Part shown: piece after piece, positions 1-64,000 of the stretch
Numbering within the stretch: the first letter of the stretch is position 1
Layout of the letters: each line of letters starts with the position of its first letter
From: Pseudonocardia sp. SCN 73-27
GTDB taxonomy: Bacteria; Actinomycetota; Actinomycetes; Mycobacteriales; Pseudonocardiaceae
NCBI GenBank assembly: GCA_001725415.1
Contig: MEGH01000020.1
Span: 1-64,000 of the forward strand
Reading direction: 5' to 3'
Length of the DNA stretch: 64,000 nt
Made by a program: the position numbers and the translations under genes
The notes under the pieces: model-generated
The model's database searches: none
Seen by the model: only the letters and a program-made list of their open reading frames with translations
Told to the model about the DNA's origin: nothing

Positions 1-256
1 ACGACGTCAGCATCAGGCAGGCCGGGGGAGGCGTCACCGACGACCGCACCTCGCGGCACACCGAGACGCCCTCGCCGTCGGGCAGCCGGACGTCGAGGAC
101 TGCCACGTCGGGGCGGACGGCCGGGATGCGGGCGAGCGCCTGCGCGGCCGTCGCGGCCTCGCCGACGATCTCGATGTCGTCCTCGGTCTCGAGGAGCTGG
201 GCGATGCCGCGTCGGACGATCTCGTGGTCGTCGAGCAGGAACACCGAAACGGACAT
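1..256 (-). CDS. NarL/FixJ-family response regulator (DevR/DosR-like), 3' end outside window
   Basis: Reading leftwards from the ATG at 256 gives 85 residues of a receiver domain that is still open at base 1. It begins MSVSVFLLDDHEIVRRGI, with the acidic pair D9-D10 and the probable phospho-acceptor D55 in the strand VAVLDVRLPDGEG. The DDHEIVRRG opening is typical of the NarL/LuxR class. The C-terminal HTH would lie beyond the window. A strong Shine-Dalgarno (GGGGAGG) supports this start over the out-of-frame ATG at 260. It sits 130 bp downstream of the bd oxidase genes on the same strand, and DevR-like palindromes occur nearby, so control of a hypoxia/redox regulon is a reasonable inference. 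Confidence 0.85.
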   Translation of the reverse strand, partial: MSVSVFLLDDHEIVRRGIAQLLETEDDIEIVGEAATAAQALARIPAVRPDVAVLDVRLPDGEGVSVCREVRSSVTPPPACLMLTS

Positions 257-386
257 CCATCCTCCCCGGTCGGACATCGTGTGAACCGCTGCACCCCACC
301 GTAGGGCCCTGCGCCACGGGCGGCCTGTGCCGATGGACCTGTACGGGGTGTCTGAAGTCCTCTCCGAGAGGCGTGGCGGCCGCCCG

Positions 387-3300
387 TCACGGAGCAGCAG
401 CGGAGAGCACCGTCGTCCGTCGGTCCAGGTCCACCCTGGGCAGCGGCGCGACCTGATCGGGCCGGTGGGTGACGACGAGAGCCGTCCGACCCGACGTCGC
501 ATCGAGCAGTTCGTCGGCCAACGCCTGCGCGGTGACGTCGTCGAGGTGCGCGGTCGGTTCGTCGAGGACGAGCACGGGGCGGTCGGCGAGCAGGGCCCGG
601 GCGACGCCGATTCGTTGCCGCTCACCCCCCGACACCGCGCCACCGTGCTGTCCGACCGGTGTGTCGAGTCCCTCCGGCAGGGCATCGAACCATCCGCCCA
701 GCCGGGCCCGGCCCAGCGCCGTCACGAGGTCGTCATCGGTCGCGTCGGGCCTGGCCAGAGCCAGGTTGGCCCGCAGCGTGCTGTCGAACAGGTGGGCCCA
801 CGGCCCGCACCACGCGACGGCCCCGCGGACGGCCTCGGGGGTCAGGACCCGGACGTCTCGTCCGTCCGCGAGCAACTGCCCGCTCGACGGGTCGAGATGA
901 CGCAGCAGCGCGGCCACGACCGTCGACTTGCCGCTGCCCGACGGCCCTGTCAGTGCGACCCGTCTGCCGGCCGCGAGGTCGAGGTCGACACCCGAGACCG
1001 CCTCGACGGCAGCCTCCGGCCATCGCACGCCGAGCTCCACGGCGGACAGCGCGGACGGGCGCGGCGCCGTCTCCGCGGCGGGGCTCGGGACGACGGCAGG
1101 CGCCAACCTGCTCAGCTCGGCGAGCCGACGCAGGGCCGGACGCACCGACAGCAGGCGCACCGCCGCCTCCGGCAGCGGGGCGACGACCTCGGCGAGCGCC
1201 AGTGGCGTCAGCACGAGAACCGCCAGGACCGGGCCGGCGATCGTGCCGGCGGCGACCGCGGATGCCCCGACGACCGCGCAGCCCGCGGCCGCGCCGCCGA
1301 TCCCCAGCACCGACGCCGCGGCACCGGCCCCGCGGGCGGTCGCGGACCGCCGACGGAGCCGGGTGAGCCGCCCGTCCGCGCGGGCAAGGGTGTCGATCCG
1401 TCCGGCGGCCGCGCCGCAGCCGATCAGGTCGGCGGCGCCCTCCAGCAGCTCCACCGTCCGCTCCGCGACCTCGGAGCGGGCGTCGGCCGTCATGCGTTCG
1501 GCCCGCCGGGTGGTGAGGGTGGCCAGCGCGGGCGCGCCGACGCCTGCGACGACGAGCCCGGCGGCGAGGACGAGACCTGCGGCCGGCAGCAGGAGCGCGA
1601 AGGTGACGGCGGCTGCGGCGCTCACGACCAGGGCCGACACCGCGGGCAGCGCGATCCGGACCAGCAGGTCCTGCGGCGCGTCGGTGTCGGCGACGAGCCG
1701 CGTCAGCAGGTCACCCCGGCGGCGCCGCGCGGTCACGGCAGGACCGAGCGCGACGAGCTGGTCCCAGATCCGCGACCGCAGCGCCGACCCGGCGCGCAGC
1801 GCCGCGTCGTGCGAGACGAGGCGTTCCGCGTAGCGCAGGACGCCCTTGCCGAGGCCGAAGGCGCGCACGGCGACGATGGCGACCATCAGGGTGAGGACCG
1901 GCGGGTGCAGCGCGGCCGTCGAGATCAGCCAGGCGGACGTGGCGGTGAGCGCGACCCCGCAGGCGAGGGCCCCGACGCCGAGCCCGGCCGCGGTGGCGAG
2001 GCGACCCGGCCCGACGCGGGCGGCGGCGAGCACCGCACGCATCCCGCCGGTGAGAGGTCCGGACGACGTCGTCCACGGCGCCGAACGGTCCTTTTCGGGA
2101 GGCCGGCCGCGGTCTGCGGGTGCCGCGCCGGCCAGGGACGGAGCACGGGCGGGAGTCGGCGCGGCAGCGGCGGCACCCGCCGAGGAGGTGGCGGGGAGCT
2201 CGACGACACGGTCGCACGCAGCGAGAACCTCGTGGCGGTGGGAGACGACGACGGCGGTGCGCCCCGAGTAGATGCCCGGCAGCGCGGCGACGATCGCCGC
2301 CTCGGTCGCCGGGTCGACACCTTCGGTGGGTTCGTCCAGCAGCAGCAGCGGCCGATCCGCCAGCACGGCCCTCGCGAGGCCGACGCGGCGCCGTTGTCCG
2401 GTCGACAGCCCCTCGCCGCCCTCTCGGACGGCGACGTCGAGTGCGACGTCCACCGACGCTGCGGCAGCGGCCGCGCGGATCTCGGCCGGAGTCGCGGTCG
2501 GGCGGGCCAGTGCGATGTTCTCCGCGACGGTGCCGGTGACGAGCACCGGCTGCTGCGGCAGCCACGCGACGTGCCGCAGCCACTCGTCGCGCGCCACGTC
2601 GGCCAGGTCGACCCCGCCGACACGGACCGCACCCGCGTCGGGTGGGCGCAGGGCGAGCAGCAGGTCGAGCAGTGTGGTCTTGCCGCACCCGCTCGGCCCG
2701 GTGATCCCGAGCAGCTCACCTGGAGCCAGGTCGAGTCCCAGCCCGTCGAGCACCGGGCCGGACCGGCCGTCGACCCGGACCCCGCGCAGCGACATCCCGA
2801 CTCGAGCCGGGTCGGGTGCGGCGACCCCCGCCGATCGCGGCGCGGGCAGATCGAGCACGTCCAGGGCCGCCGACGCCGCAGCCGCGCCCGCGGCGGCGTC
2901 GTGGAACCGGGCACCGACCGCGCGCAACGGCAGGTAGACCTCGGGTACGAGCAACAGCACGAGCAGCCCGGTGCCGAGGTCGAGGGAACCGTCGACGAGC
3001 CGCAGCCCGATGGAGACGGCGACGAGCGCCACCGACAGGGTCGCGACGAGCTCGAGGACCAGGGCCGACAGGAACGCCACCCGCAGCGTGCGCATCGTCG
3101 CGGTGCGGTGCGCCTCTGCCAGCGCCCGCAGCCGCGAGCCCTGCCGCCCTGCCCGTCCGAACGCCGCGAGGACGTCCAGCCCGGCGACGAGATCGAGGAA
3201 GTGGTGGCCGAGCACGGCGAGGGCACGCCACTGCCTACGGGTCGAGCGCTCGGTGTGCAGGCCGACCAGGATCGCGAACAGTGGCACCAGGGGCACCGTC

Positions 3301-3797
3301 AACCCGACGAGCACGCCCGACATCCAGTCCGCGGTCAGGATCCGGACCCCGACGACCGCGGGGACGACGGCGGCGACGAGCAGTGCCGGCAGGTAGCGCC
3401 CGAACCAGCCCTCGAGGTCGTCGAGGCCGCGGGCGGCGAGCGTCGCGAGCTCGCCCGACGGTGGCAGCGCGCGGTCACGCGGACCGAGCCGCAGCACATG
3501 GGCGACCAGCTTCCGCCGCAGCAGGCCGACCACGTCGGCGGCCGACCGGTGCGCGAGCACCTCAGTCGCCCAGGCGAGACCGGCGCGCACAACGATCACC
3601 GCCGCCAACACACCGACGAGCGTGCCGAGGCCGACGTCGCCACCGCCGCCGAGAACGCCGTGGGCCACGACGGTCGAGAGCACCTGCGCCTGCACGACGA
3701 CCGCCACGGCCGCGACCACCGCGAGCGCGCCGCAACCGAACACGAAGCGGCGCACCGGCGCCGCATGGCGCAGCAGCCGGGGGTCGAGCGGCTTCAC
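387..3797 (-). CDS. cydDC: Fused CydD-CydC thiol/heme ABC exporter required for cytochrome bd assembly
   Basis: This single 1136-residue polypeptide carries two complete ABC half-transporters. The first half (CydD-like) has an N-terminal membrane domain, then Walker A GPSGCGKTTLLDL, signature LSTGQ and Walker B LLLLDEPTEG. The second half (CydC-like) starts near residue 575 with another membrane domain, Walker A GPSGSGKST, signature VSGGERQRIGVARAL and VLVLDEPTAHLD. In E. coli the two are separate subunits that export cysteine/glutathione and support bd oxidase maturation; fusions are known in actinobacteria. The GTG start overlaps the cydB stop by 4 bp, so the gene is translationally coupled as the last member of cydA-cydB-cydDC. 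The degenerate LSTGQ in the first signature is a mild oddity. Confidence 0.93.
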   Translation of the reverse strand: MKPLDPRLLRHAAPVRRFVFGCGALAVVAAVAVVVQAQVLSTVVAHGVLGGGGDVGLGTLVGVLAAVIVVRAGLAWATEVLAHRSAADVVGLLRRKLVAHVLRLGPRDRALPPSGELATLAARGLDDLEGWFGRYLPALLVAAVVPAVVGVRILTADWMSGVLVGLTVPLVPLFAILVGLHTERSTRRQWRALAVLGHHFLDLVAGLDVLAAFGRAGRQGSRLRALAEAHRTATMRTLRVAFLSALVLELVATLSVALVAVSIGLRLVDGSLDLGTGLLVLLLVPEVYLPLRAVGARFHDAAAGAAAASAALDVLDLPAPRSAGVAAPDPARVGMSLRGVRVDGRSGPVLDGLGLDLAPGELLGITGPSGCGKTTLLDLLLALRPPDAGAVRVGGVDLADVARDEWLRHVAWLPQQPVLVTGTVAENIALARPTATPAEIRAAAAAASVDVALDVAVREGGEGLSTGQRRRVGLARAVLADRPLLLLDEPTEGVDPATEAAIVAALPGIYSGRTAVVVSHRHEVLAACDRVVELPATSSAGAAAAAPTPARAPSLAGAAPADRGRPPEKDRSAPWTTSSGPLTGGMRAVLAAARVGPGRLATAAGLGVGALACGVALTATSAWLISTAALHPPVLTLMVAIVAVRAFGLGKGVLRYAERLVSHDAALRAGSALRSRIWDQLVALGPAVTARRRRGDLLTRLVADTDAPQDLLVRIALPAVSALVVSAAAAVTFALLLPAAGLVLAAGLVVAGVGAPALATLTTRRAERMTADARSEVAERTVELLEGAADLIGCGAAAGRIDTLARADGRLTRLRRRSATARGAGAAASVLGIGGAAAGCAVVGASAVAAGTIAGPVLAVLVLTPLALAEVVAPLPEAAVRLLSVRPALRRLAELSRLAPAVVPSPAAETAPRPSALSAVELGVRWPEAAVEAVSGVDLDLAAGRRVALTGPSGSGKSTVVAALLRHLDPSSGQLLADGRDVRVLTPEAVRGAVAWCGPWAHLFDSTLRANLALARPDATDDDLVTALGRARLGGWFDALPEGLDTPVGQHGGAVSGGERQRIGVARALLADRPVLVLDEPTAHLDDVTAQALADELLDATSGRTALVVTHRPDQVAPLPRVDLDRRTTVLSAAAP

Positions 3798-4849
3798 CGG
3801 GCCGCTGCCCCGGTGTGTTCCGACGCGTCCGAGGTCGTCTGCAGCCGCAAGCCGGCGTCGTCACCGACGTCGGACCGGGTCAGCCGCTTGCGGAACACCC
3901 AGAACGTCCACGCCTGGTACGCGAGCACGACGGGCGTCACGACACCGGCGACCCACGTCATGATCGTCAACGTGTAGTGGGTCGAGGCGGCGTTGGTCGT
4001 GGTCAGGCTGTTGGCGGGGTCGGTCGCCGGCAGGACGTCCGGGAAGAGGGTCCCGAACAGCGTCACGACGACCGCGACGACCGCCGCCGTCGTGGCGACG
4101 AACGCCCACCCCTCCCGGCCCCGCACCGCGAGCACCACGGCTGCGACCAGAGCGGCCGCGGCCACACCGGCCGGGGCGAGGGTCCACAGGGGACCGAAAG
4201 CGAGCACGGCCCACGCGAGGAACCCTCCACCCGCGACGACGACCAGGGGGCCGGCGATCCTTGCGACGCTCGTCGCGCGGCTACGGACGTCGCCGGAGGT
4301 CTTGAGCGCCAGGAAGACCGCGCCGTGCAGGACGAACAGCAGGACGGTGGTGAGGCCGCCGAGCAGGGCGAAGGGGTTGAGCAGCGTCCAGAAGGTGCCG
4401 ACGTAGACATGGTCGGAGTCGAGGGGGACACCGCGCACGATGTTGCCGAAGGCCACACCCCACAGCAGCGCGGGGACGAGGGACCCGCCGACGATCGCGA
4501 CGTCCCAACGTCGCCGCCACCGGGCGTCGTCGATCTTGCCGCGGTACTCCAGTGCCATGCCGCGCAGGATCAGGGCGACCAGGAGCACGAGCAGCGCGAG
4601 ATAGAAGCCGGAGAACATGCTGGCGTACCACTCCGGGAAGGCGGCGAAGGTCGCGCCGCCGGCCACGAGGACCCACACCTCGTTGCCGTCCCAGACCGGG
4701 CCGATCGTGCCGAGCGCGACACGGCGGTCGGTCTCGTCACGGGACACGAGAGGCAACAGCATGCCGACGCCGAAGTCGAACCCCTCCAGGACGAAGTAGC
4801 CGGTCCAGAGCACGGCGATCAGCAGGAACCAGACGGTGGTGAGTTCCAT
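3794..4849 (-). CDS. cydB: Cytochrome bd ubiquinol oxidase subunit II
   Basis: This 351-residue polytopic membrane protein starts MELTTVWFLLIAVLWTGYFV and contains the CydB N-terminal pattern GFDFGVGMLLP, followed by WDGNEVWVLVAGG and several long hydrophobic helices. CydB pairs with CydA to hold the haem b558/b595/d groups that reduce oxygen to water with very high affinity. It starts 9 bp downstream of the cydA stop and overlaps cydDC by 4 bp, so the three genes form one operon. The length is close to the actinobacterial family norm. A hydrophilic C-terminal tail follows the last helix. Confidence 0.95.
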   Translation of the reverse strand: MELTTVWFLLIAVLWTGYFVLEGFDFGVGMLLPLVSRDETDRRVALGTIGPVWDGNEVWVLVAGGATFAAFPEWYASMFSGFYLALLVLLVALILRGMALEYRGKIDDARWRRRWDVAIVGGSLVPALLWGVAFGNIVRGVPLDSDHVYVGTFWTLLNPFALLGGLTTVLLFVLHGAVFLALKTSGDVRSRATSVARIAGPLVVVAGGGFLAWAVLAFGPLWTLAPAGVAAAALVAAVVLAVRGREGWAFVATTAAVVAVVVTLFGTLFPDVLPATDPANSLTTTNAASTHYTLTIMTWVAGVVTPVVLAYQAWTFWVFRKRLTRSDVGDDAGLRLQTTSDASEHTGAAAR

Positions 4850-4858
4850 GGCGGGCTC

Positions 4859-6253
4859 CTAGTAGCTGACCGACGGCGTCGGCTCGGGGGCGGTGGCGGG
4901 TCCGACCGGCGCCGGCGGTGGGGGACCGGCCTTGACGTAGCGGGCCATGAGGCGCAGCTCGACGACCGCGAGCGCGCCGTAGAGAAGCGTGAACACGATC
5001 ATCGACGTCCACACCGACGCGGGACCCACGCCGGGGGAGACGCCGTCAGCGGTGCGCAGCACCCCGAACACCGCCCACGGCTGACGGCCCATCTCGGTGA
5101 AGATCCAACCGGCGCTGTTGGCCGCGAACGGCAGGAAGAGGCCGACGACGCCGGCGGTCAGGTACCAGCGCGGCAGTGGCCGCCGTGCCCGCTTGCGGGT
5201 CAGCCACAGGCCGACCACCGACAGCAGGAGGGCGAGGAAGCCGAAGCCGATCATCAGCCGGAACGTCCAGTACGTCGCAGGGATGTTCGGCGTGTAGTCA
5301 CCGGGTCCGTACGTCCGCTCGCTCGCCGCCTGCAGCTGGTTGATGCCGTCGACCCTGCCGTCGAAGGACCCCGTGGCCATGAACGACAGCACCCGCGGCA
5401 CGCGGATGCTCCACACCTCATGGCTCCCGTCGAGGGTGCCGACGGTGAAGAGCGAGAACGACGCCGGCGCGACGGTGTCGTAGAGCGCCTCCGCCGCGGC
5501 CATCTTCATCGGCTGCTGCTCAGTCATCAGCCGCGCCTGCATGTCACCGGTGACGATGACGCCGAGCGCCGCGACGAGCGTCGTCACCAGCGCGATGCGG
5601 ATCGAGGGCCGGAACACCTCGGTGTGGTCGCCCTTGCGCAGGTGCCACGCGCTGATCGCCAGGACGAACAGTCCCGCGGTCAGGAAGCAGGCCGTGATGG
5701 TGTGGGCGAACGCGCCCACCGCGGTCGAGTTGGTCAGCACGGCGCCGAAGTCCTTCAGTTCGGCGCGGCCGGCAGCGTCGTTCACGACGGAGCCGACCGG
5801 ATGCTGCATCCACGAGTTCGCGGCGAGGATGAAGTACGCCGACAGCATCGTCCCGATCGCCGCGAGCCAGATCGTCGCCAGGTGCACCTTCTTCGGCAAC
5901 CGGTCCCAACCGAAGATCCACAGCCCGAGGAACGTCGACTCGAGGAAGAACGCGAGCAGCCCCTCGATCGCCAGTGGCGCACCGAAGATGTCGCCGACGA
6001 AGCGGCTGTAGTCGCTCCAGTTCATGCCGAACTGGAACTCCTGCACGATCCCGGTGACGACGCCGATCGCGAAGTTGATCAGGAACAGCTTGCCCCAGAA
6101 CTTCGTCATCCGCAGGTAGCGGTCGTCCGAGGTGCGGACCCAGGCGGTCTGCATCCCGGCGACGACGAACGCCATGCCGATCGTCAAGGGCACGAACAGG
6201 AAGTGGTAGACGGTGGTGATCGCGAACTGCCACCGTGCGAGATCGACTGTCAT
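4859..6253 (-). CDS. cydA: Cytochrome bd ubiquinol oxidase subunit I
   Basis: This is a 464-residue CydA. The conserved haem-ligand histidine lies in ITTVYHFLFVPLTIGMAF near residue 20; the second cluster reads NSWMQHPVGSV around residue 150; GRQPWAVFGVLRT follows near residue 390. The length fits the short Q-loop class found in actinobacteria. It oxidises the quinol in the membrane and passes electrons to oxygen. A GGAGGGCGGGC ribosome-binding site precedes the ATG. It is the first gene of the cyd operon, and a DevR/DosR-like palindrome lies about 100 bp upstream, suggesting induction by low oxygen. Confidence 0.96.
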   Translation of the reverse strand: MTVDLARWQFAITTVYHFLFVPLTIGMAFVVAGMQTAWVRTSDDRYLRMTKFWGKLFLINFAIGVVTGIVQEFQFGMNWSDYSRFVGDIFGAPLAIEGLLAFFLESTFLGLWIFGWDRLPKKVHLATIWLAAIGTMLSAYFILAANSWMQHPVGSVVNDAAGRAELKDFGAVLTNSTAVGAFAHTITACFLTAGLFVLAISAWHLRKGDHTEVFRPSIRIALVTTLVAALGVIVTGDMQARLMTEQQPMKMAAAEALYDTVAPASFSLFTVGTLDGSHEVWSIRVPRVLSFMATGSFDGRVDGINQLQAASERTYGPGDYTPNIPATYWTFRLMIGFGFLALLLSVVGLWLTRKRARRPLPRWYLTAGVVGLFLPFAANSAGWIFTEMGRQPWAVFGVLRTADGVSPGVGPASVWTSMIVFTLLYGALAVVELRLMARYVKAGPPPPAPVGPATAPEPTPSVSY

Positions 6254-6349
6254 GCCCGCCCTCCGCGCGACGCGTACCGGTCCCTCCGGCCGTGATCAGA
6301 GTCGCCGGCCCGGAACCGGTGCCGGCAGGGGCGAGTGCCGCGACCGTCG

Positions 6350-6363
6350 GGGACCGAGGTCCG
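6350..6363. promoter_or_regulatory. DevR/DosR-like palindrome upstream of cydA
   Basis: The 14-mer GGGACCGAGGTCCG matches the core of the mycobacterial DosR/DevR site (GGGAC, four bases, GTCCC) in all but the last base. It lies between the stop of the CBS gene and cydA, about 97 bp upstream of the cydA start. A similar 14-mer, GGGACGGTGGTCCG, occurs at 8015. Function is inferred only from pattern and from the neighbouring NarL-family regulator. Confidence 0.45.
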
Positions 6364-6369
6364 CAGGGT

Positions 6370-6825
6370 TCAGGACGAACGTCCCGAATCTCCGCGGACC
6401 GTGGCCAGGGCAGCAGCGGAGATCACGTCGGCGGCGGTGAGCATCCCGACCAGCGCCCCGTTCTCCTCGACGAGGACGACGTCGTCGCCGCTGCGGTGCA
6501 TCGCCCGTGCCGCCGTCGAGAGCCGATCGGTCGGCCGGACGACCACGGCCGGCCGGGCCACGTCCTCGACGCGCGGTGGTGCCACCGCGAAAGGCCAGTG
6601 CGACGCGAGGAGCTCCCGGAGCAGGTCGGCCTCCGACACCACACGGCGATGCTCGAGTGAGTCGACCACGGGAAGGTGCCGGACCTCACGGGCCGCCATG
6701 AGCCGCAGCGCGACGTGGGCCGTCGCGGCGGGGACGATGCCCACGAGCCGCGTCGACATCACGGACCGCACCGTGGGGTCGTCGTCAGCCGTGTCGGGAC
6801 GTGCGGGTCGCTCGGAGGCGGTCAT
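6370..6825 (-). CDS. CBS-domain protein
   Basis: The 151-residue product has two CBS motifs: the first around DPTVRSVMSTRLVGIVPAAT with ARLMAAREVRHLPVVDS-like text, the second around VRPTDRLSTAARAMHRSG ending in GALVGMLTAADVI. Paired CBS domains bind adenine nucleotides or act as sensors. Stand-alone two-CBS proteins of this kind are common in actinobacterial dormancy/hypoxia regulons. I placed the start at the ATG at 6825 (MTASERPARP) because an AGGGAG sequence lies just upstream; the frame stays open to 6882. It lies immediately upstream of the cyd promoter on the same strand. Confidence 0.8.
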   Translation of the reverse strand: MTASERPARPDTADDDPTVRSVMSTRLVGIVPAATAHVALRLMAAREVRHLPVVDSLEHRRVVSEADLLRELLASHWPFAVAPPRVEDVARPAVVVRPTDRLSTAARAMHRSGDDVVLVEENGALVGMLTAADVISAAALATVRGDSGRSS

Positions 6826-6935
6826 GACGGGCTCCCTGGGAAGCGCTGCGGCGGTCGTGCGAACGGGGCCCGGAGACGGCACGGCCGCGGCGCGGCGTTC
6901 CGGGCTTCCCGCACGCAGGCCGCACCGGATTGCGG

Positions 6936-7211
6936 TCAGGAGGCTCCTGCGGATGCGAGCAGACGGTCCACCAGCTCGTCGACGGCTTCTCGCGGACTCG
7001 CGGCGACCGCGGTCGCGCTGCCCTGGCGCGGGAGAAGGACCCGGGCGCGGATCGGCCGGGGGTTCGCGGGGTCGTGGTCGGTGATGACCCGCAGGTGTGT
7101 CGGCGCGTCGGCTTCCGGAAGCCGCGCGAACGCGACCTGGGCGTAGTGGGCGAGGGCAGGGTCGATGCCCTCTCCGAGCTGGACGGCGAAGGGGCGAAGG
7201 GTGAGGTTCAT
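6936..7211 (-). CDS. Short HPF/RaiA-like ribosome-associated protein
   Basis: The 91-residue product begins MNLTLRPFAVQLGEGIDPAL and reads as an N-terminal ribosome-hibernation-factor type fold: an alternating strand/helix pattern with LTLRPF, then THLRVITDHDP and IRARVLLPRQG. It lacks the C-terminal dimerisation domain of long HPF proteins. Such proteins bind idle 30S subunits or dimerise 70S ribosomes in stasis; in mycobacteria a DosR-regulated homologue does this in hypoxia. Placement beside CBS and bd oxidase genes, plus a DevR-like palindrome 36 bp upstream, fits that role. The family call rests on the overall pattern, not on a diagnostic catalytic motif. Confidence 0.6.
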   Translation of the reverse strand: MNLTLRPFAVQLGEGIDPALAHYAQVAFARLPEADAPTHLRVITDHDPANPRPIRARVLLPRQGSATAVAASPREAVDELVDRLLASAGAS

Positions 7212-7246
7212 GAGGCCAGGCTGCGGCGTCGTCGTGCGTGGGTGCA

Positions 7247-7260
7247 GGGGCGAAGGCCCC
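7247..7260. promoter_or_regulatory. DevR/DosR-like palindrome upstream of the HPF-like gene
   Basis: The 14-mer GGGGCGAAGGCCCC (reverse complement GGGGCCTTCGCCCC) is a near-perfect palindrome with the same GGGnC-n4-GnCCC layout as the site upstream of cydA. It ends 36 bp before the ATG of the HPF-like gene, a usual position for an activator site. Confidence 0.4.
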
Positions 7261-7479
7261 AGCCCGGCCGGGCCGAGAGTCGTCGATCGCGGCCCGACCC
7301 CGGCTCCACGGGAGAATCGGTCGCCGCCCCGACCGCCGCGATCAGGCAGGGCGGTGGTGAGGAAGTTCTGGATGCTCACCGGTGCGGGGTCGCCGGGGAG
7401 GTGGTACTCCCGGCGGGCGAGGTCGGAGGCAGGGAGACGGCGAGGGGGAGCGCGTCGTGGTCGGTGACCCCGACGGTGG

Positions 7480-7923
7480 TCAGCCCAGGTGGTGCTGCAG
7501 CCACCGGCGCAGCGCGTGGGCACCCAGCGCTCCGACCTGCCGGGCGACGACCTGGCCGTCGCGCAGGAGCAGCAGGGTGGGGATGCTCCGGGCGTCGAAC
7601 CGGGCGGCGACCTCGGGCGACCGGTCGACGTCGACCCTGACGGCCTTGAGGGAGCCGGCGCGCTCGGCGGCCGCTTCCTCCACCGCGGGGGCGACCGTCC
7701 GGCACGGGGCGCACCACTGGGCCCAGAGGTCGACGAGGACGGGAACCGGTGCCCGGCCGGCGATCTCGGCGAAGTCCGTGTCGGTCGCGTCGACGAGCCA
7801 CGGCAGTGCGACGTGGCAACTGCCGCAGTGGGGCGCGCCGCTCGCCACCGTGGGGATGCGGTTGCGGGTGCCGCAGCCCGGGCACGCGGTGATGACGGAT
7901 GCTGGGCCGGTGGTGGGGGCCAT
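7480..7923 (-). CDS. trxC: Thioredoxin with N-terminal zinc motif (TrxC/Trx2 type)
   Basis: The 147-residue protein has a short N-terminal zinc ribbon (CPGCG at 14-18 and CGSC at 33-36) followed by a thioredoxin domain with the active site WCAPC at residues 70-74 and the cis-proline region RSIPTLLL. This architecture is that of the oxidative-stress thioredoxin 2 (TrxC), a cytoplasmic disulfide reductase. The ATG at 7923 has a CGGAG sequence upstream. It diverges from the persulfide dioxygenase-like gene at 8137; the shared 213-bp intergenic region holds a DevR-like palindrome at 8015. A role in reducing protein persulfides together with that neighbour is plausible but inferred. Confidence 0.9.
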   Translation of the reverse strand: MAPTTGPASVITACPGCGTRNRIPTVASGAPHCGSCHVALPWLVDATDTDFAEIAGRAPVPVLVDLWAQWCAPCRTVAPAVEEAAAERAGSLKAVRVDVDRSPEVAARFDARSIPTLLLLRDGQVVARQVGALGAHALRRWLQHHLG

Positions 7924-8014
7924 CAGGAGTCTCCGGGCGGTCGATGCCGGTAGCGGACCGGACGTCGTCGTCAACGCCCGGCGACGGTCACACATTTCTT
8001 GCGACCACGATGCC

Positions 8015-8028
8015 GGGACGGTGGTCCG
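8015..8028. promoter_or_regulatory. DevR/DosR-like palindrome between trxC and the MBL/rhodanese gene
   Basis: GGGACGGTGGTCCG has the same layout, and the same deviant last base, as the site at 6350. It is 92 bp from the trxC start and 109 bp from the start of the divergent gene, so it could serve either or both. Confidence 0.4.
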
Positions 8029-8136
8029 TGCTCCCCGGGCCGAGTGGCTACCGATCGAGGGACCTTCGTAGGGAAGCGCGGAACACCCCTGGGGGGTCCC
8101 ATGAAAGTCGGAGCCGCCGACGACGGGGACACGGTC

Positions 8137-9609
8137 ATGATCTTCACGCAGTACTACCTGGACTGTCTGTCGCAGGCGTCGTACCTGGTCGGGGACGAGT
8201 CGACCGGGCAGGCGGTGGTCGTCGACCCGCGACGCGACGTGGGGGAGTACCTCGCCGACGCGCAGGCCCGTGGGCTGCGCATCGTCGGGGTGATCGACAC
8301 GCACTTCCACGCCGACTTCCTCGCCGGTCACCTCGAGCTCGCCCAGTCGACGGGGGCCTGGATCGGGTTCGGCGCGCGGGCGAGCGCGGAGTTCCCGATC
8401 CGTCGGCTCGTCGATGGCGAGCAGATCGTGCTCGGCGAGGTCTCACTGGAGGTCTGGGAGACGCCGGGGCACACCCCGGAGTCGATCAGCCTGCTGGTCC
8501 GCGAGCATGCCGGGGACGAGGTGCCCTACGCGGTGCTCACCGGCGACACGTTGTTCATCGGGGATGTCGGTCGGCCCGATCTGTTGGCGTCGATCGGCCA
8601 CACCGCCGACGAGCTCGGCCGCATGCTGCATGCGTCGGTGGGCCGGCTGATGACCTTGCCCGACCGGGTACGGGTCTTCCCCGCGCACGGTGCCGGCTCG
8701 GCGTGCGGCAAGAACCTCTCGACCGAGCGCTGGTCGACCATCGGCGAGCAGCGCACCGGGAACTACGCCTGTGTCCCGATGAGCGAGGAGGATTTCCTCG
8801 CCCTGGTGACGGTCGGGCAGCCGGCCGCGCCGGACTACTTCGTGTACGACGCCGTGCTCAACCGACGTCGCCACGACGTCTTCGACCCCACCCGCCGCGC
8901 GACGCCGCTGGAGCTGGCGGACGTGACGGCGTTGCTGGACGCCGGTGCCGTCGTGCTCGACGCCCGCGATCCCCGGGAGTTCGCCGCCGGGCACCTCGCC
9001 GGGTCGCTGAACGTGCCGGCCGACGGGCGGTTCGCCGAGACCGCCGGGATGATCATCCCGCCGGAGGAGCAGGTCGTGGTGATCGCGCCGCAGGACCGGG
9101 AGGAGGAGGTCGTCGTCCGGCTGGCGCGGATCGGGTACGACCGCGTGGCCGGCTACCTGCGCGAACCGGAGGCGGCGTTCCTCGGCCGGCCCGATCGCAT
9201 CGCCCGCGCCGGCCGGATCTCGGCCGCGCAGCTGGTGGCGGCCCGTCGGCACCCGACGCCGCCGGTGCTGCTCGACGTGCGCAACCCGGGCGAGCTCGCC
9301 GAGGGCGCGATCCCGGGTGCGATCCACATCCCCCTCGCGCAGCTGCCGGGCCGGCTCGCAGAGATCCCGGCGGGCCTGCCGGTCGTCGCCTACTGCGCGG
9401 GGGGCTACCGGTCGAGCGTCGCCGCATCCGTCCTGCGGCGGGCCGGATTCGCCGACGTGTCCGACCTGCTCGGGGGTTACGGAGCCTGGGTGACACGGTC
9501 GGCGTCGGCGGACCTGCCCGCCGACGACGCCGGACCGCGGGGTCGAACCGACCCCGACCAGCTCCTGCACGACCTCGAGGTGGCCAACGACGCGCGGAGC
9601 GGCGGATGA
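8137..9609 (+). CDS. MBL-fold hydrolase with two rhodanese domains (persulfide dioxygenase/sulfurtransferase-like)
   Basis: The 490-residue protein has three parts. The N-terminal metallo-beta-lactamase fold carries the metal motif THFHADFLAGH at about residues 55-65, as in ETHE1-type persulfide dioxygenases. The first rhodanese domain (about 265-360) lacks an active-site cysteine. The second (about 370-470) has the loop YCAGGYRSS with a catalytic cysteine. The family oxidises persulfides to sulfite and transfers sulfane sulfur. I chose the ATG at 8137 (MIFTQYYLDCLSQASYL) because that is where family similarity begins; an in-frame ATG at 8101 is possible. It is one of two such genes here. Confidence 0.88.
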   Translation: MIFTQYYLDCLSQASYLVGDESTGQAVVVDPRRDVGEYLADAQARGLRIVGVIDTHFHADFLAGHLELAQSTGAWIGFGARASAEFPIRRLVDGEQIVLGEVSLEVWETPGHTPESISLLVREHAGDEVPYAVLTGDTLFIGDVGRPDLLASIGHTADELGRMLHASVGRLMTLPDRVRVFPAHGAGSACGKNLSTERWSTIGEQRTGNYACVPMSEEDFLALVTVGQPAAPDYFVYDAVLNRRRHDVFDPTRRATPLELADVTALLDAGAVVLDARDPREFAAGHLAGSLNVPADGRFAETAGMIIPPEEQVVVIAPQDREEEVVVRLARIGYDRVAGYLREPEAAFLGRPDRIARAGRISAAQLVAARRHPTPPVLLDVRNPGELAEGAIPGAIHIPLAQLPGRLAEIPAGLPVVAYCAGGYRSSVAASVLRRAGFADVSDLLGGYGAWVTRSASADLPADDAGPRGRTDPDQLLHDLEVANDARSGG

Positions 9610-9880
9610 ACCCACCCCGGGCGTGACCCACGCGGGATCGGTGACGTGGAGACCACGGCGGTCGTGACGTGCTCACAGCTGCTTGCCGTCGGCATCCCTG
9701 TGATGCTGCACTGGGCAGGTGAGGGCACAGGGACCGTCGGCACGACGCGGGTACCGCGTCAGCCTGCTGGCGACCGACCAGCTCTCCATCTCCGACGGCC
9801 TGTGTCGCGCCGCCTCGTAGCGTCCCGCCTCCGGCGGGGCCACGACGCGGACCCACCGACCCCTGCCCGAAGGACGTCAC

Positions 9881-10006
9881 GTGCCCTCGACCGGCTTCCC
9901 CGCCCGCTCCGCCACCCCCCGGCGGCAGCCCGGTGCTCTACGTCGGCTCGCCGTGCGGATCGGTGCCGCGGTGCGTGCCGCGCACGCCGCGGCCGTCCCC
10001 TTCTGA
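9881..10006 (+). CDS. Candidate 41-residue basic small protein
   Basis: A GTG with an AAGGA sequence seven bases upstream opens a 41-codon frame. The product starts MPSTGFPARSATPRRQPG, continues with an amphipathic, arginine- and alanine-rich helix LRRLAVRIGAAVRAAHAAA and ends VPF. Its TGA is followed eight bases later by the stop of the convergent gene, and both stops sit in a near-palindrome (TGAACCCGGGCTCA) almost identical to one that joins two secure convergent genes at 26174. That parallel is the best argument that it is real. No function can be assigned. Confidence 0.4.
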   Translation: MPSTGFPARSATPRRQPGALRRLAVRIGAAVRAAHAAAVPF

Positions 10007-10014
10007 ACCCGGGC

Positions 10015-11376
10015 TCAGCCGGTGGCCAGACCGGAGGCGACGGCCCCGGCGTAGTCGTCGTCGACCAGCACGACGCGGTGGCCCGCCCGTGCGAGCAGGC
10101 TCGCCCCGATGCTCGCGCGATACCCCGCCGCACAGTGCACCCACAGCTCGCCGGCGGGCACCTCGGACAGGCGGTCGAGTATCTCCGCCAGCGGGAGGTG
10201 GACCGAGCCGGGGATGTGGCCGTGGGCGCGCTCGTCGGAGCGCCGGACGTCGACGACGACGGGGGCGTCGCCACGGGTGCGGGCGTCGCCGAGTGCGGCG
10301 AACGTCGAGACGGGGTACCTGCGTAGGTCCGCGGGCTCCGCGAGCTCCTCCGGCGTGCCGACGGCGGCGCCGGCAGGTCGGTCGATGCCGATGCGGACGA
10401 GCTGGCGCTGTGCGTCGGCGACCTGTTGCGCCGTCTCGCCGACGAGGGTGAGTGGCGTACCCCAGGGGATCAGCCAGCCCAGGTAGGTCGAGAACTGGGT
10501 GCCGAGCGAGATGCCGATGGTGCCGTGGACGTGGTCGGCGGCGTAGGCGGTGCGCTCGCGCAAATCCACCACCCACTCCCCGGCGGTGATCCGACGGCGC
10601 AGCTGCTCCCGGTCGACCGGCTCCGGCGCGGACAGGTCTGCGGCCGCGGGACCCTGACGGTTGCGGGCGCCCATGTGTGCGTAGTAGCGCGGGTAGTCGG
10701 TCAGCCCGGCGACCAGCCGCTCGACGAAGGCGTCCTCGTCGGGCTCGGTCAGCGCGTCGTTGCGGGCCCGCTCGGCGCCCACGGTGCTCGCGGCCTCCGT
10801 GGCTGCGGGACCGGTGGAGCAGAAGCTGCCGAAACCGTGGGTGGGGTAGATCGCCGCGTCGTCGCCGACGAGGTCGGCCAGGGCGCGCACGGAGCGGTAC
10901 TGGGCGTGCGCGAGTTCGTCGGTGCGGTCGGGGTCGACGAGGTCGGTGCGGCCCACGCTGCCGAAGAGCAGCGACCCGCCGGTGAACACCGCGGGCGCAC
11001 CCGTGCCGTCGGTGACCACGTAGGCGAGATGGGTGTCGGTGTGTCCGGGTGTGGCCACCGCACGCACGGTCAGCGAGCCCACGGTCCGTTCGTCGCCGTC
11101 GCCGACGCCGTCCCTGGCGAAGTCGACGTGATCGGCGGCGGCCACCACGTAACCCGCCCCGGTGCGGCGGGCCAGTTCGTAGCCGCCGGTGACGTAGTCG
11201 TTGTGGATGTGGGTCTCGACCACCAGGCCCACGCCGACCCCGAGATCGGCGAGGAGCTTCTCCACCCGGTCGAGGTCGCGCTGCGGGTCGACGACGACCG
11301 CAGTGGTGCCGTCGTGGGCGATGTAGGAACGGTCGCCGAGCTCGCTGGTCTCGACCACGTCGACGGACAGGGTCAC
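10015..11376 (-). CDS. Second MBL-fold protein with two rhodanese domains
   Basis: This 453-residue paralogue has the same architecture as the gene at 8137. The MBL motif reads THIHNDYVTGGYEL near residue 55, with GHTDTHLAYV following. The first rhodanese domain (about 270-340) has no cysteine in the active-site loop; the second (about 370-450) has HCAAGYRAS with a candidate catalytic cysteine. Oxidation of persulfides and sulfur transfer are the expected activities. The GTG at 11376 is preceded by AAGGGAGG at good spacing. It diverges from the rhodanese/TauE operon, and a perfect 17-bp palindrome lies between them. Sequence divergence from the other copy suggests different substrates or partners. 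Confidence 0.87.
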   Translation of the reverse strand: MTLSVDVVETSELGDRSYIAHDGTTAVVVDPQRDLDRVEKLLADLGVGVGLVVETHIHNDYVTGGYELARRTGAGYVVAAADHVDFARDGVGDGDERTVGSLTVRAVATPGHTDTHLAYVVTDGTGAPAVFTGGSLLFGSVGRTDLVDPDRTDELAHAQYRSVRALADLVGDDAAIYPTHGFGSFCSTGPAATEAASTVGAERARNDALTEPDEDAFVERLVAGLTDYPRYYAHMGARNRQGPAAADLSAPEPVDREQLRRRITAGEWVVDLRERTAYAADHVHGTIGISLGTQFSTYLGWLIPWGTPLTLVGETAQQVADAQRQLVRIGIDRPAGAAVGTPEELAEPADLRRYPVSTFAALGDARTRGDAPVVVDVRRSDERAHGHIPGSVHLPLAEILDRLSEVPAGELWVHCAAGYRASIGASLLARAGHRVVLVDDDYAGAVASGLATG

Positions 11377-11419
11377 GGGAGGCCTCCCTTGCTGCCAGGG
11401 TCAAATGACCGTACATTAA

Positions 11420-11436
11420 GACGAGTATATCTCGTC
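11420..11436. promoter_or_regulatory. Perfect 17-bp operator-like palindrome in divergent sulfur-gene promoter
   Basis: GACGAG-TATAT-CTCGTC is a perfect inverted repeat with an AT-rich centre, in one of the few AT-rich patches of the window. The direct repeat TCAAATGA flanks it at 11401 and 11435. On the minus strand TTGACG at 11440-11435 could serve as a -35 box, which the palindrome would overlap. The arrangement suggests a dimeric repressor, perhaps a sulfide/persulfide sensor, but no regulator gene is adjacent. Confidence 0.55.
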
Positions 11437-11488
11437 AAATGAGACAGGCGGGTCGACGATCCTCCACCGACTCAGAGGGCGGCCGCAG

Positions 11489-11830
11489 ATGACCACTCCC
11501 GACGACGTCCCGCAGGTCGACCCGGCCGGCGCCGGCACCCTCGCCGCCGGCGGGGCGCTCCTGCTCGACGTCCGCGAGCCCGCGGAATGGGCCGCGGGCC
11601 ACATCCCCGGCGCGGTCCACGTGCCGCTGGGCTCTCTCGACCCCGCGGCGCTGCCCGCCGCCCGCGTCGTCGTCGCGGTGTGCCGCTCCGGCAACCGGTC
11701 CGGCAAGGCGGCGGCCGCACTCGCCGACGCCGGTCTCGACGTCCGCAACCTCGCGGGCGGCATGAAGGCCTGGGCCGGTGCGGGCCGCGACGTGGTCCGG
11801 GACGACGGCTCGCCGGGCACGGTCGCGTGA
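11489..11830 (+). CDS. Single-domain rhodanese
   Basis: The 113-residue protein is a stand-alone rhodanese domain: LLLDVREPAEWAAGHIPGAVHVPLG, then the active-site loop VCRSGNRSG with a catalytic cysteine, and the C-terminal LAGGMKAWAGAG. It would carry sulfane sulfur as a cysteine persulfide, from thiosulfate or persulfides to acceptors in the cytoplasm. Its TGA overlaps the start of the TauE/SafE exporter gene, so the two are coupled. It diverges from an MBL/rhodanese protein, placing it in a sulfur-detoxification group. Confidence 0.9.
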   Translation: MTTPDDVPQVDPAGAGTLAAGGALLLDVREPAEWAAGHIPGAVHVPLGSLDPAALPAARVVVAVCRSGNRSGKAAAALADAGLDVRNLAGGMKAWAGAGRDVVRDDGSPGTVA

Positions 11831-12675
11831 TGATCGCCCTCGCGGCGGTGGTCGGCCTGATCATGGGCGGAGTCATCGGCGCGCTGGGCGGAGGCGGCGG
11901 CGTCCTCACCGTTCCCGCCCTGGTCTACCTCCTCGGGCAGAGCGCCCAGGCGGCGACCGCCAGCAGCGTGGTCATCGTCGGAGTCACCGCCGCGGCCGGG
12001 GTCGTCTCCTGGCTCCGCAGCGGCGGTGTCGACTGGCGTACCGGCATCGCAGTCGGGGCCGCCGGAATCCCCGCGGCGTACCTCGGCACGCTGCTCAACC
12101 GCCACGTCGAGCAGCCCGTCCTGCTACTCGCCTTCGCCGGGCTGACGATCGTCGCCGCCGCGGCGATGTTGCTCGACAACCGACGCCGCGACGGAGGTGA
12201 CGACGGCGCCCGCGCCGCCGACGTCCGCGACGGGGACGGCGCACCGGCCGCGGCGTCCGCTGCCGGGACGACACTCGGTACCCGTCCCGCCACGCGCGAT
12301 CGCGTCCTGTTCGCGTCGAAGGTGATCGGCACCGGCCTCGCCGTCGGGTTCCTCACCGGCTTCCTCGGGGTCGGCGGCGGGTTCCTCGTCGTCCCGGCGC
12401 TGGTGATCGTGCTGCGCACGCCGATGTCGCTCGCCATCGGCACGTCGCTGCTGGTGATCGTGGTGAACTCGGTGTCCTCGCTGGTCTCGCGGCTGGGGGC
12501 CGTGCACCTGGACTGGTGGGTGATCGCACCGTTCACGATCGCCGCGGTGCTGGGCGCCGTGCTGGGCAAGCGGGTGGCCGCCCGGTTCTCCGGCGATGCC
12601 CTCATCCGCGCGTTCGCGATCCTGCTCGTCGTGGTGGGGCTCGGCGTCGGCGTGCAGAGCCTGGTGGCGCTCTAG
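11830..12675 (+). CDS. TauE/SafE-family sulfite/organosulfonate exporter
   Basis: The 281-residue membrane protein has the glycine-rich repeats of the TauE/SafE family in two halves: GGVIGALGGGGGVLTVPALVYL near the N-terminus and GFLTGFLGVGGGFLVVPAL after a hydrophilic linker at about 120-150. Eight or so hydrophobic helices are evident. The family exports sulfite, sulfoacetate or similar anions. The ATG overlaps the rhodanese stop by one base; an in-frame GTG three bases earlier is an alternative. With persulfide-oxidising neighbours that would produce sulfite, export of sulfite is the natural inference. Confidence 0.88.
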   Translation: MIALAAVVGLIMGGVIGALGGGGGVLTVPALVYLLGQSAQAATASSVVIVGVTAAAGVVSWLRSGGVDWRTGIAVGAAGIPAAYLGTLLNRHVEQPVLLLAFAGLTIVAAAAMLLDNRRRDGGDDGARAADVRDGDGAPAAASAAGTTLGTRPATRDRVLFASKVIGTGLAVGFLTGFLGVGGGFLVVPALVIVLRTPMSLAIGTSLLVIVVNSVSSLVSRLGAVHLDWWVIAPFTIAAVLGAVLGKRVAARFSGDALIRAFAILLVVVGLGVGVQSLVAL

Positions 12676-13054
12676 GCAGGTCAGCAGCCCGCACAGCTCG
12701 CTCGGCGGGGCTCGCCCCGCCGGAGGGGGACTGCGCCGGGACTGGAGTCCGAGCAGGGCGGTGTTCGTCCTGGTCACACGTCACGGGGCGCGATGACCTC
12801 ACTCCTGCTCCACACAGCCCCAGCAGGCTGTTACGGATGGGGATTTCCGACAGGTGGCTGAGATGGTCGTTCCTCGTGACCGGGTTCGTCCCGACGTCGT
12901 GCGCCGGGCAGTGGAAGCGCATCGTTCGAGCTTCGCGATGCGACGCCGTGGAACAGGCCGTGAACGACTCATCCCGGCGACCGTCGTCGCGGTCCGGCAC
13001 GTGCCGGTTCCGGCGATCCGGGGTTGAGCGGCTCCTGCGGTTCGGGGACGGAGA
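12676..13054. other. Intergenic stretch without a supported gene
   Basis: These 379 bp lie between two convergent genes. Apart from the hairpin at 12703 I see no convincing coding frame: open frames here have no ribosome-binding site and low-complexity arginine/proline/serine composition. Confidence 0.6.
12703..12722 (+). terminator. Hairpin downstream of the rhodanese-TauE operon
   Basis: CGGCGGGG, loop CTCG, CCCCGCCG forms a perfect 8-bp GC stem 27 bp after the stop codon. There is no T tract, as is common for actinobacterial terminators. Confidence 0.5.
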
Positions 13055-13390
13055 TCAACCGCGGACCAGCGCGACCAGGTTCACGGCGATCGACGCGAGC
13101 GCGACCGAACCTCCCAGGAGTGCAGGCACCACTCCCGAGGCCCGGCCCAGGGTGCGGGCGCGCAGGCCGAGCACGACGGCGGCCACCGGCGGGGCGAGGA
13201 ACAGGGCGAGCGCGGGCGTCGCCGCTACGGCGACGGCCGGTGCGGGCGCAGCACCCGAGGGATAACCCTGCATGGCCAGGAGTCCATCGCCGAGCAGGGT
13301 CGCGGCGAGGTAGCCGAGGGGGGTGACCGCCACGGCGATCCAGGCGCGGCGAAGGGTCCTCGCGGCGCGACCGGGACGAACGCCGGTCAT
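13055..13390 (-). CDS. Small integral membrane protein of unknown function
   Basis: The 111-residue product has three hydrophobic segments (about 16-40, 47-75 and 85-108) separated by short basic loops, including RARTLGRASG. The pattern resembles small DUF4190-like actinobacterial membrane proteins, but I cannot assign a family. The ATG lies one base after the stop of the upstream alpha/beta hydrolase gene, so the two are probably cotranslated. Codon use and third-position GC match the neighbours, supporting it as a real gene. Confidence 0.7.
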   Translation of the reverse strand: MTGVRPGRAARTLRRAWIAVAVTPLGYLAATLLGDGLLAMQGYPSGAAPAPAVAVAATPALALFLAPPVAAVVLGLRARTLGRASGVVPALLGGSVALASIAVNLVALVRG

Positions 13391-13391
13391 C

Positions 13392-14261
13392 TCAGTGCCG
13401 GCCGGAGGGGTCGAGGAAGGGGCGGAGCGCGGCGAGCACCTGGCGCGGGCGTTCGTCCTGCGGCGAGTGTCCGGCGTCGTCCACCAGCACGAGCTCGGAG
13501 TGGGGGAGGCCCGCGGCGAGTTCCTGCTGGCACTCGGGTGGGAAGACGAAGTCGTCGCGGCCTGCGAGGACGAGGGTGGGCGCAGTGATCTCGCCGAGGC
13601 GGGACCGGACCGACCAGCCCGGCAGCAGTCGGCGGCCGGCCACGATCAGGGCTCGAGGGCGGATGCGGGAGCGCCATGCGCCATGGGCGAGGGCCCGCAG
13701 GAGCAGGTGCGGGCGGGGATGAGACAGGTAGAGGCCGGAGATGCGGGTGAAGATCCGGTAGTACTGGCGAGGGGTGAAGTCCCCGTGGAACCACCGTCGG
13801 ACCAGCTCGACGGTCCGGTCGTCGACGCCGCGCTCGGTGAGGACGGTGGGGGCGTGGTCGCGGGCCCAGTGGGCGTCGGCGCCGCTGTCGAGCAGGACGA
13901 GGCGGGTGACCGAGCGCGGGTACCGGAGGGCGTACTCGAGCGCGACCTGGCCGCCGAATGAGTGGCCGAGGACCGCCCAGCGGTCGTAGCCGAGGTGCTC
14001 GCGCAGTGCGTCGGCGTCGGCGGTGAGGTTGTCCCAGGTCATGGTGTCGATCGGGGCGCCGGTGGTGCGGCCGTTGCCGCGGTGGTCGTAGAAGACCAGG
14101 GTGTGCCGGTCGGCGAGCGGGCGCAGGCCCTGCATCGTCCACATGTCCGCGCTGGGCCCGCCGTGCATGACGAGCAACGGGGGGCCGAAACCCACGATGC
14201 CGACGGAGAGCCGGATGTCCCGGACCGGGATTCGTGCGCACCGCATGGTCGGCGACGTCAT
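13392..14261 (-). CDS. Alpha/beta hydrolase, proline-iminopeptidase-like
   Basis: The 289-residue protein has the oxyanion motif HGGPSADMW near residue 33, the nucleophile elbow GHSFGGQ near residue 100, an acid in LVLAGRDDFVFPP and the histidine in DDAGHSPQ. The HGGPG-like oxyanion sequence and length resemble proline iminopeptidases and related S33 hydrolases. The substrate is unknown. It is followed after one base by the small membrane protein gene, suggesting a two-gene operon. Confidence 0.85.
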   Translation of the reverse strand: MTSPTMRCARIPVRDIRLSVGIVGFGPPLLVMHGGPSADMWTMQGLRPLADRHTLVFYDHRGNGRTTGAPIDTMTWDNLTADADALREHLGYDRWAVLGHSFGGQVALEYALRYPRSVTRLVLLDSGADAHWARDHAPTVLTERGVDDRTVELVRRWFHGDFTPRQYYRIFTRISGLYLSHPRPHLLLRALAHGAWRSRIRPRALIVAGRRLLPGWSVRSRLGEITAPTLVLAGRDDFVFPPECQQELAAGLPHSELVLVDDAGHSPQDERPRQVLAALRPFLDPSGRH

Positions 14262-14382
14262 CGTGCCCCCACCCCCGGAGCCTGCCGCTCGGGACGAACG
14301 GAGACGGCGCTCCGGCTGCCGGCGCTGTCGAGCCGGTCCCCGACGTGGACCGCCGCGGTCCCCGGGGCACCCGCCGCGGGTC

Positions 14383-15102
14383 TCATCGCGCCGCCCCGGC
14401 CGGAGCGAGCCCGGTGCGCCCGCTCCTGCGCAGGAGCCCGGCGGCCAGCCCGGCCATCCACAGCAGCCAGGCGCCGTAGGAGGCGCGCTCGACCAGACCC
14501 ATCCAGGGGGTCTCGCCGCCCTGGGCGACCGTGCCGACCGTCGTCCCGACGTACGCCCCGGCGGCGAGGAGCACCACTGCCATGGCGACGGCGAAGGCGC
14601 GGAACGGTCGGCCGAGGGCGACGCCGCTGAGGATCATCTGAGCCACCATCGCGCCCACGGCGACCACGGTGAGCACCAGATGGCCGAGGTCGTTCGCGCC
14701 CCCGGCGGCGTGCGCGAGGTCCCCGCGGGAGGTCATGGGGTAGAGCAGCCACACCGGGAACAGCAGCCCCTGCAGGACCAGCAGCACCGCGGTGGCTCGC
14801 AGCGCTCTGCTGCTCGCGGCGGCCGACCAGACCCCGGCGCCGAATGCGACGACGAGCGCGGTGAAGACGGGGTTCATCAGGGTCAGGAAGCCCGCGGAAG
14901 GCGCCCCCGTACCGGACAGCTCACTGATGGCCTGGTCGAGGCGGCTGTAGTGCTCCCACATCCCGGCCGCGACGACGTCGTCGGCGAGGATGTAGGCGGC
15001 GCCGTAACAGATGCCGCAGGCCAGGAGGGTACGTCGGATTCGCCTCCAGGCCGTCGGCCGGAACGAGCGCATTCTCCCCCGCGCCAGGGTCCGCTCAGCC
15101 AT
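14383..15102 (-). CDS. DUF998-family membrane protein
   Basis: The 239-residue protein has six or more hydrophobic helices and matches the DUF998 pattern: an early loop with the sequence YSRLDQAISELSGTGAPSAG between helices one and two, then NPVFTALVVAFGAGVW, LLFPVWLLYPM and HLVLTVVAVGAM. Function of the family is unknown. The ATG at 15102 is preceded by GGGAGGG at good spacing. It lies 121 bp upstream of the hydrolase gene on the same strand and might be cotranscribed with it. Confidence 0.8.
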   Translation of the reverse strand: MAERTLARGRMRSFRPTAWRRIRRTLLACGICYGAAYILADDVVAAGMWEHYSRLDQAISELSGTGAPSAGFLTLMNPVFTALVVAFGAGVWSAAASSRALRATAVLLVLQGLLFPVWLLYPMTSRGDLAHAAGGANDLGHLVLTVVAVGAMVAQMILSGVALGRPFRAFAVAMAVVLLAAGAYVGTTVGTVAQGGETPWMGLVERASYGAWLLWMAGLAAGLLRRSGRTGLAPAGAAR

Positions 15103-15500
15103 CGGTCCCTCCCATCGTTCGGCCGACGGCGAGAGTGTCCTCGTCGAGGGTGTGGCCGGAAGGGTCTGACGACCCACCGCGTCGGTGCGTCCGACCCGAG
15201 CCTCACTCGGACGCCCGCCCGGCGAGCCCGGTCGCCGCTCGGCAGCTGCGGAAGGTCGGCATCGCCAACGTGCGTTCGCCGCGGCGCCGGCCGCACTGAT
15301 GATCGAGACCCACCCCGATGTCCGTCGGCCGCTGCTGCAGCCGACGCAACGACCGGGCGACGAGGCGCGCAAGGGCGCACCACGCGACCGGCCCGATCCG
15401 CCGCCCGCTGCAGGCCCCTTCGCACGTCACGTTGCGGCTGGGCGCCAGGCACGCCTTGCCTTGCTGGCGCCGGGGCCGCCCGGCCCGGTTTCCTGTCGTG
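15103..15500. other. Divergent intergenic region upstream of DUF998 and VIT genes
   Basis: No coding frame is convincing in these 398 bp. The part next to the VIT gene holds an 8-bp inverted repeat (GGCGCCAG at 15441, CTGGCGCC at 15464) that encloses a DtxR/IdeR-like sequence, annotated separately. Confidence 0.6.
15445..15463 (+). promoter_or_regulatory. DtxR/IdeR-like box upstream of VIT-family gene
   Basis: The 19-mer CCAGGCACGCCTTGCCTTG keeps the AGG...GCCT..CCT positions of the DtxR/IdeR consensus (TTAGGTTAGCCTAACCTAA), though the AT positions differ. It ends 37 bp before the GTG start and is bracketed by the GGCGCCAG/CTGGCGCC repeat. Iron- or manganese-dependent control of the transporter is inferred. 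Confidence 0.35.
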
Positions 15501-16238
15501 GTGAACGAGTTCTCCGATACGGCCGCCGCCGGCGGTGGCCATCCTGACGAGCCGCACGGCGCCGGTGTCGGCGGAACCCTGAACTGGTTGCGCGCCGGTG
15601 TGCTCGGCGCCAACGACGGGATCGTGTCGGTGGCAGGTCTCGTCGTGGGTGTTGCCGGCGCGACGACGGCCCGTGGGCCGCTGTTCACCGCCGGGCTCGC
15701 CGGTCTCGTCGCGGGGGCGGTGTCCATGGCGCTGGGCGAGTACGTCTCGGTGAGCAGCCAACGCGACACGGAGGTCGCGCTGCTGGCGAAGGAGACCCGC
15801 GAGCTGCGGGACGATCCGGATGCCGAGCTCGCCGAGCTCGCCGCCCTGTACCGCGCGAGAGGTCTGAGCCCGTCGACCGCCGACCTCGTCGCCCGCGAGC
15901 TCACCGCCCACGATCCCCTCGCAGCGCATCTGGAGGCCGAGCTCAACCTCGACCCCGAGGAGCTCACCAGCCCGTGGCAGGCGGCGGGTGCCTCCGCGGT
16001 CTCGTTCATCGCCGGAGCTCTGTTGCCGCTGCTGGCGATTCTGCTGCCTCCCCCCGGATGGCGGGTCCCGGTGACGGTGGCGGTCGTACTCGGTGCACTC
16101 GCGATCGCCGGTGTGGTGAGCGCCCGCATCGGCGGGGCGAGTCCTCGGCGCGCGGTCGTGCGTGTCGTGGTCGGCGGTGCTGCCGGCCTCGCGGTCACAT
16201 ATCTGGTCGGGCACCTGTTCGGTGCGGCTGTGGGCTGA
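15501..16238 (+). CDS. VIT1/CCC1-family divalent metal transporter
   Basis: The 245-residue protein begins, after a short acidic N-terminus, with the VIT signature LNWLRAGVLGANDGIVSVAGLVVGVAG split over the first helix (shown here to residue 50), then AGLVAGAVSMALGEYVSVSSQRDTE, a cytosolic helical metal-binding segment rich in glutamate (about 85-150), and three C-terminal helices. The family moves Fe(II) or Mn(II) out of the cytosol. Two adjacent GTG codons (15498, 15501) could be the start. A DtxR-like box lies upstream. Confidence 0.87.
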   Translation: MNEFSDTAAAGGGHPDEPHGAGVGGTLNWLRAGVLGANDGIVSVAGLVVGVAGATTARGPLFTAGLAGLVAGAVSMALGEYVSVSSQRDTEVALLAKETRELRDDPDAELAELAALYRARGLSPSTADLVARELTAHDPLAAHLEAELNLDPEELTSPWQAAGASAVSFIAGALLPLLAILLPPPGWRVPVTVAVVLGALAIAGVVSARIGGASPRRAVVRVVVGGAAGLAVTYLVGHLFGAAVG

Positions 16239-16339
16239 GCTCGGCCGGGCTCCCGATGACTGCGGACATGACTCCGACGTCGCGCCGCAACGTGCCCCGG
16301 CACACCCATCACCTGCCGGGGCACATCGCGCGAGGTCGG

Positions 16340-17008
16340 TCAGGAGTCCTGGTCGCCGCCGTCCGCGGACTGGTCGGCCGCCTGGTCCTGAGCAGAGCGA
16401 GCGCCGTTGTCCTGCGTGTTGCTGCTGTCGACGCTGTTGTCCTGCCAGATCGACTGCGCCGCGTCGGAAGAGTTGAACGCCCCACCGAGACCGCCGACGT
16501 CGGACAGGTTGACGGCCGGGTTGGCCTGCGAGACGGGGGCGACGCTGTCGTTGCCCTGGCCGATCGCGCTGCCCTGACGCTGGTCGGAACCCTGTGCGGT
16601 GAACTGGGTCAGCGTGTCGCCGGCCTGGTGGTGCCCGTCGCTGCTCTGGTCGCCGCCGTCGGCGTACTGGTCGACGTCCTGGGCCTGCGCGGACGTGGCC
16701 GCGTTGACCTGGTCATTGTTGCTCCAGACCGAGTTGTCCTGCTCGATGCCCTGACCGGCCGAGGACTGGTTGAAGAAACCGGCGATGCCCGCGACGTCGT
16801 GGGCGTTCACGGCCGGGTTGATCTGGGTGACGGGCGCGGTGTTGGTGTTGCCCTGGTCGATCAGGCTGCCCTGACCCTGGCCTGCACCCTGGGCAACGGC
16901 CTGCCCGAGCAGATCGCCGCCGGGAGCGGCGAGGGCAACGCCGGCGGCACCGATGACCATCGGCACGGCAAGGGCTCCGACGGTGACGGTGCGATGCAGC
17001 TTGCGCAT
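16340..17008 (-). CDS. Secreted Q/N/D-rich protein with two tandem 78-residue repeats
   Basis: The 222-residue product has a clear Sec signal peptide (residues 1-28, basic start, hydrophobic core, ALA-A cleavage region). The mature part is two gapless copies of one unit, residues 46-123 and 145-222, offset by exactly 99. Shared landmarks are QGS-I-QGN, APV-Q-NPAVN, G-FN, QDNSV and DGGDQ. The segment GNTNTAPVTQ fits the core spacing G-x2-N-x-A-x3-Q of curlin repeats. No cysteines or enzymatic motifs occur. An AGGAG ribosome-binding site is present. A surface, matrix or amyloid-like role is a hypothesis only. Confidence 0.8.
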   Translation of the reverse strand: MRKLHRTVTVGALAVPMVIGAAGVALAAPGGDLLGQAVAQGAGQGQGSLIDQGNTNTAPVTQINPAVNAHDVAGIAGFFNQSSAGQGIEQDNSVWSNNDQVNAATSAQAQDVDQYADGGDQSSDGHHQAGDTLTQFTAQGSDQRQGSAIGQGNDSVAPVSQANPAVNLSDVGGLGGAFNSSDAAQSIWQDNSVDSSNTQDNGARSAQDQAADQSADGGDQDS

Positions 17009-17576
17009 ATCGAACTTCTCCTGTTGTCGACGACAGCCACACCGGATCGGAGCGACTGCGTAACGCCCGGCCAGCGTGCATCACGGATGGCGGAAAATGC
17101 GCGTCCCACGCGCCTCCTTCGTCGGATCGGAGTTTTTTTCGTAACCAGCCGGGCGTCGCCGCGTTGGGGTGCTTTTTTCGTCGCCGCGGCGCGCACACAA
17201 ATTTGTCGACGCAACCGGATAGGTGCTTCGTTGCAGCGGCGAGATCGGTTCGAACTTTCCACGATCGTGTGCCACTCGTCATCGCTCCGCATCTGACGTC
17301 GCGATCCTTCGTTGGAATCAGCAGGTCGTCCTGGTGGTTGTCTTGCGTTCGGGGGTTCGCGACGCCGCCACCGGGACGACCCGTACGTTCCCCCGTGGCG
17401 CCGAGACGAATAGGTCGGGCAGGTATCGCCAAAAGGTGATCGGGCGTGATTCGATTCCGCCTGGAATTCTTCATCGAAGTACTTCGCGGGGTCGATGCAA
17501 GAACTGCATGAATGTGGGAGTTTCCGCGCAGACGTAGCTCGATTCCGCGATCAGGCCCGCGGGAACCGAGGGGCTG
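17009..17576. other. Long intergenic region of lower GC content
   Basis: These 568 bp are less GC-rich than their surroundings and carry no supported gene. They contain T7 (17133-17139) and T6 (17173-17178) runs about 40 bp apart, which are A-tracts on the strand of the secreted-protein gene. The region is probably its promoter and leader, but I cannot identify a promoter or riboswitch with confidence. Confidence 0.5.
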
Positions 17577-18455
17577 TCAGATGTTCGAGCCGTCCGGGGG
17601 CAGGTCGGCCGGCGGCTGCGGTGATCCGCCGGTCCCTTCGGCGTGGGTGCAGTCGAGGTCCAGGGTGTACGCCGTCATGGACAGCGAACCGTAGGCGTAG
17701 CCGTCCACGAGGACGTCCAGGTTCGGGGCGTCGTGCGCGCCGGCGAGCCCGGCGAAGTAGAGCGCCGGGATGAAGTGATCGGGTGTCGGCACGGCGGACC
17801 GGTAGTCGGGGTGCGCGTCGAGGGTGGCGAACTCGGTCGGCTGGGTGAGCATGAGGTGACGGGAGTCGTCGCTGAACCGGCGGGCCCACTCGTAGCCGTC
17901 GTCGGCGAGGCCCCAGTCCATCGCCCCGAGGTTGTGCACCACGTTGCCGCTGCCCATGATCAGTACCCCCCGTCGCCGCAGGGTTGCGAGCTTCGCGCCG
18001 AGTTCGACGTGGTGGTCGAGCGACTTGTCGGCGTTGATGCTCAGCTGCACGACGGGGATGGAGGCGTCGGGGAAGGCGTGCAGCAGCACCGACCACGTGC
18101 CGTGGTCGATTCCCCAGCTGTCCTGGTCGGCGCCGATCCAGGTCGGGTGCACGACGTCGCTGATCTCGTCGGCCAGCTCGGGCAGGCCCGGGACCGGGTA
18201 GTCGACGTCGAACAGCTCCTGCGGGAAGCCGTAGAAGTCGTGGATGGTGCGGGGGCGGGGCATGGCGGTCACGGCGGTCGCATTGATGTACCAGTGGGCG
18301 CTGACGACCAGGATCGCCCGGGGGCGTGGGACCGCGGCACCGAATGCCTGCCATGCAGCGGTGTAGCGGTTGTGCTCCAAGGCGTTCATCGGGTTCCCGT
18401 GCCCGATGAACGCGGCTGGCATGATCTCGGTCGTTCCGGTCGCTCGGGGGTTCAC
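17577..18455 (-). CDS. ygiD: LigB-type extradiol dioxygenase (4,5-DOPA dioxygenase, YgiD-like)
   Basis: The 292-residue protein fits the class III extradiol dioxygenases of the YgiD/DODA group: FIGHGNPMNALE near residue 16 with the first metal histidine (H19), VVSAHWYINAT with the second, MGSGNVVHNLGAMDW with the third and PTPDHFIPALYFAG with another. The family cleaves catechol rings of DOPA-like substrates. I chose the GTG at 18455 because GGAAGGG precedes it at six bases; the frame is open further upstream. It lies downstream of, and on the same strand as, the CoA-transferase/thiolase genes, 309 bp away. Confidence 0.88.
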   Translation of the reverse strand: MNPRATGTTEIMPAAFIGHGNPMNALEHNRYTAAWQAFGAAVPRPRAILVVSAHWYINATAVTAMPRPRTIHDFYGFPQELFDVDYPVPGLPELADEISDVVHPTWIGADQDSWGIDHGTWSVLLHAFPDASIPVVQLSINADKSLDHHVELGAKLATLRRRGVLIMGSGNVVHNLGAMDWGLADDGYEWARRFSDDSRHLMLTQPTEFATLDAHPDYRSAVPTPDHFIPALYFAGLAGAHDAPNLDVLVDGYAYGSLSMTAYTLDLDCTHAEGTGGSPQPPADLPPDGSNI

Positions 18456-18764
18456 TGGTTGCCCTTCCGCTCCAGCCCGCAGGCCGGAGGTGCCGTGCGA
18501 GCTCGGCGGCATTATCCGCGGTGGACCGCGGTGACGAGCACGTCGGTCGCGGGGAACGCGGAGCTCAGCGCGGCGACGTGATCTCCGCACCCGCGCTGGA
18601 TCGCCGACGGGTCCGTGACGACGGGTCGCCGTGGGGGTCCGACTCGGCTGCAGGTCGTGGCGCCACGTCAGTCGTGGTGGTCGCGGAGGAGTGTCGTGAC
18701 CTCTTCCGGGGCCACGGCGGGTGCGAGATGCGCGACGCCGTCGTCGGGACGCGCGTCGTCGCAC
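18456..18764. other. Intergenic stretch with only a doubtful small frame
   Basis: These 309 bp separate the CoA-transferase operon from the dioxygenase gene. The only item worth noting is a 36-codon frame on the minus strand (18668-18778) that overlaps the end of the CoA-transferase B gene; it has no ribosome-binding site. Confidence 0.5.
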
Positions 18765-19442
18765 TCATCGGTCTCCACCGGCGCGGACGACCCGGTCGAG
18801 GTGGAGCTCGAGCGGGGCCATACGTTCGACCAGGTCGTCGATGTCGATGCCGTTGATCTCGAGCGCATGGACTCCGCTCGGCCCGACGGCGAACGTGCCG
18901 AGGTCGGTGTAGACGCGTTCGATGCAGCCGACGCCGGTCAACGGGTAGGTGCAGGTCGGTACGAGTTTGGACGCGCCCTGCTTGTCGAACAGCGTCATCA
19001 TCACCCAGACGCGTTTGGCGCCGATGGCGAGATCCATGGCGCCGCCGACGGCGGGGATCGCGTCGGGGGCTCCGGTGTGCCAGTTGGCGAGGTCGCCGCC
19101 CGCGGAGACCTGGAACGCGCCGAGGACGCACACGTCGAGGTGGCCGCCGCGCATCATCGCGAACGAGTCGGCCTGGTGGAAGTAGGCGGCCCCGGGGAGC
19201 TCGGTGACCGGGATCTTGCCGGCGTTGATGAGGTCGGGGTCGATGTCGTCGCCGTGGGCGGCGGGGCCCATGGCGAGCATGCCGTTCTCGGTGTGCAGCA
19301 CGACCCCGGAGTCGTGGGGGAGGTGGTCGGCGACGAGCGTGGGCTGCCCGATGCCGAGGTTGACGTAGGCGCCGTCGGGATGTTCGGCCGTGATGTCGCG
19401 GGCGATCGCGGCCGCGATGTCGTCCTTGGTGCGGGCGCTCAC
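18765..19442 (-). CDS. pcaJ: 3-oxoacid CoA-transferase subunit B
   Basis: The 225-residue protein shows the beta-subunit hallmarks: YVNLGIGQPTLVADHLP, the catalytic glutamate motif LHTENGMLAMGP near residue 50, GGHLDVCVLGAFQVS, and the C-terminal YPLTGVGCIERVYTDL. With subunit A it transfers CoA from succinyl-CoA to a 3-oxoacid, typically 3-oxoadipate in the beta-ketoadipate pathway or acetoacetate. The GTG start overlaps the stop of subunit A by 4 bp. The adjacent thiolase favours the PcaIJF assignment, but ketone-body SCOT (scoB) remains possible. Confidence 0.85.
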   Translation of the reverse strand: MSARTKDDIAAAIARDITAEHPDGAYVNLGIGQPTLVADHLPHDSGVVLHTENGMLAMGPAAHGDDIDPDLINAGKIPVTELPGAAYFHQADSFAMMRGGHLDVCVLGAFQVSAGGDLANWHTGAPDAIPAVGGAMDLAIGAKRVWVMMTLFDKQGASKLVPTCTYPLTGVGCIERVYTDLGTFAVGPSGVHALEINGIDIDDLVERMAPLELHLDRVVRAGGDR

Positions 19443-20131
19443 GCGGCGGCCTCCTGGGTGGCGGGGACGATGCGGTCGACATAGACGCCGGGGGTGACCA
19501 CGGACTCGGGGTCGAGGGTGCCGGTGTCGACGACGCGGTCGACCTGCACCGCGACGGTGCGGGCGGCGGTGGCCATGACGGGGCCGAAGTTGCGGGCGGT
19601 CTTGCGGTAGACGAGGTTGCCCATCCGGTCGGCGGTGTGTGCCTTGATCAGCGCGAGGTCGCCGTGGATCGGGTACTCCAGCAGGTAGGTGCGGCCGTCG
19701 ATCTCCCGGACCTCCTTGCCCTCGGCCAGCGGGGTGCCGACGGCGGTGGGGCTGTAGAAGGCGCCGATGCCGGCGCCGGCGGCCCGGAGCCGTTCGGCGA
19801 GGTTGCCCTGGGGGACCACCTCGAGCTCGATCCGACCGGAGCGGTAGAGGTCGTCGAAGACCCAGGAGTCGGCCTGGCGGGGGAAGGAGCAGACGATCCT
19901 GCGGACGCGGCCCGTCGCGAGCAGGGCGGCGAGTCCGGTGTCGCCGTTGCCGGCGTTGTTGGACACGATCGTGAGGTCGCCGGCGCCCTGGCGGATGAGG
20001 GCGTCGACGAGCTCGACGGGCATGCCCGCCATACCGAAGCCACCGACGAGGACGGTCGACCCGTCGGCGGTGCCGGCGACCGCCTCGTCGTAGCCGGTGC
20101 CGCCGGTTCCGGTGCAGATCCGGGCGGTCAC
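19439..20131 (-). CDS. pcaI: 3-oxoacid CoA-transferase subunit A
   Basis: The 230-residue alpha subunit has LVGGFGMAGMPVELVDALI near residue 27, SNNAGNGDTGLAALL, the conserved VVPQGNLAERLRAAGAGIGAFYSPTA region (quoted in part) and RMGNLVYRKTARNFGPVMA. It forms a complex with the following gene product. Its GTG start overlaps the thiolase stop in a GTGA junction, and its own stop overlaps the next start the same way, so the three genes are one tightly coupled operon. Confidence 0.86.
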   Translation of the reverse strand: MTARICTGTGGTGYDEAVAGTADGSTVLVGGFGMAGMPVELVDALIRQGAGDLTIVSNNAGNGDTGLAALLATGRVRRIVCSFPRQADSWVFDDLYRSGRIELEVVPQGNLAERLRAAGAGIGAFYSPTAVGTPLAEGKEVREIDGRTYLLEYPIHGDLALIKAHTADRMGNLVYRKTARNFGPVMATAARTVAVQVDRVVDTGTLDPESVVTPGVYVDRIVPATQEAAA

Positions 20132-21321
20132 GACCGGGTCCCGGTGACGTTCTCGAGCACGACGGCGATCCCCTGGCCGACGCCGATGCAGATCGCGGCG
20201 ACACCCCAGCGGTCGCCCGATTCGTGCAGGCGTGCGGCGAGGGTCGCGAGGACGCGGGCGCCGGACGCGCCGAGGGGGTGGCCGAGGGCGATCGCGCCAC
20301 CCTTGGTGTTGACCGTGTCGGGGTCGATCTTCCAGGCGTCGACGCAGGCCAGGGACTGGGCGGCGAACGCCTCGTTGAGCTCGACGGCGCTCACGTCGGC
20401 CCAGCCGATGCCGGCCCGGGCCAGGGCACGCTCGGCGGCCTCGACGGGTGCGAACCCGAACTCGCGGGGGTCGAGGGCGTGCACGCCGCGGCCGGCGATG
20501 CGGGCGAGCGGGTCGGTGCCGATGCGGGTGCTCGCGTCGGCGGAGCCGAGCAGCACGGCGGCGGCGCCGTCGTTGAGCGGGCTGGCGTTGCCGGCGGTGA
20601 TCGTCCCGTCGGGGCGGAAGGCAGGCGTGAGCCCGGCGAGGGTGTCGGCGGTGGAGCCGTCGCGGATGCTCTCGTCGCGCACCAGGTCGGCGCCGGGGAC
20701 GTCGACGACGAGGTCGTCGTAGAAGCCGTCGGCCCAGGCCTGAGCGGCGAGGCGGTGGGAGCGGGCGGCGAACTCGTCCTGGCGGCGGCGCGAGATCGCG
20801 AAGCGGTCGGCGAGCTGCTCGTTGCATTCGCCGAGCGAGACCGTCCACTCGGCGGGCATGCGCTGGTTGACCAGCCGCCAGCCGAGCGTCGTCGACACCG
20901 CGGTGACGTTGCCGGCGGGGAACGCGCGTGACGGCTTGGGCAGCACCCACGGTGCCCTGGTCATCGACTCCACGCCGCCCGCGACGACGATGTCGGCGTC
21001 GCCGACCTCGACCGCGCGCGAGGCCTGGATCGCGGCGTCGAGGGAGGAGCCGCAGAGCCGGTTGACGGTGGTGGCCGGTACCGACACGGGGAGCCCTGCC
21101 AGCAGGACGGCCATGCGGCCGACGTCGCGGTTGTCCTCGCCGGCCTGGTTGGCACAGCCCCAGACGACGTCGCCGACCAGCCCCGGGTCCAGCTCCGGGG
21201 TCTTCGACAGCACGCCGGTGAGCGCTGCCGCGGCGAGGTCGTCGGGCCGGACGTCGGCGAGGGCGCCGCCGAACCGGCCGAACGCGGTGCGGGCGCTCGC
21301 GTAGAGGTAGCTGGACGTCAT
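20128..21321 (-). CDS. pcaF: Acetyl-CoA acyltransferase (beta-ketoadipyl-CoA thiolase-like)
   Basis: The 397-residue thiolase has the acylation cysteine in LCGSSLDAAIQASRAV near residue 90, GGVESMTRAPWVLPK, NEAFAAQSLAC, the histidine motif GGAIALGHPLGASGAR near residue 345, and the second cysteine in AICIGVGQG. Thiolytic cleavage of 3-oxoadipyl-CoA to acetyl-CoA and succinyl-CoA fits its position upstream of the CoA-transferase genes. I chose MTSSYLYASARTAFGRF (ATG at 21321), where family similarity begins. It diverges from a LysR regulator 83 bp away. Confidence 0.85.
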   Translation of the reverse strand: MTSSYLYASARTAFGRFGGALADVRPDDLAAAALTGVLSKTPELDPGLVGDVVWGCANQAGEDNRDVGRMAVLLAGLPVSVPATTVNRLCGSSLDAAIQASRAVEVGDADIVVAGGVESMTRAPWVLPKPSRAFPAGNVTAVSTTLGWRLVNQRMPAEWTVSLGECNEQLADRFAISRRRQDEFAARSHRLAAQAWADGFYDDLVVDVPGADLVRDESIRDGSTADTLAGLTPAFRPDGTITAGNASPLNDGAAAVLLGSADASTRIGTDPLARIAGRGVHALDPREFGFAPVEAAERALARAGIGWADVSAVELNEAFAAQSLACVDAWKIDPDTVNTKGGAIALGHPLGASGARVLATLAARLHESGDRWGVAAICIGVGQGIAVVLENVTGTRS

Positions 21322-21404
21322 GTCTCGACGGTAGGAACACATGCTCATCACGTCCAATACTCATCGAGCCCGCATTGATAAGGGTCGTGCATAGAATGGG
21401 GCGG

Positions 21405-23943
<2,539 letters not shown>

Positions 23944-23953
23944 CCGCAGGGCG

Positions 23954-23970
23954 TGACCCGGTGGGGGTCA
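23954..23970 (+). terminator. Hairpin downstream of gdhA
   Basis: TGACCC, loop GGTGG, GGGTCA forms a 6-bp stem starting 10 bp after the stop codon. It has no T tract, so the call is tentative. Confidence 0.35.
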
Positions 23971-24228
23971 GCGGGCAGCTCGCGCGACCTGCTCCGACAG
24001 GAGCGTTCGGCCGGCCCTGTCGGTGTGGGTGATCGTCATGGCAGCGTTGTCGAAGGTCCACTTCTCCACCCCGAGCTCGGCCAGGCGCCGCCAATGGGGC
24101 GGGTCATCGCTGTGCGGTCGCCGGCGTCGAACACGGCGAGGTGCAGCCGAGGAGCGCGGTCTCCAGGGCGGCCGCGGGGACGGCGGAGGCGGGCTTCACG
24201 GGTGGTCCTGCTCACTCGGTGGTCCTGC

Positions 24229-25263
24229 TCACTCGATGGTCATGACGACCTTGCCGAAACGCTCCGGCGAGTCGAGGCGGGCCTGGGCTTCGGCTGCGTG
24301 GGCCAGCGGGTGGACGGAGTCGATCACCGGGGTGAGGGTGCCGTCTGCGAGCAGTGGGAGGAACTCGTCGATCTCGGCCCGGTTCGAGGCGTGGCATCCG
24401 ATCAGGCTGATCTCCCGGCGGTACAGCACCGACAGGTCGATCTCGGCGAGCCGGCCGGTGTGCGAACCCATGCCGACCACCCGTCCGCCGTGCCGGACCG
24501 ACTGCACCGATCTGCGGACGGTCGCGTTGCCGACCGTCTCGTGTGCGATGTCGGCGCCGCGGCCGCCCGTCAGCCGTCGCACGGCCTGGTCGAAGTCCGG
24601 CGTGGTGCGGTAGTCGATCACCTCGTCGGCGCCCAGCGCGCGGACGCGTTCGACCTTTCGCTCGCCCGAGGTCGTCGCGATCACGTTCGCGCCCAGGGCT
24701 TTCGCGACCTGCACGGCTGCGCTCGCGACGCCGCTGCCCGCTCCGACGACCAGCACCGTCTCGTCGGGGCGGACGGCCGCGCGGGTCCGGAGCATGTGCC
24801 AGGCCGTCATGTACGCGAGGAGGCCTGCGGCGAGCTGGTGGTCGTCGAGCGCGTCGGGGGACGGCACGACCCCGCGGACCGGCACGGCGATGTACTCGGC
24901 GTAGGTCCCGTCGAAGTGCTCGCCGACGAACTGGAGGTGCGCGCAGGCGTTGTCGCGACCGTTGCGGCAGTCCTCGCACTCGCCGCAGGTCCGCATCGGG
25001 TTGACGACGACCCGGTCGCCGACGGTCAACCCGTCGACCCTGGCGCCGAGCGCGGCGACCTCGCCCGCGCCCTCCACGCCCAGCGTCATCGGCGGCTGTG
25101 GGGCCTCCGGGAACCGGCCCTCCCGGACCAGGACGTCGGCGCGGTTCAGCGCGGCCGCGCGGAGGCGGACGAGGACCTCGCCGGCGGTCGGCTCCGGGGT
25201 GGGGATGTCGGTGACCGCGAAGACCTCCGGCCCGCCGAACCCCGAGATGCGGGCTGCTCTCAT
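24229..25263 (-). CDS. Zinc-containing MDR-family quinone oxidoreductase/alcohol dehydrogenase
   Basis: The 344-residue protein is a medium-chain dehydrogenase: MRAARISGFGGPEVFAVTD opening, GVEGAGEVAALG, a structural zinc loop CGECEDCRNGRDNAC near residue 92-106, and the NADP-binding VLVVGAGSGVASAAVQVAKALGA (quoted in parts). The opening and lack of a typical catalytic zinc GHE motif resemble quinone oxidoreductases, while the four-cysteine lobe is that of zinc alcohol dehydrogenases. It diverges from an IclR regulator with two palindromes between, suggesting substrate-inducible control. Substrate unknown. Confidence 0.85.
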   Translation of the reverse strand: MRAARISGFGGPEVFAVTDIPTPEPTAGEVLVRLRAAALNRADVLVREGRFPEAPQPPMTLGVEGAGEVAALGARVDGLTVGDRVVVNPMRTCGECEDCRNGRDNACAHLQFVGEHFDGTYAEYIAVPVRGVVPSPDALDDHQLAAGLLAYMTAWHMLRTRAAVRPDETVLVVGAGSGVASAAVQVAKALGANVIATTSGERKVERVRALGADEVIDYRTTPDFDQAVRRLTGGRGADIAHETVGNATVRRSVQSVRHGGRVVGMGSHTGRLAEIDLSVLYRREISLIGCHASNRAEIDEFLPLLADGTLTPVIDSVHPLAHAAEAQARLDSPERFGKVVMTIE

Positions 25264-25291
25264 GTCTCCTCCACGTGCCTTCTAGCGATAC

Positions 25292-25303
25292 ATCGTGCAC
25301 GAT
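25292..25303. promoter_or_regulatory. Palindrome ATCGTGCACGAT between MDR and IclR genes
   Basis: A perfect 12-bp palindrome 29 bp upstream of the dehydrogenase start, in the promoter region shared with the IclR gene. Candidate operator. Confidence 0.4.
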
Positions 25304-25306
25304 AGC

Positions 25307-25325
25307 GGAACAACGATGCTGTTCC
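25307..25325. promoter_or_regulatory. Inverted repeat GGAACA-N7-TGTTCC between MDR and IclR genes
   Basis: Perfect 6-bp arms at 25307-25312 and 25320-25325. The GGAAC/GTTCC layout with a 7-bp spacer is similar to sites reported for several IclR-family regulators. It is a likely autoregulatory and divergent operator. Confidence 0.45.
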
Positions 25326-25393
25326 TAGATGCGAGACGGTCGTGCCGGAGTGTTAGGCTCCCGGCTCTGACCAGGCACGACGAAAGTGCGGAT

Positions 25394-26176
25394 GTGACGG
25401 CGACGGAGAAGCCGGCCGGCAGTGTCCGGCCCTTGAGCAGTGCGTTGAGCACCCTTCGGGTCCTGGAGGAGGTTGCGGCACGCCAGCCCATCGGCGTCTC
25501 CGAGCTCGCCCGCGTCACGGCGATGCCCAAGAGCTCGGTGCAGCGCTGTCTCGTGACGCTGCAGCAGGCCGGATGGCTGCGGATCGTCGACAACGAGCGC
25601 ACCCGGTGGGGCGTGACGATGAAGGCGCTCACCATCGGCCTGCGCGGCACAGGTGAGCAGGACCTGCGCGACCTCGCGAGGCCGGTGGTCAAGCGTCTGG
25701 CGGCGGAGACGAGCGAGACCGTGCACTTCTCGGTCCGGGACGGCGACGACATCGTCGTGATCGCGCGTGAGGACAGCACCCACGTGGTGCGGGTGTTCAT
25801 CGAGGTCGGCAGCCGGGTGCCGCTGCGGGCCTCGTCCGCCGGCCTCGCCATCCTCGCCGGGCTCGACGCGGCAGAGGTCGACGAGGTGCTCGGGCGCTCC
25901 GTCGAGGGCTTCGCCGAGCCCGTCCCGAGCGCGGAGGAGGCCGCCCGGGAGATCGCCCGCACCGCGGAGCGGGGCTACGCGCTCAACGGGTCCGCATGGT
26001 TCCGGCCGCACGTGACCTCGCTCGGCGCCGCGGTCGCCAACGCTGCCGGCCGCCCGTTCGCGGGGCTGACGCTGGCGGTCCCGGAGATGCGGTTCTCGCC
26101 CACCGACGAGGAGCGGCTGGCCCGGCTGACCATCGCCGCGGCCGACGAGATCAGCGAGCTGATCTCGTCGGCGTGA
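25394..26176 (+). CDS. IclR-family transcriptional regulator
   Basis: The 260-residue protein has an N-terminal winged HTH (ALSTLRVLEEVAARQPIGVS followed by ELARVTAMPKSSVQRCL) and a C-terminal IclR effector domain (about 85-258) with SETVHFSVRDGDDIVVIARE and VPLRASSAGLAILAGL. I chose the GTG at 25394 because upstream in-frame residues look non-family. It is divergent from the MDR dehydrogenase and convergent with the ene-reductase operon; its stop lies inside the palindrome shared with that operon. The effector is unknown. Confidence 0.9.
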   Translation: MTATEKPAGSVRPLSSALSTLRVLEEVAARQPIGVSELARVTAMPKSSVQRCLVTLQQAGWLRIVDNERTRWGVTMKALTIGLRGTGEQDLRDLARPVVKRLAAETSETVHFSVRDGDDIVVIAREDSTHVVRVFIEVGSRVPLRASSAGLAILAGLDAAEVDEVLGRSVEGFAEPVPSAEEAAREIARTAERGYALNGSAWFRPHVTSLGAAVANAAGRPFAGLTLAVPEMRFSPTDEERLARLTIAAADEISELISSA

Positions 26177-26187
26177 GCCCGGGCTCA
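26174..26187. repeat. 14-bp palindrome containing both stop codons of convergent genes
   Basis: TGAGCCCGGGCTCA is a perfect palindrome. Its first three bases are the IclR stop and its last three are the complement of the ene-reductase stop. It may act as a compact bidirectional terminator. A near-identical element is at 10004-10017. Confidence 0.5.
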
Positions 26188-27243
26188 GAACGCCCGGTGG
26201 TACTGGCGGGGCCAGGACGCCGTCGGCTCGGTTCCCTTCGCGCGCAACGCCCAGTAGGGATCGCGTAGGAGCGCGCGGCCCACGAGCACGGCGTCGACGA
26301 GCCCGGGTACGGCCTCGTCGAGGTGCGCCGCCTCGGCGATCATCCCGGAGGCGGCGGTGCGTAGCCCGGCCGGGCGGAACCGGGGGCCGTAGCGGGCGTT
26401 GTGCAGTGGCGTGGTGAGGCGCAGGGCCTCGGGGACGAGCGCGCCGGAGGAGAGGTCGACCATGTCCACGCCGGCCGCGGCCAGCCGTGTGGCGACGACC
26501 GTCATGTCCTCGGTGCTGAGTCCGCCGTCGAGCAGGTCCTCGGCCGGCAGCCGGACGACGAGCGGCTTGTCCTCGGGCCATCCGGACCTCAGGGCGTGCA
26601 CCATGTCCAGCGGGAACCGCAGGCGCTCCTGAAGCTCTCCGCCCCAGTCGTCGGTGCGGTGGTTCGCGAGCGGGGACAGGAACTCGTGGAACAGGTAGCC
26701 GTTGGCGCCGTGCAGCTCGAGGAGCCGGTATCCGGCCCGGTCGGCGCTCCGTGCGGCGCGGTCGAGATCCTCGAGGAGACGGGTGCCGTCGGTCGTCGAC
26801 ATCGCGCGCGGGACGGCGAGCCCCGCGAACGGCACCGCGGACGGCGCGAGCGGCTGCCATCCACCCTCCTCCGCAGGTACGGCCCTCCGGGTCCCCGCGT
26901 TGTCCCAGGGCACCCCGTGCGAGCTCTTGCGGCCGGCGACGCCGAGCTGCAGCGCGGGCACCGACCCGACCGTCGAGATCACCTCGACGAGCCTGCGATG
27001 ACCGGCGACCTGCTGCTCGTCCCAGATGCCGAGGTCCCGGGCCGTGGTGCGCATGTCCGGCGCGACGGCCGTGCACTCGACCATCACCAGGCCGAGCCCG
27101 CCCGCTGCCCGCGCCCCGTAGTGCGCGAGGTGCCAGTCGGTCGGGACGCCGTCGGCGTCCGCCGAGTACTGACACATGGGGGAGAGCCACACCCGGTTCG
27201 GCAGCGTCAGTCCGCGCAGACGCAGCGGTGTCCACACCGTCAT
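26185..27243 (-). CDS. Old yellow enzyme-family NADH:flavin oxidoreductase
   Basis: The 352-residue TIM-barrel flavoprotein begins MTVWTPLRLRGLTLPNRVWLSPMCQYSA (first helices and FMN site), with HLAHYGARAAGGLGLVMVECTAV, the catalytic pair region ELHGANGYLFHEFLSPLANHR and DDWGG, and VGRALLRDPYWALRA at the end. This is the YqjM/xenobiotic reductase subclass that reduces activated C=C bonds using FMN and NAD(P)H. It is the last gene of a three-gene operon; its ATG overlaps the preceding stop by 4 bp. The operon context suggests reduction of an unsaturated intermediate. Confidence 0.92.
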   Translation of the reverse strand: MTVWTPLRLRGLTLPNRVWLSPMCQYSADADGVPTDWHLAHYGARAAGGLGLVMVECTAVAPDMRTTARDLGIWDEQQVAGHRRLVEVISTVGSVPALQLGVAGRKSSHGVPWDNAGTRRAVPAEEGGWQPLAPSAVPFAGLAVPRAMSTTDGTRLLEDLDRAARSADRAGYRLLELHGANGYLFHEFLSPLANHRTDDWGGELQERLRFPLDMVHALRSGWPEDKPLVVRLPAEDLLDGGLSTEDMTVVATRLAAAGVDMVDLSSGALVPEALRLTTPLHNARYGPRFRPAGLRTAASGMIAEAAHLDEAVPGLVDAVLVGRALLRDPYWALRAKGTEPTASWPRQYHRAF

Positions 27244-28037
27244 GCAGTGGTCCTCGTCGTGAGCAGGAGGGCTGCCGTCTCGTCGGGTCGTTCGAGGAGG
27301 AAGTGGTGGCTGCCCAGGTCGTGCACGACGAACTCGATCCGGTCGCCGTACCGCTGCGGTGCGGCCGGGTCCAGCAGCCCGCGGACCGCGAGGGTGGCGA
27401 CGGGGTGCGGGACCGCGGCCAGGGCCTCGTCCATGTCCCAGCGCAGCATCTCCGCGAGCGTCCCGATCCCCACGGCGGGGACGAGACGCGATGCCTTCGT
27501 GAAGATCGTCTCGGCGAACGCGGGATCGGTGTCCGGGACGGAACCCATGACGACGAGGCTGCGCACGCCCGTCGGGAAGTCGTCCTCGAACGTCTGCAGC
27601 AGGCCGCGCGCCGCGGCGTCCTCGACCGCGGGGTAGAGGCCCAGGTAGTGGAACGAGTCCAGGCCGATGACCTGCGTGACCACCTCGGGGCGGAGGCGGG
27701 CCAGCTCGAGTGCGACCGCGCCGCCGAGTGAGTGCCCGACGACGACGCACTGCTGCACCGACTCGGCGTCGAGTACGGCCGCGACGTCGCGCGCGAACTC
27801 GGCCATCGTCCAGGCCGTGCGGTCGGAGGTGCTGTCGCCGTGTCCGGGAAGGTCCACCGAGACGATCCGGTCCCCCTCGGGCAGCAGGGCGGCGACGGGG
27901 TCGAAGTCCGTCCGGCGGCACCCCCAGCCGTGCACGTAGACCCAGGTCGGGCCCTGTGCGGGTCCGACGGTCGAGTAGCCGACGACCGTCCCGTCGGGTC
28001 GGGAGACCGTACGGGCGGATTGATCGACGTTGGTCAT
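27240..28037 (-). CDS. Alpha/beta hydrolase
   Basis: The 265-residue protein shows VYVHGWGCRRTDFDP (oxyanion region, near residue 35), the nucleophile elbow VVGHSLGGAVALE near residue 97, and the terminal histidine in HDLGSHHFLLE. I chose the ATG at 28037, which overlaps the upstream CapA-like stop in an ATGA junction; an in-frame GTG lies 9 bp upstream. The family covers esterases, C-C hydrolases and dienelactone-type enzymes, so the exact reaction is open. Both ends are coupled to neighbours. Confidence 0.87.
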   Translation of the reverse strand: MTNVDQSARTVSRPDGTVVGYSTVGPAQGPTWVYVHGWGCRRTDFDPVAALLPEGDRIVSVDLPGHGDSTSDRTAWTMAEFARDVAAVLDAESVQQCVVVGHSLGGAVALELARLRPEVVTQVIGLDSFHYLGLYPAVEDAAARGLLQTFEDDFPTGVRSLVVMGSVPDTDPAFAETIFTKASRLVPAVGIGTLAEMLRWDMDEALAAVPHPVATLAVRGLLDPAAPQRYGDRIEFVVHDLGSHHFLLERPDETAALLLTTRTTA

Positions 28038-29218
28038 TGACCCCACACCTCACGTGTCGCAGTAGTGCACGGCGTTTCGGATGAAGGCACGCTAGGGCGT
28101 GTGTCGGAGGCCGTCAACCGCCGGTCGTGACGATCCGGGTCCGGGTCGAGAGGCGTCCCGAAGTGGACGACACCATCGCTGTCCACCCGGACCGTCGCAT
28201 CGATCTCGCGCGACGAGCTCTCGACGAGGGCACGGATCCGGGTGGCCGCGTCCGGGTCCGCGACGCGCGGCTCGCCTGCCGCATCGAGGGTGATCGGCAC
28301 GACCCGCAGGCGTGGCCCACCGATGGCCGGCAGGTCGACCTCGAAGACGGCGCTGTCGAACCAGGGCGTCCCCTCGAACAGGCATGACGCCCGGTAGGGC
28401 AGCCCGAAGAAGGTGTCCGGCTGCTGGACCTCGCCCTGGTGGAACAGGAAGTTGCCCATCGAGTAGAGGATCAGGCCGTCGTTCCATCGCTCGACGGGGT
28501 GCAGGCAGTGCGGATGGGTGCCGGCGACGACGTCCGCGCCGGCGTCGACGAGCCTGCGGCCGAGGTCCTGCTGGTACTGCGCGAGTGGACCCTGGTTGGG
28601 CGGCAGGTATGCGAACGGCACGCCCCAGTGCAGGCAGACCACGACCCGGTCCGCCCCGGTCCGTGCCGCGCGCACCGACTGTTCGACGCGCCGGACGTCG
28701 GCCTCCTGGGCGACGCTGCGGACGAACGGTGGCGTGCCGGGTTGTTCCTGCGCGAGCGTGCCGTCGACCGCGAAGCTCTGGTCGACGCGCAGCGGCGCGA
28801 TCCCGGGCCGGGTCGCGGTGGCGTTGGCGCCGGGCGGCAGCGTCGAGCAGAAGCTGAGCACGGCCACGCGCGTCCCGGCCGCCTCGACGACGACGCCGGC
28901 GTCCGCCTCGGCGAGCGTGCGGCCGCCGCCGGCGTGGCGGACGCCCGCCAGGACGTGCATCGTGCTGAGCAGGCCCTCCTCGCCATGGTCGAGCGCGTGG
29001 TTCGTGGCGAGCGAGACGACATCGATCCCCAACCCGCGCAACGAGTCCGCCGCAGCTGTCGGCAGGCGGATCGTCATCTCCTTCTCGGCCGGCCGAGCGC
29101 TGTCGGTGAGTGGGGACTCGAGGTTGGCGATCACCAGGTCGCCGGACAGGGCGGGCCTGTCCGGTCCTTCCGTGGGCTCGCGGGCCGCGACGGTGTCGCC
29201 GACCAGGACGATCTTCAT
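28034..29218 (-). CDS. CapA/PgsA-type metallophosphatase-like protein
   Basis: The 394-residue protein starts MKIVLVGDTVAAREP with the metal-binding GD motif, then LVIANLESPLTDSA, VVSLATNHALDHGEEGLLST, VVCLHWGVPFAY, AGTHPHCLHPVE and LILYSMGNFLFHQG. These are the conserved calcineurin-like motifs of the CapA family, which is linked to poly-gamma-glutamate synthesis in Bacillus but is widely found in other roles. No signal peptide or membrane anchor is visible, unlike capsule CapA proteins. It leads an operon with a hydrolase and ene-reductase and diverges from peptidase/amidase genes, so a catabolic role in amide or gamma-glutamyl chemistry is a fair guess. Confidence 0.85.
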   Translation of the reverse strand: MKIVLVGDTVAAREPTEGPDRPALSGDLVIANLESPLTDSARPAEKEMTIRLPTAAADSLRGLGIDVVSLATNHALDHGEEGLLSTMHVLAGVRHAGGGRTLAEADAGVVVEAAGTRVAVLSFCSTLPPGANATATRPGIAPLRVDQSFAVDGTLAQEQPGTPPFVRSVAQEADVRRVEQSVRAARTGADRVVVCLHWGVPFAYLPPNQGPLAQYQQDLGRRLVDAGADVVAGTHPHCLHPVERWNDGLILYSMGNFLFHQGEVQQPDTFFGLPYRASCLFEGTPWFDSAVFEVDLPAIGGPRLRVVPITLDAAGEPRVADPDAATRIRALVESSSREIDATVRVDSDGVVHFGTPLDPDPDRHDRRLTASDTRPSVPSSETPCTTATREVWGQ

Positions 29219-29245
29219 GGGACGGCTCCGGGAGGAGGGGGCGTT

Positions 29246-29290
29246 GACTCCGAGCGGAGTCGTGCCGCAAAGTAGCACGGCCGTGCCGCA
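29246..29290. promoter_or_regulatory. Compound operator region between divergent catabolic operons
   Basis: Three elements lie in 45 bp: the palindrome GACTCCG-AG-CGGAGTC (29246-29261), the perfect palindrome GCACGGCCGTGC (29275-29286), and a direct repeat GTGCCGCA at 29262 and 29283, exactly 21 bp apart. The arrangement suggests cooperative binding of a dimeric regulator to both promoters. Confidence 0.45.
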
Positions 29291-29324
29291 CTGATGCACA
29301 CGTTCACCGGAGGCGGGAGCCACG

Positions 29325-30521
29325 ATGCCCACCAGCCGCTACAGCGGATATCAGTCCTTCTCCTACCTGGAGCCCGGGAGGGACTACGAGCAGTACGACC
29401 TGTCGGCGGACGTCGACCGCCTCACGCCCCACGACCTCGGCCTGACCGCGGACGAGGCTGCACGGACCGAACGGCTGCTCGCCGAGAACGTGGTCATCTC
29501 GCTGCACGACCATCCGGTGCGGCTCCCGCGGCACGCCCGCACCGACCTGCTGGAGTGGAACCGCGGTGCGCGGCTCGCCTACGGCTACGAGGGGCTGAGC
29601 CGGTCCGGACTGGACGCGGTGTTCGACAACCTCGGCTGGGGAGCGTGCGAGACCCGCAACGGCTGGAAGTGGGACGACGTCATCACCGACCTCGGGATGC
29701 GGTTCTGCGACTTCGCCCACCAGGACTACGTGATCCGGGCGGAGACCGTCGCAGACATCCGGCGGGCACACGCCGAGGGCCGCCTCGCCGTCGTCGCCGG
29801 CCTCGAGGGTGCAGCGCTGATCGAGAACGAGATCGACCGGCTCGACGTGCTCTACGGGCTGGGTGTGCGCCAGATCGGCGTCGCCTACAGCGATGCGAAC
29901 GCCCTGGGGAGCGGCCTGCGGGAGACCGGCGACGGCGGCTTGACGAAGCTCGGCCGCCGCGCCGTCCGGCGGATGAACCAGCTCGGCATGGCCGTGGACG
30001 TGTCCCACTCGGGGGACCGGACCGCGCTCGAGGTGATCGAGGCCAGCGAACGGCCGGTCCTGATCACCCACGCCGGGGCCCGGGCCGTCTGGGACACCCC
30101 GCGGATGAAACCGGACGAGGTGATCCGGGCCTGCGCGGAGTCGGGGGGCGTGATCGGGATCGAGGCCGCTCCCTACACGACGGTCAGCGCCGCCCACCGC
30201 GCACACAGCATCGAATCGGTGATGGACCACTTCCGGTACTGCGTGGACCTGGTCGGGATCGAGCACGTCACCTTCGGGCCCGACACCTTCTTCGGGGACC
30301 ACCTCGACATGCACCACGTCATGAGCGCGAAGTGGGGCGTGGAGGACACCATCCGGTCCGGCCCCGCGTTCGACCCCGTCGAGACCGTCTCCGGGATGGA
30401 GAACCCGGGCGAGTGCTTCCGCACCGTCACCGGCTGGTTGGTCCGGCACGGCTGGACCGACGACGAGATCATCGCGGTGATCGGCGGGAACGTGCTGCGC
30501 GTGCTGGAGAAGATCTGGTGA
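29325..30521 (+). CDS. Membrane-dipeptidase-family (M19) peptidase
   Basis: The 398-residue protein fits the M19 renal dipeptidase family: VISLHDHPVRLP replaces the usual metal HxD motif near residue 60, VVAGLEGAALIENE has the bridging glutamate, GVRQIGVAYSDANALGSG follows, then MAVDVSHSGDRTALEVIE and VLITHAGARAVWD with metal histidines, and IEHVTFGPDTFFGDH near the end. Members hydrolyse dipeptides, often containing D- or dehydro-amino acids. It is the first gene of a four-gene operon; no signal peptide is visible, so it would act on imported substrate in the cytoplasm. Confidence 0.88.
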   Translation: MPTSRYSGYQSFSYLEPGRDYEQYDLSADVDRLTPHDLGLTADEAARTERLLAENVVISLHDHPVRLPRHARTDLLEWNRGARLAYGYEGLSRSGLDAVFDNLGWGACETRNGWKWDDVITDLGMRFCDFAHQDYVIRAETVADIRRAHAEGRLAVVAGLEGAALIENEIDRLDVLYGLGVRQIGVAYSDANALGSGLRETGDGGLTKLGRRAVRRMNQLGMAVDVSHSGDRTALEVIEASERPVLITHAGARAVWDTPRMKPDEVIRACAESGGVIGIEAAPYTTVSAAHRAHSIESVMDHFRYCVDLVGIEHVTFGPDTFFGDHLDMHHVMSAKWGVEDTIRSGPAFDPVETVSGMENPGECFRTVTGWLVRHGWTDDEIIAVIGGNVLRVLEKIW

Positions 30522-31807
30522 GCGCGCCCGTGAGAACCAGGCGCGTCCTGCCCGCCGCGATGGTCGGCCACGGTGTCGAGTCCTACGACTTCGTGATCTA
30601 CGGGGCCTCCGCGACGATCATCGCGAAACACTTCTTCCCCGCGGGCGACCCGACCCTGGCGATCCTGTCGGCCCTCGCCGTGTACGGCCTCGCCTTCGTG
30701 GTGCGGCCCCTCGGCGCCGCGATCTTCGGCAGCATCGGGGACCGGCTCGGACGCCGCACCGCACTCTCGACCGTCGTCCTCATCATGGCGGTGTCGACCG
30801 CGGCGATCGCAGTCCTGCCCACCTACGACTCGGCGGGCATCCTCGCCCCGCTCCTGCTGCTGGTCTGCCGGTTGGGCCAGGGCATCTCGATGGGGGCCGA
30901 ATACACCAGCGCCGCCTCCTACGTGATGGAGCAGGCGCCGCCCGGACGGCGCGGGCTCTGGCTCAGCGCGGTCGGCAGCGCGACCTACGTCGGCTCGGCG
31001 CTCGCCTCCTTCGCACTGCTGGCGCTGCGGTTGATCTCCGAGTCGGCCTACGAGGACTGGAGCTGGCGGCTCGCGTTCCTCGCCGGCGGGCTGATGGCAC
31101 TCGTCGGGCTCTACATGCGGCTCAAGCTCGACGAGACCCGGACCTTCCGGGAGCTGGAGGCCGCGGGGGAGACGGCGGTGCGGCCCATCCGCGACACCTT
31201 CCGCAACTGGCGGGTCTTCCTGTTGCTGTTCACCTTGTTCGCGCTGCTCGCCGTGGTCGTGCACAACCTGCTCGGCTACCTCCCGACCTATCTGACGACG
31301 ACCGGTGGGGTCCTCCCGGGCACGGTGCTCGTGTCGGGCGGCGTCGCGCTGCTCGTGTGCGCGCTGCTCTGCATCCCGGCCGGGATCATGGCCGACCGGG
31401 TCGGACGCAAGCCGCTGCTGGTCGCCGGCGTCGCGGTCGCCGTCGTCGGGTCGTTGCCGGCCTACCTGTTGGCGAGTGGCGGGACCCTGGCGAGCACCTT
31501 GGCGACGCAGATCATCCTCGTGATCCCGGCGGCGCTGGTCACGGTGGGGGCGACCGTCGTCGCCGTCGAGATCGTGTCCGCACGGATCCGGGCGACCAGT
31601 ACCGCGCTGGCATACAACGTGGCCTACGCGATCTTCGGTGGCACCGCGCCGATCCTGGGCGCGCTCCTGACCGGCTGGTTCGGTCGCCTCGCCCCGGGCG
31701 GCTACATCACGGCGCTCGCGCTCGTCGCGCTGGTCGTCGTCGTGGTCGCGTTGCCGGAGACACGGGGCCGCGACCGCGGCCGTGCCGTCGAGAAGGTGCT
31801 GCGATGA
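30518..31807 (+). CDS. MFS transporter of the metabolite:H+ symporter (MHS) type
   Basis: The 429-residue protein has 12 predicted helices. Characteristic motifs are ESYDFVIYGASATIIAKHFF at the start, GAAIFGSIGDRLGRRTAL (loop 2-3), and RLGQGISMGAEYTSAASYVMEQAP-type text in helix 5 (quoted in part). These are hallmarks of the MHS family that imports organic acids, betaines and similar metabolites. The GTG start overlaps the peptidase stop by 4 bp. It is the likely uptake system for the substrate processed by the flanking peptidase, amidohydrolase and amidase. Confidence 0.9.
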   Translation: MSAPVRTRRVLPAAMVGHGVESYDFVIYGASATIIAKHFFPAGDPTLAILSALAVYGLAFVVRPLGAAIFGSIGDRLGRRTALSTVVLIMAVSTAAIAVLPTYDSAGILAPLLLLVCRLGQGISMGAEYTSAASYVMEQAPPGRRGLWLSAVGSATYVGSALASFALLALRLISESAYEDWSWRLAFLAGGLMALVGLYMRLKLDETRTFRELEAAGETAVRPIRDTFRNWRVFLLLFTLFALLAVVVHNLLGYLPTYLTTTGGVLPGTVLVSGGVALLVCALLCIPAGIMADRVGRKPLLVAGVAVAVVGSLPAYLLASGGTLASTLATQIILVIPAALVTVGATVVAVEIVSARIRATSTALAYNVAYAIFGGTAPILGALLTGWFGRLAPGGYITALALVALVVVVVALPETRGRDRGRAVEKVLR

Positions 31808-32979
31808 AGGACCGGATCGCCGCAGAGTTCGCGCGCCACGAGCCCGCGGTCGTGGCGCTGTCGCAGGCGATGGGGGCGGACCCGGAGCCGGCCTTCGAGG
31901 AGTACCGGACGGCGGCCGCCGTCGTCGGGCTGCTGCGCGGGCACGGCGGGTTCACGGTCGAGGAGAAGGTGGCCGGGCTCGACACGGCGTTCACCGCCAC
32001 CGTCGGCACCGGGTCGCTGGCGATCGGGCTCTGCGCCGAGCTCGACGCACTGCCCGGCATCGGGCACGGATGCGCGCACAACGTCATCACCGCGAGCTCG
32101 GTCGGGGCAGCCCTCGCGCTCGCCCCGGTCGTGGACGAGCTGGACCTCACGATCCGGCTGCTCGGGACACCCGCGGAGGAGGTCCTGGCCGGCAAGGCGA
32201 TCATGCTGCGGGAAGGCGCATTCGACGGCCTGCACGCGGCGTTGATGACCCACCCGACGCTCAAGGACATGGTCACCCCGACCATCCGCGCGGTCCGCCA
32301 CTGGTCGGTCTCCTACCGGGGCCGCACCGCACATGCGTCGCGCCCGTTCGAGGCGCTCAACGCAGCCGACGCCGTGACGGTCGCGCAGGTCGGGATCGGA
32401 CTGCTGCGTCAGCAGAAGCGTGACGCGGACCGGGTGCACACCTGGGTCAAGGAGGCGGGCACGGCGGTCAACGTCATCGCGGGCTCGGCCGTGGTCGAGT
32501 GCATGGTCCGCGCGGACACCCTGGACGAGGTCGACCGCCTCTGGCCCCGGGTGCGGTCCTGCTTCGAGGCGGGCGCCCTCGCCGCCGGCGTCGAGGTCGA
32601 GATCACCGAGCTGGCGTCGGCCCACGGTTTCCGGCACGACCACGACCTCGCCGGCCTCTTCCGGACGAACGCCGAGGCCCTCGGCCGGACGTTCCCGGAT
32701 CACCCCGACAAGGCCATCGGGTCCACGGACATGGCCGAGGTCTCGGTCCGCATGCCCGCCATCCACCCGGTGCTGTCCTTCGACTCGCCACCCGAGGACG
32801 GCAACCACACCGCGGCGTTCGCCCGCACCGCATCCGGGCCCGAAGGGACGCGGGCGATCCACGACGGCGGCCTCGCGCTCGCCTGGACCATCGCCGACGC
32901 CGCGCAGGACACGACGCTCCGCCACCGGCTCACCGAGCCCGGCCCCTTCACCTGGGCAGAGCGAGGAGAGGACGCATGA
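31804..32979 (+). CDS. M20-family amidohydrolase (PM20D2/AbgB-like)
   Basis: The 391-residue protein matches the M20D amidohydrolases: ALSQAMGADPEPAFEEYRTA near the start, CAELDALPGIGHGCAHNV with metal ligands near residues 78-95, GTPAEEVLAGKAIML with the catalytic glutamate pair, TAHASRPFEALNAADAV, and IGSTDMAEVSVRMPAIHPVLS. The last motif is typical of the aminobenzoyl-glutamate/beta-alanyl-lysine hydrolase branch. It removes an acyl or amino-acid group from an amide. ATGA overlaps with both neighbours show strict coupling in the operon. Confidence 0.9.
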   Translation: MKDRIAAEFARHEPAVVALSQAMGADPEPAFEEYRTAAAVVGLLRGHGGFTVEEKVAGLDTAFTATVGTGSLAIGLCAELDALPGIGHGCAHNVITASSVGAALALAPVVDELDLTIRLLGTPAEEVLAGKAIMLREGAFDGLHAALMTHPTLKDMVTPTIRAVRHWSVSYRGRTAHASRPFEALNAADAVTVAQVGIGLLRQQKRDADRVHTWVKEAGTAVNVIAGSAVVECMVRADTLDEVDRLWPRVRSCFEAGALAAGVEVEITELASAHGFRHDHDLAGLFRTNAEALGRTFPDHPDKAIGSTDMAEVSVRMPAIHPVLSFDSPPEDGNHTAAFARTASGPEGTRAIHDGGLALAWTIADAAQDTTLRHRLTEPGPFTWAERGEDA

Positions 32980-34391
32980 CCTACGACCCGAGAACGTTCG
33001 ACCCGCTGCGCTACTCCACCGCCACGGCGGCATTCCGCGACGGCGGCGACTCGCCCCGCGACTACCTCGAACGCTGTCTGGCGACGATCGTGGAACGCGA
33101 GCCGGTCGTGCAGGCCTGGGTGGTGCTCGACGAGGAGCGGGCCCGGACGCAGGCCGACGCCAGCACCGGGCGCTGGCGCCGCGGCGAGCCGCTCTCACCG
33201 ATCGACGGCATGCCGATCGGCATCAAGGACCTGCTGGAGACCAAGGACATGCCCACACAGATGGGCTGCGCAGCCTTCGCGGGGAACTTCCCCCGGCGCG
33301 ACAACGCCGCGGTCTGGGCACTGCGGCAGGCCGGCGCCGTCGTTCTCGGCAAGACCGTGACCACCGAGCTGGGCGGGCCCGAGCCGAGCCGCACGACCAA
33401 CCCCTTCGACCCCTGCCGCACGCCGGGAGGGTCGTCGTCGGGTTCCGGCGCTGCGGTGGGGGCGCGGATGGTCCCGGCGACCATCGCGACCCAGACCGGC
33501 GGTTCCCTGATGCGACCCGCGAGCTACTGCGGCGTCTGGGGGTTGAAGCCGTCGCAAGGTGCGATCAACCGCGGCGAGCGGCAGACCGCCAGCACCACGA
33601 CCCACGGTGTCCACGCGGGCTCCTCGGAGGACATGTGGCTGGTCGCCGTCGCGATCGCCGCACGCGCGGGCGGCGACCCGGGCCGGCCCGCCCTGCACGG
33701 TCCGGCCACCCCGCCGCCCGCCCGGGTGCCGAGCACGGTCGCGGTCGTCGAGACCGAGGCGTGGGAACGTCTGGACCCCGTGAGCCGCGGCGCGTTCGAG
33801 CAGGTCGTGGCTCAGGTCGAGGCGGCCGGGGTGCGGGTTCTGCGCCGCGGTGACGACGCCGTCGTCGAGGGCTTCGAACAGGCGCTCGTCGGTGCGACGG
33901 AGGTCGGGAGCGGCATCCTCGCGTGGGAGCACTCGTGGGCCTTCCGCGACCTCGCGCTCGCCCGGCCGGCGGACTTCAGCGACCGGGTCAAGAGGTTCTT
34001 CTTCGACACCGCCGCCCGGCTCGGTCCCCAGGGCTACGAGGACGCGCTCCGCCGGCGCGCCGCGTTGGTGGCCGCGTACACGCCGCTGGCGTCCCGGGTC
34101 GATGCCGTCGTGCTCCCGACCTCGAGCGGGCCGGCCCCGATCTGGCCCGGGGACGTAGCCGGCGAACCACCGGTCCGCTGGCCCACCGGGGACCCGGGGT
34201 TCAACTTCCCGAGCTCGTTGCTGGGCGCGCCCGCGGTGAACGTCCCGCTGATGGGCGTCGGCGGTCTCCCGTTCGGACTGCAGGTCATGGGGCAGCCCGG
34301 GACGGACGCCCGCACGGTCGCGATCGCGGGCTGGATGGGCTCGGACCTCCGACCGGTCGTTGTCCGAACCGCCGGGAGCCGGGACGCGTAG
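32976..34391 (+). CDS. Amidase-signature family amidase
   Basis: The 471-residue enzyme carries the Ser-cisSer-Lys triad: lysine K84 in PIGIKDLLETKD, the glycine/serine motif PGGSSSGSGAAVGA around residues 150-163, and the nucleophile S177 in TQTGGSLMRPASYCG. The family hydrolyses carboxylic amides to acids and ammonia. It is the last gene of the operon and starts in an ATGA overlap with the amidohydrolase gene. The nucleophile context LMRP differs slightly from the common IRIP, which may reflect substrate specificity. The physiological amide is unknown. Confidence 0.92.
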   Translation: MTYDPRTFDPLRYSTATAAFRDGGDSPRDYLERCLATIVEREPVVQAWVVLDEERARTQADASTGRWRRGEPLSPIDGMPIGIKDLLETKDMPTQMGCAAFAGNFPRRDNAAVWALRQAGAVVLGKTVTTELGGPEPSRTTNPFDPCRTPGGSSSGSGAAVGARMVPATIATQTGGSLMRPASYCGVWGLKPSQGAINRGERQTASTTTHGVHAGSSEDMWLVAVAIAARAGGDPGRPALHGPATPPPARVPSTVAVVETEAWERLDPVSRGAFEQVVAQVEAAGVRVLRRGDDAVVEGFEQALVGATEVGSGILAWEHSWAFRDLALARPADFSDRVKRFFFDTAARLGPQGYEDALRRRAALVAAYTPLASRVDAVVLPTSSGPAPIWPGDVAGEPPVRWPTGDPGFNFPSSLLGAPAVNVPLMGVGGLPFGLQVMGQPGTDARTVAIAGWMGSDLRPVVVRTAGSRDA

Positions 34392-34413
34392 CGCAGCGCT
34401 GTTCGAATGCGCG

Positions 34414-34436
34414 GCCGACACCCCACGGGTGCCGGC
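34414..34436 (+). terminator. Hairpin between the amidase operon and the sigma factor gene
   Basis: GCCGACACCC, loop CAC, GGGTGCCGGC forms a 10-position stem with one A/C mismatch, 23 bp after the amidase stop. It could terminate transcription from both sides. No T tract. Confidence 0.45.
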
Positions 34437-34567
34437 CGGGTCAGCGGGAGGGTTGTCGCCCCGTCGGGCGGCCGGAGCGTCGAGCGGACAGCGCTGCCGG
34501 CGGTGTCAGCACCTGCCAGGGACGTCAGAGGTCTCCGCCGGGCCGACGTGGTGCCGGACCGACCCGG

Positions 34568-35518
34568 TCACGCGCTCCGGGGCGGGTCCGGACGCCGCCG
34601 GTCGGCGTCCTCGAGCCCGCGCCGGAGCGTGGCGAGGGTGCGCGACAGCAGCCGGGAGACGTGCATCTGTGAGAGCCCGAGCTCGGCGCCGATCTCGGAC
34701 TGTGTCCTGTCCTCGAAGAACCGCAGCACGAGGATCCGTTGCTCCCGGGCGGTCAGGCGGACGACCAGGGGGCGGAGTAGCTCCTGGTCCTCGATGTGCC
34801 CGAAGGCGGCGTCGACCGCCCCGAGGGTGTCGTAGGTGTCCCCGGTCTCGTCGTCGACGGCGCACAGGGGGGTGGCGTGCTGGTCGGCCTTGGCCGCCAG
34901 CGCCTCGACGACGTCCTCGCGGTCGACGCCGAGCGCGTCGGCCAGCTCGCTCGGCCGGGGTGCCCGGCCGAGCCGTTGCGCCAGCGGGTCGGACGCCTTC
35001 GCGATCGCGATGCCGAGGTCCTTGACCGGTCGGGGGACCGAGGTCGCCCACGTGCGGTCGCGGAAGTAGCGCTTGATCTCCCCGCGCACGCAGGGCACGA
35101 GGTAGCCGAGGAAGTCGCCCTTCGCGCGGTCGGGATCCCAGCGATCGATGGCCGCGACCATGGCGGCGGCGCCGGTCTGGACGAGGTCCTCGCGGCTGGT
35201 GTGGTGGCGGCCGGCGTAGCGGGCCACGACCTGCTCGACGACCGGCAGGAACGTGCTCACCAGCTGCTCCATGATCGTGTCGCGTTCGGGCGCGTCGTCG
35301 TCGAGTGCGGCGTAGCGGTGGAGCAGCGCCATCGGTCCGGGCCCGGTGCGATCGCCGGCCCCTCCGGGTGACGCGCGACCGCCCGTGGCGGGGAAGGACG
35401 GGTGGGCGCCGCCCGCCCGCTGCAGGTGCAGACGGTGTCCCGGCGCCCCGTCGACGGCCCCGGCCGCGACGACCCGCACGAGGTGGTGGTCGGGTCGCGG
35501 TGGAACGTCGGTGCTCAC
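34568..35518 (-). CDS. SigB/SigF-type stress sigma factor
   Basis: The product is a group 3 sigma-70 factor with region 2 (EDLVQTGAAAMVAAIDRWDP, FLGYLVPCVRGEIKRYFRD), region 3 (RLGRAPRPSELADALGVDRE) and region 4 (LTAREQRILVLRFFEDRTQS and IGAELGLSQMHVSRLL). This organisation is that of the actinobacterial SigB/SigF family, normally held by anti-sigma factors of the RsbW type. I place the start at the GTG at 35518 (316 residues) because GGGGAG precedes it; an ATG at 35332 gives a conventional 254-residue protein without the low-complexity N-terminus. No anti-sigma gene is adjacent. Confidence 0.86.
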   Translation of the reverse strand: MSTDVPPRPDHHLVRVVAAGAVDGAPGHRLHLQRAGGAHPSFPATGGRASPGGAGDRTGPGPMALLHRYAALDDDAPERDTIMEQLVSTFLPVVEQVVARYAGRHHTSREDLVQTGAAAMVAAIDRWDPDRAKGDFLGYLVPCVRGEIKRYFRDRTWATSVPRPVKDLGIAIAKASDPLAQRLGRAPRPSELADALGVDREDVVEALAAKADQHATPLCAVDDETGDTYDTLGAVDAAFGHIEDQELLRPLVVRLTAREQRILVLRFFEDRTQSEIGAELGLSQMHVSRLLSRTLATLRRGLEDADRRRPDPPRSA

Positions 35519-35747
35519 TCGTGCTCCCCGGGCGTCACGCCCCGGACGGGATCGGCCCCTTCGTGGGGCGCGACCCGGTCACCTCGACGTTGCGGGACAT
35601 GGTCGGCGACCTCGGGCATGTGCGGTCCTCACCTCGTTCGTCGGGCTCGTCCCTCGTGGCCTACCCGGCCTGATGGTCACGAGAGCCGGCCCGACCCTTC
35701 GATTGCCTGACGAAACCGATGGCCGACCGGGGGCCCAGCCCGTCCCG

Positions 35748-35770
35748 CGACCAGCCGGGAGGGCTGGTCG
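35748..35770 (-). terminator. Hairpin downstream of the formate dehydrogenase operon
   Basis: CGACCAGCC, loop of five, GGCTGGTCG is a perfect 9-bp stem ending 24 bp past the stop of the NrfD-like gene on its strand. It probably terminates the fdh operon. Confidence 0.55.
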
Positions 35771-35793
35771 TCGGGGGCGGTGCGGCGCCGCGC

Positions 35794-36933
35794 TCAGGCT
35801 TCGGCGGCCTCGCTCGGTGCGGTGGTCGCGGCGGGCGTGCGGGTCGTCGTGGACGTGCCGGTCGCCGGTTCGCCCTGTTCGAGCCGCTGCCGCTGGGGCA
35901 CCACCGTGTACTTCGGGTCGTCGGCCGACTGCATGCCGGCGTGGAAGACGCCCCAGCGGGTGGCCGCGGAGGCGGCCAGCATCGCCGCACCGCAGACCGC
36001 GCTCGCGACTCGGCTTCGGCGGCCGAGCACCGCCCCGACGACGCCCGCCACGGACAGCAGCGTGCCCGCCCGGACGTAGGCACCGCCGCGGCCCTGGGAG
36101 TACACCTCGCCGACCATGCCGAGCCGGCGCTCCATGCGCTCGAACGTCGCCAGCTCGAGTGCGGTCCCGGCGAGGGCCAGTGCGCGGGCCGGACCCGTCT
36201 CCGCGACCGGTGCGGTGAGCAGCCCCAGCCCGCCCGCGGCGGTCGCCCCGGACCCGACGAACACGAACGGCATCTCGCGGTAGCCGTCGTGCCATGCGGG
36301 AACGGCGGTGTCGCTGATCAGCGCAGCGGTGTAGGAGGCGACGGCCGGGCCGAGCGTCGCCGCCGCGACCGTCGCGGCCGCCCCGGCGCGGGGGGCCCGC
36401 CCGGTCACCGCCGACGCGGCGGCGGCCCCGGCGACCGGGATGTAGCCCGCGAGCAGCCAGGAGCCGACGCTCATCGGCGAGGTCACCTTGAACACCCGGA
36501 GCATGTTCAGGAACCGCTGCGGTCTGCCGAGGTCGTGCACCAGACCGACCAGCGACAGGAACCCGGCGGCGACGGCGCCGACCTTGCTGCTCCGCTCCAG
36601 CCGCCGCCGTCCCGTCCGCTGGGCACCGGCACCCAGCAGGGACGCCGCTCCCGCGAGGCCGCCGAGGAACAGGTAGCCCGGGATGTCGGGGGCCTCCCAC
36701 ACCGGCTTGTTGATCACCGGTTCGGCGTAGTACGAGGTGAAGGTGGCGTCGGGGACCTGCGGGGTCTCCCCGCCGCGGCGCCGCCTGCCCCTGCCGCCGC
36801 GCGGTCTGCCCGTGGTGACGCCGGTGACGGCCTCGCGGTCGGGGCGCACGCCCCGCAGGCCGTCCTTCGTGACGTCGGTACCGGGGGTGCCGGCGCCCTG
36901 GCGCTCGCGTTCGACGGCGTCGTCGGTGGGCAT
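35794..36933 (-). CDS. NrfD-type membrane subunit of formate dehydrogenase
   Basis: The 379-residue protein has a basic, hydrophilic N-terminus (about 1-75) and then eight or so hydrophobic helices. Recognisable NrfD/polysulfide reductase elements are TSYYAEPVINKPVWEAPDIP, YLFLGGLAGAASLLGAG and the quinone-site region LVHDLGRPQRFLNMLRVFKV followed by TSPMSVGSWLL. In this family the subunit transfers electrons from the iron-sulfur subunit to menaquinone. Its ATG overlaps the upstream stop by one base, and AGGAGG lies in the end of the upstream gene. The haem-b type FdnI subunit is absent, so this is an NrfD-coupled enzyme. Confidence 0.87.
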   Translation of the reverse strand: MPTDDAVERERQGAGTPGTDVTKDGLRGVRPDREAVTGVTTGRPRGGRGRRRRGGETPQVPDATFTSYYAEPVINKPVWEAPDIPGYLFLGGLAGAASLLGAGAQRTGRRRLERSSKVGAVAAGFLSLVGLVHDLGRPQRFLNMLRVFKVTSPMSVGSWLLAGYIPVAGAAAASAVTGRAPRAGAAATVAAATLGPAVASYTAALISDTAVPAWHDGYREMPFVFVGSGATAAGGLGLLTAPVAETGPARALALAGTALELATFERMERRLGMVGEVYSQGRGGAYVRAGTLLSVAGVVGAVLGRRSRVASAVCGAAMLAASAATRWGVFHAGMQSADDPKYTVVPQRQRLEQGEPATGTSTTTRTPAATTAPSEAAEA

Positions 36934-37913
36934 CAGATCCTCCTTCCGGCGACGAACGCCGCGACGGCCGCGCCGACGAGCGTGGCCGCGGCCGCCCCGA
37001 CCCGCCGCCACATCGCGGGCAGGTCCCGGGTCGTGACGACCGGGTCCGGGGGCAGCCCGTAGACCTCGGGCTCGTCGAGCAGCAGGAAGAACGCGCCGTC
37101 GCCGCCGACGCCGTCGTGCGGGTCCCGCCCGTAGAGGCGGGCGTCGGTCACCCCGCCGTCGTGCAGGCTCGCGAGGCGGGCGCCGGCACGTTCGCGCAGC
37201 TCGTCGAGCGGGCCGAACTGGATGGAGTCCGTGGGGCAGTTCTTGGCGCAGGCCGGCTCCTGCCCGACGGTCAGCCGGTCGTAGCACAGCGTGCACTTCC
37301 AGGCCCGGCCGTCGTCCTTGCGCTGGTCGATGACCCCGTACGGACAGGCGGGGATGCAGTAGCCGCAGCCGTTGCAGATGTCCTCCTGCACCACGACGGT
37401 CCCGAACTCGGTGCGGAACAGCGACCCGGTCGGGCAGACGTCGAGGCACGCGGCGTGGGTGCAGTGCTTGCACACGTCCGAGGCCATGAGCCAGCGCAGG
37501 TCGCCCGGGTCGCCGGGCGTGGTCGGAGTCGTCCCGGCCTCGTCGGGCGACGTGCCGGAGCCCTGCGGGGCGAGCGCGAGGACGTCGACGCCTTCGTGGA
37601 GGACACCCGGGTCCTGGACGGCGAGGGGTTTGCGCTGCTCGACGAACGCGACGTGGCGCCACGTGTCGGCGCCGAGCCCCTGGGTGTTGTCCATGGACAT
37701 GCCGGTGAAGACCAGCCCGTCCTCGGGAATGGCGTTCCACTCCTTGCACGCGACCTCGCAGGCCTTGCAGCCGATGCAGACCGACGTGTCGGTGAAGAAG
37801 CCCATCCGCGGCGGATGGTCGGTCCAGCCGCCCTGGGCGGCGGGATCGGTGTCGCCGAGCAGGGCCCCGGTCAGGTCGGGCCTGCGGCCGATGGTGACGT
37901 CGACGGGGGCCAT
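36933..37913 (-). CDS. fdhB: Formate dehydrogenase iron-sulfur (beta) subunit
   Basis: The 326-residue protein carries four ferredoxin cysteine clusters: CIGCKACEVAC near residue 46, CKHCTHAACLDVC near 148, CNGCGYCIPACPYG near 181, and CTLCYDRL with CAKNC near 210. A C-terminal hydrophobic helix (about 305-322) could anchor it to the membrane. It links the Mo/Se catalytic subunit to the NrfD quinone subunit. It starts one base after the catalytic subunit gene and overlaps the next gene, so all three are co-translated. A non-conserved 40-residue proline/threonine insertion lies between clusters one and two. Confidence 0.92.
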   Translation of the reverse strand: MAPVDVTIGRRPDLTGALLGDTDPAAQGGWTDHPPRMGFFTDTSVCIGCKACEVACKEWNAIPEDGLVFTGMSMDNTQGLGADTWRHVAFVEQRKPLAVQDPGVLHEGVDVLALAPQGSGTSPDEAGTTPTTPGDPGDLRWLMASDVCKHCTHAACLDVCPTGSLFRTEFGTVVVQEDICNGCGYCIPACPYGVIDQRKDDGRAWKCTLCYDRLTVGQEPACAKNCPTDSIQFGPLDELRERAGARLASLHDGGVTDARLYGRDPHDGVGGDGAFFLLLDEPEVYGLPPDPVVTTRDLPAMWRRVGAAAATLVGAAVAAFVAGRRI

Positions 37914-37914
37914 G

Positions 37915-40900
37915 TCAGATCTCCGTCCCGGTGTGCTCGGTGATGCCTGCCCGGCGCTGGTACTCCTTCACCAGCTCCACCCGCGCCGGCCCGCGCGGAC
38001 GCCGGCCCGGCCGGATGTCGCACTGCCCGACCTTGACCTCCTGGATGTGGGAGTTGGGGTCGAGCGAGAGGTGCGCGAGGTCGTTGGCGGAGTCGCCGCG
38101 CGCGAGGCCTCCCTGCCCCCAGTGGTACGGCAGCCCCACGTGGTGCAGGACCCTGCCGTTGATCGTCATCGGCGTCATGCGCTCGGTGACCAGGACCCGG
38201 GCCTCGATGCAGTTGCGGGCCGTGACGATCGTCGCCCATCCGGCGTGCTCGAGCCCGCGCTCGCGCGCGAGCTCGGGGGAGACCTCGCAGAACATCTCCG
38301 GCGCGAGCTCGGCGAGATAGGGCTGGTAGCGGCTCATCCCCCCGGCCGTGTGGTGCTCGGCGATCCGGTAGGTGCTCATCATGTACGGGAACACCTCGGC
38401 CCCCGGCTCCGAGCCGCTGGGCTGGAACCGGTCGTCCGGATGGACCATCGACAGGATCTGGCGGACCGGGTTGCGCTGCTGGGAGTACAGCAGGTTGGGC
38501 ACCGGGGACTCCTGGGGCTCGTAGTGCGTCGGCAGCGGACCGTCGGTCAGCCCGGCCGGTACGAACAGCCACGACTTCCCGTCGGCCTGCATGACGAACG
38601 GGTCCACGCCCGCCAGCGCCTCGGCGCCGCTCGCGTCGGTGGGCGGCCGGTAGTGCGGTGACTTGGAGGCGGTGAAGTCGGGGATGTCGTGCCCCTGCCA
38701 GAGCGCCTTCTCCTCGTCCCACCAGACGAGTGCCTTGCGCGCGCTCCAGGGTTTGCCGTCCGGGTCGGCGGAGGCCCGGTTGTAGAGCACGCGGCGGTTC
38801 GCGGGCCATGCCCAACCCCACTGGTTCGCCACCCAGTTCTGCTCCGTCGCCGGCGTGCGTCGCGACGCCTGGTTGACCCCGTCCGAGTAGACGCCGCAGT
38901 AGATCCAGCAGCCGCACGCCGTGGAGCCGTCATCGTTGAGCTGCTCGTAGGAGCTCAACGGCCCACCCTCGGCATCCCAGCCGTTGATCTCGGCGAGGAC
39001 CGCCTCGGCCTCGGGCTCGACGTCGCCGGGGTGGGACTGCAGCGGCGTGGTCGGGTAGTCCCACGTGAGATCCAGGAGCGGGCGGTCCATCTCGTCGGTA
39101 CTGCCCGCGAGCTTCTCCCGGATCCTGCGGCCCAGGTGGAAGGCGAACCACAGGTCGCTGCGGGCGTCGCCGGCCGGTTCGACGGCCTGGTGGTGCCACT
39201 GCAACATCCGCTGGGTGTTGGTGAAGCTGCCGTCCTTCTCGGTGTGCGCGGCGGCCGGCAGGAAGAACACCTCGGTGCCGATGTCCTCGGTGCGCAGCTC
39301 GCCGGTCTCGATCTCGGGCCCGTCCTTCCACCAGGTGGCGGACTCGATGAGCGAGAAGTCGCGCACGACCAGCCACTCGAGATTGGCCATGCCCATCCGC
39401 TGCATCTTCGCGTTGGCCGACCCGACCGCCGGGTTCTCGCCCAGCACGAAGTAGCCCTTGCAGTTCCCGGCCAACTGGGCCATCACGGTCTCGTACGTGG
39501 AGTGGCTGCCGGTGAGCCGCGGCAGGTAGTCGAAGCAGAAGTCGTTCTCCGGTGTCGCGGCCGGACCCCACCAGGCCTTGAGCAGGCTCACCGTGTAGGC
39601 CCGCATCTCGGCCCAATAGCCCTTGCGCGGGGACTCGCCCTCGATGAACGAGTCGAGATCCATGTGCGCGTGCGCGTGCGGCATCGGGATGTAGCCCGGC
39701 AGCAGATTGAACAGCGTCGGGATGTCGGTGCTGCCCTGGATCGAGGCGTGCCCCCGCAGGGCCATGATCCCGCCGCCCGGACGACCGATGTTGCCCAGCA
39801 GCTGTTGGAGCACGGCGGCGGTGCGGATGTACTGCACCCCGACGGTGTGCTGCGTCCAGCCCACGGAGTAGACGAACGCGCTGGTCCGGTCCCGGCCGGA
39901 GTTGTCGGTCAGCAGCTCGCAGACCTGACGGAACGTGTCCTGGGGGACGCCGCAGATCTGCTCGACCATCTCCGGGGTGTAGCGGGCGTAGTGCCGCTTG
40001 AGGACCTGGTAGACGCAGCGCGGGTGCTGCAGCGTCGGGTCGACCTCGGGTTCCCCGGCGATCGCCGCGCCGCCCGAGCCGTGGGCCTCACCGCGCCCGG
40101 ACTGGCGCACGCTCTTGCTGCTGGCCCTGCCCTTCTTCGTGCCGGGATGGTCCTCGTACTCCTGGTCGCGCTGGCCCGAGGCGGCCTGGACCTCCATGCC
40201 CTCGTACTGCCAGGTGTGGAAGTCGTAGGTGCGCTCCTCCGTGTCCAGCCCGGAGAAGACGCCGTCGAGGTCCTCGGTGTCGCGGTACTCGTCGGTGAGG
40301 ATGGTGCCGGCGTTGGTGTACGCGACGATGTACTCGCGGAAGTCCTTCTCGTTGGCCAGGACGTAGTTGATGATCCCGCCGAGGAACGCGATGTCCGTGC
40401 CGGCACGCAGCGGGACGTGGAGGTCGGCCAGCGCGCTGGTCCGGGTGAACCGCGGGTCGACGTGGATCACCGTCGCGCCGCGGGCCTTGGCCTCCATCAC
40501 CCACTGGAACCCGACGGGATGGCACTCGGCCATGTTCGATCCCTCGAGCACGATGCAGTCGGAGTTCTGCAGGTCCTGCTGGAAGGTCGTGGCGCCGCCG
40601 CGACCGAACGAGGTCCCCAGACCGGGGACGGTGGCGGAGTGTCAAATACGGGCCTGGTTCTCGATCTGGATCGCGCCCAGTGCCGTGAACAGCTTCTTGA
40701 GCAGGTAGTTCTCCTCGTTGTCCAACGTCGCGCCGCCGAGAGAGGCCAGGCCCATGGTGCGGCGCACGCGCGCGTCGTCGGACTTCCACTGCCAACCCTC
40801 GCGGCGGGTGGCGACGACCCGGTCGGCGATCATGTCCATCGCCGTGTCGAGGTCGAGCTCCTCCCACTCCGTGCCGTGGGGGCGCCGGTAGCGGACCTTG

Positions 40901-41208
40901 TACTCGCGCGCGGAGCCCGTCACCAGCTGCAGCGTCGACGACCCGCGCGGGCAGAGCCGCCCACGGCTGACCGGGGAGTCGGGGTCGCCCTCGACCTGCA
41001 CGACCTTCTCGTCCTTGACGAACACGTTCTGCCCGCAGCCGACGGCGCAGAACGGGCAGATCGACTTGACGACCTTGTCGGCCGTGGCCGACCGGGGCGC
41101 GAGCGTGGCGCTGCGGCGACTCTTCACGGCTGCGGCCCGACCCAGCGGGTCGTTGCCGGTGAGCTGCCGGTAGACCGGCCATTCTTCGATCCAGGTCTTC
41201 ACACCCAT
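37915..41208 (-). CDS. fdhA: Selenocysteine-containing formate dehydrogenase catalytic (alpha) subunit
   Basis: The gene reads through an in-frame TGA at 40644-40642, giving 1097 residues with selenocysteine at 189 in the context NQARI-U-HSATVPGLGTSFGRGG, exactly where E. coli FdnG has it. The N-terminal 4Fe-4S ligands are C51, C54, C58 and C86 (CPFCAVGC...LCPRG). Molybdopterin-binding motifs follow (SNMAECHPVGFQWVMEAKA, IHVDPRFTRTSA, VHPDDRF). It oxidises formate to CO2. A bacterial SECIS hairpin follows the TGA. Unlike FdnG there is no convincing Tat signal peptide: SRRSAT at 30-35 is not followed by a hydrophobic stretch. GAGGAGG precedes the ATG. Confidence 0.95.
40613..40644 (-). promoter_or_regulatory. 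SECIS element for UGA recoding in fdhA
   Basis: In the mRNA the UGA is followed by 18 nt and then the apical loop GGUCU, held by the perfect stem GUCCCC/GGGGAC. The loop sequence and its 18-nt distance from UGA match the E. coli fdhF SECIS that binds SelB. This is strong direct evidence for selenocysteine insertion. Confidence 0.92.
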
Positions 41209-41239
41209 TGCAGGCCTCCTCGGTCGGGGTGGTGGGTCG

Positions 41240-42037
41240 TCAGCGGTTCTCGGCGGCGAGGATCTGTTCCCCGAGCTCGCGGCGTCGCTCGTCGGGCATG
41301 GCGTCCTTCAGGAGGAGGAAGAGCCGCTCCTCGTGGGCCATGTGCTTGCGCAGCAACAGGATCAGCTTCTGCACCGTCTCGTCGAACTCGTCGGTGCCGG
41401 GGTCGAGACGGCCCAGCTCGGCGAGGGTGTCCTTGCCCTGCTGCTCCTGCTCGTCCGCCTCGTCGGCCCAGCGGTCACCGTCCGGGAGCGCGGCGCGCAC
41501 GGCGGGCCAGAAGAACTGCTCCTCCAGCGCCTCGTGCTGCGACAGCCGGACGGTGATCATGTCGACGACGGTCTTGCGCAGCTCCTGCTGGGACCGGTTG
41601 CCGCCCGAGGAGTGACCGGGCAGCGCCGCCAGCTGTTGTTGCAGGTACCTGACCTGGTTGTGGTCCCGGGTGAGGACGACGAGGACGTCGTGCTCCTCGC
41701 TGGGATCGTCGATCTCCGGGGGCTCGGGCGTCCGCTGTCGCGCGGCGTCCTGCATCTGCGCGTCGGCGCCGGCCCGGGCCTCGACCCAGTCGAGGACGGC
41801 CTGTTTCGTCGTCGGGTTCTCCGCGTGGATGCCGAGCAGGTGCTGCGCGGTGGGCAGTACGCCGGGCCGCTGCCGCTGCCGCTGCCGCTCCTGCTCGGTG
41901 CAGGTGTCGCTGCCGTCGGCGGGCATCCCGGTTCCGATGAGGTAGGCCTGCCCGGCGGGCACACCCAGGCGCGCCCCGATCGTCTCGTAGTCGAGCCCCT
42001 GCTCGACGAGAGCACGGACCTGTTCACGGGTGGGCAC
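41240..42037 (-). CDS. Hemerythrin-domain protein with N-terminal helical domain
   Basis: The 265-residue protein has an N-terminal DNA-binding-like segment (VRALVEQGLDYETIGARLGV, about 8-30), a variable linker rich in Q and R, and a C-terminal hemerythrin HHE domain (about 115-260). Di-iron ligand candidates are the histidine in EEHDVLVVLTRDHNQ, HEALEEQFFWP and HMAHEERLFLLL. Hemerythrins bind O2 or sense NO and oxygen. The first 14 bp overlap the preceding gene, placing it as last gene of the ctaCD operon and 31 bp from the formate dehydrogenase start, so it may protect or regulate these respiratory enzymes. Confidence 0.82.
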   Translation of the reverse strand: MPTREQVRALVEQGLDYETIGARLGVPAGQAYLIGTGMPADGSDTCTEQERQRQRQRPGVLPTAQHLLGIHAENPTTKQAVLDWVEARAGADAQMQDAARQRTPEPPEIDDPSEEHDVLVVLTRDHNQVRYLQQQLAALPGHSSGGNRSQQELRKTVVDMITVRLSQHEALEEQFFWPAVRAALPDGDRWADEADEQEQQGKDTLAELGRLDPGTDEFDETVQKLILLLRKHMAHEERLFLLLKDAMPDERRRELGEQILAAENR

Positions 42038-42518
42038 GACCGGTTCCTCCTCCTGTCACGGTCGCGGGCGCGACCTCCTGCGCGGCGACCGCGGCCGCCT
42101 CCTCCGCGCGGGCCCACCGGACGGTGAGCGCCAGCGCGGCGAGCCCCATCGGCAGCATCGCGACGATCATGGCGATGCCGCCGGGTCCGTCGCCGCGTGC
42201 GACGAGCCACACCCCCGGCAGGTCGAGGGCCGGCATCGTCGCGAAGAGCAGGACTGTGCGGCCGGGTGGTGACAGTGCCCGGCGGCCGAGGACCGGTCCC
42301 CAGAACAGGACACCGCCCACGAGCAGCACGACCGGTCCGATCCCGGCCATGGCGGGCACCAGGGTCGCCGCGGCGTGGAGCAGCACGAACCCGGGCGCGA
42401 CGACGACCGCGGGCAGGGCGGGCGGCTCGATGCCCAGGGCTCGCAGGGTCAGCAGCAGCAGGGGGGCGAGCACCGACACCAGCAGTCCGTCGGCCCCCAT
42501 GTGGACGACGTCGTTCAC
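42024..42518 (-). CDS. CtaG-like cytochrome oxidase assembly membrane protein
   Basis: The 164-residue product has four hydrophobic segments and resembles part of the CtaG (caa3 assembly) family: HMGADGLLVSVLAPLLLLTL at the start, FVLLHAAATLVPAMAG, and VLFWGPVLGRRALSPPGRTV, comparable to the conserved LLFWxPVLG stretch of CtaG. It is shorter than full-length CtaG, so it may be a truncated or divergent member. The GTG is preceded by GGAGG at five bases, overlaps the previous stop by 4 bp, and the operon with ctaC/ctaD supports a role in copper or oxidase assembly. Confidence 0.65.
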   Translation of the reverse strand: MNDVVHMGADGLLVSVLAPLLLLTLRALGIEPPALPAVVVAPGFVLLHAAATLVPAMAGIGPVVLLVGGVLFWGPVLGRRALSPPGRTVLLFATMPALDLPGVWLVARGDGPGGIAMIVAMLPMGLAALALTVRWARAEEAAAVAAQEVAPATVTGGGTGRAHP

Positions 42519-43132
42519 GTCCGCCTCCGGAACGCGCGGAGGAGCCCGCGCACCACGGCCGCTGTGGCGACGGCCGCCACGACGGGCCGGGCGGGCTCCT
42601 GCGGCGATGTCGGGTCCGCGGGTACGAGCTCGCGGACGGGATGGGTGCCCGGGACCGCGACGGCCGCGCCCGTGGCCGTGCCGTCGTGGACCTGCCGGTG
42701 CACCCCGGGGGCGGGGGGCATCCCGTCGAGTGCCGCGGGCTCCGGGCGGACGCCGGCCGCGACGCGCTCGCCGCGGACCAGCACCGCGGCGGTGGCCAGC
42801 GGGTAGAGCGCCACGAGCAGCCACATCCAGCCGTAGGCCAGCGACAGCCCCGCGACCGTCAGCCCGAGCGCGGTGAACACGGCGGCCGTGCTGCGCACCG
42901 GCATCCGCACGCTCGTGCCGACGCCGCGGCCCGAGCGCAGGGCGACCACCACGGCCAGCCCGAAACCCGACAGCAGCACCAGGTCGAACAGCCACAGCAG
43001 CATCGAGATCGGCTGCGCCCGGAAGCCGAGCATCAGCCCGGCGAGGACGCCGTTCCCGGCGGTCCACGCGCCGACGACGAGATGTCCCGACCGCAGCTCG
43101 CTGCGGCGCGGCCGGGTGAGCGCGGCCGTCAC
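42515..43132 (-). CDS. Hypothetical membrane protein in the ctaCD operon
   Basis: The 205-residue protein has four hydrophobic segments in the first 120 residues (HLVVGAWTAGNGVLAGLML, MLLWLFDLVLLSGFGLAVVV, AAVFTALGLTVAGLSLAYG, LLVALYPLATAAVLV) and a hydrophilic C-terminal region ending in a basic tail. I do not recognise the family. It occupies the position after ctaD with 4-bp overlaps at both ends, so it might be a small accessory subunit of the oxidase, similar in place to subunit IV/CtaF, but similarity is not visible. Confidence 0.7.
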   Translation of the reverse strand: MTAALTRPRRSELRSGHLVVGAWTAGNGVLAGLMLGFRAQPISMLLWLFDLVLLSGFGLAVVVALRSGRGVGTSVRMPVRSTAAVFTALGLTVAGLSLAYGWMWLLVALYPLATAAVLVRGERVAAGVRPEPAALDGMPPAPGVHRQVHDGTATGAAVAVPGTHPVRELVPADPTSPQEPARPVVAAVATAAVVRGLLRAFRRRT

Positions 43133-44766
43133 CGGGCAGCCTCCCGCAGGTCGAGCAGCGGTGCGTAGCTGCGGATCGGCGGCACCGGGTGGTCGGGGTC
43201 GAAGTTGTGCGGGGGCGGGGGCGACGAGGTGGCCCACTCGAGGGTGAAGCCGCCCCACGGGTCAGCGGGGGCGCGCCGCGGTCGCCGGATCGAGATCACG
43301 ACGTCGACCAGGAAGATCACGGTTCCGATCGCGAGCAGGCCGGAGCCGAGGGTGGCGATCAGGTTGGCGGTGCCGAAGCCGTCCTGGGGCAGGTACGTCG
43401 AGATGCGCCGGGGCATGCCCTCCAGCCCGAGGAAGAACATCGGGAAGAACGTCACGTTGGTGCCGACGAGCCAGAACCAGAAGTGCGCCTTCGCGAGCCG
43501 CTCCCGCAGCTGCAGACCCGTGGCCTTCGGGAACCAGTAGTAGAACCCGGCGAAGAAGCCGAACAGGCTGCCGGCGGCGAGTGTGTAGTGCCAGTGGGCG
43601 ACGATGAAGTAGGAGTCGGTGACCTGGTAGTCGACCGGCGGCGTCGCGATCATGATCCCGGTGAGGCCGCCGACGAGGAACTGCGGCACGAAGGCCAGCG
43701 CGAACAGCATCGGTGCGGGGAAGCGCAGCCTGCCGCCGACCAGGGTGGCGAGGAAGCCGAAGTACTCCATCCCGGCCGGGACGAGCAGCAGGATCGACGT
43801 GAGCGAGTAGTAGTCGTTCTCCGCCTGGCCGGTGCTGAACATGTGGTGGCCCCACACGCTCATCGACAGTGCCGCGAAGGCGAGCAGCGACACCACGGTG
43901 ATCTTGTAGCCGAAGTAGCGGCGGGCCCCGAACACGGCGAGCACCTCGGCGACCGCACCGACGAACGGGAAGAACATCACGTAGACGACCGGGTGTCCGA
44001 AGAACCAGAAGACGTGCTGGTAGCCGATGTTCCAGATGTTCTCGTCGAAGAGGTCGGGGTTCACCCGGCCGACGCCGAGGATTCCCATCGCCACCAGCAA
44101 CGACGGGAACGCCCCGATCGTCATCAGGTTGGTCGCGACGACCGACCACGTGAAGACCGGCATGCGCAGCAAGGTCATCCCCCTGGTGCGCTTGACCAGG
44201 GCCGTCCACAGCACGGTGGCCGCCATGAGCAGCATCCCGAGCCCGGCGAGGGCGACCCCGACGATCCAGAGGTCGACGCCCGGGCCCGGGGTGAAACGCG
44301 TACTCGCCAGGGGCGGGTAGGCGTACCAGCCGTGGTCGGCGGCGCCGGTCGAGGTCGCGAACCCGGAGAGCATCGTGACGGCGCCGCCGGCGTAGAGCCA
44401 GTAGCCGAGCATCGTGGTGCGCGGGGCGGCGACGTTCGGGGCGCCGATCTGCAGCGGTACCAGGTAGAGCCCCAGACCGATTGCGAACGGCGTCATGACC
44501 AGGTAGATCATCCCCGAGCCGTGGATGGTGAAGAACTGGTCGTAGCGCTCGGGGGTGAGCACGGTCATCTGCGGACGGGCCAGCTGGGCGCGCATCGTCA
44601 GCGCCAGCGCGCCGATCACCACGAGCAGGGTGACCGCCGTCCCGAGGGTGAGCAGACCGATCCGTTTGTGGTCGGTGCTGGTCACCCATGACAGGACCGT
44701 GGTGCGGGTCCGGCGCGGGACGGGCCGCGGCTCGTCGTGCGGGACGCGGGGTTCGGTGGCGGTCAT
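43129..44766 (-). CDS. ctaD: Divergent cytochrome c oxidase subunit I
   Basis: The 545-residue protein has 12 helices and all metal ligands: haem histidine H82 in FTIHGSGMIYL, CuB histidines H258, H307 and H308, the cross-linking tyrosine Y262 (GHPVVY), and AHWHYTLAAG near the end. It differs at proton-channel positions: N111 in GAPNVAAPR where A-type enzymes have Asp, V260 where HPEVY has Glu, and E334 in VPAGME where the K-channel lysine is expected. It is therefore probably an active oxygen reductase of an unusual type. ATGA overlap with ctaC; the main aa3 oxidase is likely encoded elsewhere. Confidence 0.92.
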   Translation of the reverse strand: MTATEPRVPHDEPRPVPRRTRTTVLSWVTSTDHKRIGLLTLGTAVTLLVVIGALALTMRAQLARPQMTVLTPERYDQFFTIHGSGMIYLVMTPFAIGLGLYLVPLQIGAPNVAAPRTTMLGYWLYAGGAVTMLSGFATSTGAADHGWYAYPPLASTRFTPGPGVDLWIVGVALAGLGMLLMAATVLWTALVKRTRGMTLLRMPVFTWSVVATNLMTIGAFPSLLVAMGILGVGRVNPDLFDENIWNIGYQHVFWFFGHPVVYVMFFPFVGAVAEVLAVFGARRYFGYKITVVSLLAFAALSMSVWGHHMFSTGQAENDYYSLTSILLLVPAGMEYFGFLATLVGGRLRFPAPMLFALAFVPQFLVGGLTGIMIATPPVDYQVTDSYFIVAHWHYTLAAGSLFGFFAGFYYWFPKATGLQLRERLAKAHFWFWLVGTNVTFFPMFFLGLEGMPRRISTYLPQDGFGTANLIATLGSGLLAIGTVIFLVDVVISIRRPRRAPADPWGGFTLEWATSSPPPPHNFDPDHPVPPIRSYAPLLDLREAAR

Positions 44767-45449
44767 GCGGTGGCCCCGCCCGGGAGCGCGCCGGTCTGCA
44801 GGAAGCTCTGGTACTGGTCGTCGGGGACGGCGCGGACGTAGAAGTCCATCGTCGTGTGGTGGGTACCGCAGTACTCCGAGCACCGGCCCAGCCACTGCCC
44901 GGCGTCGGGGAACGTCATGACCAGCGAGTTCACGTGGTCGGGGTAGGCGTCGCGCTTCACCGCGAGCTGCGGGATCCAGAACGCGTGCACGACGTCGCGG
45001 GAGGTGAGCGAGAACTCGACCGGGCGGCCCTGCGGGACGACGATCACCGGCCGGTCACCCGGCGTGGCGCACGAACCGGTGACGGACGTGCTCGACCCCG
45101 GGTAGCTCGCGCTCCAGCACCACTGGAAGGCGGTGACCGCGACCTGCACCGGTGCCGCGCCCGCGGCCACCGCCTGGGGCCCGGACCCGGCCTGGGTGTC
45201 GGTGTAGTCGAGCGCGTGGTTGTTCGACAGGCTCAGCCACACGAGGAACGCCGCGGCGCCGCCGAGGACGACGGCGAAGCCGATCTCGACCGCGTTGTGC
45301 TCGGCCGCGGCGAACGGCAGCTTGTCGCGGCGGCGCGCCCGGTTGAGGACGATCGCACCCACCAGCAGGGCCGTCACCAGGACGAACACCCCGCCCGCGA
45401 TCCAGAGCTGGATCCCGAACACGTGGTCGAACACAGCGCGGTAGTCCAC
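44763..45449 (-). CDS. ctaC: Cytochrome c oxidase subunit II
   Basis: The 228-residue protein has two N-terminal transmembrane helices (about 14-36 and 56-76) and a periplasmic cupredoxin domain. The binuclear CuA site is complete: HAFWIP supplies the first histidine and CSEYCGTHHTTM the two cysteines, histidine and methionine. It accepts electrons from cytochrome c (or the bc1 c subunit) for subunit I. No lipobox is present. It starts the operon ctaC-ctaD-orf-ctaG-like-hemerythrin and diverges from the bc1 genes across a large inverted repeat. Confidence 0.93.
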   Translation of the reverse strand: MDYRAVFDHVFGIQLWIAGGVFVLVTALLVGAIVLNRARRRDKLPFAAAEHNAVEIGFAVVLGGAAAFLVWLSLSNNHALDYTDTQAGSGPQAVAAGAAPVQVAVTAFQWCWSASYPGSSTSVTGSCATPGDRPVIVVPQGRPVEFSLTSRDVVHAFWIPQLAVKRDAYPDHVNSLVMTFPDAGQWLGRCSEYCGTHHTTMDFYVRAVPDDQYQSFLQTGALPGGATA

Positions 45450-45484
45450 CGAGTGCCGCTCCCGTCGTCGTGTCCGTCCCTCCT

Positions 45485-45588
45485 GCGCTGCAGCCCCTAC
45501 CCCGGGACCCGATCCGCAAACCCGGGTCGCTCCCGGCGCAGGGACGCCCGCGTTTGCGCTCCGGGCCCGGGGGTAGGGGCTGCAGCGC
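45485..45588. repeat. 104-bp inverted-repeat structure between ctaC and qcrB operons
   Basis: A 19-bp arm GCGCTGCAGCCCCTACCCC at 45485-45503 is matched perfectly by its complement at 45570-45588. Inside lies a smaller pair CGCAAAC/GTTTGCG. The element sits between divergent respiratory operons, so it could be an operator pair, a cruciform, or part of both leaders. Confidence 0.75.
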
Positions 45589-45621
45589 GTCGGAGCCGTC
45601 GGAGCCGTCGGAGCCGTCGGA
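45589..45621. repeat. Tandem 9-bp repeat upstream of qcrB
   Basis: GTCGGAGCC occurs three times in tandem plus a partial GTCGGA, directly next to the long inverted repeat and ending just before the qcrB ribosome-binding site. Confidence 0.8.
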
Positions 45622-45636
45622 CGAGGAGGTGGCGGG

Positions 45637-47136
45637 GTGGGGCTGGTCGCGCGGGCGCTGACGCGCGGAGCCGCCGATGCCGTGGACCGGCGCTACTCGG
45701 TCGCGAGCGCCGCGCGACGGCAGGCGTCGCACGTGTTCCCGAAGCACCACTCGTTCTTCTGGGGCGAGATCGCCTTGTACTCGTTCGTGGTGCTGGTGCT
45801 CTCCGGCACCTACCTGGCGCTCTACTTCGTGCCGGACACCACCGAGGTCGTCTACACCGGACCGTACGCACCCTTGCAGGGGCTGTTCGTGTCGCGGGCC
45901 TACGACTCGGCGCTGAGCCTGTCGTTCGAGGTGCGGGCCGGCCTGTTCGTGCGGCAGCTGCATCACTGGGCCGCGCTGCTGTTCGTGGCGGCGATGATCC
46001 TGCACATGGCCCGGAACTTCTTCACCGGTGCCTTCCGGCGACCGCGGGAGCTGACCTGGCTGGGCGGGGTCGCCCTGCTCGCGATCGGGATCTTCGAGGG
46101 CTACCTCGGGTACTCGATGCTCGACGACCTGCTGTCCGGCCTGGGCGTCCGGATCTTCTCCGGGTTGCTGCTCTCGGTGCCGGTGGTCGGTACGTGGCTG
46201 CACTGGCTGGTGTTCGGTGGGGAGTTCTTCGGCGACATCTGGATCTCCCGGTTCTTCATCGCCCACGTCCTGGTGCTCCCCGGGCTCCTCGTGGCGCTGA
46301 TCGCGGTGCACGTCGGGCTCGTCTGGTACCAGAAGCACACGCAGTTCCCGGGTCCGGGCGCGCGCGAGGACACCGTCGTGGGGGAGCGGGCGCTACCGGG
46401 CTTCGCGTCCAGGACCGTCGCGAACGGGGTGTGCGTGCTGGCCGTCCTCGGGCTGCTCGCGGGGGTGTTCCAGATCAACCCCGTGTTCCTGTGGGGGCCG
46501 TACACCCCGACGCAGGTGTCGACGTACATCCAGCCCGACTTCTACGCGGGGTTCCTCATCGGGGGGCTGCGGCTGTGGCCGCGCTGGGAGTTCCATCTCG
46601 GCGACCACACCGTGGCGGCCCCGTTCTGGGTGGGGCTCGTCCTGCCGCTGCTCATGTTCGCGCTGCTCGCGCTGTACCCGTGGCTGGAACGGCTGCGCAC
46701 CGGCGACCACGCGCCCCACCAGGTGCTGCAACGCCCGCGCGACGACGCGACCCGCACCGGGATCGGCGCGATGGGACTCGTGTTCTGGGGCATCCTGTTC
46801 GCCTCCGGTGCGACCGACGTGCTCGCATCGACGTTCGACGTGCCGTTCGAGTACCTCGTGTGGGCGGGCCGGATCGGGCTGCTCGTCCTGCCGCCACTGG
46901 CGTTCGTCGTGGTCAGAGGTGTCTGTCGTGGACTGCAGCGCTCCGACCGCGACGCCCTCGAACACGGCGTCCACACCGGTGTCCTGCAGGAGGGCCCCGA
47001 CGGCGTGTACGTGGAGCTGCGCCGTCCCCCTGGCGGAGCCGACCGCGCCGGACGTCCCGTCCCGCTGCGCTACGGCGGTTCCCGGATCGACCGGCGGCCC
47101 GACACCGGGGCCGACCAGACCGAGGAGCAGCGATGA
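45637..47136 (+). CDS. qcrB: Cytochrome b subunit of bc1-like complex
   Basis: The 499-residue protein matches actinobacterial QcrB: VFPKHHSFFWGEIALYSFVV at the N-terminus, haem ligands in LHHWAALLFVAAMILHMAR and AHVLVLPGLLVALIAVHVGL, FEGYLGYSMLDDLLSGLGVR, and FQINPVFLWGPYTPTQVS with the Qo-site proline region. About nine helices are followed by a hydrophilic tail. It oxidises menaquinol. GAGGAGG precedes the GTG start. It is the first gene of this operon, unlike the usual actinobacterial order C-A-B. Confidence 0.93.
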   Translation: MGLVARALTRGAADAVDRRYSVASAARRQASHVFPKHHSFFWGEIALYSFVVLVLSGTYLALYFVPDTTEVVYTGPYAPLQGLFVSRAYDSALSLSFEVRAGLFVRQLHHWAALLFVAAMILHMARNFFTGAFRRPRELTWLGGVALLAIGIFEGYLGYSMLDDLLSGLGVRIFSGLLLSVPVVGTWLHWLVFGGEFFGDIWISRFFIAHVLVLPGLLVALIAVHVGLVWYQKHTQFPGPGAREDTVVGERALPGFASRTVANGVCVLAVLGLLAGVFQINPVFLWGPYTPTQVSTYIQPDFYAGFLIGGLRLWPRWEFHLGDHTVAAPFWVGLVLPLLMFALLALYPWLERLRTGDHAPHQVLQRPRDDATRTGIGAMGLVFWGILFASGATDVLASTFDVPFEYLVWAGRIGLLVLPPLAFVVVRGVCRGLQRSDRDALEHGVHTGVLQEGPDGVYVELRRPPGGADRAGRPVPLRYGGSRIDRRPDTGADQTEEQR

Positions 47137-47927
47137 TGCGTCGGCTGCGCAACGTCGCGCTGATCGTCGTGGCCCTGGCCGCCGTCGGCGGCGTGTACGC
47201 GCTGCTCGTGCCGTCACCGCAGACCGCCGTCGCGCAGACAGCGGACACGGCGCGGACCGCGCAGGGCCGGGCTCTGTACGAGCAGGCCTGCATCAGCTGC
47301 CACGGGGCGAACCTGCAGGGCGAACCCGGGCGGGGTCCCGGCCTCACCGGCGTGGGCGACGCGGCCGTCTACTTCCAGGTCTCGACCGGCCGGATGCCGC
47401 TGGCGGGCCCGCAGGACCGCGGCTACCGCAAGGCGCCGGCACCGGAGTTCGACCCGACCACCGAGCAGGGCAGCGCGAACCTGGCGGCGCTGGGTGCCTA
47501 CGTCGAGGCGAACGGCGGCGGGCCGACGACGCCGACGACGCCCGGCGACCAGCTCATCGGCTCCGACGTCGCGCACGGCGGAGAGCTGTACCGGCTGAAC
47601 TGCGCGTCGTGCCACAACTTCACCGGCCGCGGCGGCGTGCTCGCCGACGGGCGCTACCCACCGCGGCTCGACGGCGCGACCCCGACTCAGATGTACACCG
47701 CGATGCTCAGCGGCCCGATGGCCATGCCCGTGTTCAGCGACCAGCAGCTGACGCCCGAGGAGAAGAAGGACATCATCGCCTACGTCGTCTCCGTCCGGGG
47801 ACAGAACAACGCGCCCGGCGGGTTCGGCCTCGGCGAGCTCGGCCCCTCCACCGAGGGCGTCATCGCGTTCGTGGTGGGCCTTGCCACCCTCGTCGGCGTC
47901 GCCGCCTGGATCGGGGCCCGGACGTGA
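47133..47927 (+). CDS. qcrC: Dihaem cytochrome c subunit of bc1-like complex
   Basis: The 264-residue protein has an N-terminal signal anchor (NVALIVVALAAVGGVYALLV), two haem-binding sites CISCH and CASCH, distal methionine candidates in RMPLAGPQ and MAMPVFSD, and a C-terminal helix (about 240-260). Dihaem c subunits of this type replace a soluble cytochrome c in actinobacterial bcc-aa3 supercomplexes. The ATG overlaps the qcrB stop (ATGA), and the stop overlaps the Rieske gene. It would pass electrons to the CuA site of the divergently encoded CtaC. Confidence 0.92.
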   Translation: MMRRLRNVALIVVALAAVGGVYALLVPSPQTAVAQTADTARTAQGRALYEQACISCHGANLQGEPGRGPGLTGVGDAAVYFQVSTGRMPLAGPQDRGYRKAPAPEFDPTTEQGSANLAALGAYVEANGGGPTTPTTPGDQLIGSDVAHGGELYRLNCASCHNFTGRGGVLADGRYPPRLDGATPTQMYTAMLSGPMAMPVFSDQQLTPEEKKDIIAYVVSVRGQNNAPGGFGLGELGPSTEGVIAFVVGLATLVGVAAWIGART

Positions 47928-49045
47928 GCACCCCGCGCGAGCCCACCGGGCACGAGCTCGAACGGATGAGCCGCTCCGAGCTGGTCGAGCTCGGCGGCTC
48001 GCTCGACGGCGTCCAGGTCGTCTCCGACGAGCCGGCACATGGCTCCGACACCCCGGACCGGGAGCGGCGCAGCCGCCGCCTGGTCACGCTGCTGCTGGTG
48101 CTGTCGCTGCTGTGCGCCGCGGGTTTCGTGTGGGCGTACCTGTTCTGGCCCACCGGTTACGTGCCGCCGGGTGCGCCGGGCCACACCGCCTACCTGCTGT
48201 ACACGCCGCTGATCGGGCTCACGTTCTTCGGGGCGGTGGGGGCGCTGGGCGTGGCCCTCGTCGTCTACGTACGACGCTTCTACCCCGACGAGGTCGCCGT
48301 GCAGCACCTCGAGCGGGGCCCGTCGCCGGAGAAGGACCGGTTCACCGCGGCCGCGACCTTCGCCGAGGCCGGTGCGCACACGGGGTTCGGCCGCCGCACC
48401 ATGATCCGTCGGCTCGGCCTCACCGGGTTCGGCGTCATCGGCATCATGGGCGGTCTCGTCGCGGTCGGCGGACTGGTCCGCAACCCGTGGCGGCAGGGCA
48501 CCGACGCTGCACTGTGGACGACGGGGTGGAAGCCCACGGGCGACGAGCCGGTCTTCCTCCGCGTCGCCGCGGGCGACCCGCGGGAGATCGTCAAGGTCCG
48601 GCCCGAGGACCTGGAGCCGGCCTCGATCCTCACCGTCGTGCCGTTCCGGGAGAGCGAGCGCGACGACGTCGAGAAGAACCACGACGCCGAGATGGCCCCG
48701 GACAACCCGGTGGTGCTCATCCGGCTGCCGGCCGGGACGCACGTGACGAACCCGCCGGGCCGTGAGGACCTGCACCACGGTGACTACTACGCGTTCTCCA
48801 AGGTCTGCACCCATCTCGGCTGCCCTGCCGCGCTGTACGACACCCAGTTGCAGGTGATCCTGTGCCCCTGCCACCAGTCGGAGTTCCGGATCACAGAGGG
48901 CGCGCGGCCGGTCTTCGGGCCCGCGGCCCGCCCGCTGCCGCAGCTGCCGATCACCGTCGATGCCGACGGGTACTTCGTGGCGCGCAGCGACTTCCTCGAC
49001 CCGGTGGGCCCCAGCTTCTGGGAGATGCGCCGCGGGAGCCGGTGA
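47924..49045 (+). CDS. qcrA: Rieske iron-sulfur subunit of bc1-like complex
   Basis: The 373-residue protein has the extended actinobacterial form with three N-terminal hydrophobic helices (about 53-72, 87-110 and 163-182) and a C-terminal Rieske domain with CTHLGC and CPCHQS binding the 2Fe-2S cluster, followed by GPAARPLPQLPI. It moves electrons from quinol to the dihaem c subunit. The GTG overlaps the qcrC stop in a GTGA junction. Its stop is 3 bp from the stop of the convergent antiporter operon. Confidence 0.93.
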   Translation: MSTPREPTGHELERMSRSELVELGGSLDGVQVVSDEPAHGSDTPDRERRSRRLVTLLLVLSLLCAAGFVWAYLFWPTGYVPPGAPGHTAYLLYTPLIGLTFFGAVGALGVALVVYVRRFYPDEVAVQHLERGPSPEKDRFTAAATFAEAGAHTGFGRRTMIRRLGLTGFGVIGIMGGLVAVGGLVRNPWRQGTDAALWTTGWKPTGDEPVFLRVAAGDPREIVKVRPEDLEPASILTVVPFRESERDDVEKNHDAEMAPDNPVVLIRLPAGTHVTNPPGREDLHHGDYYAFSKVCTHLGCPAALYDTQLQVILCPCHQSEFRITEGARPVFGPAARPLPQLPITVDADGYFVARSDFLDPVGPSFWEMRRGSR

Positions 49046-49048
49046 GCC

Positions 49049-50860
49049 TCAGCCGAGGGCGACGGGGAGCCCGACGAGGGCGCCGAGGAGTGCGACGCCG
49101 ACGACGAGCCAGGCCGCGTAGTCGCCGACGTGGCCGGAGTGCAGGGCGCGCAGCCCACGCGCGGTCGAGGCGGCGGCCCGCGGCGTCGGAACGCGACGGC
49201 CGCTGACGGAGACCGCGGCCAGCAGGGCGGCAAGGACCGCGCCGACGGTGCCGGTCAGGAGGGCGGCGAGGTCCCACCCGGGCAGGTGCGGCGCAGCGAC
49301 CGGTGGCGCGGAGCCGGCGAGGGTCGCGGCGGTGTAGCTGTCACCGTCGAGGAACCGGGCGGCCGCGCTCCCGATCCCGGCGACGAGCCCGGGCGACGAC
49401 CAGGGAACGACGCCGACCGCGAGTCCGCCCGCCGCCAGCACGACGATCGGTACCAGCATGGTGAGCGGCAGGGGCTCGAGCAGCCTGCCGACCTCGGGTT
49501 CCTCCTCGCCGGTCGTCTCCTCGGCACGCTTGCCCTGCGGGGCGGGGCCCCAGCCGCGGAACGTCCGCACCCCGAACCGCACGATCGCCCCGCCGGTCAC
49601 GGCGGCCACCGCCACGAACAGTGGCGTCGCCCACCCGGGCGAGGCCTCCTCGGCGAGCGCCTTGCCCCAGCCCGTCCCGAACGGTGGCAGCCCGGCCAGC
49701 GCGAGCCCGCACAGCGGCATCAGCCATGACAGCAGGACCGCGTGCCGACCGCGGCCGTGCAGCTCGTGCTCGTCGACGCTGCCGTAGTGGTTGAGCACCG
49801 CCCCGGCCATCAGGAACAACGCCCCCTTCAGCAGCGCGTGCCCGACGACGTACACCAGCACCCCGGCGGTCGCGGCGGCGTCGGCCGTCGCGAGGGCGAC
49901 CAGGAACAGGCCGCCGTGGGCGATGGTCGAGTACGCCAGCAACCGTTTGAGGTGCCGCTGCTGCCAGCACATCACCGCGCCGACCAGCGCCGTCAGCGCG
50001 CCGAGGACGAGCAGGGCGTCGCGCAGGTCGTCGGCGGGCAGGGCGTCGGCGAACACGACCGAGCGCACCCGGACCACCCCGTAGAGGCCGAGCTCGACCA
50101 TGATCCCGGAGAACAGCACACAGACCGGGGACGGGGCGACGGCGTGCGCGTCGTCGAGCCAGAAGTGGAAGGGCACGACAGCGGCCTTGACCAGGAACCC
50201 CGTCACCACCAGGACGAACGCGGCCACCACCAGCGCGTCCGGCGGCCTGCCCGCGAGCGCGTCGTGCAGCGGTGCCGTCCCGAGCGCCCCCGCCCGCGCG
50301 TAGAGCAGCCCGATGCCGAACAGCGTCACGTACGCGCCGAGGGAGTTGACGACGCCGAACGTCAGCCCGCCCTGTACGGCCTGTGCGTCCTCGGTGCGCA
50401 ACCCCGTCAGCGCGTACGCGGCCACCCCCATGAGCTCGAAGAACACGAACATGTCGAAGAGGTCGCCGGAGTAGGCGAACCCCGTCATGCCGGCCAGGAA
50501 CAGCAGCACGAGCGCGTGGTAGTGCGCCTCGGCGGAGTCGAAGTACCGCCAGCCGAACACGAGCGCCGCGACGGTCAGCACCGCTGCGAGCAGCGCGGCA
50601 CCGGCCGCGACCGGATCGGCGAACAACGCGATGCCGACGGTGACGCCGCCGACCGGGGACCAGCCGCCCACCCAGGTGACCGCGGGCCCGCCGGTGACCC
50701 CGAGCAGCACCACCACGTCGACGGCGACGACGAACGCGGCGACACCCGTGGCGACGGCGTCGACGACACGGTGCGGGAGCCACCTGCCCACGCCCAGGAC
50801 GACGCACGCGGTCAGCACCGGGACGGCGATCGCGAGGGGTGGCAGGTCCGGGACGGTCAT
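49049..50860 (-). CDS. MnhD/MrpD-type antiporter subunit (complex I ND4/ND5-like)
   Basis: The 603-residue polytopic protein belongs to the proton-conducting antiporter family: [19 protein letters not shown] contains the key glutamate of helix 5, [20 protein letters not shown] the lysine and histidine of the channel, [16 protein letters not shown] and [13 protein letters not shown] the second half-channel. It ends the seven-gene operon and would be the only ND5-like ion-translocating subunit in it. Its start overlaps the MnhC-like stop. The extended C-terminus with helices near 450-600 is longer than typical MrpD. Confidence 0.85.
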
Positions 50861-51195
50861 CCCTTCAGGCCCGTCAGGTCGTCGGGGTCGGTCGTGCCGT
50901 GGCGGCGGGCGATCTGCAGCGACAGCGCGAGCAGCAGCGCGGTGACCGTCGCGGACACGACGACGTCGGTCAACGTGAGGGCCTGCACGACGGGATCGAC
51001 GAGCGGGCCCGCGAACGACCCGGCCAGCGGCGGTCCGGCGCCGCGCTGGTAGCCGACCGCGACGAGCAGGACGTAGCTGCCGGACTGGGCGACCGACAGG
51101 CATACGACCGCGTGCACGAGGTCGCGGCTGCGGACGACGCCGAAGACACCGACCAGCAGCAGCCACCCGGCGACTCCGTATGCGAGGACCGTCAT
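50857..51195 (-). CDS. MnhC/NuoK-like antiporter subunit
   Basis: The 112-residue protein has three hydrophobic helices and the NuoK/MrpC pattern: [20 protein letters not shown] with a helix-2 polar region, then [20 protein letters not shown] and [12 protein letters not shown]. The subunit normally sits between the large antiporter subunits. ATGA overlaps link it to genes on both sides. Confidence 0.82.
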
Positions 51196-51920
51196 CCCGC
51201 GGCCTCGTCGCCGGCCGTGCCCTGGCGCAGGAACCCGGCCAGCAGCACGACCACACCCGACGCCACCTCGATCCCGACCGCGGCCGAGAGCAGCGGAACC
51301 GTGCCCGCGGACAGCACGCTGCCGGCGGTCCCGAACGGCAGGACGTTCGCGAGGAAGCCGGCGCCGGTCGCGGCCGCCGCGAGGCCCGTCGCCGCGAACG
51401 CGGCCGTGCCGACGGCCTCGCCCGCGACATAGACGGTCACCGGCCGGACGCGGTCCAGCGCGGCCCGGCCGCCGACGAGGTAGACCAGGTGCACGGCCGT
51501 GCCGAGGACGATCCCGCCCTGGAAGCCACCGCCGGGGGTGAGCGCGCCGTGCACGACCGTGGCCAGGCCGAGCAGCAGCGTCACCGGCAGGACGAGGTAG
51601 GCGACCGCCCGCACCGCCTCCATGGTCCGAGGCGGCCGCGGGGGCGGCGCGTCATCGCCACCGCGCAGCAGCGCTGCCGCGCCCACCACGGCGGTGAGCA
51701 GCAGGGTCTCCTCACCGAACGTGTCGATCGCGCGCTGGTCGTAGTTCACCGCCGACACCACGTTCGGGGTGCGGTGTGCGGCCGCGGCGTCCAGGACGGC
51801 CGCGCGCAACGGATGGACGACCCCGCCGAACTCCGGCATCCGCAGCACCGCCGCGAGGAACAGCACGGCCACCCCGGCCGCCCCCACGGCGAACAGCCAC
51901 AGCCGCAGCCGTCTGCTCAT
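51192..51920 (-). CDS. Fused MbhE-like and MnhB-like antiporter subunit
   Basis: The 242-residue protein joins two elements. The N-terminal part (about 1-90) has [18 protein letters not shown], the counterpart of the C-terminal end of MrpA (MbhE). The C-terminal part (about 100-240) is MnhB-like, with [19 protein letters not shown] and four helices. In MBH-type modules these are separate subunits MbhE and MbhF. No large antiporter domain precedes it, so it is not a degraded MrpA but a compact version. Coupled by 4-bp overlaps at both ends. Confidence 0.78.
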
Positions 51921-52168
51921 CGGCGGCGCTTCCGCGCGGCGCGGGCGTTCGCCCGGACGGTCAGCATCACCATCAGCGGGACGACGACGGTGCCGACGGC
52001 GAGCTGTGCCAGCCCGACGTCGGGCGCCTGGAGCACGGCGAACAGCACCGTCAGGAGCAGCCCGTACCCGCTCAGCGTCACGGCTTGCGCGGCCGGCCCA
52101 CCGGTGAGGACGACGGCGGTCCCGCCCGCCGCGACGACGACCAGCGCCGCGGCGACCAGGACGGTCAC
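51917..52168 (-). CDS. DUF4040 (MbhD-like) antiporter subunit
   Basis: The 83-residue protein has three hydrophobic helices and the conserved APDVGLAQLAVGTVVVPLMV, matching the DUF4040/MbhD segment that is normally part of the MrpA C-terminus. It occurs here as a free-standing subunit. GTG start and both ends are in 4-bp overlaps. Confidence 0.78.
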   Translation of the reverse strand: MTVLVAAALVVVAAGGTAVVLTGGPAAQAVTLSGYGLLLTVLFAVLQAPDVGLAQLAVGTVVVPLMVMLTVRANARAARKRRR

Positions 52169-52458
52169 CGTGGGTCCTCGGTCTCGAGGAGCCTGCCGGT
52201 CGCCGCGCCGAGCACGGGTCCCGTTCCGGCGAGGACGACGACCGCGAGCGCGATCTGCAGGGCCGCCGACACCGATCCGCTCCCGAGCGCCACCGCGGCC
52301 CCGATCAGCGGGGAGGCCACCGACGTCAGCGCGGTGACCGCGTGCAGCCGGGTCCGCAGGTCGCGGGTGCGCAGCGCCGTCACCGACGCCCCCGCGACCA
52401 CGAGCACCCCGAGGACCAGGAGCACGACCGCGGCGACCGGCGCGGGCCGGCCGCTCAC
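52165..52458 (-). CDS. mnhG: MnhG/MrpG-like antiporter subunit
   Basis: The 97-residue protein has three helices and the MnhG pattern: VLLVLGVLVVAGASVTALRT, then DLRTRLHAVTALTSVASPLI, where the RLHA-T segment is conserved in the family. It forms part of the membrane module with its neighbours. The GTG start overlaps the MnhF stop. Confidence 0.82.
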   Translation of the reverse strand: MSGRPAPVAAVVLLVLGVLVVAGASVTALRTRDLRTRLHAVTALTSVASPLIGAAVALGSGSVSAALQIALAVVVLAGTGPVLGAATGRLLETEDPR

Positions 52459-52715
52459 CGTCCGCGCCGTCCCGCGAGCAGCCGGGTGAACACCAGCGTC
52501 CCGGCGAACGTCAGCAACGCCAGCGTCACCGGCAGCACCAGCGTCGAGGTGACACCCGAGACGGCGGCCAGGATCAGCAGCAGCGGCACGGTCACCGCCC
52601 CGGCGAGCTCCAGCCCGACGAGCCGGGCGACCGCACTGCCGCGGGCGGCGAGCCACGCCGCCGGGACCAGCCCGGTCACGAGCATGGCGAGCGCCGCCAC
52701 ACCCCACGTCGTCAC
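52455..52715 (-). CDS. mnhF: MnhF/MrpF-like antiporter subunit
   Basis: The 86-residue protein has three hydrophobic helices, a short loop with RGSAVARLVGLELAG and the helix ALLTFAGTLVFTRLL, as in MnhF. The position between E and G subunits is the family order. The GTG start overlaps the MnhE stop by 4 bp. Confidence 0.8.
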   Translation of the reverse strand: MTTWGVAALAMLVTGLVPAAWLAARGSAVARLVGLELAGAVTVPLLLILAAVSGVTSTLVLPVTLALLTFAGTLVFTRLLAGRRGR

Positions 52716-53164
52716 GGTTCGGCCCGTTCGCCGGGGAACGGCCTGCCCGCGACGCGATGGATCGTGACCGCGTCGGGGCCGGCGTCCAGGACGACGGAGC
52801 CCGGGGTCGCGGACAGCGCGATGGTCGCCGCGGCCTCGCGGCCCGCCCGCGTCGCCGCATCCCGTCCCCGGTCGAGGTCCACCCGGGTCACGACGGCGCG
52901 CGGGGCCCGACCGAGGAGGGCCGCGGTCTCGCGCACCGCGCCCACGACGAGCGGCGCGACGCGGCGCCACCAGCGCCGTTCGACGCGCCAGCCGGCTGCG
53001 AGCACCCGTCGGGTGACCGTCGCGGCCACCGCACACGGCACCGCGGCGACGGCGGCGAGAACGATCTCGGGCGGCGACGGTGTCGGTGCGACGAGGAGCC
53101 ACAGTGCGGCCAGGAGCACCCACCAGATCGCCGTCTCGGCGACGTGGGTCCGGCGCGGGGTCAT
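52712..53164 (-). CDS. mnhE: MnhE/MrpE-like antiporter subunit
   Basis: The 150-residue protein has two N-terminal hydrophobic segments (TAIWWVLLAALWLLVAP and EIVLAAVAAVPCAVAATV) and a soluble C-terminal domain with AATIALSATPGSVVLDAGPD and VTIHRVAG, resembling MrpE (whose TPGT motif is conserved). It is the first gene of the operon E-F-G-DUF4040-(E/B)-C-D. The ATG at 53164 is used; a GTG six bases earlier is an alternative. Confidence 0.82.
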   Translation of the reverse strand: MTPRRTHVAETAIWWVLLAALWLLVAPTPSPPEIVLAAVAAVPCAVAATVTRRVLAAGWRVERRWWRRVAPLVVGAVRETAALLGRAPRAVVTRVDLDRGRDAATRAGREAAATIALSATPGSVVLDAGPDAVTIHRVAGRPFPGERAEP

Positions 53165-53222
53165 GGCCACACCCGTGCGCTACCCAGCTCGCCGTGTCGA
53201 ACACATGAAGGTCCGCGGCGGC

Positions 53223-54458
53223 CTACCCACGGCGTTGCCGGCCGTCCCTCACACGGACGCCCACGGCGGGCGCGGGCGCGCGCGGCGCGCCGTCGCCGCC
53301 AGCGTGGTCGGGCCCGGGCCAGACGAGCCCGAGGAACAACGCGGCCCGTACCCGCGGCGCGTCGAGGTCGAGGAGCCCCCGCAGCCGGCCGAGCCGGTAC
53401 CGGACGGTCTGCGGATGGACCCGCAGGTCCGTGGCCACGGCCCGGCAGTTGCCCATGTGCAGGAGCCAGCTCGTGAGCGTCTCGACGAGCCGGTCCCCGG
53501 TCGACGCCGGCAGGTCCTGCACCGGTCCCAGGGCGTGTCGTCGCATGGCGTCCAGCAGGTGCTCGTCGCGGTGCACGATCACCGTGTCGAGATGCTCGTC
53601 GACGAACAGCGGCGAGCCGTTCAGCACGCCGTCCCGGTGGAGCCTCACCGCGAGGCGCGCGAGCTCGAGGCTCTCGCGGAGACGGTGGACCGCTGTCGTC
53701 GGGCCGACGACCGCCGCCCGCCCCGCCAGGACCCTGGCCAGGTGGTTCCGCCTGCCCGGCACGGTGGGGTCCGGGACTACGACCGCCGTGCCGTCGCGGC
53801 TGACGAGACAGCCGTCGTCGAAGGTGTGCCGAAACCCGTGGTCGTCGGGCGGCATCACGACGACCGCGGCCTCTCCGGGTACCGACCAGCCTGCCCGGTT
53901 CGCGGCGGCCCTGATCGCCGCGGGATCGGAACGTGGCGTCAGCAGCAGCTCCGTCAGGTCCTGGCGGGCGCGTTCGACGGTGTGCCTGCGTGCGGACTCC
54001 GCGTCGAGGTAGCCCTGCAGGCTCGCCGACGAGAGCTCGTCGACGGCGGCGAAGACGGCGGTCGCGAGACCCGCGAAGTCGCTCGTCGCCAGCCCGCTGC
54101 GCAGGGCCGCGTCGGCGATGTGGCGCCAGAGGACCGAGCCGCCGATCCGGTAGGCGGCGAGCAACCCGTCGATGTCCTGGTCCTCGTGAAGGTGTGCGCG
54201 CCCGATCGCCGCGAACAACTCCCGCTCCGCGTCGCTCACGAACCGCCGCGGCTCCCGGTCCTCGACGGCGGTCGTCATCAGTTGTCCGACGAAGTTCTCG
54301 GCGCCTCCGAGGACGTGCGGGAACTCGTCGGTGACGAAGCCGGCGTACCCGGGGTGCCGGTCGGAGAGCTGCCGGGCGACCTCCTCGAGCACCGTCGGGA
54401 GACGGTCGAGCACCACTGGAACCAATTTGCGCCCCATCGTGGCTGCGTCGCGGGTCAC
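53223..54458 (-). CDS. PucR/CdaR-family transcriptional regulator
   Basis: The 411-residue protein has a long N-terminal sensory part (including FVTDEFPHVLGGAENFVGQL and DIDGLLAAYRIGGSVLWRHI, a RsbRD-like helical domain), a GGDEF-like central region, and a C-terminal PucR HTH: WLLHMGNCRAVATDLRVHPQ then TVRYRLGRLRGLLDL. GAGGGAGG precedes the GTG at 54458. It is the last gene on the minus strand beside the antiporter operon promoter and diverges from DUF3040/SatP genes, so it may regulate acetate uptake or the antiporter operon; the sequence does not decide. Confidence 0.87.
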   Translation of the reverse strand: MTRDAATMGRKLVPVVLDRLPTVLEEVARQLSDRHPGYAGFVTDEFPHVLGGAENFVGQLMTTAVEDREPRRFVSDAERELFAAIGRAHLHEDQDIDGLLAAYRIGGSVLWRHIADAALRSGLATSDFAGLATAVFAAVDELSSASLQGYLDAESARRHTVERARQDLTELLLTPRSDPAAIRAAANRAGWSVPGEAAVVVMPPDDHGFRHTFDDGCLVSRDGTAVVVPDPTVPGRRNHLARVLAGRAAVVGPTTAVHRLRESLELARLAVRLHRDGVLNGSPLFVDEHLDTVIVHRDEHLLDAMRRHALGPVQDLPASTGDRLVETLTSWLLHMGNCRAVATDLRVHPQTVRYRLGRLRGLLDLDAPRVRAALFLGLVWPGPDHAGGDGAPRAPAPAVGVRVRDGRQRRG

Positions 54459-54639
54459 CGTCGGAACCTCCCTCGTCGTGCGGGTGTCCTGCGCTCCTAC
54501 CCGATGCGGGCCGTTCGACGCGGATCCGTGTGCGGACCCCCCTTGCGGTCGTGTTACGACCGTGCGCTCGTCCGTTCGCGGACGGATGTGCGCGGCGTCC
54601 CCGGGTACGCACGCGGCATCGACAACCGAAGGAGGGACG

Positions 54640-54924
54640 ATGCTGACCGAGCGGGAACGGTACGAGCTCGAAGGGATCGAGCGGGACCTCGCCACGGACG
54701 TCCGATTCGCCGCGACCATGCGCGGCAGGCGACTGCAGGCGCCTCTGCAGGGGCTGCCGATCCGGGTCGTGCCACTGCTCGTGGTCGCACTGGCCGCCAC
54801 GGTCCTGTGCGCGGTGCTGCAGAGCGCCGTCGGGGTGATGGCGTGTGCCGGGACCAGCGTGGTCCTGCTCTGCGTCGCCACCGTCGTGGCCACACGTGCG
54901 CGGCCCGCGGGCTCGCGGACCTGA
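54640..54924 (+). CDS. DUF3040-family small membrane protein
   Basis: The 94-residue product begins MLTERERYELEGIERDLATD, the typical DUF3040 opening (LS-E--LE-IE--L--D), followed by two hydrophobic helices (about 45-62 and 66-84). DUF3040 proteins are abundant in actinobacteria and of unknown function. GGAGGG precedes the ATG at proper spacing. It is 65 bp upstream of the acetate transporter gene and likely cotranscribed. Confidence 0.85.
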   Translation: MLTERERYELEGIERDLATDVRFAATMRGRRLQAPLQGLPIRVVPLLVVALAATVLCAVLQSAVGVMACAGTSVVLLCVATVVATRARPAGSRT

Positions 54925-54989
54925 CGACGCCCGGTCGGTCCGGACGAACGAGAACGACGTCGACAACGACGTCGAACGTCGAAGGAGGA

Positions 54990-55796
54990 GTGATCGCACA
55001 TGACGACGCACATCACCAGGGACACCCGCGACGGTCGGCCACGGGACCATGCCGCCCGGCCGGTCGATCACCCGGAACCGGACGACCGCACCTTCTGGAG
55101 GAACACACGACCATCAGTCTGCAACCCGTTGCGGCGCCGTCGATCCTGGGACTGTTCGGGTTCGCGGTGTCCACGTTCATGGTGGCGGCCAACCTCGCGG
55201 GGTGGTTCGGCAACGACACGACCACACCCCTGGTGCTGTTCCCGTTCGCGTTCGCGTTCGGCGGGGTCGCCCAGCTGTTGGCCGCGATGTGGTCCTACCG
55301 GGCACGTGACGCGCTGGCGACCGGCATGCACGGTGCGTGGGGGTCGTTCTGGATCGGCTACGGCATCTACACACTGCTCGTGGGGCTGAACGTCCTTCCC
55401 GGTACCGCGGCCGGTACCGATGCGAAGGTCGCATTCGGGTACTGGTTCATCGGCCTCGCCGCCGTCACCTGGACCGGGTTCGTGGCTGCGCTGGCGGAGA
55501 ACATCGCTCTGTCGGCCGTGCTGCTGACCCTGGCTGCCGGGTCGACCCTGCTGGCCATCGGGATGACCGCGTCCGCGCCGGTGCTCGTCACGATCGGCGC
55601 GATCGTGCTCGTCGCCTCCGCCGTGATCGCCTGGTACACGGCCAGCGCCATGACGTTGGCCGCGACGACGGGCCGCGTCGTGCTGCCCGTCGGCAGGCGG
55701 GGCGACGGTGTCGTGCACGCGAACCGTCCCGGCGCACCCTCGTCGTTCCCGATCGAGTACTCCGCGGGTCTGCCCGGCGCGAAGGTCGGTCAGTGA
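54990..55796 (+). CDS. satP: Acetate uptake transporter (SatP/GPR1-FUN34-YaaH family), apparent N-terminal frameshift
   Basis: The C-terminal 230 residues are a normal SatP protein: QPVAAPSILGLFGFAVSTFM, AFGGVAQLLAAMWSYRARD, GMHGAWGSFWIGYGIY and six helices. The expected start is the ATG at 55000, which has AGGAGG at a good distance and encodes a hydrophilic N-terminus ending DDRTFW; the transporter frame only becomes sensible as EEHTTISLQPV one frame over. One missing G near 55098 would restore DDRTFWEEHTTISLQP. As written the transporter frame is open from a GTG at 54990, but that codon is too close to the ribosome-binding site. Possible pseudogene, recoded gene or sequencing error. Confidence 0.8.
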   Translation: MIAHDDAHHQGHPRRSATGPCRPAGRSPGTGRPHLLEEHTTISLQPVAAPSILGLFGFAVSTFMVAANLAGWFGNDTTTPLVLFPFAFAFGGVAQLLAAMWSYRARDALATGMHGAWGSFWIGYGIYTLLVGLNVLPGTAAGTDAKVAFGYWFIGLAAVTWTGFVAALAENIALSAVLLTLAAGSTLLAIGMTASAPVLVTIGAIVLVASAVIAWYTASAMTLAATTGRVVLPVGRRGDGVVHANRPGAPSSFPIEYSAGLPGAKVGQ

Positions 55797-55826
55797 CCAC
55801 AGCCGGGCCGGGCGGGCCGGCCCGGT

Positions 55827-55867
55827 GGCACGGACGGGGGTCTGCGGTCGTGACCCCCGTCCGTGCC
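55827..55867 (+). terminator. Strong hairpin after satP
   Basis: A perfect 16-bp stem GGCACGGACGGGGGTC / GACCCCCGTCCGTGCC with a 9-nt loop lies 30 bp after the satP stop and 15 bp before the next gene on the same strand. No T tract follows. It probably separates the two transcription units. Confidence 0.75.
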
Positions 55868-55882
55868 CGATCGGGGTGAGCG

Positions 55883-56812
55883 ATGGTCTGGGGTCTCGTC
55901 CTGATGGTCGTGGCGGCAGCGCTCAACGCCACCGCCTCGGTGCTGCAGCGCCGGGCGGCCCGTGACGAACCGCCGTCGCGCTCGTTCTCGCCGCAGATGT
56001 TCCTGGACCTCGTGCAGCGCCCGGCGTGGGTCTTCGGCGTCCTGGCCATGCTGGGCGGGTTCGTGCTCCACGCCGTGTCGATCTCCGTGTCGCGCATCGC
56101 CCTGGTGCAGCCGCTGCTGGTCGTCGAGCTGCCGTTCACCCTGCTGCTCGCGTCGCGGGTGTTCGGGCTCCGGCTGAGCCCCCGGGACTGGCTCGCCGTC
56201 GCACTGCAGACGGTGGGCGTCGCGGCGTTCGTGGGCTGTCTGTCGCCGTCGGGCGGGGACCCGGGTGCCGTCGGGGTCGGGGAGTGGCTGGTGGCGATCG
56301 GGGCGACCGCCGCCGGCGTCGGCCTGCTCGTCCTCGTCGGCCACCGCGGCCGCAGTGAGCGACGTGCGGCCTTCCTGGGCGTCGCGACGGGGGCCGCCTT
56401 CGGGTTGAACTCGTCGCTGATCGCCGGCGTCGGGGCGGCGGTGGGACGCGGCGACGACATCTTCACGACGTGGCAGACCTACGCGGTGGCCGTCGTCGGG
56501 CCGGCGGCGTTCTTCCTGCTGCAGAACGCGCTCGAGGGCGGGTCGCTCGTCGCGTCCCAGCCCGGCTTCACCCTCACCAACCCTGCCGTCTCGGTGTCGT
56601 GGGGCCTCGTGGTGTTCGGGGAGCAGGCCCGCGGCGGTGCGTTCCTCCTCGGCGGCATCGTCGGAGCCGTGCTGGTCGGTGCGGGGACGATCCTGCTGGC
56701 CCGCTCGCCGCTGCTGGACCCGGACACCTCGAACGGGGACGACTGTTCCGAGGGAGCTGTCAGCGTTCCCGGACCGGGAGGACAGGGGCCGGGGACGGCG
56801 GCGCCGTCGTAG
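55883..56812 (+). CDS. DMT-superfamily transporter (EamA-like)
   Basis: The 309-residue protein has nine or ten hydrophobic helices in two repeats. Recognisable elements are NATASVLQRRAARDEP near residue 13, SISVSRIALVQPLLVVELPF in helix 3-4, and LTNPAVSVSWGLVVFGEQAR near residue 235, the paired EamA pattern. Substrate unknown. The last 53 bp overlap the convergent lipoprotein gene, including a 15-bp tandem repeat that may have extended both reading frames. Confidence 0.85.
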   Translation: MVWGLVLMVVAAALNATASVLQRRAARDEPPSRSFSPQMFLDLVQRPAWVFGVLAMLGGFVLHAVSISVSRIALVQPLLVVELPFTLLLASRVFGLRLSPRDWLAVALQTVGVAAFVGCLSPSGGDPGAVGVGEWLVAIGATAAGVGLLVLVGHRGRSERRAAFLGVATGAAFGLNSSLIAGVGAAVGRGDDIFTTWQTYAVAVVGPAAFFLLQNALEGGSLVASQPGFTLTNPAVSVSWGLVVFGEQARGGAFLLGGIVGAVLVGAGTILLARSPLLDPDTSNGDDCSEGAVSVPGPGGQGPGTAAPS

Positions 56813-57029
56813 TCGGGGACGTCGTAGTCGGGGACGCCGTGGCCGGGGACGTCGTGGTCGGGGCGGCCTGCGGCGTCGAGGTGTCCGGCAGCACGGCGAC
56901 CGTCGGCGTGGGCGGGGGCGGCGCCATCGAGTGGGCGACCGGCTCGGGACGGTCCTGGGTGGCGACCCCGCAACCCCCGAGCACCCCGGCCAGCAGCACC
57001 ACCGGCACCGTCGCCGTGCGGAGCCTCAC
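56760..57029 (-). CDS. Small lipoprotein linked to the two-component operon
   Basis: The 89-residue product begins with a signal peptide (RLRTATVPVVLLAGVLGGCG) ending in a lipobox with cysteine near residue 20. The mature part is low-complexity, rich in threonine, proline and serine, including SPTTTSPTTT. The GTG overlaps the histidine kinase stop by 4 bp, giving an operon regulator-kinase-lipoprotein. Lipoproteins in such operons can modulate the sensor. The low complexity makes this a cautious call, but the lipobox and coupling favour a real gene. Confidence 0.6.
   Translation of the reverse strand: MRLRTATVPVVLLAGVLGGCGVATQDRPEPVAHSMAPPPPTPTVAVLPDTSTPQAAPTTTSPATASPTTTSPTTTAPPSPAPVLPVRER
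56806..56865. repeat. 15-bp tandem repeat, four copies
   Basis: GTCGTAGTCGGGGAC occurs twice exactly and twice with two to four changes at 15-bp spacing. It encodes a five-residue repeat in the lipoprotein tail and overlaps the DMT transporter stop codon. Confidence 0.8.
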
Positions 57030-58411
57030 GTCGCGCCTCCCGGTATCTCCACGACGACACGCGCGCCGCCGTACGGGCTGTCGTCGATGCGGACCGTGCC
57101 GTGGTGGGCGCGGACGTGCCGGGCGACGAGGGCCAGCCCGAGGCCGGTGCCGCCGCTGTCCCCCCGGCGGCCCGCCCCGGAGCCGCGGGAGAACCGCTCG
57201 AACACCTCCTCCCGCATGTCGGGCGGGATGCCGGGCCCGGCGTCGTCCACCGTGACGGCGACGCCGCCCCGGCACGGCGACACCTCGACATGGACTGCGC
57301 CGCCGGCGTGGTGCGCGGCGTTGTCCAGGAGGTTCTCGACGACCCTGTCGAGCCGGCGCCGGTCCGCGAGGACGAGCGGAGGCGTACCCACGACGTCGAC
57401 GGTGACCCCGTTGCGCGTCCCGACCGCGTGGGTCACGACGTCGGCGACGTCGCACACCTCGAGATCGTCGTCGTCGATCCGGTCGTCCCGCGAGATCTCC
57501 AGCAGGTCGATCACCATCTTGCGGAAGCGGTGCACGTCGGCGTCGATGAGGTCGAGCGCCTGGCGCGCGACGGGCGACAGCTCGGCACGGCGACGACGCA
57601 GGATCGCGACCGCGTTGACCAGGGTGGTCAAGGGGGAGCGCAGCTCGTGGCTCACGTCGCCCGCGAACCGGGCGTCGCGCCGGACCCGCCGCTGCAGGTC
57701 CTCCGCCGTCCGGTTGAAGGCGGCGGCCAGGGGTGCGAGGTCGGCGTCGTCCAGTTCGGGCAGCCGCGCGTCGAGATCGCCCGACGCGACCCGGGCGGCC
57801 GCGTCGCGCAGCTCGGTCAGGGGGCGCAGCGCGCGCCGCCCCGCCCAGTTGCCCAGCCCCAGGCCGAGCAGCGCGCTGACGCCGACGCCGGTCGCCAGCA
57901 GGGCGCTGAGGAACCGCAGCGTCGCGTCCAGCCCGGACAGCGACGCGACCTCGACGTAGACCCCCTGGTCGACCGGGGTCGCCACCGCGAGCACGGGGTG
58001 ACCGCCTGACAGGATCCGCTGGCGTGCCGCCGTCCCCGACGCGGCGAGGGCGAGCAGGTCGCGGGGCAGGGTGGTGACGTCGAGCGGGTCCCCGCTGACG
58101 GTCCAGGAGCCGTTGCGGCGCAGAGCGATGGCGATGTCGCCCCCGGCGGCGAGCCCCTGGAGCAGATCGCCGGGACCGCGGCGGGACGTGTCGCGCAGCG
58201 CCTCCTCGACGAGCCGCCCGTCGACCGCGGCCTGGGTGGTGGCGGTGAGCTCACGTCGCCCCAGCAGGTAGCTCGACGCGAGATGCCACGTCACGACGGC
58301 GAGCAGGCCGGTGATCACCACGGACACGGCCGCGAACGCCACGGCGACCCGCCACCGCAGGGGCAGCCGCCGCCGTAGCAGCGTGCCCGGCCCCGCCTCA
58401 CGCGCCGCCAT
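57026..58411 (-). CDS. Two-component sensor histidine kinase
   Basis: The 461-residue kinase has two transmembrane helices (about 22-44 and 165-190) flanking an extracytoplasmic sensor domain, a HAMP domain (LRPLTELRDAAARVASGDLD), the phosphorylation site DVSHELRSPLTTL near residue 243, and the ATPase boxes NLLDNAAHH, DDAGPGIPPDMREEVF and GTGLGLALV. The architecture is MtrB/CseC-like. The ATG overlaps the response regulator gene by 14 bp, so the pair is coupled. Stimulus unknown. Confidence 0.92.
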   Translation of the reverse strand: MAAREAGPGTLLRRRLPLRWRVAVAFAAVSVVITGLLAVVTWHLASSYLLGRRELTATTQAAVDGRLVEEALRDTSRRGPGDLLQGLAAGGDIAIALRRNGSWTVSGDPLDVTTLPRDLLALAASGTAARQRILSGGHPVLAVATPVDQGVYVEVASLSGLDATLRFLSALLATGVGVSALLGLGLGNWAGRRALRPLTELRDAAARVASGDLDARLPELDDADLAPLAAAFNRTAEDLQRRVRRDARFAGDVSHELRSPLTTLVNAVAILRRRRAELSPVARQALDLIDADVHRFRKMVIDLLEISRDDRIDDDDLEVCDVADVVTHAVGTRNGVTVDVVGTPPLVLADRRRLDRVVENLLDNAAHHAGGAVHVEVSPCRGGVAVTVDDAGPGIPPDMREEVFERFSRGSGAGRRGDSGGTGLGLALVARHVRAHHGTVRIDDSPYGGARVVVEIPGGAT

Positions 58412-59180
58412 CGGACCGGCCCGCGGCCCGGTAGCCCGCACCACGCACCGTGAGGACGAGCGCCGGACGATCCGGGTCGCGTTCGATCTTGCACCGCAGC
58501 CTGCGGACATGGACGTCGAGGAGGCGGGTGTCGCCGAGGTAGTCGTAGCCCCAGACCCGGCGCAGCAGCTCCTCACGTGTCACGACCCTGCCGCCTGCGG
58601 CGGCGAGCTCGGCGAGCAGCCGGAACTCGGTGCGGGTCAGGTGGACCTCCACCGTGCCGCCGTCGCGGTGACAGCGCACCAGACCCTCGTCGGGACGGAC
58701 CTCGACGTCCCCGACCGTGAGCCTGTCCGCATCGGGGTGTGGGCGACGGCGTCGCAGCAGCGCCCGGATGCGCGCGGCGAGCTCGCCGGCCACGACCGGC
58801 TTGGTCACGTAGTCGTCGGCTCCGGCCTCCAGGCCGGCGATCACGTCGGCGGAGTCCGAGCGCGCCGTGATGATGATGATCGGCAGGTCGCCGAGCGTCC
58901 GGAGGCGACGGCACACGGTGAGCCCGTCGGTCCCCGGCAGCATCAGGTCGAGCAGGACGACGTCCACGGCGTCGTTGCCCAGCACCGCCATCGCGTCCTC
59001 CCCGGACGGTACCGTCGTCACGGCGAAGCCTTCGTCGTCGAGCGCGAGGGAGAGGGCCTGCCGGATCCGGCCGTCGTCGTCGACCACCAGGACGCGCTCC
59101 CGGGGCCCGGCCCGCCTCGGCTGCGGGCTCGGTGCGTGGCCGGGGTGTACCGGCCCGGTTCGGGGTGGCGTCGACGTCAT
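58398..59180 (-). CDS. OmpR-family response regulator
   Basis: The 260-residue regulator has a receiver domain with acidic residues at 34-36 (LVVDDDGRIRQAL), phospho-acceptor D78 in VVLLDLMLPGTDG, and the switch lysine in DYVTKPVVAGEL. The C-terminal winged helix reads LTRTEFRLLAELAAAGGRVV, then REELLRRVWGYDYLGDTRLL and VHVRRLRCKIE. A 28-residue proline-rich leader precedes the receiver domain; the ATG at 59180 is used, and an in-frame start seven codons upstream is possible. It pairs with the kinase downstream. Confidence 0.93.
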   Translation of the reverse strand: MTSTPPRTGPVHPGHAPSPQPRRAGPRERVLVVDDDGRIRQALSLALDDEGFAVTTVPSGEDAMAVLGNDAVDVVLLDLMLPGTDGLTVCRRLRTLGDLPIIIITARSDSADVIAGLEAGADDYVTKPVVAGELAARIRALLRRRRPHPDADRLTVGDVEVRPDEGLVRCHRDGGTVEVHLTRTEFRLLAELAAAGGRVVTREELLRRVWGYDYLGDTRLLDVHVRRLRCKIERDPDRPALVLTVRGAGYRAAGRSDGGA

Positions 59181-59218
59181 CGTCGAACATGGTGCGCCCA
59201 CGCGGCGTTCGCGGCGAC

Positions 59219-59506
59219 TCAGCGCCTGCGCACGCGCCGATCGTCAGCAGATCGACAGGTTGGGATCGCCGGGAGGAGCTCGGCCTCGTCGACGGTCGCG
59301 GCGCCGGGCCCCAGGTCGGCCACCGGTGGGTCGAACCGGATGCGGCCGAGCCGCCGCGGGTCGACCAGGTGCAGGGCGCCGCCGTCGGCGAACGTGAGCG
59401 AGAAGCGCGCGAACCGGTGGTCGCCGGGCTGCCGGCCGGACTCCCAGTCCTCCCTCCCGTCCACCTCGGACCCGTCCGCGGCGGCGATGACGATCTTCCC
59501 CGCCAT
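59219..59506 (-). pseudogene. Remnant of an Fpg/Nei-type DNA glycosylase N-terminal domain
   Basis: A 95-codon frame contains GDHRFARFSLTFADGGALHL followed by VDPRRLGRIRFDPPVADLGP, closely resembling the Fpg/Nei segment that ends VDPRRFGRL...LGPDA. The catalytic N-terminal PE(G/L)P/H residues, the H2TH domain and the zinc finger are all missing, so it cannot be a working glycosylase. I interpret it as a decayed or truncated copy. It lies just upstream of the response regulator on the same strand. Confidence 0.55.
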
Positions 59507-59630
59507 GCCGAGACCGGATGCCGAGGACGGGACCGGTACCGACGGCTCGTGCGTCGTCGACAGGCCCCGCCGGTTGGGCCGACGGCTACGATCCGACTCT
59601 CGGTGAAGGGGGACCCCGCGGGGTCGGGAC

Positions 59631-60110
59631 GTGCCGGAGGCGCAGGTGCCGCAGATCGTCGACTTCCAGACCGTGTCGACCGCAGGACTGGAGTCCTCCC
59701 CGGTCCCGGACGCGCTGGCGGGGCTGCGGGCCAACGAGGCCCGCTACTTCAAGAACAAGTTCGACCACGACTTCACGGTCGAACCTGCCGAGGACGCCGC
59801 CGAGACCGTGGCCTGGGTGACCGACATCCTCCAGCGTGAACGGGAGCTCGTGATCGAGTCCCGGCCGCTGGAGGCGTCGGAGTTCGTCGTCGACGGGACC
59901 CGCTTCGCGTACGTGTTCTACGAGTCGGGCCTGGCGATCAACGTCATGTACGGGCTCGAGGAGGGGGCGAAGCGGGCCGTCGGGTTCAAGCTGTCCGACG
60001 GGATGGACGTCCCCGCCGAGCTGGAGACCCGGTTCAAGTTCGCGCGGCAGCGGTCGAAGCTGGCGGGGACGATCCGCGGCTCGTTCTTCGTGATCAAGGG
60101 GCAGTACTGA
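59631..60110 (+). CDS. Conserved hypothetical protein
   Basis: The 159-residue soluble protein starts (GTG) MPEAQVPQIVDFQTVSTAGL and includes ALAGLRANEARYFKNKFDHD, VAWVTDILQRERELVIESRP, and YGLEEGAKRAVGFKLSDGMD near residue 110. No signal peptide, helix or catalytic motif is evident. It has normal actinobacterial codon use and a well-mixed composition, unlike neighbouring spurious frames. I do not recognise a function. It is flanked by the Fpg remnant and the LLM flavoprotein gene. Confidence 0.8.
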   Translation: MPEAQVPQIVDFQTVSTAGLESSPVPDALAGLRANEARYFKNKFDHDFTVEPAEDAAETVAWVTDILQRERELVIESRPLEASEFVVDGTRFAYVFYESGLAINVMYGLEEGAKRAVGFKLSDGMDVPAELETRFKFARQRSKLAGTIRGSFFVIKGQY

Positions 60111-60345
60111 CAGACGTCGTCACCTCCGGTCGTCGCCGCAGGTGACCCGCACCGCTCTCACCGGTGCTCGGCGGGCACCGACGTGCCCGGCTACCTCGGC
60201 TGGGCGGGGAGCGGTCCGCTGCCTTCGGTACGGGGACTCGCTGGACGGTCGCGGCAGCCCCGTACCCGGCGCCGCCACGGCGGTCACGGGCGCGCTCGGC
60301 ATGCGAGCCCGGGCGGATCGTCGGTGTCGAGGGGAGGATGGGGCG

Positions 60346-61215
60346 GTGAAGGTGCGCATCGGGATCGGGCTGGGCCAGACTGCCGTCACCACCGACGACC
60401 TCGCCGAGGTCCTGAGGGCCATCGACGCCCACGACCTCGACTCGTTGTGGATGTCGGAGATCCTGACCTCACCGGGCCCGGATCCGTTGGTGGCCCTGGC
60501 CTCCGCGGCCCAGCTGCATCCCGGCCGGCGGCTCGGGGCGACGATCGTCCTGCCCGGACGCAACCCGGTACGGCTGGCCAAGTCGCTCGCCACGCTCGAC
60601 CGGCTCTCGGGCGGGCGGCTGCTGCTCACCTTCGTCCCCGGCCTGCCCCACGGTGTCGAGAGCGAGGCGGTCGGGGTGCCGGTCGGCGAGCGCGGTGCCG
60701 TCATGGACGAGGTGCTGCCGAAGCTGCGGCGCTGGTGGGCGGGGGAGGAGGTCGACGGTGTGCGGGTGCTGCCGCGGCCGGTGCAGGAGCCGTTGGAGCC
60801 CTGGCTCGCGGGGCTGGCACCGGCCTCGCTGCGCCGGTGCGGCCGGGTCGCCGACGGCTGGCTCGGGGCGTTCTGCACGGTGCGCGAGGCCGTCGCGGCG
60901 CGCGACGCGATCAACGCCGCGGCCGACGCCGCCGGCCGGGAGATCGATCCCGAGCACTTCGGGATGAGCATCGGCTACGCCGTGACGCCGCCCGACGATG
61001 CGCAGCTCGCGGCGATCGCGACGCGCACGAGGGGCCGCGACGTCGATCCCGCCGACGTGGTGCCGGTGGGTCCGGCCGAGGTGCGCCGGGTGCTGGAGGG
61101 GTTCATCGAGCAGGGATTCTCGAAGTTCGTGCTGCGTCCCACCCGGCCCTCGGTCGATGGGTGGGACGCAGAGCTGGGTGCACTCGCCGAGGCGGTCGGC
61201 GCGCTGCAGACCTGA
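60346..61215 (+). CDS. LLM-class flavin-dependent oxidoreductase
   Basis: The 289-residue protein has the luciferase-like monooxygenase features: VRIGIGLGQTAVTTDDLAEV, LDSLWMSEILTSPGPDPLVA, LGATIVLPGRNPVRLAKSLA and TLDRLSGGRLLLTFVPGLP. It resembles F420- or FMN-dependent actinobacterial LLM proteins. GGGGAGG precedes the GTG at 60346. The adjacent convergent SDR is of the mycofactocin-associated type. The stop codon lies in a three-copy 18-bp tandem repeat. Substrate unknown. Confidence 0.87.
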   Translation: MKVRIGIGLGQTAVTTDDLAEVLRAIDAHDLDSLWMSEILTSPGPDPLVALASAAQLHPGRRLGATIVLPGRNPVRLAKSLATLDRLSGGRLLLTFVPGLPHGVESEAVGVPVGERGAVMDEVLPKLRRWWAGEEVDGVRVLPRPVQEPLEPWLAGLAPASLRRCGRVADGWLGAFCTVREAVAARDAINAAADAAGREIDPEHFGMSIGYAVTPPDDAQLAAIATRTRGRDVDPADVVPVGPAEVRRVLEGFIEQGFSKFVLRPTRPSVDGWDAELGALAEAVGALQT

Positions 61216-61254
61216 GCTGCGCTGGAGACCTGAGCTGCGCTGCAGGCCTGATCT
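61201..61254. repeat. 18-bp tandem repeat spanning the stop of the LLM gene
   Basis: Three consecutive copies of GCGCTGCAGACCTGAGCT (with one or two changes in copies two and three) cover 61201-61254, ending at the stop of the convergent SDR gene. Each copy carries TGA in the LLM frame. Confidence 0.85.
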
Positions 61255-61775
61255 CAGCCGGTGCCGGTCGGGTTGGAGCCGGGGAGCAGCAGGTGCCCGT
61301 TGTCGACGGAGATGTTCTGCCCGGTGACGTTGGCGGCCAGGTCGGAGTTCAGGTACAGCGCGGTGTCGGCCTTGATCGTCTTCCAGGCGCCCGTCAGGTT
61401 GATCCCGATCATCGCGTCCCACTGCTCCTCGGTGAGCTCCCAGAAGGGCGCGAAGGCGTGGATGCCGGCGTTGGCGATCACGATGTCGATGTGGCCCAGC
61501 TCGTCGACGGCGCGGCCGACGGCGGCGTCGAGTGCGTCCTGGTCGCGGACGTCGGCCTCGACGTCGATCACGCGGCGGCCGTACTCGCGGACGAGCTTGA
61601 CGGTCTCGGCGTGGTCGTCAGCGGTGGCGAGCCCGTAGGTCGTCTCGACGACGTCGGAGACGACGTCGACGATCACGACGTCGGCGCCCTCGCGGGCGCA
61701 GGTGATCGCGTGCGCGCGGCCCTGGCCACGCGCTCCGCCGGTGATGAAGGCGACCTTGCCCTCGAGCATGCCCAT
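61254..61775 (-). pseudogene. Mycofactocin-type SDR with an in-frame deletion of the catalytic segment
   Basis: The 173-residue frame starts like an intact SDR: MGMLEGKVAFITGGARGQGR (dinucleotide motif), VVIVDVVSDVVETTYGLATA (the insertion typical of mycofactocin-coupled SDRs), IDIVIANAGI and WELTEEQWDAMIGINLTGAW. It then jumps from KTIKAD to TALYLNSDLAANVTGQNISV and DNGHLLLPG, the usual C-terminal end. About 100 residues are missing, including the catalytic Ser, the YxxxK motif and the substrate loop. The remaining frame is intact, so a short stable protein is possible, but it cannot be a normal dehydrogenase. Confidence 0.75.
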
Positions 61776-61946
61776 GCGGTGTCTCCTCGGGTCCCGAACC
61801 TCGGCCGGACGGCGTGGTCACCGATCATCGGCGCGCGCGGGGGCCGCCGGGACCGTCCTTCCACCTGGTCCGCCACCCGCTCACGTCTCCGCACGTCAGC
61901 GGGGTCGGACGGGCCCGGGTGACGGAAGTTGACCCCGGGGCTGCGC

Positions 61947-62831
61947 TCAGCCGACGGTGGCCAGTGCGCCCGGTGCGATCTCGACGAGGACCGGGGTGTG
62001 GGCGTCGACGGCCAGGACCTCCCCGTCGAGCTGCAGCGGTGACGGTTTCCCGGTGGTGAACCGGTAGCGGGTGGCGGTGGGCTGCGGGCCGAGGCCGCGG
62101 GTCGCCGCCCGGATCGCGACGCCCAGGATCCGCCACTTCGACACGTGGGGCAGTGCGATCACCTCGAAACGGCCGTCGTCGGGCACGTCGGTGTCGCTCA
62201 GCGTGGCGTACTTCGCCATCTGCGGAATGTTCGCGAAGAGCAGGCTGTCGAACGACGTGCGGGTCCCGTCCTCGAGCGTGATCGTGAAGGGGCGGAACCG
62301 CGCGAAGGTCCGCACCACCGACACGATCTCGCGCAGCGAGCCCTTGCCGCCCTTCTCCAGGTCGATCGCGACGATCGGGGTGAGGCCGACGCCGATGTAG
62401 GAGTGGGCGTACCGGACGACCGCGTCGGGCCCCTCGCCGACGGTGAGCCGCAACAGGTCCAAATGCCGGACCTCGCCGGCGACGATCGCGTCGGCAAGCG
62501 GCCGCTCGCGGGTGACGCGGCGGTGGTCGTTGGCGTTGCCGGCCGCCATGACGGCGCAGACGGTGCCGGTGTCGCCGGCCTGCGTGACGCCGTCGACGAC
62601 CTCGTTGTAGCCGCCGTCCCCGCTCACCGAGACGACGAGGGTCCGCGGCGAGCCGGCCGCCTCCCGGGCCAGCTCGCGGGCGTGGCCGGCGTACCCGGTC
62701 GGGCTCGTCACGACCGACGTCCGCGGCAGCCGGCGGGTGAGCTCGGCGCGGAGCTGCTCGGCCTGGTCGGCCGCGTCGCCCGTGCTGTTCGGGTTGAAGA
62801 TCACCAGGATTCGGTCGAACCGGTCGCTCAC
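61947..62831 (-). CDS. Diacylglycerol kinase-family lipid kinase
   Basis: The 294-residue protein has the DAGK catalytic fold: ILVIFNPNSTGDAADQAEQL, VVSVSGDGGYNEVVDGV (the GGDGT-equivalent nucleotide motif at about 68-84), VMAAGNANDHRR, and a C-terminal beta domain with YIGVGLTPIVAIDLEKG and LQLDGEVLAVD. The family phosphorylates diacylglycerol, sphingoid bases or related lipids at the membrane. GNAND replaces the common GTANDFAR, which may alter specificity. The GTG start is followed downstream by 30 bp and the truncated SDR. Confidence 0.88.
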   Translation of the reverse strand: MSDRFDRILVIFNPNSTGDAADQAEQLRAELTRRLPRTSVVTSPTGYAGHARELAREAAGSPRTLVVSVSGDGGYNEVVDGVTQAGDTGTVCAVMAAGNANDHRRVTRERPLADAIVAGEVRHLDLLRLTVGEGPDAVVRYAHSYIGVGLTPIVAIDLEKGGKGSLREIVSVVRTFARFRPFTITLEDGTRTSFDSLLFANIPQMAKYATLSDTDVPDDGRFEVIALPHVSKWRILGVAIRAATRGLGPQPTATRYRFTTGKPSPLQLDGEVLAVDAHTPVLVEIAPGALATVG

Positions 62832-62879
62832 GCCGCGATTGTTGCCGATCCGGGCGGCCGGGAAACGTCGGCCCGGCGA

Positions 62880-64000
62880 CTAGACGGTGCACGTCCTCCC
62901 CGCCGGGCGGTCGTCGCGCAGTCCGACGAGCTCGCCCGCGGCGTCGGCGAACCGGCCGGCGGCGGTGTCGGCGGGCGCGACCGTCGCGGCGACGGCGCGT
63001 GCCTCGTCCCGCAACGCCACCGCGTCGCGGACTGCCTGTCGCAGCCGGGCGGGGGCGAGCTTGCGGGCCGGCAGGACGACGCCGGTGCCCGCCTGCGCGA
63101 CGCGGCGCGCCACCTCCGGCTGGTCGCGGCCGAACGGCACGGCGACCACCGGTACCCCGGCGGCGACGGACTTGGCGACGATCCCCATCCCGGACGGGCA
63201 CACGACGGCCGCCGCCCGGGCCAGCACCGGCGCGTGGGGTACGAACCGCTCGACGCGCACGTTCGGTGCCTGCGGCAGGGTCGCTGTGTCGTAGGCGTCG
63301 GCGAGGGTGACGAGGACGCGGACGGGTTCGTCGCGCAGCGCCTCGACCGCGGTGGCGGCCAGCGCCTCGTCTCCCTGGTAGTGCGTCGAGCAGGTGACGA
63401 GCACCCACGGCGCGCCGGGCTCGGCGAGCCAGGCCGGCTCGTCGGCGGGAGGGTCCCAGGGCTGGCCGCCGACGATGCGGATGTGCGCGGGCAGATCGGT
63501 GCGCGGGTACTCCAGCGGTTCGCCGGTCAGGACGAGGACCCGGTCGGCGCCGTCGACGTACTCCAGCGCGCTGCGCAGCGGCGGCAGGCCCTCGGCGCGG
63601 CGCACGTCGTTCAGCCCGGGCAGCAGCGCCTTGCCGTACGCGCGCTCGACGACCTTCCACAGCACCGCGTCGCGGACGGCGCCGAGCGGGCCGCCCCGGG
63701 GCCGCAGCCCCAGGCCGTACGGAGGGATCCCGGCGCCCGGGTAGGGCAGTACCGACGGCAGCACGATGGCCCACGGCAGACCGGTGGTCGGGGCGGCGGT
63801 CGCAGCGCCGTAGGTGTTGCCGTCGACGAGCAGTGCGGCGGGTCGCAGCCGGTCGACGCAGGCGTGGAGGTCCTCGGCCTCCCAGCGGGAGCGGGCGAGC
63901 AGGTCGGCCAGGTCGTCGACGCCGCGGCCGTCGGGGCCGTCGGAGGCCGCGACGTGCGCGGTGATGCGCGGGTCGATGGCGCTCGCCTCGATCCCGCCGG
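62880..64000 (-). CDS. GT1-family (MGT-like) glycosyltransferase, 5' end outside window
   Basis: The frame is open from 64000 to the stop at 62880 (about 373 residues shown), so the start lies to the right of the window. The C-terminal donor-binding domain includes WVLVTCSTHYQGDEALAATA, RFVPHAPVLARAAAVVCPSG, MGIVAKSVAAGVPVVAVPFG and RDQPEVARRVAQAGTGVVLP, the pattern of UDP-glycosyltransferases of macrolide or sterol glycosyltransferase type. The HGG of the family reads PSG here. Natural-product or lipid glycosylation is likely. Confidence 0.85.
   Translation of the reverse strand, partial: GGIEASAIDPRITAHVAASDGPDGRGVDDLADLLARSRWEAEDLHACVDRLRPAALLVDGNTYGAATAAPTTGLPWAIVLPSVLPYPGAGIPPYGLGLRPRGGPLGAVRDAVLWKVVERAYGKALLPGLNDVRRAEGLPPLRSALEYVDGADRVLVLTGEPLEYPRTDLPAHIRIVGGQPWDPPADEPAWLAEPGAPWVLVTCSTHYQGDEALAATAVEALRDEPVRVLVTLADAYDTATLPQAPNVRVERFVPHAPVLARAAAVVCPSGMGIVAKSVAAGVPVVAVPFGRDQPEVARRVAQAGTGVVLPARKLAPARLRQAVRDAVALRDEARAVAATVAPADTAAGRFADAAGELVGLRDDRPAGRTCTV

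What the first reader, a model, noticed from the sequence alone, without database searches (positions are those of the whole stretch)
43129..44766. Second cytochrome oxidase subunit I with intact metal site but altered D- and K-channel residues
H82, H258, H307, H308 and Y262 show a complete haem/CuB site, and the CuA site of CtaC is complete. Yet A-type proton-channel positions are changed: N111 for the D-channel entry Asp, V260 for the Glu of HPEVY, and E334 for the K-channel Lys. HPVVY is closer to B-type oxidases, but the rest is A-like. It may be a non-pumping or differently coupled oxidase.
Basis: partly seen in the sequence, partly recalled or inferred. Interest (0 to 1): 0.75.

Follow-up and report, generated by a model that had tools for sequence, protein, structure and literature searches.

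The report
Cytochrome oxidase without standard proton channels
This bacterium carries an extra oxygen-reducing respiratory enzyme whose metal site is intact but whose two standard proton routes are gone, one invariant glutamate replacing the usual lysine, so it probably breathes oxygen while saving less energy than usual.

Summary
All eight residues named are as stated, and CuA is complete. It is not a one-off: 57 of the 80 loci kept from a scan of about 85,000 genomes share it (Pseudonocardiaceae, Streptomyces, Solirubrobacterales and others). With channel columns removed, these "VE" proteins form one branch (SH-aLRT 100) among actinobacterial A1 oxidases. Of 12 published D- and K-channel residues, 11 are lost or mostly lost across 58 members; the active-site Tyr stays in all, as do the six His ligands. 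The D-entry position drifts (eight residue types), but V260 and E334 (in place of the K-channel Lys) are 58/58, as is the subunit-II Glu at the K-route entry. The window cluster has its own bcc genes; about half of the relatives also have a selenocysteine formate dehydrogenase nearby. All 24 carrier genomes examined hold another COX1 gene as well. Best reading: a low-coupling side oxidase that lost the D route and rebuilt the K route around Glu334. Pumping is untested. No description was found in ten paper searches.

The parts
43129..44766 (-). ctaD2, subunit I of the VE-clade oxidase (545 aa)
   Evidence: COX1 Pfam 418.7 bits; AF2 model pLDDT 88.9, best PDB match 7q21_D TM 0.94
44434..44436 (-). 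codon of N111 (D-channel entry Asp in canonical enzymes)
   Evidence: clade G23 N13 A13 T2 S2 R2 E2 V1 of 58
43987..43989 (-). codon of V260 (D-channel Glu of HPEVY)
   Evidence: V in 58 of 58; V260 and E334 were used to define the group
43981..43983 (-). codon of Y262 (active-site Tyr, the one channel residue kept in all)
   Evidence: Y in 58 of 58
43765..43767 (-). codon of E334 (K-channel Lys position)
   Evidence: E in 58 of 58; K in 21 of 21 canonical rows, which were chosen for K
44763..45449 (-). ctaC2, subunit II with CuA; E55 aligns with the K-route entry Glu
   Evidence: COX2 Pfam; CuA ligands and E55 across the clade
42515..43132 (-). small membrane protein overlapping the ctaD stop by 4 bases; in the place of CtaF, no detectable sequence similarity to a solved subunit
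   Evidence: an ORF with 2-5 hydrophobic stretches at offset -4 in 19 of 19 clade loci read, out of 57; sequence similarity of 20 bits or more in 26 of 57
42024..42518 (-). CtaG-like assembly factor (weak)
   Evidence: Caa3_CtaG 20.2 bits, below the 27.7 cut-off; similar in 47 of 57 clade loci
45637..47136 (+). qcrB2, cytochrome b of the partner bcc complex; short C-terminal tail
   Evidence: bc1_QcrB_actin 603.3 bits over cut-off 500; tail comparison
47133..47927 (+). qcrC2, two CxxCH motifs (probable dihaem cytochrome c)
   Evidence: sequence; Pfam
47924..49045 (+). qcrA2, Rieske protein
   Evidence: QcrA_N 194 bits, Rieske 32.3 bits
41240..42037 (-). hemerythrin-domain protein
   Evidence: PF01814
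37915..41208 (-). fdhA, formate dehydrogenase with in-frame TGA at codon 189 (40642-40644), probable selenocysteine
   Evidence: NF041513 1568.7 bits over cut-off 1400 for the part after TGA; TGA in 27 of 30 loci, the other 3 unreadable at a locus end; tRNA-Sec in the genome
36933..37913 (-). fdhB, 4Fe-4S subunit
35794..36933 (-). NrfD-like membrane subunit
   Evidence: start read

Best explanation
It is subunit I of an auxiliary A1-derived cytochrome c oxidase that, in this genome, works with its own cytochrome bcc complex. Menaquinol (from formate dehydrogenase, among other donors) is oxidised by QcrB/QcrA, electrons pass through the dihaem QcrC to CuA, haem a and the haem a3/CuB site, and O2 becomes water at an intact Tyr-containing centre. 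The lineage discarded the D route, and with it the standard pumping path, and rebuilt the K route so that CtaC E55 and CtaD E334, instead of Lys, bring the chemical protons from the cytoplasm to Y262. Prediction: O2 reduction stays electrogenic through its chemistry (about one charge per electron), but pumping is absent or well below one H+ per electron; this suits a high-flux, low-back-pressure side branch. Shown here: intact metal sites, loss of channel residues, one branch in the tree, invariance of V260/E334/E55, a neighbouring qcrB-like gene in most loci and FDH in about half, and a further COX1 gene in every genome examined. Inferred: supercomplex formation, E55-E334-Y262 conduction, loss of pumping, physiological role.
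For: Ligands H82, H258, H307, H308, H391, H393 and Y262 in 58 of 58. Of 69 polar positions at least 95% conserved in 21 canonical rows, 15 are lost in the clade; 9 of the 10 scorable channel positions are among them against 6 of 59 others, p 8e-7; leaving out the two positions by which the groups were defined, 7 of 8 against 6 of 59, p 1.4e-5. I wrote the channel list partly after seeing the lost positions; Table 2 of PMC3084760 (passage) then gave the same residues plus S193. M. smegmatis numbers for five of them agree with PMC11189923 (passages). D-entry drifts among eight residue types while E334 is fixed. CtaC E55 is Glu in 57 of 57 clade relatives plus the window, but in 0 of 4 acidobacterial D-to-N, K-to-Q rows. 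One branch, SH-aLRT 100, among actinobacterial A1 rows with channel columns removed. dN/dS about 0.14-0.17 against three 88-89% relatives. qcrB-like gene in 49 of 57 loci, fdhA pieces in 29 and 30 of 57. One VE gene plus at least one further COX1 match in 24 of 24 genomes.
Against: No biochemical or structural measurement exists here. Besides losing Ser291 and Thr351, helices around the K route gained apolar residues (A273, L294, F297, A331), which could mean a dry, closed route with E334 only structural. E55 may be kept for folding. A complete bcc set is not general in the neighbourhood: with window-derived queries qcrC-like genes were seen in 16 and qcrA-like in 17 of 57 loci, and in the Streptomyces loci only qcrB. 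An unrecognised pump path cannot be excluded; 40 of 58 members have a Tyr where A2 oxidases have the Tyr of YS. PMC8361435 says single D-entry changes can uncouple pumping without slowing turnover, which fits, but that concerns other enzymes.
Confidence: 0.5

Rival explanations
1. Both cytoplasmic routes are closed; chemical protons come from the outside (P side) as in cNOR, so the oxidase step conserves no energy and only the bcc complex does.
For: The eight published D residues and K354/T351/S291 are lost or mostly lost, and apolar residues appear around the K route. cNOR is a homologue without a cytoplasmic proton route and is non-electrogenic (PMC3084760 passage).
Against: E334 and CtaC E55 are 58/58, hard to explain if no proton enters from inside; among charged residues conserved in at least 93% of the clade, E334 is the only acidic one not shared with canonical rows.
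Confidence: 0.2
2. It still pumps, through a rearranged path not recognised from sequence (Y101, Y319, Tyr256 in part of the clade, or E334 as sole gate), like B- and C-type oxidases that use one K-type route.
For: B and C families show only a K-channel homologue, presumed to serve substrate and pumped protons (PMC8509429 passage); Y101 is 58/58 (but also Tyr in 6 of 21 canonical rows), Y319 57/58, Y256 40/58.
Against: The Glu266 equivalent, the branching point, is Val in all, and few conserved polar residues remain along either route. No path was modelled.
Confidence: 0.15
3. It is not mainly an O2 reductase: an NO reductase, an O2/NO sensor or a degenerate enzyme.
For: Other COX1 genes are present in the same genomes; haem-copper relatives have turned into NO reductases (recalled).
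Against: The cross-linking Tyr, said to be absent from NORs (PMC3084760), is 58/58, and CuB and CuA ligands are kept; dN/dS well below 1; recurring neighbours.
Confidence: 0.1
4. An ordinary, fully coupled aa3 oxidase in which the channel residues are simply dispensable.
For: Overall fold and A1 placement.
Against: Losses are concentrated in the channels, and changes there lower, uncouple or block proton transfer in A1 enzymes (PMC8361435 passages).
Confidence: 0.05

Closest known systems
Actinobacterial bcc-aa3 (III2IV2) oxidase, A1 type (M. smegmatis 6adq/6hwh, C. glutamicum 7q21)
   Same: fold, haem/CuB and CuA ligands, active-site Tyr, bcc genes with two-CxxCH QcrC in the window; nearest solved chains by sequence and by fold
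   Different: 41-43% identical; D route gone, K-route Lys/Thr/Ser gone, CtaC 228 aa against 341, no CtaE found nearby, QcrB tail short
A2 oxidases (YSHPXVY; Thermus caa3 2yev is recalled as an example)
   Same: Glu of HPEVY absent; 40 of 58 have the Tyr of the YS pair
   Different: no Ser, D entry lost, K-channel Lys lost; 18 of 58 including the window have Phe
B- and C-type oxidases
   Same: no D channel, possible single K-type route (PMC8509429 passage)
   Different: sequence firmly A family; B/C K-routes use Thr/Ser/Tyr (PMC3084760 passage), not Glu
Acidobacterial and proteobacterial A-family variants with D-to-N/T and K-to-Q (L073, L082, L084, L088, L128, L129)
   Same: D entry and K-channel Lys both replaced
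   Different: Glu of HPEVY kept, separate branch (SH-aLRT 100), CtaC entry Glu lost in 4 of 4 acidobacterial rows
Archaeal A-family oxidases with K-channel variants (PMC8239418 passages)
   Same: K-channel loss has been noticed before
   Different: other lineages; the passages read do not describe this clade

Membership tests
A-family haem-copper oxygen reductase | COX1 fold and six His ligands | tested here: met
A-family haem-copper oxygen reductase | Tyr on helix VI (Tyr-I) | tested here: met
   Y262 58/58
A1 subtype | XGHPEVY motif | tested here: not met
   Val for Glu in 58/58
A1 subtype | D channel D124, N199, N113, N131, Y35, S134, S193, E278 | tested here: not met
   0, 0, 0, 1, 0, 2, 9 and 0 of 58 kept; at S193 7 more have Thr, as 7 of 21 canonical rows do
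A subtype | K channel K354, T351, S291, Y280 | tested here: not met
   0, 0, 1 and 58 of 58 kept
A1 subtype | descent among A1 enzymes | tested here: met
   tree of 104 rows without channel columns (quick method, no bootstrap, rooted on one row, no B-type rows, sister group unresolved)
A2 subtype | YSHPXVY | tested here: not met
   Y256 in 40/58; residue 257 Gly 54 or Ala 4, never Ser
B type | sequence affinity to ba3/SoxB | tested here: not met
   SoxB model 76.4 bits against 552.9 for aa3; 1ehk 38.1 bits against 471.5 for 6adq_F
NO reductase | no cross-linking Tyr | tested here: not met
   Tyr kept 58/58
NCBIfam cyt_aa3_Actin / CtaD_CoxA | curated score cut-offs 880 / 670.75 | tested here: not met
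   window 552.9/542.1 and 4 of 4 further clade members below; 3 of 3 canonical rows above
bcc-aa3 supercomplex | adjacent qcrB, dihaem qcrC, qcrA | tested here: met
   in the window; among 57 relatives 49, 16 and 17 loci with window queries
bcc-aa3 supercomplex | CtaE (subunit III) in the gene set | tested here: inconclusive
   0 of 57 clade loci with one phmmer query; only one COX3 match in the genome, on contig C46 beside canonical qcrC/qcrA
Proton-pumping oxidase | about 1 H+ pumped per electron | not testable with these tools
   needs vesicle measurements

The most novel reading that the evidence does not exclude
A monophyletic A-family oxidase subtype that gave up the D route and turned the Lys route into a Glu-only route (CtaC E55 to CtaD E334), a third natural proton-path design for A-type enzymes, used as a deliberately low-coupled bcc-linked branch.
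Probability: 0.45. Interest if true: 0.82.

Novelty: new variant of a known kind. Interest (0 to 1): 0.7.

Why it matters
How haem-copper oxidases couple O2 chemistry to pumping has largely been probed by laboratory mutations of the D and K channels. Here evolution removed nearly the whole set in one clade while keeping the catalytic centre under purifying selection. It offers a natural knock-out of both canonical routes, with hosts among cultured genera (Streptomyces, Pseudonocardia), in which the minimum needed for proton supply, and whether pumping can be separated from catalysis in an A-type frame, can be tested directly. It also warns that annotation as cytochrome c oxidase does not imply a normal ATP yield.

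Tried and rejected
B-type origin: rejected on scores. Sequencing or frame error: rejected because 57 loci of other genomes share the changes. A2 membership: rejected. Pseudogene: rejected on dN/dS and on open frames without stops for the VE matches of the 24 genomes searched. The QcrB 'lid' over the D entry (PMC8361435) was looked into: the window QcrB lacks about 50 C-terminal residues of the genome's canonical copy, but tails vary among the clade rows read (24 of 49), and four Streptomyces QcrB beside canonical ctaD are short too; no passage read says which segment is the lid, so nothing is built on it. Link to Streptomyces coelicolor QcrB3/SCO7234: that genome was not at hand by name; canonical loci L063, L065, L067 and L077 also carry a ctaD/qcrB pair, so SCO7234 may be of that type; left open. 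CtaF identity of the small membrane protein: no sequence match. K-route entry at CtaD Glu539 of M. smegmatis: looked at, but the residue is Glu in only 7 of 21 canonical rows, so uninformative. Biopython dN/dS failed and was replaced by own Nei-Gojobori code; one pair there (L116-L117) was meaningless, probably read on a wrong strand, and was dropped; two pairs between relatives (L009-L012, L109-L014) gave about 0.12 and 0.18. Partial pieces of canonical ctaD (L003-L008) were left out of the alignments. Neighbour counts use window proteins as queries and so favour the clade over the canonical loci. In one search I first put S291 on the wrong column (query 271); one search uses 273.
Full report
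What is there. The gene lies on the minus strand at 43129-44766 and encodes a 545-residue COX1 protein. In the window genome (unnamed, 6.95 Mb, 99 contigs) the search shows one ctaD match in the window; a canonical copy with D, E and K lies on contig C12 (L002) and canonical pieces lie at contig ends. The nearest named relative is Pseudonocardia autotrophica, 89%.

It belongs to a clade. A scan of genome contigs with short peptides of the window protein gave 352 related stretches, of which the best 80 were kept; so the clade may be larger than seen. In my alignment 57 of those 80 share Val in HPVVY and Glu at the K-channel Lys position, 19 are canonical, and 4 acidobacterial ones have D-to-N and K-to-Q but keep HPEVY. 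With the window this makes 58 'VE' rows; M. smegmatis and the genome's own L002 bring the canonical rows to 21. Members come from Pseudonocardia, Halopolyspora, Actinomadura, Actinomycetospora, Prauserella, Amycolatopsis, Streptomyces, Acidiferrimicrobium, Conexibacter and unnamed Solirubrobacterales, among others. It is patchy: 13 of 200 sampled family genomes at E<=1e-165, the window's own included; 4 of the other 12 were read as VE and 8 lie on contigs of the same length as named VE loci. In 396 sampled phylum genomes 20 matched at E<=1e-150, and the best loci of the 19 besides the window's own all have HPEVY, so 1 of 396. Among 72,556 plasmid records no match reached 60% identity.

One origin. 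It is a quick tree without bootstrap, rooted on a single archaeal row; some outgroup branches are long, the sister of the VE branch is unresolved, and no B-type rows were included. B-type affinity is instead excluded by scores. Five of five VE proteins tested fall below NCBI's curated cut-offs for aa3/CtaD, three of three canonical ones pass.

The losses are concentrated in the proton routes. PMC3084760 (passage of Table 2) lists the D channel as D124, N199, N113, N131, Y35, S134, S193, E278 and the K channel as K354, T351, S291, Y280 (Paracoccus numbering). Kept in the 58 rows are 0, 0, 0, 1, 0, 2, 9 (plus 7 Thr) and 0 for the D list, and 0, 0, 1 and 58 for the K list. I transferred the Paracoccus numbers to M. 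smegmatis by motif, partly from memory; D115, E266, Y268, T337 and K340 are confirmed by PMC11189923 (passages). Of 69 polar positions conserved in canonical rows, 15 are lost in the clade: 9 of 10 channel positions, 6 of 59 others (Fisher p 8e-7). Some channel positions (Y35, N199, the right column for S291) I added after seeing the list of losses; the published table, read later, holds the same residues plus S193, which with S134 is too variable in canonical rows to be scored. As V260 and E334 define the groups, the fair figure leaves these out: 7 of 8 against 6 of 59, p 1.4e-5. The six non-channel losses are D237, H243, R287, K288 (mostly to Arg), W344 and H450 (M. smegmatis numbers); their meaning is unknown.

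What is kept. All six His ligands and Y262 are 58 of 58. CuA ligands: H155 58, C190 57, E192 55, C194 57, H198 58, M201 57 of 58; the odd row L033 was probably cut wrongly by my extraction, and two rows have V or Q for E192. The D-entry position holds eight residue types (two rows have Glu), as expected of an abandoned route, whereas E334, V260 and A331 never vary. CtaC E55, which aligns with the K-route entry Glu of subunit II (Glu82 in yeast, PMC8361435 passage; the alignment to it is by motif, recalled), is Glu in all 57 relatives and the window, in 14 of 15 canonical rows read (one is a gap), and in 0 of 4 acidobacterial K-to-Q rows. Selection is purifying: dN/dS about 0.14-0.17 against three close relatives and 0.31 against two at 72-76%. 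AlphaFold2 gives mean pLDDT 88.9, and Foldseek ranks C. glutamicum and mycobacterial aa3 in the first eight places, TM 0.92-0.94 by query length.

Surroundings. ctaC, ctaD, a small membrane protein overlapping the ctaD stop, and a CtaG-like protein form one unit; an ORF with 2-5 hydrophobic stretches at the same -4 offset was found in 19 of 19 clade loci read. qcrB, qcrC (two CxxCH) and qcrA lie divergently. Among 57 clade loci, qcrB-like genes are within reach in 49, qcrC-like in 16, qcrA-like in 17, fdhA pieces in 29 and 30, CtaG-like in 47. In the Streptomyces loci only qcrB of the three was seen, so a full dedicated bcc set is shown for the window and some relatives, not for the clade. Several loci are short contigs, and 20 canonical loci gave 4 (qcrB) and 0 (qcrC, qcrA, fdhA, CtaG-like) with the same window-derived queries, which are biased towards the clade. 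No CtaE was found in the 57 loci with one query. All 24 genomes examined hold one VE-like match at 53% or more and at least one other COX1 match at lower identity, in one genome (G602) only a partial one; the channel motifs of those others were not read. So the VE enzyme looks like an extra throughout. Two genomes not among the 24 hold two VE loci each (Streptomyces sp. NTH33, S. spinosus).

How it probably works. Electrons: menaquinol to QcrB/QcrA/QcrC to CuA to O2; inferred from the gene set. Protons: D uptake and the Glu branching point are gone, so the standard pump path is absent. PMC8361435 states that small changes at the D entry already lower or abolish pumping, often without slowing turnover (passages). 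The invariance of E334 together with E55, against the loss of the entry Glu where K became Gln, argues that chemical protons still come from the cytoplasm by a remodelled K route. Against this, Ala, Leu and Phe replaced other residues around the K route, so P-side uptake remains a serious rival. Pumping is unmeasured, and no tool here can decide it.

Literature. Ten searches were made, covering channel loss, HPVVY/YSHPXV, non-pumping oxidases, Streptomyces second copies, SCO7234/QcrB3/ctaD2, the QcrB lid, Sec formate dehydrogenase, and paralogs. None of the listings or passages seen describes this clade; HPVVY occurs in no paper of the library as a searchable word start. Of the papers opened I saw abstracts or passages only: PMC8239418, PMC8361435, PMC7931247, PMC6414726, PMC5107987, PMC11189923, PMC3084760 and PMC8509429. 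Most papers of subscription journals are missing from the library, so earlier notice of these sequences elsewhere cannot be excluded.

Verdict. A real, conserved variant of the A1 oxidase, on one branch of the tree, with both standard proton routes dismantled and a fixed Lys-to-Glu exchange. New variant of a known kind; mechanism likely but untested.

Noticed in passing
window 37915-41208 (-), TGA at 40642-40644: Actinobacterial formate dehydrogenase fdhA with an in-frame TGA before HSATVPGLG, conserved in 27 of 30 loci (3 unreadable at a locus end); the genome has a tRNA-Sec on contig C45 (68.4 bits). Found beside the VE oxidase in about half of the clade loci.
   Followed up: partly
L073, L082, L084, L088 (Acidobacteriota); L128, L129 (Rhizobium, Sphingobium): A separate A-family branch with D-entry Asp to Asn/Thr and K-channel Lys to Gln but HPEVY kept; in the acidobacterial rows the subunit II entry Glu is also lost.
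   Followed up: partly
L102, L108 (unnamed actinobacterial genomes): CtaD with D and E kept but K-channel Lys replaced by Leu.
   Followed up: no
window 49049-53204 (-): Mrp-type cation/H+ antiporter subunits (MnhD, MnhB, MnhG and, weakly, MnhF) convergent with qcrA; mnhD and mnhB also lie about 2 kb from ctaC/ctaD in Solirubrobacterales L057.
   Followed up: no
window 44763-45449 (CtaC): The aromatic motif reads QWCW in most clade members, with a Cys where most canonical rows have Tyr.
   Followed up: no
window 45637-47136 (QcrB): QPDFY with Ile where the genome's canonical QcrB has a Glu (QPDWYVLFTEG), and a C-terminal tail about 50 residues shorter.
   Followed up: no
L063, L065, L067, L077 (Streptomyces): A second ctaD with canonical channels beside a short-tailed QcrB, possibly the type of S. 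coelicolor SCO7234/QcrB3.
   Followed up: no
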